NCBI GenBank assembly: GCA_946617545.1
Contig: CAMOKK010000010.1
Span: forward strand, 1-19,164
Length of the DNA stretch: 19,164 nt
From: an uncultured Bacteroidales bacterium
GTDB lineage: Bacteria > Bacteroidota > Bacteroidia > Bacteroidales > UBA932
Direction of reading: 5' to 3'
Shown: piece after piece, positions 1-19,164 of the stretch
Layout: every line of letters starts with the position of its first letter
How positions within the stretch are numbered: the stretch's first letter is position 1
The notes under the pieces: model-generated
The model's database searches: none
What the model saw: the letters and a program-made list of their open reading frames with translations, nothing else
Told to the model about the DNA's origin: nothing
Position numbers and translations under genes: made by a program

Positions 1-2
1 AA

Positions 3-386
3 ATGGCGGGGAAGTACAATATCCAGATTGAATGCTGGTTCCCGCTCGGCGGCCGTGACAGCAAGGGTGAAATCCTCCGCGACCCTGTTATCAATGAAAT
101 CGCCAAGGCACACGGCAAATCGGCCGCCCAGGTCATCATCCGCTGGCACATCCATCACAAACAGGTCCAGGTTCTCATCTGCGTTGCCGGCCGCGGCTGG
201 TACCAGGAATGGGGCAAACCGGCCGTACAGCTTCTTCCAGGAACCATTATAGAGATTCCGGAGGGCGTCAAACACTGGCACGGCGCCGCCTCCGACAGCT
301 GGATGCAGCACCTCACCCTCCACAAGGATGTCCAGCCCGGCGCCTCCAACGAATGGCTGGAACCCGTCACCGACGAAAAGTCGTAA
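3..386 (+). CDS. Chimeric aldo/keto reductase-cupin reading frame, 5' end outside window
   Basis: Residues 1-50 match the C-terminal third of an aldo/keto reductase (ECWFPLGGRDS, then HGKSAAQVIIRWHI, the segment before the NADPH-binding loop). From about residue 48 the protein is the second half of a small cupin: AGRGWYQEWGKP, a Pro-Gly turn, then PEGVKHWHGA with the motif-2 histidine and NEWLEPV near the end. The reductase lacks its last barrel strands and cofactor loop, and the cupin lacks its first strands, so neither domain is complete. The ATG at 3 is probably internal, because the reductase part should continue upstream of the window. The join lies at Trp-His-Ile-His (144-155), where both families carry a similar WHI sequence. 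It may be a fusion pseudogene made by recombination, an assembly chimera, or less likely a working fusion. The stop is TAA at 384-386. Confidence 0.7.
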   Translation: MAGKYNIQIECWFPLGGRDSKGEILRDPVINEIAKAHGKSAAQVIIRWHIHHKQVQVLICVAGRGWYQEWGKPAVQLLPGTIIEIPEGVKHWHGAASDSWMQHLTLHKDVQPGASNEWLEPVTDEKS

Positions 387-445
387 TACTTACGAATGAG
401 GTCTCCTGGGGCCGGCATTAAAACAAAAGCTCAGAGGTAATGCCG
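381..445. other. Two small inverted repeats between convergent genes
   Basis: TCGTAA-TAC-TTACGA (381-395) is a perfect 6-base inverted repeat over the stop codon of the left gene. CGGCATTA (413-420) pairs with TAATGCCG (438-445) across a 17-base A-rich loop and overlaps the end of the alkylation repair gene. Neither is followed by a clear T-run in either direction, so a terminator role is only possible. The position between two converging genes is the main argument for it. Confidence 0.25.
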
Positions 446-1159
446 CCGAAGCTCTTCGGGAAACTTTTCTATCGCATAGCGCAGCATGGTGCGGGGCATG
501 ACGCGGTGCCGATGGTCCAGAAAAGCGCAAAGCCTGTCAAAATCACGCTTGCCGGCTTCCCGCAGCAGCCATCCGGTCGCTTTCTGGATAAGGTCATGCC
601 GATGGTGCAAAAGAATGTCGGCAATGGCAAAAGTGTCATCCACTTGCCCGTGCCGGACGAATGTCATCGTGGAAACTATGCCGATACGCTGCTCCCAGAT
701 GGTTTTTCCGTTTTGGGCCAGCTCGTAAAGCAGCCCCCTGTCCTTGTCCAGCAGCCACGTTCCCAGCAAGTGATAACAAGAGAGGTCCACCAAATCCCAG
801 TTGTTGATACGCTCCGTGTGGCCCAGGTAAAAATCCACGCAACGCTCTTGCAGCGCAGGATTCCGTTTGGCATGGGAAAAAATTTCGACCAGCGTCAGGA
901 GCGCCGCCAGCCGCACTTCATGATATTCGTTGCCGATACACAGCTCCAGCTCGGAGAAACTGGTCTGCTTCCAGCAATCCCGTACCACCGAGCGCGTCAC
1001 CGGCACCTTGATTCCCAGAAACCGGTCCCCTTCGCCGTATTCCCCCGCCCCGGTTTTGAAAAAACGCGAAAGCCCGGCCACCTGCGACGCATCGGCACGG
1101 GAAAGCATCTCTGTCAGAAGCAAACAATCAGCACTATGTGACTTTATAACATGATCCAT
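431..1159 (-). CDS. DNA alkylation repair protein, AlkD-type HEAT-repeat glycosylase
   Basis: The protein has 242 residues, close to the roughly 230-240 usual for AlkD. Family hallmarks are visible: FFKTGAGEYGEGDRFLGI near the N terminus; NNWDLVD in the middle, matching the WDxVD motif whose Trp and Asp contact the damaged nucleotide in AlkD; WEQRIGIVST with the conserved Arg; and HDLIQKATGWLLREAGKRD and MPRTMLRYAIEKFPE towards the end. AlkD excises positively charged N3- and N7-alkylated purines without flipping the base; the activity here is inferred from family. The gene stands alone, converging on the AKR-cupin frame 44 bases away. The ATG at 1159 is chosen because it follows a -7 promoter element by about 14 bases and gives the normal family length. 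Symbol left blank because several AlkD/AlkC paralogues exist. Confidence 0.88.
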   Translation of the reverse strand: MDHVIKSHSADCLLLTEMLSRADASQVAGLSRFFKTGAGEYGEGDRFLGIKVPVTRSVVRDCWKQTSFSELELCIGNEYHEVRLAALLTLVEIFSHAKRNPALQERCVDFYLGHTERINNWDLVDLSCYHLLGTWLLDKDRGLLYELAQNGKTIWEQRIGIVSTMTFVRHGQVDDTFAIADILLHHRHDLIQKATGWLLREAGKRDFDRLCAFLDHRHRVMPRTMLRYAIEKFPEELRRHYL

Positions 1160-1173
1160 TCCGTTTGTGTGTA

Positions 1174-1206
1174 CAAATGTATCTTCTTATCTGAATTTTT
1201 TGCAGA
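1174..1206 (-). promoter_or_regulatory. Bacteroidota-type promoter of the alkylation repair gene
   Basis: On the minus strand TACATTTG (1181-1174) fits the -7 consensus TAnnTTTG exactly. TCTG (1206-1203) stands at the -33 position with a 21-base spacer and differs from TTTG by one base. Transcription would begin near 1168, leaving a leader of roughly ten bases before the ATG at 1159. Confidence 0.55.
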
Positions 1207-1398
1207 ATCTTACAGTTTTTTCAGATACAAAAATACAAAAAAATCGGCCGATCTCATTCCGGGCAATTCTCACAATAAGCGAATACGGTTTTTACCAGAA
1301 GGACTACGATGCCGATATACAGGCTGACGGAAAGATTTATGCCCACAAAGATAGGCCAAGCTTGAGTCAAGACACTGCGCAAGGAAAATAAAGAAAGA

Positions 1399-1430
1399 TT
1401 CGAGTAATTAGGAATAAATGCGTATATTTG
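1399..1430 (+). promoter_or_regulatory. Bacteroidota-type promoter of the GNAT-like gene
   Basis: TATATTTG (1423-1430) is an exact TAnnTTTG element. A weak -33 box, TTCG, lies at 1399-1402 with a 20-base spacer. The element covers the TTG at 1428, which argues against that codon as translation start and for the ATG at 1449, leaving a leader of about 13 bases. Confidence 0.55.
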
Positions 1431-1448
1431 CAGGATAATAACGTGAAA

Positions 1449-2591
1449 ATGAAACCTATTACCACCATTGTTCCCGTCCAGGACAAGAAAATGCTCAAGG
1501 CTTTTATCCACTTTCCCCTGGACCTTTACAAAGATTGTGAAAACTGGGTTCCTCCCTTCGAGGACGACGAATTCAAGTCCCTGGGAGACCAGAATCCTTC
1601 CTTGGATTTCTGTGAAAGGGAACTCTATCTGGCTTATCAGGACAATCAGATTGTGGGGCGCGTAGCCGCCATCATCAACCACAAGGCCGACAAGAAATTC
1701 GGCGAGATTACCGTCCGTTTCGGATGGATAGACTTCATTGAAGACTTCGAGGTGGCCCAGGCTCTCATCAAGGCCGTCATGGTCTGGGGCGCCAAACGGG
1801 GTGCTACGCATATCAAGGGCCCCCTGGGCTTTACGGACATGGACCGCGAGGGCTTGCTGGTAGAGGGCTTCGAGCGCGAAAGCCCCTTTACGGTCATCTA
1901 TAACTATGCCTACTATCCGGAGTACCTGGAGCGGATGGGCTTCACCAAAGATGCCGACTGGACCCAGCGCTACATGGACTTTGACGGCACCCTGCCGTCC
2001 ATGTACCAATATACAGACCTGGTGGAAAAACGCTTCGGCGTGCATATTTACCGCGCAAAGAACATCAAGCAGATGATTCGCCGGGGCCGGGAAATGTTCC
2101 ATGTGCTCAATGCCGCCTTCGACCCCCTCTACGAGTACACCAAGCTCTCCGAGGAGCAGATAGAGAACTATGTGAAGCAGTATGCTCCCGTCATGAACAA
2201 AGACCTGGTGGCCTTTGTGGTGAACGACAAGGACCAGCTGGTTGCCTTCCTGGTAACCATGCCGCATATCAGCTCCGGCGTACGGAAGGCCAAGGGACGC
2301 ATCTTCCCCTTCGGCTGGATGCACATCCTTCCCCAGCTCAATGCCAGGAAGAACCACGTCACGGAAGGCCTTCTGATTGGCGTTCTGCCAGAGTACCAGG
2401 CCAAAGGCGCGGTCCTTCTGATGCTCAAGTACCTGCACGAAAATTACATCCGCCTGGGAATCAAGCGGATGTTAATGAACCCGCAGCTGGAAGACAACCA
2501 TAAGGTGCAGACTCTCTTTGGAGACTACAACCCGCAGCCGTATCAACGCCGCCGCAGTTATGTAAGGGAACTCAGGGCCGAAGAGCTCTAA
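1449..2591 (+). CDS. GNAT-fold N-acyltransferase-like protein, substrate unknown
   Basis: The 380-residue protein belongs to a conserved family that I recall from Bacteroidota, usually annotated as GNAT-family acetyltransferase or hypothetical. The N-terminal half has a GNAT-like strand pattern (ELYLAYQDNQIVGRVAAII) and the block HIKGPLGFTDMDREG. The C-terminal half has GVLPEYQAKGA, which resembles the acyl-CoA pyrophosphate-binding loop (Q/RxxGxG/A) in degenerate form, so two GNAT-like folds in tandem are likely. No signal peptide or membrane segment is visible. The frame is open from a TTG at 1428, but that codon lies inside the promoter element, so the ATG at 1449 is preferred (GTG 1443 is possible). 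Its stop overlaps by two bases the stop of the opposing ACP gene. Facing an acyl-activating enzyme and an ACP, it may transfer an acyl chain; this is inference. Confidence 0.7.
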   Translation: MKPITTIVPVQDKKMLKAFIHFPLDLYKDCENWVPPFEDDEFKSLGDQNPSLDFCERELYLAYQDNQIVGRVAAIINHKADKKFGEITVRFGWIDFIEDFEVAQALIKAVMVWGAKRGATHIKGPLGFTDMDREGLLVEGFERESPFTVIYNYAYYPEYLERMGFTKDADWTQRYMDFDGTLPSMYQYTDLVEKRFGVHIYRAKNIKQMIRRGREMFHVLNAAFDPLYEYTKLSEEQIENYVKQYAPVMNKDLVAFVVNDKDQLVAFLVTMPHISSGVRKAKGRIFPFGWMHILPQLNARKNHVTEGLLIGVLPEYQAKGAVLLMLKYLHENYIRLGIKRMLMNPQLEDNHKVQTLFGDYNPQPYQRRRSYVRELRAEEL

Positions 2592-2833
2592 GAAAGAGCC
2601 TTCAGCACCGCATCGCATACCTCCCCGACGGTTTTGGGCATTTCCACACCGTCGGGGAATTTCATTCCGAACTTTTCTTCCGTGGCCAGGGCCAGCAGGA
2701 GCATGGACAGGGAGTCCACGCCCAGCCCGCGGGAAAGGTCCGTTTCATAGCTTACGCCCGTCAGGTCCGTAGCGGGCCGAATCACCGAAAGAACCTCCTT
2801 GAGGCCGTTCAGCACGTCTTCCCGGCTCATCAT
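2588..2833 (-). CDS. Acyl carrier protein
   Basis: This small acidic protein has 81 residues (80 if the second ATG at 2830 is used). It carries GVDSLSMLLLALATEEKFG, in which the Ser of Asp-Ser-Leu is the expected phosphopantetheine attachment site. It is followed by a helix with the typical EEKFG(M)KFPD pattern and TVGEVCDAV. The tandem ATGATG start overlaps the stop of the upstream synthetase gene (ATGA), so the two are probably translationally coupled. It is too divergent from the housekeeping AcpP to be called acpP; a specialised ACP serving the adjacent synthetase is more likely. It could alternatively be a carrier of a short secondary-metabolite or lipid pathway. It ends tail to tail with the GNAT-like gene, their stop codons sharing two bases. 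Confidence 0.85.
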   Translation of the reverse strand: MMSREDVLNGLKEVLSVIRPATDLTGVSYETDLSRGLGVDSLSMLLLALATEEKFGMKFPDGVEMPKTVGEVCDAVLKALS

Positions 2834-4329
2834 ATACGGGACACTTTCATGCTGCCGGTGCGCTTGAAGTCCTCCGTGCGCACGGTCACTTTGCGGATAT
2901 GATGGGTGGTGGGAAGGGTGGCGTTCACCTTGTCCACCAGGGCGTTCATATAGGACACCACTTCTTCCCAAGGCTTGCCGTCGAAGGCGGGCATGAAGGG
3001 CAGAATCTCGATGGCAATCACGTTGTTGCCTTCCAGCTGGTCTTCCTTCACCATGGCGTCGCGGACGCAAGGATCGGCATAGAAGGGCTCTTCCAGGCTT
3101 TCCGGGCTCACGTTTTCACCGTTGGAAAGCACAATGACGTTCTTGATGCGGCCGGTAATATAGAGGAAACCGTCCTCGTCAAAGCGGCAGAGGTCTCCGG
3201 TTCGCAGCCAGCCGTCCTCCGTAAGGGCCTCGGCGGTGCGCTCGGGGTCTTTGTAGTAACCGGAGAACACGTTGTCGCCCTTTATCCACAGCTCGCCGTC
3301 CACCAGTTTGGTTTCCTGACCGGGATATACGCGGCCGATGGAATGGGGATTGGGCAGCGGGTCCTTGTTGGCCGATGTCAGGTTGGCGCCTTCCGTGAGG
3401 CCGTAGCCGAAGCAGAACCTGACGCCCAGCTTGGTGAAGATGTCCACCAGGCGCGGCGGCACGTTGGCGGCGCCGGCGATAATCAGGCGCAGGCTTCCGC
3501 CCAGGAACTGGGGACCGTACATTTTCACCAGGCCGGCGAGGATGTCGCAGATGCCGGGCACAATGACCAGGACAGTGGGCTTGATGGCGGAAAGCTGGCC
3601 CACGGCGGCTTTCATGTCTTCACAGGTAAAGATGAGGTTACCGGTATAGAAGCAGCCCATGGTGCCGGCAATGAGGCCGAAAACGTGGCTGAAGGGCAGC
3701 AGGGCCAGGTAGCGGTCCTGGCCAATCACCGGGCCCGGCCGGTAGGTGGCGTTGAAGTTGCCGCGCATGAGGGCACGGTGGCTCAGGACGGCACCCTTGG
3801 GGGCGCCGGTGGTACCGCCCGTGAAGAAGAGGGCGGCCGTGCTCTCGGGGTCCACCGGGGTGGAAGGTACGCCCGTATCGGCAATGGAGGCGGCGGGGCA
3901 CACCTTTACGCCCTGCAGTTTGCCGGTGAGCGGCATAAATTCCTCGCGTACAAAGAGGGCGGCCATGTCAAATTTCATGCAGGAGCCCACCAGGGCCATC
4001 TCCGGCAAGCCGGCGGGGATGTTCATGGCCACATATCCGGCCGATGTAATGGCCAGGAACAGCTCGATGGCATCCAGGCTGTTGCGGTCGAAAATGCCGA
4101 TATGGGCACCCTTGGGAAGGCCCAGTCCTTCGATGAAGGCGCGACGGCGGGCCACCCTTTCGCCCAGTTCCCGGTACGTATAGACCTTTCCCCGGTGCGA
4201 AACGGCCGGGTTGGAGGCATACTCGGCGGTAAACCAGTCCACAAACTGGGACATGGTGGGTAAATACTTTAGGCGGCTCAGCTCCTCGGGAGTGAGCATG
4301 GACTCGAAGTACTCTTTACTTGTAATCAT
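2830..4329 (-). CDS. AMP-dependent acyl-CoA/acyl-ACP synthetase
   Basis: The 499-residue protein is an adenylate-forming enzyme of the ANL superfamily. Core motifs are in order: phosphate loop FFTGGTTGAPKG (168-179), FGYGLTEGA (307-315), WLRTGDL (374-380), the hinge ITGRIKNVIVLSNGENVSPE (391-410), and the catalytic C-terminal Lys at 495 (TGSMK), only four residues before the end. TGGTTG in the phosphate loop is the variant common in FadD-type fatty acyl ligases, so a medium- or long-chain acyl substrate is likely. The directly coupled ACP gene suggests that acyl groups go onto ACP rather than only onto CoA. The stop TGA (2832-2830) overlaps the ACP start. The gene starts 16 bases after the serine hydrolase ends, in the same minus-strand operon. 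Substrate not determinable from sequence. Confidence 0.88.
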   Translation of the reverse strand: MITSKEYFESMLTPEELSRLKYLPTMSQFVDWFTAEYASNPAVSHRGKVYTYRELGERVARRRAFIEGLGLPKGAHIGIFDRNSLDAIELFLAITSAGYVAMNIPAGLPEMALVGSCMKFDMAALFVREEFMPLTGKLQGVKVCPAASIADTGVPSTPVDPESTAALFFTGGTTGAPKGAVLSHRALMRGNFNATYRPGPVIGQDRYLALLPFSHVFGLIAGTMGCFYTGNLIFTCEDMKAAVGQLSAIKPTVLVIVPGICDILAGLVKMYGPQFLGGSLRLIIAGAANVPPRLVDIFTKLGVRFCFGYGLTEGANLTSANKDPLPNPHSIGRVYPGQETKLVDGELWIKGDNVFSGYYKDPERTAEALTEDGWLRTGDLCRFDEDGFLYITGRIKNVIVLSNGENVSPESLEEPFYADPCVRDAMVKEDQLEGNNVIAIEILPFMPAFDGKPWEEVVSYMNALVDKVNATLPTTHHIRKVTVRTEDFKRTGSMKVSRI

Positions 4330-4345
4330 AAATTAAGGTTTAAGT

Positions 4346-5482
4346 TTATTTAAGGATAATTTTTTCTATCTGTAACATGAGCCGGTAGCGGTCCCAGTCG
4401 GCCCGGTTGGCGAAAACCAGGAGCAGCGCGTCCTGCTCCGGGTAGCGGGCGGCCAGAATCTTGAAGCCGCCGTTGTCTCCGGTATGGTAAATGCGCCTGG
4501 GCCCTCCGTCATGGGCCGATTCGATGAACCAGCCGTATCCGTACCAGGTGTGAGGCCGGTTCTGATACAGGCTCCAGGGGCTGTCTGAAACCTGTATATG
4601 CGGAGTCATGGCCTCTTGAAGGAGTTCATTTGAAAGGACACTCCCCTTCCTCAAGGCATTCTCCCACTGGACGAATTCATGGGTGGAGGTATAGATGCCG
4701 CCGTCGGGCCGGGTGGCGAAGAAGGTCTCTTCACCATAGTCATATTCGTACCATGCATGCGGGCCTTTGGGCCTTTCCCCCGCCGTCCTTTCTTCCGGCA
4801 TGTCGGAAACATCGGCATATTCATAGCCGTGCGCGGCCTGAGGGTCCTGCGCATCACGGTCAAAATAGACGGTTCGCTCCATCCCGGAGGGAGCAAAAAT
4901 ATGCTCCCGGACATACTCGGGGAAAGATTGCCCGCTCACTTTTTCTACCAGTTGCCCCAGCAGGACGAAGGTGGGATTCATGTATTCATAACTGCTTCCG
5001 GGAGCGAAGTTCCGGTGATCCAGCGCCTTGAGGTATTCCGTGGCCAGGGCCTCGTCTCCCTCTATTTTCTCTTCCCGGCTTAGATAGCCGCGCTCGTCCG
5101 GGATGCCGGAGGAATGGGAAAGCAGATGCTTCAGCTGGATTTCCTTCCAGATGTCACTCTCAAATTCCGGGAAATATTTGCTCACAGGGTCTTCCAAGGA
5201 TATTTTTCCCTCCTCTACCAGTTGGAGCACGGCCACCGCGGTGAACTGTTTGGAAACGGAGGCAATGTTGAAAGCGGTGTTCCCGTCGATGGGGGCGCCG
5301 GTTTCCAGGTTGGCCAGACCATATCCCTTGTCAAAAACCACCTGCTTCCCTTTCAGTACCAGCACGGCGGCACCGGGTTCATCGGCAGGGAAAACCGGCT
5401 TGAGCAGCCGGTCCATCTCACGCTCAAGGGAAGGAGCGCAGGAAACGGCCACAAGGGCGCTTATGAGGACAATTCGTTTCAT
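4346..5482 (-). CDS. Serine hydrolase, class-C beta-lactamase fold lipoprotein
   Basis: The 378-residue protein of the beta-lactamase/PBP4*/esterase family (PF00144) begins with a lipoprotein signal whose lipobox is AVSC, Cys15. The active-site set is complete: S75-V-S-K78 (SxxK), Y167-M-N169 (YxN) and H333-T-G335 (HTG). FNIASVSKQFTAVAVLQLV and LLSHSSGIPD are typical of the family. It should be anchored in a membrane with its catalytic domain in the periplasm or at the surface. Members act as D-Ala-D-Ala peptidases, esterases or D-aminopeptidases; resistance to beta-lactams should not be assumed. The residues after Cys15 (APSLERE) do not form an obvious acidic surface-export signal. The start lies 1 base beyond the priA-like stop, and the acyl synthetase follows 16 bases later, so it is mid-operon. 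Confidence 0.88.
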   Translation of the reverse strand: MKRIVLISALVAVSCAPSLEREMDRLLKPVFPADEPGAAVLVLKGKQVVFDKGYGLANLETGAPIDGNTAFNIASVSKQFTAVAVLQLVEEGKISLEDPVSKYFPEFESDIWKEIQLKHLLSHSSGIPDERGYLSREEKIEGDEALATEYLKALDHRNFAPGSSYEYMNPTFVLLGQLVEKVSGQSFPEYVREHIFAPSGMERTVYFDRDAQDPQAAHGYEYADVSDMPEERTAGERPKGPHAWYEYDYGEETFFATRPDGGIYTSTHEFVQWENALRKGSVLSNELLQEAMTPHIQVSDSPWSLYQNRPHTWYGYGWFIESAHDGGPRRIYHTGDNGGFKILAARYPEQDALLLVFANRADWDRYRLMLQIEKIILK

Positions 5483-5483
5483 T

Positions 5484-7187
5484 TTATGCAGGGTCTACAT
5501 CTATGATTATATGGCCGGTATACTTTCGGGCTTTCTCAAAGGAAGCTACCGTGGCGGCCATCTTTTGTTTTCTATCCGTCAAGGCCCTGTCCCGGGGGAA
5601 AAGGAGCCGGATTTCATCCTTGTAGGCTTCCATGGGAATGCCCAGGGGCTTGAGCTGCGCCAGCAGCTCCCGCGAAAGGTATTCCCTTCTCTTTTCGTTG
5701 CTGTCTTTAAGCAGCAGCTTGACCAGGCGCGTATAGGGCGGATAATGGCAGAAGCGGCGCTCCTCCAGCAGGCGGGAGAGGAAATCTCCGCCTTCCACCA
5801 AGGCCGAGAACACCGGATGAGCGGGTTCCCGGGTCTGAATCACGAAGCGGCGGCCCGGATGGCGGAAGCGCCCCAGCAGCTGGAAGGCCCTTTCATCGGC
5901 CCGGAAATCCTGACGCGAGAGAATGCCGTCGGCAGCAACCAAGGCAACCAGTCCTATTCTGTCGCTTTCGAATCCTCTGGTGGTGAAGGTATTACCCACC
6001 ATGATATCAAATTCTCCTTCGGTAAAGGCGCGGATGGTCTGGGCCTGGTCTTCGGCCGTCCCGTCCAGCAGGCCTATGCGGGCCTGAGGGTACAACTCCT
6101 GCACTTCCGCTTCCAGCTTCCGGCCTTCTTCAAAAGTACGTTTGGGCCCAACCAGCAGCACCTGCTGCCCGGCGTCCATCGTCTCTTTGATATGGGCAAG
6201 CAATTTCAGGGACAGGCTGCCCACCATTCCTTTTTTCCTATACTCTGCACCCGTATCAATGATTTCCCAGTCTTCCTTGCCCCGGGAAACCGGGTCTTCC
6301 TTCAGGCCAACCCGGATAAACCGGCCATTCTGTGCATTGTAGACAGATTCCAAAGAAGGGGAGGAACTGGAAAGAAGCACGCCCGCCTTGTGAATGGAAG
6401 CCAGCATGATGGCACTCTCCCGGGCATGATAGCGCGGAGCCGGGGAATCCTGTTTGTAGGAAGGGTCCTGCTCCTCGTCCACTATCACCAGTCCCAAACT
6501 GCGGAACGGGAGAAAAAGGGCGCTTCGGGTTCCCAGAATCAGCTGGGGCTCCCCTGTCCTAATCTGCTGCTCCACCAGCTTGCGCCGGGCCGGCGAGAGC
6601 CCGCTGTGGTACTTGAGCGTACAGGGATAGTTCTCCGCGAGGGCAATTTCCGGCACCAGGACAAGGACGCTTTTCCCTGCTGCGAGGCTTTCCTCCGCCA
6701 GTTTCAGATAAATCTCTCTCTTCTGTAAGGCCGATATTCCCGTCAGAAGAACGGGCTTGCCGCCCTGAAGGCCCTCACGGATGGAAGGAAGGAGGCTCTC
6801 CCCCACCTTGTCAGGCATGGGAGAAGGCAGTTCCATGCGTTCTGCCGCACTAAGCCGGGAGCCGTGGTTTTTCATGGAAGGATAGGCGGCTTTATAGACT
6901 TCGCCAATGGTGCACAGATAGTATCGGGAAAGGGTTTTCCAAAAAAGAATTTCCTGCTCCGAGATGGCCGGCAGCTTGTCTTCCACCCCTTCCACAGGCT
7001 GGATTTTTTCCGGGGGCAGACCGGGCCGTACGCCCGTTCCGCTGACACAGGCCACATAAAATGCCCCGGCAAACAGGACCCGGACACGGTCACCCACCTT
7101 TACTTGCATCCCCTCCGGAATACGGTAATAAGGTTCCCACTCCAGTTTGAGCGGTAAAATGACCTGTATGAAACACGGCTCTGCCAT
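5484..7187 (-). CDS. priA: PriA-like primosomal protein, shortened and motif-degenerate
   Basis: The 567-residue protein aligns along its length with replication-restart helicase PriA, which is usually about 730-830. Present are an N-terminal 3'-DNA-binding-type domain (roughly 1-100), ILGTRSALFLPF (217-228), the Walker B region VDEEQDPSYKQ (236-246), SSSSPSLES (273-281), DFRADERAFQLL (428-438) and CHYPPYTRLV (480-489). Three hallmarks are damaged. Walker A reads GISALQKRE (150-158) instead of GxTGSGKTE. Motif VI reads LLGRFRHPGRR instead of QVAGRAGR. The zinc-binding block with eight cysteines, expected near residue 350 after VGPKRT, is absent. The segment after PEIALAEN is also short. The frame is otherwise intact and well conserved, which argues for a retained non-ATPase role rather than a random pseudogene. 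ATG 7187 is chosen because the domain begins there and the promoter lies just upstream; the open frame runs on to 7340. Confidence 0.75.
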   Translation of the reverse strand: MAEPCFIQVILPLKLEWEPYYRIPEGMQVKVGDRVRVLFAGAFYVACVSGTGVRPGLPPEKIQPVEGVEDKLPAISEQEILFWKTLSRYYLCTIGEVYKAAYPSMKNHGSRLSAAERMELPSPMPDKVGESLLPSIREGLQGGKPVLLTGISALQKREIYLKLAEESLAAGKSVLVLVPEIALAENYPCTLKYHSGLSPARRKLVEQQIRTGEPQLILGTRSALFLPFRSLGLVIVDEEQDPSYKQDSPAPRYHARESAIMLASIHKAGVLLSSSSPSLESVYNAQNGRFIRVGLKEDPVSRGKEDWEIIDTGAEYRKKGMVGSLSLKLLAHIKETMDAGQQVLLVGPKRTFEEGRKLEAEVQELYPQARIGLLDGTAEDQAQTIRAFTEGEFDIMVGNTFTTRGFESDRIGLVALVAADGILSRQDFRADERAFQLLGRFRHPGRRFVIQTREPAHPVFSALVEGGDFLSRLLEERRFCHYPPYTRLVKLLLKDSNEKRREYLSRELLAQLKPLGIPMEAYKDEIRLLFPRDRALTDRKQKMAATVASFEKARKYTGHIIIDVDPA

Positions 7188-7196
7188 AAAATCTTT

Positions 7197-7227
7197 CAAA
7201 GGTACGAAATTATTCCTGCAAATCAAA
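7197..7227 (-). promoter_or_regulatory. Promoter of the priA-like operon
   Basis: On the minus strand TACCTTTG (7204-7197) matches TAnnTTTG, and TTTG (7227-7224) stands upstream with a 19-base spacer, both exact to the Bacteroidota consensus. Initiation would be near 7190, only a few bases before the ATG at 7187, so the transcript would be almost leaderless. It fires divergently from the parA promoter. Confidence 0.65.
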
Positions 7228-7246
7228 TGTGGAACTTTGTGGAACA
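7228..7246. repeat. Tandem TGTGGAAC direct repeat between divergent promoters
   Basis: TGTGGAACT (7228-7236) and TGTGGAACA (7238-7246) are direct repeats with a 10-base period, about one helical turn. They lie between the -33 boxes of the priA-like and parA promoters. GTGGAAC is also one half of the B. subtilis-type parS palindrome. A binding site for ParB or another regulator is plausible; no complete parS palindrome is present. Confidence 0.4.
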
Positions 7247-7249
7247 ATT

Positions 7250-7281
7250 GTTGGGGATGCCGTTTTTTTTGCCTACTTTTG
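7250..7281 (+). promoter_or_regulatory. Promoter of the parA-parB operon
   Basis: TACTTTTG (7274-7281) matches TAnnTTTG, and TTG (7251-7253, preceded by G) is at the -33 position with a 20-base spacer. The leader to the ATG at 7315 would be about 28 bases and is A-rich without a Shine-Dalgarno sequence. Confidence 0.65.
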
Positions 7282-7314
7282 TAAACTTTAAAGAAGAGAA
7301 ACAAAAAGAGTTTT

Positions 7315-8091
7315 ATGGGAAAAATCATTGCGATAGCCAATCAGAAGGGTGGTGTGGGCAAAACCACCACGGCCATCAACCTGGCCGCCTCGCTGGCTGC
7401 CCTGGAGAAGAATGTCCTGGTAATAGACGCAGACCCTCAGGCCAATACCACTTCCGGCCTCAATTTCGACCCGGAGAACGAGCAGCACCGCACGCTCTAT
7501 GAGATTCTCATCGGCAAAATTGCCGCTTCGGACGCCCTCATCCAGACAGAGCTTCCCAAATTGCACATGATTCCCTCCCACATCAACCTGGTGGGTGCAG
7601 AAATCGAGCTGCTGGAAACTCCGGACCGCGAATCCATCCTCAAGAAGGCCCTGGCCCCCCTCAAAGACCAGTATGACTATATTATTATAGACTGCTCCCC
7701 TTCCCTGGGGCTCATAACCGTGAACTGCCTTACCGCAGCGGATTCCGTCATGATTCCCGTGCAGCCGGAGTTCTTTGCCCTGGAAGGCCTGGCCAAACTG
7801 ATTCAGACCATCCGCCTGGTGCAGAACGGAATCAACCCCTCCCTTACCATCGAGGGCTTTGTGGTTACCATGTACGACGGCCGCACCAAGGTACACAACC
7901 AGGTGGTGGCCCAGCTCCGGGACCACTTCAAGGACATGGTGTTCAATACCGTCATCCAGCGCAGCATCCGCCTGAGCGAGGCGCCCAGCTACGGAAAGCC
8001 CATCATCCTGTACGACGTGATGAACAACGGCACCTCCAATTACCTCAATCTGGCAAAAGAAGTTTTAGACAAGAATAAAGATGGCGAATAA
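7315..8091 (+). CDS. parA: ParA/Soj chromosome-partitioning ATPase
   Basis: The 258-residue protein has the deviant Walker A motif KGGVGKTT at residues 11-18 and IIIDCSPSLG as the Walker B region. VIDADPQANTT, QPEFFALEGL and RSIRLSEAPSYGKPI are signature blocks of chromosomal Soj/ParA. ATP-dependent dimers bind the nucleoid and move ParB-parS complexes towards the cell poles. The length is normal for the small chromosomal type, which lacks the N-terminal DNA-binding domain of plasmid ParA. The gene leads a four-gene unit and overlaps parB by 11 bases. The start follows a good promoter (7250-7281); the possible repeat operator just upstream could allow autoregulation. Confidence 0.95.
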   Translation: MGKIIAIANQKGGVGKTTTAINLAASLAALEKNVLVIDADPQANTTSGLNFDPENEQHRTLYEILIGKIAASDALIQTELPKLHMIPSHINLVGAEIELLETPDRESILKKALAPLKDQYDYIIIDCSPSLGLITVNCLTAADSVMIPVQPEFFALEGLAKLIQTIRLVQNGINPSLTIEGFVVTMYDGRTKVHNQVVAQLRDHFKDMVFNTVIQRSIRLSEAPSYGKPIILYDVMNNGTSNYLNLAKEVLDKNKDGE

Positions 8092-8998
8092 TGCGTCCCG
8101 CCTGGGAAAGGGCCTGGGTGCCCTCCTGGGAGGAGAAGACCTCTCCGAGCTCCGCAAACCCGTAGGATATATCAACAAACAGGTGGTCACCGAGACCGTC
8201 CAACCCCAGGACACCTCGGATGTGCTCCGCATCCCCGTGGGCCTCATAGAGCCCAACCCCTACCAGCCCAGAATGAGCTTTGATGCCGATGCCATGCAGG
8301 AGCTCTCGGAGTCCATCCGCACCTTCGGCCTCATCCAGCCCATCACGGTGCGCCGCAAGGGAGAGAAATACCAGATTATCAGCGGTGAGCGCCGGTACCG
8401 CGCCTCCATCATGGCCGGCATGGAAATGGTTCCCGCCTATATCCGTGACGCTTCCGAGCAGGGCATGCTGGAGATGGCCATCGTGGAGAATATCCAGCGG
8501 GAAAACCTGGACCCTATCGAGGTGGCCATGAGTTATCAGCGCCTGATGGAGGAGTGCAATCTCACCCAGGAGCAGATGGCCGACCGCGTGGGCAAGAAAA
8601 GGGCTTCCGTAGCCAATCAGCTTCGTCTGCTGAAACTGCCCGCCAAGGTCCAGCACGACCTCAAGGTGGGCCTTCTGAGCGTGGGACATGCCAAGGTGCT
8701 GCTGGGCGTGGAAGACCCTGTGGCCCAGGAAATGCTCTGTGACCTCATTGTCAAGGGCGGCCTGTCCGTGCGCCAGCTGGAAGAGAAAATCAAGTCCTTG
8801 GACAAGAAGCCGGCTGCTCCCAAGGAAGACCCCGGCGCCCTTCCGGAAATGTACTACAAGCTTCTGGAAAACGTGGGCAAGTACTTCGGGGACAATCTCT
8901 CTCTCCGCCGCAGCCGGGAAGGAAAGGGCACCCTTACCATCAAGTTTGAATCCGATGCCCAGATGGAGCAGTTCCTCCGCGCCCTGGAGCAGAGATGA
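8081..8998 (+). CDS. parB: ParB/Spo0J chromosome-partitioning protein
   Basis: The 305-residue protein opens with RLGKGLGALLGG, the typical N-terminal ParA-contact segment. The ParB/sulfiredoxin CTP-binding domain follows: IEPNPYQPR (56-64), GLIQPITVR, GERRYRAS (102-109) and ENIQRENLDP (136-145). A helix-turn-helix for parS binding lies at about 160-185 (LTQEQMADRVGKKRASVANQL). The C-terminal dimerisation part is about residues 235-305. It would load at parS and spread as a CTP-dependent clamp. The ATG at 8081 lies inside the end of parA, and its stop overlaps the next start (ATGA), so the genes are translationally coupled. No full parS palindrome is seen in the window. Confidence 0.95.
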   Translation: MANNASRLGKGLGALLGGEDLSELRKPVGYINKQVVTETVQPQDTSDVLRIPVGLIEPNPYQPRMSFDADAMQELSESIRTFGLIQPITVRRKGEKYQIISGERRYRASIMAGMEMVPAYIRDASEQGMLEMAIVENIQRENLDPIEVAMSYQRLMEECNLTQEQMADRVGKKRASVANQLRLLKLPAKVQHDLKVGLLSVGHAKVLLGVEDPVAQEMLCDLIVKGGLSVRQLEEKIKSLDKKPAAPKEDPGALPEMYYKLLENVGKYFGDNLSLRRSREGKGTLTIKFESDAQMEQFLRALEQR

Positions 8999-9903
8999 GT
9001 CTGAGAAAACTCATAGCGCTGGCGGCGGGGTGCATGTTTTTTATGCTGCCCCTTCAGGCGCAATACAGAGACGACCAATTCAAACGGGACGCCTTTACCC
9101 AAACCTATGCCGACACCACGGATAAAGCCAAGACGGACACCAGTTCCCTTTTCAGTTTCCGGGAGTTTTTCGGCGGGCTGGCCCATAAGAACACGGCTTC
9201 GCTCAAAAACTTGTCCATCGGCTCGGCCGTTTTCATCGGCGGCAACCAGATTTACCACAAACAGTACTGGAAGCTGCCCATCATCTATGGCGGAATCGGG
9301 GCCGGCATCTATGGCGGCATCCGCTTCAACCAGCTGTACAAGACCACCCAGGACACCAAATACAAGACCTACAGTACCCTTTCTTATATAGGGGCCGGTT
9401 TGGTCTGGTGGGGTTCCATCATGGATGGCGTGGTCTGCTACAAGGGAAACCGGAAACCGGATCCGGGCAAGGCCACGGTTTACTCCCTTCTGCTGCCCGG
9501 CCTGGGCCAGATTTATAACGGCGAGTTCTGGAAAGTGCCCATCTACTGGGGCCTGATGGCCGCCAGCGTCCACTTCATCATAGACAACCAGACCCAGTAT
9601 ATGCGCTGGAAATGGACGTACGACCAGGCCACCAATACCTTGGAAGGCATGTCCTCCCCTCCCCAGAGCGCAGAGAATGCCAAGTACTACCGGGATTCCT
9701 TCCGGCGTTACAGGGATTATTCCGTCCTGGCGCTGGCCATTTCCTATCTGCTTCAAGTCATTGACGCCAACGTATTTGCCTACATGCAGGACTTCGAGCT
9801 CACGGACGACATCAGCATGAAGGTGCAGCCCTCCGTCCAGCCTCTTGACAGTTATGCCATGGCACCCCCGGCGGTGGGACTCTCCGTCGGCCTTAAGTTT
9901 TAA
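8995..9903 (+). CDS. DUF5683-family envelope protein
   Basis: The 302-residue protein has an N-terminal signal peptide ending near AQA (Leu-Gln-Ala-Gln, residues 20-23). Hydrophobic, glycine-rich segments follow (LPIIYGGIGAGIYGG; LSYIGAGLVWWGSIM). The block LPGLGQIYNGEFWKVPIYWG is the hallmark of DUF5683, found in Bacteroidota and, as I recall, often encoded directly behind parB. It probably sits in the envelope with several membrane segments; function unknown. Start and stop overlap with parB as ATGA, and the lytic transglycosylase begins three bases after its stop, so it is firmly within the segregation operon. A role linking the nucleoid or cell pole to the envelope is only a contextual guess. 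Confidence 0.82.
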   Translation: MSLRKLIALAAGCMFFMLPLQAQYRDDQFKRDAFTQTYADTTDKAKTDTSSLFSFREFFGGLAHKNTASLKNLSIGSAVFIGGNQIYHKQYWKLPIIYGGIGAGIYGGIRFNQLYKTTQDTKYKTYSTLSYIGAGLVWWGSIMDGVVCYKGNRKPDPGKATVYSLLLPGLGQIYNGEFWKVPIYWGLMAASVHFIIDNQTQYMRWKWTYDQATNTLEGMSSPPQSAENAKYYRDSFRRYRDYSVLALAISYLLQVIDANVFAYMQDFELTDDISMKVQPSVQPLDSYAMAPPAVGLSVGLKF

Positions 9904-9906
9904 ATT

Positions 9907-11316
9907 ATGAAAAAAATCATCCTCATAAGCCTTTCCTTCCTTCTTTTCTTTCTTCCGGCCGATGCCCAGCGCAAGAGCCGCAAGCAGCTTGAAGCGGAGA
10001 ATGAGCAGCTAAACAAACGCATTGCCGCCTTGGAGGCCGAAGTGGCCGCTTACAAGGCGGACGCCGTAGACCGGGAATACATAGAGGAAGAGCTGTCCGG
10101 AGAGAACGAGAACAAAGTGTCGGCCGGTCTGGAGGACTATACGTCTGAAAGCACGGACACCCTCCTGAGCCAGTGGTACATGCACAGGCAGTCGCGCATC
10201 CCGGGCCGGGAGCAGTACAATATGGATTCGGTGGTGTTCTCCACCGATGTTCCCGACAGCGTCCTGATGCGCCGCCTGGAGCAGATGAACTCCTTCATCA
10301 CCCTTCCCTTCAACGAGACGGTGAAAAACTACATGGTGCTGTATTCGGAGAAGATGCCCACCAAGATGTCAGAGATGATGGGCCTCTCGCAGTACTATTT
10401 CCCGCTCATTGAGGAAACCTTCCGCCGCTACGACATTCCCCTGGAACTCAAGTATGTAGCCATCATAGAAAGCGCCTTCAACCCCCGGGCCGAATCCCGC
10501 GTGGGCGCCAAGGGCATGTGGCAGTTCATGTACCGCACGGCCCTCAGCTACGGCCTCCGGATAGATTCCTATGCCGACGAGCGCATGGACCCCATAGCGT
10601 CCATGGATGCGGCCGCCCGCTATTTCAAGGATGCCTACCGTATCTTCGGAGACTGGTCCCTGGCTATCTCGTCCTACAACTGCGGTTCCGGCAACGTGAA
10701 CAAGGCCATCAGGCGGGCCGGCGGCCGGAGAGATTTCTGGAGCATTTACGAGTACCTTCCCCGCGAAACACGCGGCTACGTGCCGGCCATGGTGGGGGCC
10801 ATGTATGCCTTCCGCTATGCCAATGAATACGGCCTCACCCCTGCTCCCACGGCCATCCCCTCCTATGTAGACACCTTCCACGTGCACAAGAACCTGCATT
10901 TCCGCCAAATCAGCGAGGTGCTGGGTATTCCCTTGGACGACGTGCGGGACCTCAATCCCATGTACTACAAGGACATCGTTCCCGGTGCCCATTCCGACGA
11001 AGTAATCCGCCTTCCCTTCAACTACACATCGGCCTTCATTGATATGCAGGACAGCATTTACCGCTATAAGGCCGATGTCCTCTTTGCCACCAGCATCGAA
11101 GACGGGCGGGAGTCCGTGAACGGAAAGAAGGTGGCAACTCCGCGCCCCTCCGAAAGCGGAAGGGCGAAGTGGGTCTATTACCGCGTCAAATCCGGGGACA
11201 ACCTGGGCAAGATTGCCCGCAGAAACCACACCACCGTGCGCCAGCTCAAGAGCTGGAACAATCTGAGGAGTGACCGGATTGCCGTGGGGCAGCGCCTGAA
11301 AGTGGGAAAACGCTAA
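9907..11316 (+). CDS. MltD-like lytic transglycosylase with LysM domain
   Basis: The 469-residue protein has a signal peptide (1-20, ending ADA). A short coiled coil rich in Glu/Leu follows (about 26-55). The transglycosylase (SLT) domain is at about 170-300, with catalytic Glu188 in AIIESAFNP, then GAKGMWQFM and SSYNCGSGNV. A degenerate LysM lies around 327-373 and a clear C-terminal LysM at about 422-469 (YRVKSGDNLGKIARRN to VGQRLKV). It should cleave the MurNAc-GlcNAc bond in periplasmic peptidoglycan to give anhydro-muropeptides, with LysM domains binding glycan. This is the MltD layout, although E. coli MltD is a lipoprotein and this one has no lipobox Cys. Last gene of the parAB unit; its stop is directly adjacent to that of adk on the other strand. 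Confidence 0.92.
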   Translation: MKKIILISLSFLLFFLPADAQRKSRKQLEAENEQLNKRIAALEAEVAAYKADAVDREYIEEELSGENENKVSAGLEDYTSESTDTLLSQWYMHRQSRIPGREQYNMDSVVFSTDVPDSVLMRRLEQMNSFITLPFNETVKNYMVLYSEKMPTKMSEMMGLSQYYFPLIEETFRRYDIPLELKYVAIIESAFNPRAESRVGAKGMWQFMYRTALSYGLRIDSYADERMDPIASMDAAARYFKDAYRIFGDWSLAISSYNCGSGNVNKAIRRAGGRRDFWSIYEYLPRETRGYVPAMVGAMYAFRYANEYGLTPAPTAIPSYVDTFHVHKNLHFRQISEVLGIPLDDVRDLNPMYYKDIVPGAHSDEVIRLPFNYTSAFIDMQDSIYRYKADVLFATSIEDGRESVNGKKVATPRPSESGRAKWVYYRVKSGDNLGKIARRNHTTVRQLKSWNNLRSDRIAVGQRLKVGKR

Positions 11317-11889
11317 TCAGAACTTGTCCATAGCGGAGAAAATCCTCTCCCGCACCTGTTCGATGGTGCCAACACCGTCAATTTCGCTGTATTTGCCGGC
11401 CTTCTTGTAGAACGCAATCAGGGGTTCCGTCTTGTCGTGATATGTCTTGATGCGGTTTTCCACCACTTCGGGACGGGCGTCGTCGGCCCTTCCTTCTATT
11501 TGGGCCCGATGGGCAATCCGCTCATGGATGAGGGCGTCGGGAATCATGATGGAAACGCAGGCCGTCACCTGCTCGCCTCTCTTCGCCAGGATAGCATCCA
11601 AGGCCTCCGCCTGGGCCAAGGTGCGCGGGAAGCCGTCCAAAAGGAAGCCCTTCACACCCTTGACAGACTGGAATTTGTCTTCTATCATGCCTTCCACCAC
11701 GGAGTCCGGGACCAGGTTGCCGGCCTCTATGAGTGCTTTGGCCTGAAGCCCCAGGGGCGTTCCGGCGGCAATTTCGCTGCGGAGGAGTTCTCCGGTAGAA
11801 AGGTGGCAAAGGTTGAAGCGCTCCACCATAGCGCCGGCCTGGGTGCCCTTACCGGCACCGGGAGGACCAAATAGCACGAAAAATTTCAT
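11317..11889 (-). CDS. adk: Adenylate kinase
   Basis: The 190-residue protein starts with FVLFGPPGAGKGTQ, the Walker A loop. LSTGELLRSEI, GFLLDGFPRTLAQAEAL and RADDARPEVVENRI follow, all adenylate kinase landmarks. The LID between RAQIEGR and RADD is short, without zinc cysteines, as in the short-type enzymes. It interconverts ATP + AMP and two ADP in the cytosol. The open frame extends upstream to 11991 but that extension lies in another frame of hpt; the ATG at 11889 places the P-loop directly at the N terminus as in homologues. It starts one base after the hpt stop, forming a two-gene purine operon. Its stop abuts that of the convergent transglycosylase gene with no space between. Confidence 0.95.
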   Translation of the reverse strand: MKFFVLFGPPGAGKGTQAGAMVERFNLCHLSTGELLRSEIAAGTPLGLQAKALIEAGNLVPDSVVEGMIEDKFQSVKGVKGFLLDGFPRTLAQAEALDAILAKRGEQVTACVSIMIPDALIHERIAHRAQIEGRADDARPEVVENRIKTYHDKTEPLIAFYKKAGKYSEIDGVGTIEQVRERIFSAMDKF

Positions 11890-11890
11890 A

Positions 11891-12442
11891 TTATTCGTCC
11901 AAAACGTAAATGTCCTTGATATTGCGGCCCAGCTCGTCATAATCCAGGCCGAAGCCCACGATGAAACGGTTGGGAATCTCCATGGCCACATAATCCAGCT
12001 TGACGTCCTTCTTGTACACCTCTTTCTTCAGCAGCATGGTGCACACGCGGGCGTCCTTCACCTTCCGCTCCTTCAGGAGCTGCGACATGGCCACAATGGT
12101 ATTGCCGGTATCTACGATGTCTTCCACTATAATGACCCGCTTCCCTTCCAAATGGGCCGGCAGCGGCACTTCCGTTTTTACCACCCCGGTAGACTGGGTT
12201 CCCTCATAGGAAGAAAGCTTGCAGGCTTTCAGTTCCAGCGGGAAATGCACGCGCTTGAGAAGCTCGGCCGCAAAGATAACGGCACCGTTCAGCGTGCACA
12301 GAAGGATGACAGGGTCTTCATCGGTGGCCTGGGCATAATCTTGATTGAGCCGCTCTGCCACAGCATCGATGGCCTTTTCAATTTGCTCGTTGGGGATAAA
12401 GAGTTTGAAGGTTTTGTCGTGAAGCTTGACTTTGTTTTCCAT
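11891..12442 (-). CDS. hpt: Hypoxanthine phosphoribosyltransferase
   Basis: The 183-residue protein has the PRPP-binding motif VIIVEDIVDTGNT. Upstream are LNGAVIFAAELLKRV and KLSSYEGTQSTG, the flexible active-site loop of purine phosphoribosyltransferases, and downstream IPNRFIVGFGLDYDELGRN. It converts hypoxanthine (and usually guanine) plus PRPP into IMP/GMP in the cytosol. ATG 12442 (MENKVKLHDK) is preferred over the upstream in-frame ATG at 12484 because the family begins here and a -7 promoter element lies between them. It is first gene of the hpt-adk unit. Family length is normal. Confidence 0.94.
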   Translation of the reverse strand: MENKVKLHDKTFKLFIPNEQIEKAIDAVAERLNQDYAQATDEDPVILLCTLNGAVIFAAELLKRVHFPLELKACKLSSYEGTQSTGVVKTEVPLPAHLEGKRVIIVEDIVDTGNTIVAMSQLLKERKVKDARVCTMLLKKEVYKKDVKLDYVAMEIPNRFIVGFGLDYDELGRNIKDIYVLDE

Positions 12443-12465
12443 CGATTCTTGATTATATTTTGCTG

Positions 12466-12473
12466 CAAAATTA
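12466..12473 (-). promoter_or_regulatory. -7 element upstream of hpt
   Basis: The minus-strand sequence TAATTTTG (12473-12466) is an exact TAnnTTTG element. No good -33 TTTG is found 19-21 bases upstream (CATG at best). The predicted leader is under 20 bases to the ATG at 12442, which supports that start. Confidence 0.45.
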
Positions 12474-12559
12474 GTAAAAAACATACAAAAATCATGTGAA
12501 ACAACACAATTTATCTTACGATTCTGTGAATTCCGCTTCTGTCTGTTTAACTTGCGGCC

Positions 12560-14185
12560 ATGAGAAAATGGATTCTGGCATTTCTGATGGCATTTTTACC
12601 GGCCTTTTCCCGGGCACAGGAAGAGTCGGTGCTCCGGGCGGCTCTCTTCCTGTCCGGAGCGTCTTCCGAGGAAGAGGTAGACCAGGAGTGGGTCTGGCGT
12701 CTGGAAACTGCCGGGAAGGTGAAAATCAATTCCGCCCGGCTCCGTCCCGGCCTGCTGACAGATTTCCAGATAGCTTCGATTGGCCGATACAGGGCCTCCT
12801 ACGGAGACATCCTATCCTGGGAGGAACTGGCCCTGGTAGACGGTTTTGACCGGGAAACGGTGCGTGTCCTCCGGCCTTTCCTTTCGCTGGAATCGCGCCG
12901 GCTTCCCGGAGCCACGGATACGGTAAAAGTCCGCTCGGAGGCCATTCTGCGGGGTACGCTCAAAAATTTCGGCATCAAGGCCAAAACAGGCACGGATACA
13001 TGGAGGGTGGGAGGAGCCTGGCGTGCGCCGGACTGGACGGCCCACGCAGAGTGGTCCGGCGGGCCGGTGCGCCTCATCATAGGAGACTTCAATGCCCGTT
13101 ACTCAGAAGGCCTGTGCTTCTGGAGCGGCTTCTCCATGGAAAGCCTGAGCACGGTAGACGCCTTTTTCAAGCGCCCCACCGGCCTCTCCCCCGTGTGGTC
13201 CTATTCCTCGACCGATGTGCACAGGGGCTTGGCGGCAGAATACGAGGGGGCCGGCTGGCGAGTCTCCGCCTTCGGGACGCTCAAAAAAGTCTTCGGCCTT
13301 CATGGTGAATATCTGGGCCGATTGGGCCAGGCAAGCGTTACGGCGGGCTGGTCGCAGGCCGATGGCTGGAGCGCTTCCATGGCCGGCAGAATGAATCTTC
13401 GGGGCTGGGATTTGGGGGCCGAGGCCGCTTTCCGACACGGTTCCCCTGCCGGAAAGGCTTCCTTGCGGAGCAGGGCCGGAGAAAACGGAAAATGGGCCCT
13501 CCAACTTCGGATTATCCCCAGCCGCTTCAGCGGAAAGAAGAACGGAGAATATGCCTTGGCGGGCGGCTATTCCCTCAAAAGCGGCCGATGGGTGCAGCTG
13601 GCCGGTCAAAGCGGCTTCGGAAGTTCTGTTCCTGCCTGGGATCTGTCTTTGACGGTGGACGCTTCCCTGCTGCCCCGCCCCGGAGTGGACCCCCGCCGTC
13701 ATCAGCTGCGGGCTTATCTGACGGGCAGCTGGCAGTTTGCATCGGCCTGGAAGGGGGAAATCCGGGTGACGGAGCGATACCGTAATTACGAGCCCTCCCG
13801 TCTCTCGCTCAGAGGAAGCATCCAGTTTTCCAGCGGTCCCTGGCTTTCCGTTCTCCGCGCCGAGGGCGTTCATTGTAAAGACTGGGGCTGCCTCTGCTAT
13901 TTGGAAGGAGGATATAAAGGCACTTCCCTTCAGGCCTATCTGCGTTTCAGCGGCTTTTCTATCGCGAACTGGGACGACCGCATCTATGTTTATGAACGGG
14001 ATGCGCCGGGGAATTTCTCCGTTCCGGCCTATTCCGGAAAAGGAATTTCCCTGCAGGGAATGGCAGGATACAAACTTCGCCTGGGCAAATGGACTTTGAA
14101 AGCCTATTTGCGGGGCGGGTACATGATAAGGGTGCAGAAAGAACCGTCTCCTACGCTGGCCGTGCAGTTACAGGTTCAAAGATAG
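12560..14185 (+). CDS. Helix-hairpin-helix domain outer-membrane beta-barrel protein
   Basis: The 541-residue protein begins with a signal peptide (cleavage near SRA-Q, residues 17-20). A ComEA-like helix-hairpin-helix region follows at about 54-110 (VKINSARLRPGLLTDFQI; RASYGDILSWEELALVDGFD). The rest is rich in alternating aromatic and polar strands typical of a beta-barrel, including IIGDFNARYSEGLCFWSGF. This two-part layout is recurrent in Bacteroidota, where I know no assigned function; the HhH part would be periplasmic and the barrel in the outer membrane. Bacteroides homologues, as I recall, are usually longer. No exact promoter was found; a TTTG-19-TATATTTTG arrangement at 12431-12462 is a possible imperfect one. 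Divergent from hpt, and 53 bases before the next gene, which has its own promoter. Confidence 0.75.
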   Translation: MRKWILAFLMAFLPAFSRAQEESVLRAALFLSGASSEEEVDQEWVWRLETAGKVKINSARLRPGLLTDFQIASIGRYRASYGDILSWEELALVDGFDRETVRVLRPFLSLESRRLPGATDTVKVRSEAILRGTLKNFGIKAKTGTDTWRVGGAWRAPDWTAHAEWSGGPVRLIIGDFNARYSEGLCFWSGFSMESLSTVDAFFKRPTGLSPVWSYSSTDVHRGLAAEYEGAGWRVSAFGTLKKVFGLHGEYLGRLGQASVTAGWSQADGWSASMAGRMNLRGWDLGAEAAFRHGSPAGKASLRSRAGENGKWALQLRIIPSRFSGKKNGEYALAGGYSLKSGRWVQLAGQSGFGSSVPAWDLSLTVDASLLPRPGVDPRRHQLRAYLTGSWQFASAWKGEIRVTERYRNYEPSRLSLRGSIQFSSGPWLSVLRAEGVHCKDWGCLCYLEGGYKGTSLQAYLRFSGFSIANWDDRIYVYERDAPGNFSVPAYSGKGISLQGMAGYKLRLGKWTLKAYLRGGYMIRVQKEPSPTLAVQLQVQR

Positions 14186-14207
14186 AGAATTATTCCTTGA
14201 AAATGTG

Positions 14208-14215
14208 TATATTTG
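14208..14215 (+). promoter_or_regulatory. -7 element upstream of the MMPL exporter operon
   Basis: TATATTTG (14208-14215) is an exact TAnnTTTG element, identical to the one at 1423-1430. No convincing -33 box is visible. Initiation near 14221 leaves about 18 bases before the ATG at 14239, which supports that start over the longer open frame from 14089. Confidence 0.5.
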
Positions 14216-14238
14216 TAGGTTTTAATAAACGAACGCTT

Positions 14239-16728
14239 ATGCACAGAATCTTTCTGCCCGTATATCATTTCTTCAAAGACCGTAAGGCCCTGTTGTATAC
14301 CCTTTTGATAGCCTCCACGGCTGTCTTCGCCTGGTTCGGTTCCAAGATTCAGCTGGAAGAGGACATTGTCAAGCTCCTTCCCCGCTCCTCCACCTCCAAC
14401 GAGCTGGCATTCAGCGATATCGGCCTTATAGACAAAATCTTTGTCCAGGTTACCTCACGGGACACTTTGAATCCGGTCCCCTCCAAGAAACTGGGTCAGG
14501 TGGCCGAGCAGTTCTGCCAGGCCGTGATGGAAAGGGACAGTGCCACGCATTATCTGACAGGTGCGCTGGCCCGGCTCAGCATAGACACCGCCATGGAAGC
14601 AATGGACTTTGGCCTTACACATCTGCCTTCTTTCATTGATACTGCCTGGTATAAGTACATTGATGCCGCCCTGGAGCCGGATGCTTTTGCTGAGCAGATG
14701 GAGGCCAATTACCAGCTGGTGATGGAGGATGAAACCGGAGACGATTCCCAACTGGCCAGCATGGACCCGCTGGGCCTCAGGAACGCCCTGTTCCAGGATT
14801 TGTTCGCAGACAGCAACATGGGCGGTTTCGCCATGGAGGACGGCTATCTTTTCTGCCCGGACAAGACCGTGGCCCTGGGCTTCCTCACGCCCGGCTTCGC
14901 CTACACCAATTCCGGTGAAGCCACCCGCATGATTGACATGCTGGACAAGGTGGCGGCCCGGCTGGAGGCCGAAAACCCGGATGTCCGTATCCTGATGCAC
15001 GGCAACCCCCACGGAAGCGTTTCCAATGCCGATACCATCAAGAAAGACTTGATCTGGACTATCGGCCTGTCCCTGCTCATTATCCTGGTCATCATGATGC
15101 TGAGCTTCCACCATCTCTCCTATATCTGGCAGCAGGTAGTTCCTGTCATATATGGCTCCCTCTTTGCCCTGGCCTGCATGTACTGGCTCAAGGGCGTCAT
15201 GTCCCTTATGGCCCTCGGTCTTAGCGCCGTGGTCATGGGCGTAGCCCTCAGTTACTGCCTGCATCTGCTCATCCACTATTATTACAGGGGGGATGCGGAA
15301 CAGACGCTCCGGGAAGAGTCCACGCCCATCTTCCTGGGCTGCCTCACCACCATCGGCGCCTTCCTGGGCCTCCTGTTCACGGAAAGCGACCTCCTGCGGG
15401 ATTTCGGCCTCTTTGCCACCTTCGCCCTCATCGGCAACACCTTCTTCGTGCTGGTGTTCCTTCCTCATTTCCTGCGCCCTTCGCAAATCCGCTTCAAACG
15501 CACGCATGGCTTCCCGCTGGTGGAAAAAATCAACAGCCTGCCCTGGGACCGCAATCCCTGGGTCATCGGCACCATGGTGGTCCTTATCCTCGTCGGAGTG
15601 GCCATGAGCCCCCGCGTGAAGTTTGACAGCGACCTCAATAACCTGGACTATGACAATGCCACCCTGCGGGAAAGCCAGGACTTGTATAACCGCAAGAACA
15701 ACGACGGCTACATGCATGAGTTCTTCGCCGCCTGGGACCAGGACAACCTGGACAAGGCGCTGGAATACAACGAAGGCTTCATCCATGTGCTGGATTCCCT
15801 GAAGGAAACGGGCATGGTCCATTCCTACGCTCCCATCGGCAAGCTCCTCCTGCATTCCACCGCCAAACAGCAGCAGCGGATCGATGCCTGGAACGCCTAC
15901 TGGACGCGCTCCCGGGTGCGGGACTTGCGGCTCCGCCTGGCCGAGGCCGAGCGCCAATATGGCCTCCCTTCCGGCTTCTACGACCCTTTCCTGGGCTTTA
16001 TCCGAAGTAAATACGAGCCTGGAAACCTGATTGAATCCGGCATTGTTCCCTCGGGTCTCCTCTCCAATTATGTAGAGAAGCAGGAAAGCGGCCGCTACAT
16101 GATTTTCACCGACGTCTCTTACGACAAGGAAGTCACCGCCCCCCTGTACAAGCAGCTCACTTCCACAGACCATGTCTTTGTCCTCAATCCCTTCTACTAT
16201 TGCCGCGACATGGTGGAGATTGTGCATGACGACTTCAACACGACGCTGTGGATTTCCAGTATCTTCGTGCTCCTGGTGCTCCTGCTGAGCTTCCGCAACA
16301 TCTGGATAGCCTTGGTGGCCTTCTTCCCCATGTTCATCAGCTGGTATGTGATGCAGGGTTATATGGCCATCTTCGGCCTGGAATTCAACCTGATCAACAT
16401 CGTTATCTCCACCTTCATTTACGGTATCGGCGTAGATTACAGCATCTTTGTGATGGAGGGCCTGCTGGCCGAAGCCCGCAAGGGAGAAAACAAGATGCTC
16501 AAATTCCATAAGGTGGCCATCTTCTACAGCGCCCTCATCCTGGCGGTGGTTACCTTCTCCCTCATCTTCGCCCGCCATCCGGCCATCCATTCCATCGGCC
16601 TTATCACGCTGATAGGCATGGCTTCCACCATCCTGATAACCTATTCCCTGCAACCCTGGATTTTCCGCAAGCTGTGCAAGATTCCCTTCTTCCGCCGCGG
16701 ATTCCGTATTCCTGAAAACCCCGAATGA
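14239..16728 (+). CDS. MMPL/RND-family exporter (HpnN-like)
   Basis: The 829-residue inner-membrane protein has RND/MMPL topology. There is one membrane segment near 17-35, a large periplasmic loop to about 268, and a cluster of membrane segments from about 270 to 455. A second large loop follows, then a final cluster from about 666 to the C terminus. MMPL motif GIGVDYSIF occurs at 729-737 with Asp733 as likely proton-relay residue; the equivalent place in the first half reads GVALSYCLH (334-342) with Ser338 instead. Relatives move lipids or other hydrophobic molecules from the inner membrane using proton motive force. The ATG at 14239 fits the first membrane segment and follows a promoter. 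The stop overlaps the start of the FakA-type gene (ATGA), suggesting coupled expression and a lipid-related substrate, which is inference. Confidence 0.85.
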   Translation: MHRIFLPVYHFFKDRKALLYTLLIASTAVFAWFGSKIQLEEDIVKLLPRSSTSNELAFSDIGLIDKIFVQVTSRDTLNPVPSKKLGQVAEQFCQAVMERDSATHYLTGALARLSIDTAMEAMDFGLTHLPSFIDTAWYKYIDAALEPDAFAEQMEANYQLVMEDETGDDSQLASMDPLGLRNALFQDLFADSNMGGFAMEDGYLFCPDKTVALGFLTPGFAYTNSGEATRMIDMLDKVAARLEAENPDVRILMHGNPHGSVSNADTIKKDLIWTIGLSLLIILVIMMLSFHHLSYIWQQVVPVIYGSLFALACMYWLKGVMSLMALGLSAVVMGVALSYCLHLLIHYYYRGDAEQTLREESTPIFLGCLTTIGAFLGLLFTESDLLRDFGLFATFALIGNTFFVLVFLPHFLRPSQIRFKRTHGFPLVEKINSLPWDRNPWVIGTMVVLILVGVAMSPRVKFDSDLNNLDYDNATLRESQDLYNRKNNDGYMHEFFAAWDQDNLDKALEYNEGFIHVLDSLKETGMVHSYAPIGKLLLHSTAKQQQRIDAWNAYWTRSRVRDLRLRLAEAERQYGLPSGFYDPFLGFIRSKYEPGNLIESGIVPSGLLSNYVEKQESGRYMIFTDVSYDKEVTAPLYKQLTSTDHVFVLNPFYYCRDMVEIVHDDFNTTLWISSIFVLLVLLLSFRNIWIALVAFFPMFISWYVMQGYMAIFGLEFNLINIVISTFIYGIGVDYSIFVMEGLLAEARKGENKMLKFHKVAIFYSALILAVVTFSLIFARHPAIHSIGLITLIGMASTILITYSLQPWIFRKLCKIPFFRRGFRIPENPE

Positions 16729-18320
16729 ACCTGAACGCCCAACTATACCTGAACCTGGTTAGGGGCGGTGCCGCCCGCCTGGCAGAGAACCGCCAGGAAA
16801 TCAACGACCTCAATGTGTTTCCCATCCCGGACGGGGATACGGGTGACAATATGTACATGACCATCGAGGCCGGTACCCATGCCTCCGGGAACACGCTGGG
16901 AGAAATGGCCGCCGCGGTTTCCGGCGGCATGCTGCTGGGAGCCCGGGGCAACTCCGGCGTTATCCTTTCCCGTATCTTCGCCGGCATGGGAAAGGCCTTC
17001 AAGGGGCTTGAGCAGGCCGATGTCCAGGCCCTCTCCAAGGCCATGGCCGCCGCCGTAAAAGAAGCCTACGGCGCCGTTTCCCATCCGGTGGAAGGAACCA
17101 TCCTCACGGTGCTCCGGGAGGGCGTCCGGGCGGCCGAGGGCTCTTCTTCCATAGAGGAATACATGGATTTGATGATAGCCGGCATGGACCTTTCCCTGCA
17201 GCATACGCCGGAACTCTTGAACGTGCTCAAGAAAGCCGGTGTGGTGGACAGCGGCGGTGCCGGGCTCCTCTCCGTTGCAGAAGGAATGCGGGCGGCCCTC
17301 AAGGGCGAGATGGCCTTTGAAACGGAAGCTGCGGCGCTTCCGCAGGCTGCCCCAATTGATTTTGACGCTTTTACGGAAGACAGCGAACTGGAGTTTGGCT
17401 ATTGCACGGAGTTCCTCCTGAGGCTCCAGCGCTCCAAAGTGGACCTGGAACATTTTGATGAGGGGGTGATATCGGCCTGGCTGGCCACGCAGGGAGATTC
17501 CCTGGTGTTTTTCCGGGACGGTTCCATCGTCAAGGTGCACATTCATACCAAAGACCCCGGTGCGGTGCTTTCCAAATGCCGGCAATGGGGCGAATACCTT
17601 ACCGTCAAGGTGGAGAACATGACCCTGCAGCACCATGAGAATCACATGGACAAGCGCTTCAAGAGAAACGAGAAAGCCTTTGGAATTGTAACAGTTGCAG
17701 CCGGAGAAGGCCTGGAAGCCACTTTCCGGGAAATGGGGGCCGATGCCGTCATCCGGGGCGGCCAGACCATGAACCCCTCTGTGGAGAGTTTCATCGAGGC
17801 CTTCCAAAGCGTACAGGCCCAGACCATCCTGGTCTTCCCCAACAACGGCAACATCCTCCTGACAGCCCGGCAGGCGGCCGGCCTCTATAAAGACGCCCGC
17901 GTAGAAGTGGTTCCCACCCAGACGCTGGGAGAAGGCTACTACGCCATGGCCAACCTCCAAGCGGATCTTCCCATAGAAGAGCTCCTGCAAAGCCTGGAGG
18001 AAGCGGCAGCCTCCGTTACCACCGGCTCTGTGTCCAGGGCCATCCGCAGCACGGCCGAGGCCCGGGAAGGAGATTATATCGGCTTCTGCGGAAAGGAGAT
18101 TCTTTGCAGCAGCCCTTCCCGAGAAGACTGCCTGAAGGCGCTGGCCGCCAAGCTGGACGCCGCATCGGCCGACCTTGTGATTCTCCTGCAGGGCGGAGAA
18201 GTTCCCGCGGAGGAAGCCCGTACCATGCAGGAAAGCCTGCAAAAGGCCTCTCCCCTTTCGGAGGTTATTCTGATTGACGGAAAACAAGCTGTTTACGATT
18301 ATATCTTAGTGCTATGTTAA
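16725..18320 (+). CDS. fakA: DAK2-domain fatty acid kinase subunit (FakA/YloV type)
   Basis: The 531-residue protein has the DAK2 kinase domain at about 1-200, with DLNVFPIPDGDTGDNMYMT (nucleotide and Mg binding Asp residues 36-41), LLGARGNSGVILSRIFAG (71-88), HPVEGTILTV and DSGGAGLLSV. The middle domain (about 225-305) has GYCTEFLLRL, GDSLVFF, KVHIHTKDPG and VKVENMTLQHHEN. The C-terminal domain (about 315-531) has TVAAGEGLEATF and VFPNNGNIL. All three domains match FakA, the ATP-dependent kinase that phosphorylates a fatty acid presented by FakB to give acyl phosphate for PlsX/PlsY. It overlaps the exporter stop by four bases and the following degV-type start by seven. FakA is best known from Firmicutes, so its presence here is noteworthy. 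The symbol is assigned by domain match, not experiment. Confidence 0.85.
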   Translation: MNLNAQLYLNLVRGGAARLAENRQEINDLNVFPIPDGDTGDNMYMTIEAGTHASGNTLGEMAAAVSGGMLLGARGNSGVILSRIFAGMGKAFKGLEQADVQALSKAMAAAVKEAYGAVSHPVEGTILTVLREGVRAAEGSSSIEEYMDLMIAGMDLSLQHTPELLNVLKKAGVVDSGGAGLLSVAEGMRAALKGEMAFETEAAALPQAAPIDFDAFTEDSELEFGYCTEFLLRLQRSKVDLEHFDEGVISAWLATQGDSLVFFRDGSIVKVHIHTKDPGAVLSKCRQWGEYLTVKVENMTLQHHENHMDKRFKRNEKAFGIVTVAAGEGLEATFREMGADAVIRGGQTMNPSVESFIEAFQSVQAQTILVFPNNGNILLTARQAAGLYKDARVEVVPTQTLGEGYYAMANLQADLPIEELLQSLEEAAASVTTGSVSRAIRSTAEAREGDYIGFCGKEILCSSPSREDCLKALAAKLDAASADLVILLQGGEVPAEEARTMQESLQKASPLSEVILIDGKQAVYDYILVLC

Positions 18321-19164
18321 AGTTATACACGGATACCGATACCGATTTCACCCCTTCACTGGCGGCCGAATACGGGTACAGCCTCATCTCCATGCCTTAC
18401 AGCATCGAGGCCCGGACCACCTATCCTTACGTTGATTTCGAGACCTTCGACGCGCATGCCTTCTATGACAGGCTCCGTGGCGGCGTTCTGCCCACCACCA
18501 GCGCCATCTCCAAGGAACAGTACATCCAGTACTTCGAGAAGGACTTCGCGGCCGGAAACGAGATTCTCTATGTCCACTTCTCCCGCGCCATGACCAATAC
18601 CTTCGACGCCATGGACCAGGCCGTAGCCGAGCTGAGGGAGAAGTACCCGGCCGCCCGTTTCGAAGAGATTGACACCAAGGGCATCACTACCATCAGCTAC
18701 GCCATCGTGCGCGAGGTGGGAGACCTGGTGAAGGCCGGCAAGACCCTGGACGAAGTCCTGGCCTGGGCCGCCGTGGAGGTAGACCATTTCGCCATGTATT
18801 TCTTTGCCGATGACCTCAAGTTCTTCCGCCGCAGCGGCCGTGTAGGAGGCCTTGCCGCCACCATGGGCACCCTGATTGGGGTGCGTCCCCTCATCCACAT
18901 GAGCCAGGAAGGCAAGATGGTTTCCGTCGGCACCGCCAAGGGCCGGCCCAAGGCCATCGACTTCCTGCTCGGCAAGGTGGGAGAACTGGGCTGTGACCTG
19001 CAGGAACACCGGATTTGCATCGGCCATTCCGACGCTCCGGAAATTGCCCATGAACTGGGCCGCCTGATTGAGGAGAAATACGGGAAACAAAATCTTGTTT
19101 ATGTGGACGTGAACCCCACGGCCGGCAGCCACTGCGGCCCCAACGGCGTGGGCGTCTGCTTCCA
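18314..19164 (+). CDS. DegV-family fatty-acid-binding protein (FakB type), 3' end cut
   Basis: 283 residues are visible and the frame is still open at the window end; the family is usually 280-300, so only a few residues are missing. Features: KLYTDTDTDF at the N terminus (the TDSxxDLP position), LPTTSAISKEQY (59-70), KFFRRSGRVGG with the conserved Arg region (169-179), IGVRPLIHMSQEGKM (188-202) and GSHCGPNGVGV near the end, the place of the phosphate-contacting His/Gly loop. DegV proteins bind a fatty acid and, as FakB, present its carboxylate to FakA. The start ATG lies inside the end of fakA (CTATGTTAA), a seven-base overlap, which strongly suggests the pair acts together. The loop HFSRAMTNTFDAM (88-100) departs from the usual SSGLSGTY pattern. 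Confidence 0.83.
   Translation, partial: MLKLYTDTDTDFTPSLAAEYGYSLISMPYSIEARTTYPYVDFETFDAHAFYDRLRGGVLPTTSAISKEQYIQYFEKDFAAGNEILYVHFSRAMTNTFDAMDQAVAELREKYPAARFEEIDTKGITTISYAIVREVGDLVKAGKTLDEVLAWAAVEVDHFAMYFFADDLKFFRRSGRVGGLAATMGTLIGVRPLIHMSQEGKMVSVGTAKGRPKAIDFLLGKVGELGCDLQEHRICIGHSDAPEIAHELGRLIEEKYGKQNLVYVDVNPTAGSHCGPNGVGVCF

Follow-up and report, generated by a model that had tools for sequence, protein, structure and literature searches.

An apparently motor-less PriA in uncultured gut Bacteroidales, with full-length PriA in the same genus

Natural PriA proteins without recognisable helicase motifs occur in Actinobacteria. That lineage is not the closest to the protein described here, since the PRK14873 profiles, which we take to represent actinobacterial PriA, score it at 66.6 bits, far below the 278 bits of PRK05580. 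A second natural case is the PriA of Deinococcus radiodurans, for which one paper (PMC4504706) reports binding to forks and to DnaB, with no measurable ATPase and no unwinding. The same paper reports that K230R abolishes the ATPase of Escherichia coli PriA, and that an E. coli PriA with a dead ATPase can still build primosomes on model substrates. Given the latter result, the need for the PriA helicase in nature is an open question, and the first-pass annotation of the present DNA put it too strongly in holding that the ATPase is normally needed for helicase-driven restart. The E. coli PriA-PriB-fork structure, as set out in PMC10175261, assigns tasks to the individual domains: the 3'-end-binding domain (3'BD) holds the nascent leading-strand 3' end; a loop of HD1 is wedged in the junction; the C-terminal domain (CTD) aids leading-strand binding; and the cysteine-rich zinc domain (CRR) forms part of the single-stranded DNA (ssDNA) pore and bears the wedge hairpin and the PriB dock.

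The window, that is, the whole stretch of DNA analysed, comprises 19,164 nucleotides from an uncultured Bacteroidales bacterium (assembly GCA_946617545.1, contig CAMOKK010000010.1, positions 1 to 19,164 of the forward strand). On its minus strand, at 5484..7187, lies a gene for a PriA homologue that is CRR-less and degenerate in Walker A. The mechanical open reading frame has 618 amino acids (aa) and starts from a TTG at 7340; the ATG common to relatives, at 7187, gives 567 aa. This is about 160 residues short of E. coli PriA (732-residue chain in 8fak), as the first-pass annotation had it; full-length CRR-bearing copies in the segment-length comparison have 645-907 aa. The 567-aa protein passes the TIGR00595 (priA) cut-off, with 252.1 against 230.35 bits, and misses the narrower equivalog cut-offs of PRK05580. 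In the Pfam scan PF17764, the 3'BD, is found at 67.5 bits (cut-off 22.7); PF00271 stays below its cut-off, and neither a DEAD-type domain nor the zinc ribbon is called. PF18074, the PriA C-terminal family, is also uncalled; comparisons with profiles and with structures nonetheless align the CTD right up to its end. The AlphaFold model has the PriA fold, aligning with 6dcr, 6dgd, 8fak and 4nl4 over 510-539 residues.

A search of the metagenome-assembled genome (MAG), which is 57% complete, found no second priA; one other PriA-like match, a 1091-aa frame on contig C57, also matches the RecG profile and is probably Mfd. The gene is the orthologous, and probably the sole, PriA of this gut bacterium.

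Between priA and an acyl-CoA-ligase-like gene (2830-4329, minus strand) lies an AmpH or class C-like serine hydrolase gene (4346-5482, minus), below family cut-offs, which also adjoins priA in near relatives and is absent from the L037 locus. An acyl-carrier-protein-like frame, judged by eye (2588-3070, minus), overlaps the 3' end of the ligase-like gene. At 16725-19162 on the plus strand a YloV/FakA-type gene (TIGR03599, 503 bits) adjoins a DegV/FakB-type gene (TIGR00762), possibly a fatty-acid kinase pair, preceded by an HpnN-like RND protein gene (14089-16728).

Read from its N terminus, with all coordinates on the minus strand, the protein alternates between kept and altered parts. The 3'BD takes up residues 1-104 (6876..7187). 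Where the winged helix should follow there is a short linker of low pLDDT, residues 105-126 (6810..6875), within a 46-residue segment that reaches to Walker A. Two CRR-bearing sisters, P0053 and L047, also lack the winged helix, having 47 aa in the same place; its loss is thus older than that of the CRR. Walker A, residues 150-158 (6714..6740), reads GISALQKRE, as against GVTGSGKTE in canonical relatives, and is 33% invariant among the four closest loci, compared with 70% overall; the lysine column holds K156 in the window and K, M and K in G019, L033 and L034. In the AlphaFold model helix A begins three residues earlier than in a canonical sister, so that helix replaces part of the P-loop. 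A closed ATP pocket, raised earlier as a point for structure prediction, is suggested by that earlier start. Motif II (DEEQ) and the following HD1 loop occupy residues 234-262 (6402..6488), and the loop is strongly conserved; we read the stretch after motif II as the wedge loop of HD1.

In the second half of the protein, alignments place the removal of the CRR from HD2 at the junction G355/R356 (6120..6125). Across 19 aligned rows, of which 12 or more are CRR-less and the remainder canonical, the excision starts right after an RRSY-like HD2 strand and ends before the next helix. None of the eight zinc cysteines is left, and PF18319 has no match in the 57%-complete genome. The block RQDFRADE, residues 425-432 (5892..5915), is invariant in a 26-row CRR-less alignment and varied in more distant CRR-less rows. 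What is left of motif VI, GRFRHPGRR at residues 439-447 (5847..5873), lies in a segment six residues shorter than the canonical one; its FRHPGRR does not match the arginine-finger motif. The CTD, residues 476-567 (5487..5762), includes HYPPYTRLV. The first-pass annotation had described this same pattern, with Walker A, the motif VI core and the zinc domain lost and Walker B, the DNA-binding N terminus, the C-terminal block and the reading frame kept, and on these points it was right. Chance is no sensible explanation for the missing motifs, because the same absences are common to the open reading frames of dozens of relatives.

Those relatives are Bacteroidales or Bacteroidia MAGs, mostly, where a source is stated, from ruminant gut sites or horse faeces. 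Among 61 sampled genomes of the genus, 28 carry the zinc ribbon of PriA, 26 of them with a score above the cut-off, and among the 25 good genomes it is found in 15; all 28 show eight cysteines in the alignment. A CRR-less PriA is present in 25, and the other eight have no assigned state or no match. States within the genus were taken from aligned cysteines because the PF18319 profile probably misses a true zinc ribbon in at least one case, Caulobacter, which matches PF17764 and not PF18319. Order-wide, where the tally rests on that profile, the 3'BD occurs in 190 of 198 genomes and the zinc ribbon in 189 of those, the sole exception being the genome of the window; besides the latter, the genus is represented there by one further genome, and the rest of the family by a single genome from a different genus. 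As far as these sequences go, then, the CRR-less trait was seen in this genus only, with its near neighbours thinly sampled. The best 120 matches of the protein search divide into 86 with none of the eight cysteines, 33 with all and one, P0110, with two. No GK[TS] string is present in 76 of the 86; two of the ten that have one are doubtful, P0032 as a false match and P0019 for its shortened loop.

Among the matches listed, no genome has CRR-less and CRR-bearing copies together. Second contig-end fragments with a 3'BD exist in two genomes (G002:C89 and G020:C39) and may be a split gene, a second copy or contamination. The most reduced PriA seen here is that of the most divergent CRR-less proteins (G004, G006, G008, G011, G023, G027, G031, G043, G047, G058 and L082), whose CTD has 42-51 aa where about 90 is usual. 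In G022 the PriA match is a contig-end fragment.

Where both are readable, the CRR and motif VI are present together or absent together, as seen in 99 distinct rows of the locus alignment from which 14 duplicates had been dropped; the apparent motif VI of L038 is a pattern-match artefact (QKGRCSR, in a segment six residues short). The one exception to strict coupling is P0110, a 604-aa PriA with two of the eight cysteines and intact Walker A (GKT) and motif VI, which is possibly an intermediate, possibly an assembly indel. Walker A is degenerate in most CRR-less rows, and GKT is retained in every readable CRR-bearing row; since GKT is never lost while the CRR is present, the CRR and motif VI went first and Walker A later. 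Of 42 CRR-less rows, 28 have Arg and 7 have Lys in the lysine column of Walker A, counts made over related, not independent, rows in which loops shortened by two or three residues make the column uncertain. CRR-less copies with an intact Walker A are not all to be taken as early stages, L043 and P0119 being mosaics; an early stage is a possible reading for P0035, P0037, P0038, P0051, P0056, P0081, P0093, G054 and L088.

The locus itself is a canonical one. A divergent parA-parB pair on the plus strand (7315-8091 and 8081-8998) stands beside priA, and canonical priA loci have the same neighbours, which makes the pair an orthology marker; ParA lies within the fetched flank at 22 of the 26 loci without a CRR and at 23 of the 31 with one, with L042 and L087, the latter the N-terminal part only, being two contigs of one MAG. 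How the CRR-less state arose at this locus may be understood in two ways. One supposes several independent losses of CRR and motif VI in place, without recombination. In its favour, a tree of DnaB and RpoB (59 rows, about half of them DnaB only; 52 with an assigned state) has six changes of state, at least four on starred branches; the PriA tree, which uses the whole protein except for trait columns and omits rows of 400 aa or less, has four changes and rejects a single origin (AU p 1e-74). The two halves of the protein, however, tell different stories in trees of 41 hand-chosen rows: the N half has seven changes (6-8 in bootstraps), and the C half alone has two and does not reject one origin (AU p 0.174). 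L041 and L043 sit in a canonical clade in the N half and join the window clade in the C half, with support of 100/98.6.

The case of L043 can be followed along the gene. Against canonical L061 its identity is 92-98% to about residue 300 and 48-63% beyond 320; the nucleotide alignment runs for 4.76 kb through parAB and the 5' part of priA at 90.8%, is interrupted in HD2 and picks up again at 82-86%; where the two encode the same residue, they use different codons at 74 of 311 positions before residue 325 and at 55 of 139 after it (p 0.001). P0119, from an independent protein cluster and 97.5% identical along its length, carries the same mosaic, which sets aside a single assembly error. L043 looks like a canonical gene in which HD2 has been exchanged, a motor-less segment having been transferred by recombination; the search for a donor of that segment found none. 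With this evidence against them, purely in-place losses are a serious contender that we nevertheless think doubtful. A separate trace of exchange may lie in the window gene itself: against L034 its pS is 0.07 (columns 181-240) and 0.17 (421-480), and 0.26-0.58 in the other columns, a pattern that frequent gene conversion would give.

The alternative adopted here is a mobile half-gene. That the motor-less C-terminal half has few origins and also spreads by recombination seems probable; the full scenario is put forward tentatively, with less than even confidence. A C-terminal module without CRR and motif VI, the two having been lost jointly, would have arisen once or a few times within the genus and entered other lineages by homologous recombination into the resident priA at the same locus, making ATP-independent scaffolds; Walker A would then decay, repeatedly to a Deinococcus-like Arg, and restart would need the fork recognition of PriA, not its motor. 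The main doubt on recombination is that long branches in the C half, which is short, may attract one another.

Selection has kept one set of regions and released another. Taking the positions that 51 CRR-bearing rows conserve at 95% or more, we counted one as kept if the residue is the same in at least 80% of 41 CRR-less rows. Well kept are the 3'BD (13/13), residues 186-230 (8/9), motif II with the HD1 loop (13/16), residues 448-475 (3/3) and the CTD (11/13); the motif III region (5/9) and residues 293-330 (6/9) are intermediate; the linker (0/2), motifs I-Ia (4/18), HD2 (1/19) and the V-VI region (7/16) are released. The 3'BD and CTD together keep 24 of 26 positions, and motifs I-Ia, HD2 and V-VI 12 of 53 (Fisher p 3e-9, for regions chosen after the table had been seen). 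The fork-gripping parts (3'BD, HD1 loop, CTD) are thus held by selection, and those that go with the CRR are not. The SSB tail pocket was also considered and its retention judged too weak to use as evidence: of the residues that we presume to form it in Klebsiella PriA (W82, Y86, K370, R697 and Q701), a profile alignment matches the first two to W83 (41 of 42 CRR-less rows) and Y89 (42 of 42), and K370 to R289, where 35 of 42 have R or K, with R697 and Q701 not clearly kept.

By sequence, phylogeny and conservation, this is a real, selected PriA that appears to be motor-less; loss of its ATPase is very likely. The better supported of two earlier suggestions, a fork-recognition or loading scaffold and a different route of restart, is the scaffold, and we consider it probable that the protein serves, without ATP, as a scaffold that recognises forks and on which DnaB is reloaded. 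With the CRR, the motif VI core and the canonical P-loop gone, it would neither hydrolyse ATP nor unwind DNA. By analogy with E. coli, the 3'BD would grip the nascent leading-strand 3' end and the HD1 loop would wedge at the fork junction, with the CTD kept too; the protein would recognise abandoned forks and bring DnaB to them, probably together with the loader DciA. DnaB matches are present in 59 of 61 genomes of the genus (57 over the cut-off), as are those of DciA (59 of 61); two genomes, G009 and G017, each have two full-length DnaB matches over the cut-off. The CRR of E. coli helps to bind lagging-strand ssDNA, so fork binding without it could be weaker. Clearing of the lagging strand, if needed, may fall to other helicases such as RecG, for which 50 of 61 genomes have a match above the cut-off; counts refer to such matches, as the all-match tally of 61 of 61 includes Mfd and PriA.

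PriA helicase mutations in E. coli suppress recG defects. Loss of recG from CRR-less genomes was considered and rejected, as RecG is found, by hand count, in 21 of the 25 genomes with a CRR-less PriA and in 23 of the 28 with a CRR-bearing one; of the four CRR-less genomes that fall short, G000, G001 and G011 have partial genes and G051 none.

The protein might instead have been repurposed, as a fork-binding regulator or a factor recruited by SSB, with restart following another route. The loss of motor, CRR and winged helix together, with the 3'BD the most constant part, would suit this; but the canonical priA locus is shared, DnaB and DciA are kept, and no canonical copy accompanies a CRR-less one in the matches listed, the G002 and G020 fragments aside, so that repurposing seems unlikely.

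Slow pseudogenisation, with PriA dispensable in these lineages and the window copy an intermediate, is if anything a little less likely. Partial decay would fit two observations: the shortened CTDs of the fastest rows, and, at middle distances, a lower likeness between the PriA proteins of CRR-less pairs (at a DnaB identity of 0.7-0.8 the median is 0.42 over 93 CRR-less pairs vs 0.51 over 161 CRR-bearing pairs). At a DnaB identity of 0.9-1 the values are 0.74 (5 CRR-less pairs) and 0.70 (11 CRR-bearing pairs), and canonical PriA in the genus is also fast-evolving. Outright loss of PriA in some species would be a further sign of decay: three of 61 genomes (G007, G015, G025) gave no match, and four (G021, G032, G036, G048) gave weak matches within the range of Mfd. 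These seven, however, are fewer than the 9.6 expected to be missing from completeness alone, and total loss was rejected. Against decay, too, stand the conserved 3'BD positions, the lack of an in-frame stop among the CRR-less matches listed, and dN/dS (Nei-Gojobori) well under 1: 0.14-0.22 among the window, G019, L033 and L034 (dS 0.53-0.78) and 0.08-0.24 in six other CRR-less pairs, compared with 0.06-0.15 in six CRR-bearing pairs, a seventh being saturated. Relaxed selection and stop codons, which the first-pass annotation named as refuting its view, are not seen in these pairs and listed matches. It had also held that same-genus orthologues with intact motifs would point to local decay; such orthologues are there, in the 28 zinc-ribbon genomes, and yet this is not local decay, given a state common to 25 genomes, open frames in the matches listed, a canonical locus and these dN/dS values. 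Continued ATP-driven work through a non-standard pocket, for which K156, D237 and E238 of the window copy could be cited, is very improbable: Walker A is among the variable stretches (3/9 invariant in the closest loci), of 42 CRR-less rows 19 retain the Glu of motif II and 15 the Ala of motif III, and helix is predicted where part of the P-loop should be.

The scaffold reading, if correct, suggests a route to DnaB reloading that is independent of the CRR. It also shows which PriA surfaces evolution retains, namely the 3'BD, the HD1 loop and, for the most part, the CTD. A genus whose species carry, at one locus, either the complete PriA or a motor-less one offers a natural experiment on whether the helicase is needed. 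In the open-licence literature, searched by title and abstract start, no paper on CRR-less PriA or on PriA loss in Bacteroidales was found; a pseudohelicase PriA was already known from Deinococcus, and the added loss of CRR and motif VI, the mixed genus and the signs of recombination were not found in print.

Set beside the canonical helicases of E. coli and Klebsiella (4nl4, 8fak), the window protein is without CRR, winged helix, motif VI core and GKT. The closest solved structure by Z (34.1) is 6dcr, an E. coli PriA construct from which the winged helix was deleted; the same domain is missing here, but the construct retains the CRR and the ATPase motifs. The likeness to a pseudohelicase of the D. 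radiodurans type, known here from sequence and model, lies in a substituted Walker A within a retained fold. As described in PMC4504706, D. radiodurans PriA has, like most of the CRR-less relatives, a degenerate Walker A with Lys replaced by Arg; the window copy keeps the Lys. The Deinococcus lineage appears to keep its CRR, going by PF18319 matches in the Thermus and Deinobacterium controls, whereas the present protein has lost CRR, motif VI core and winged helix, and the CRR-less and CRR-bearing states exist within one genus.
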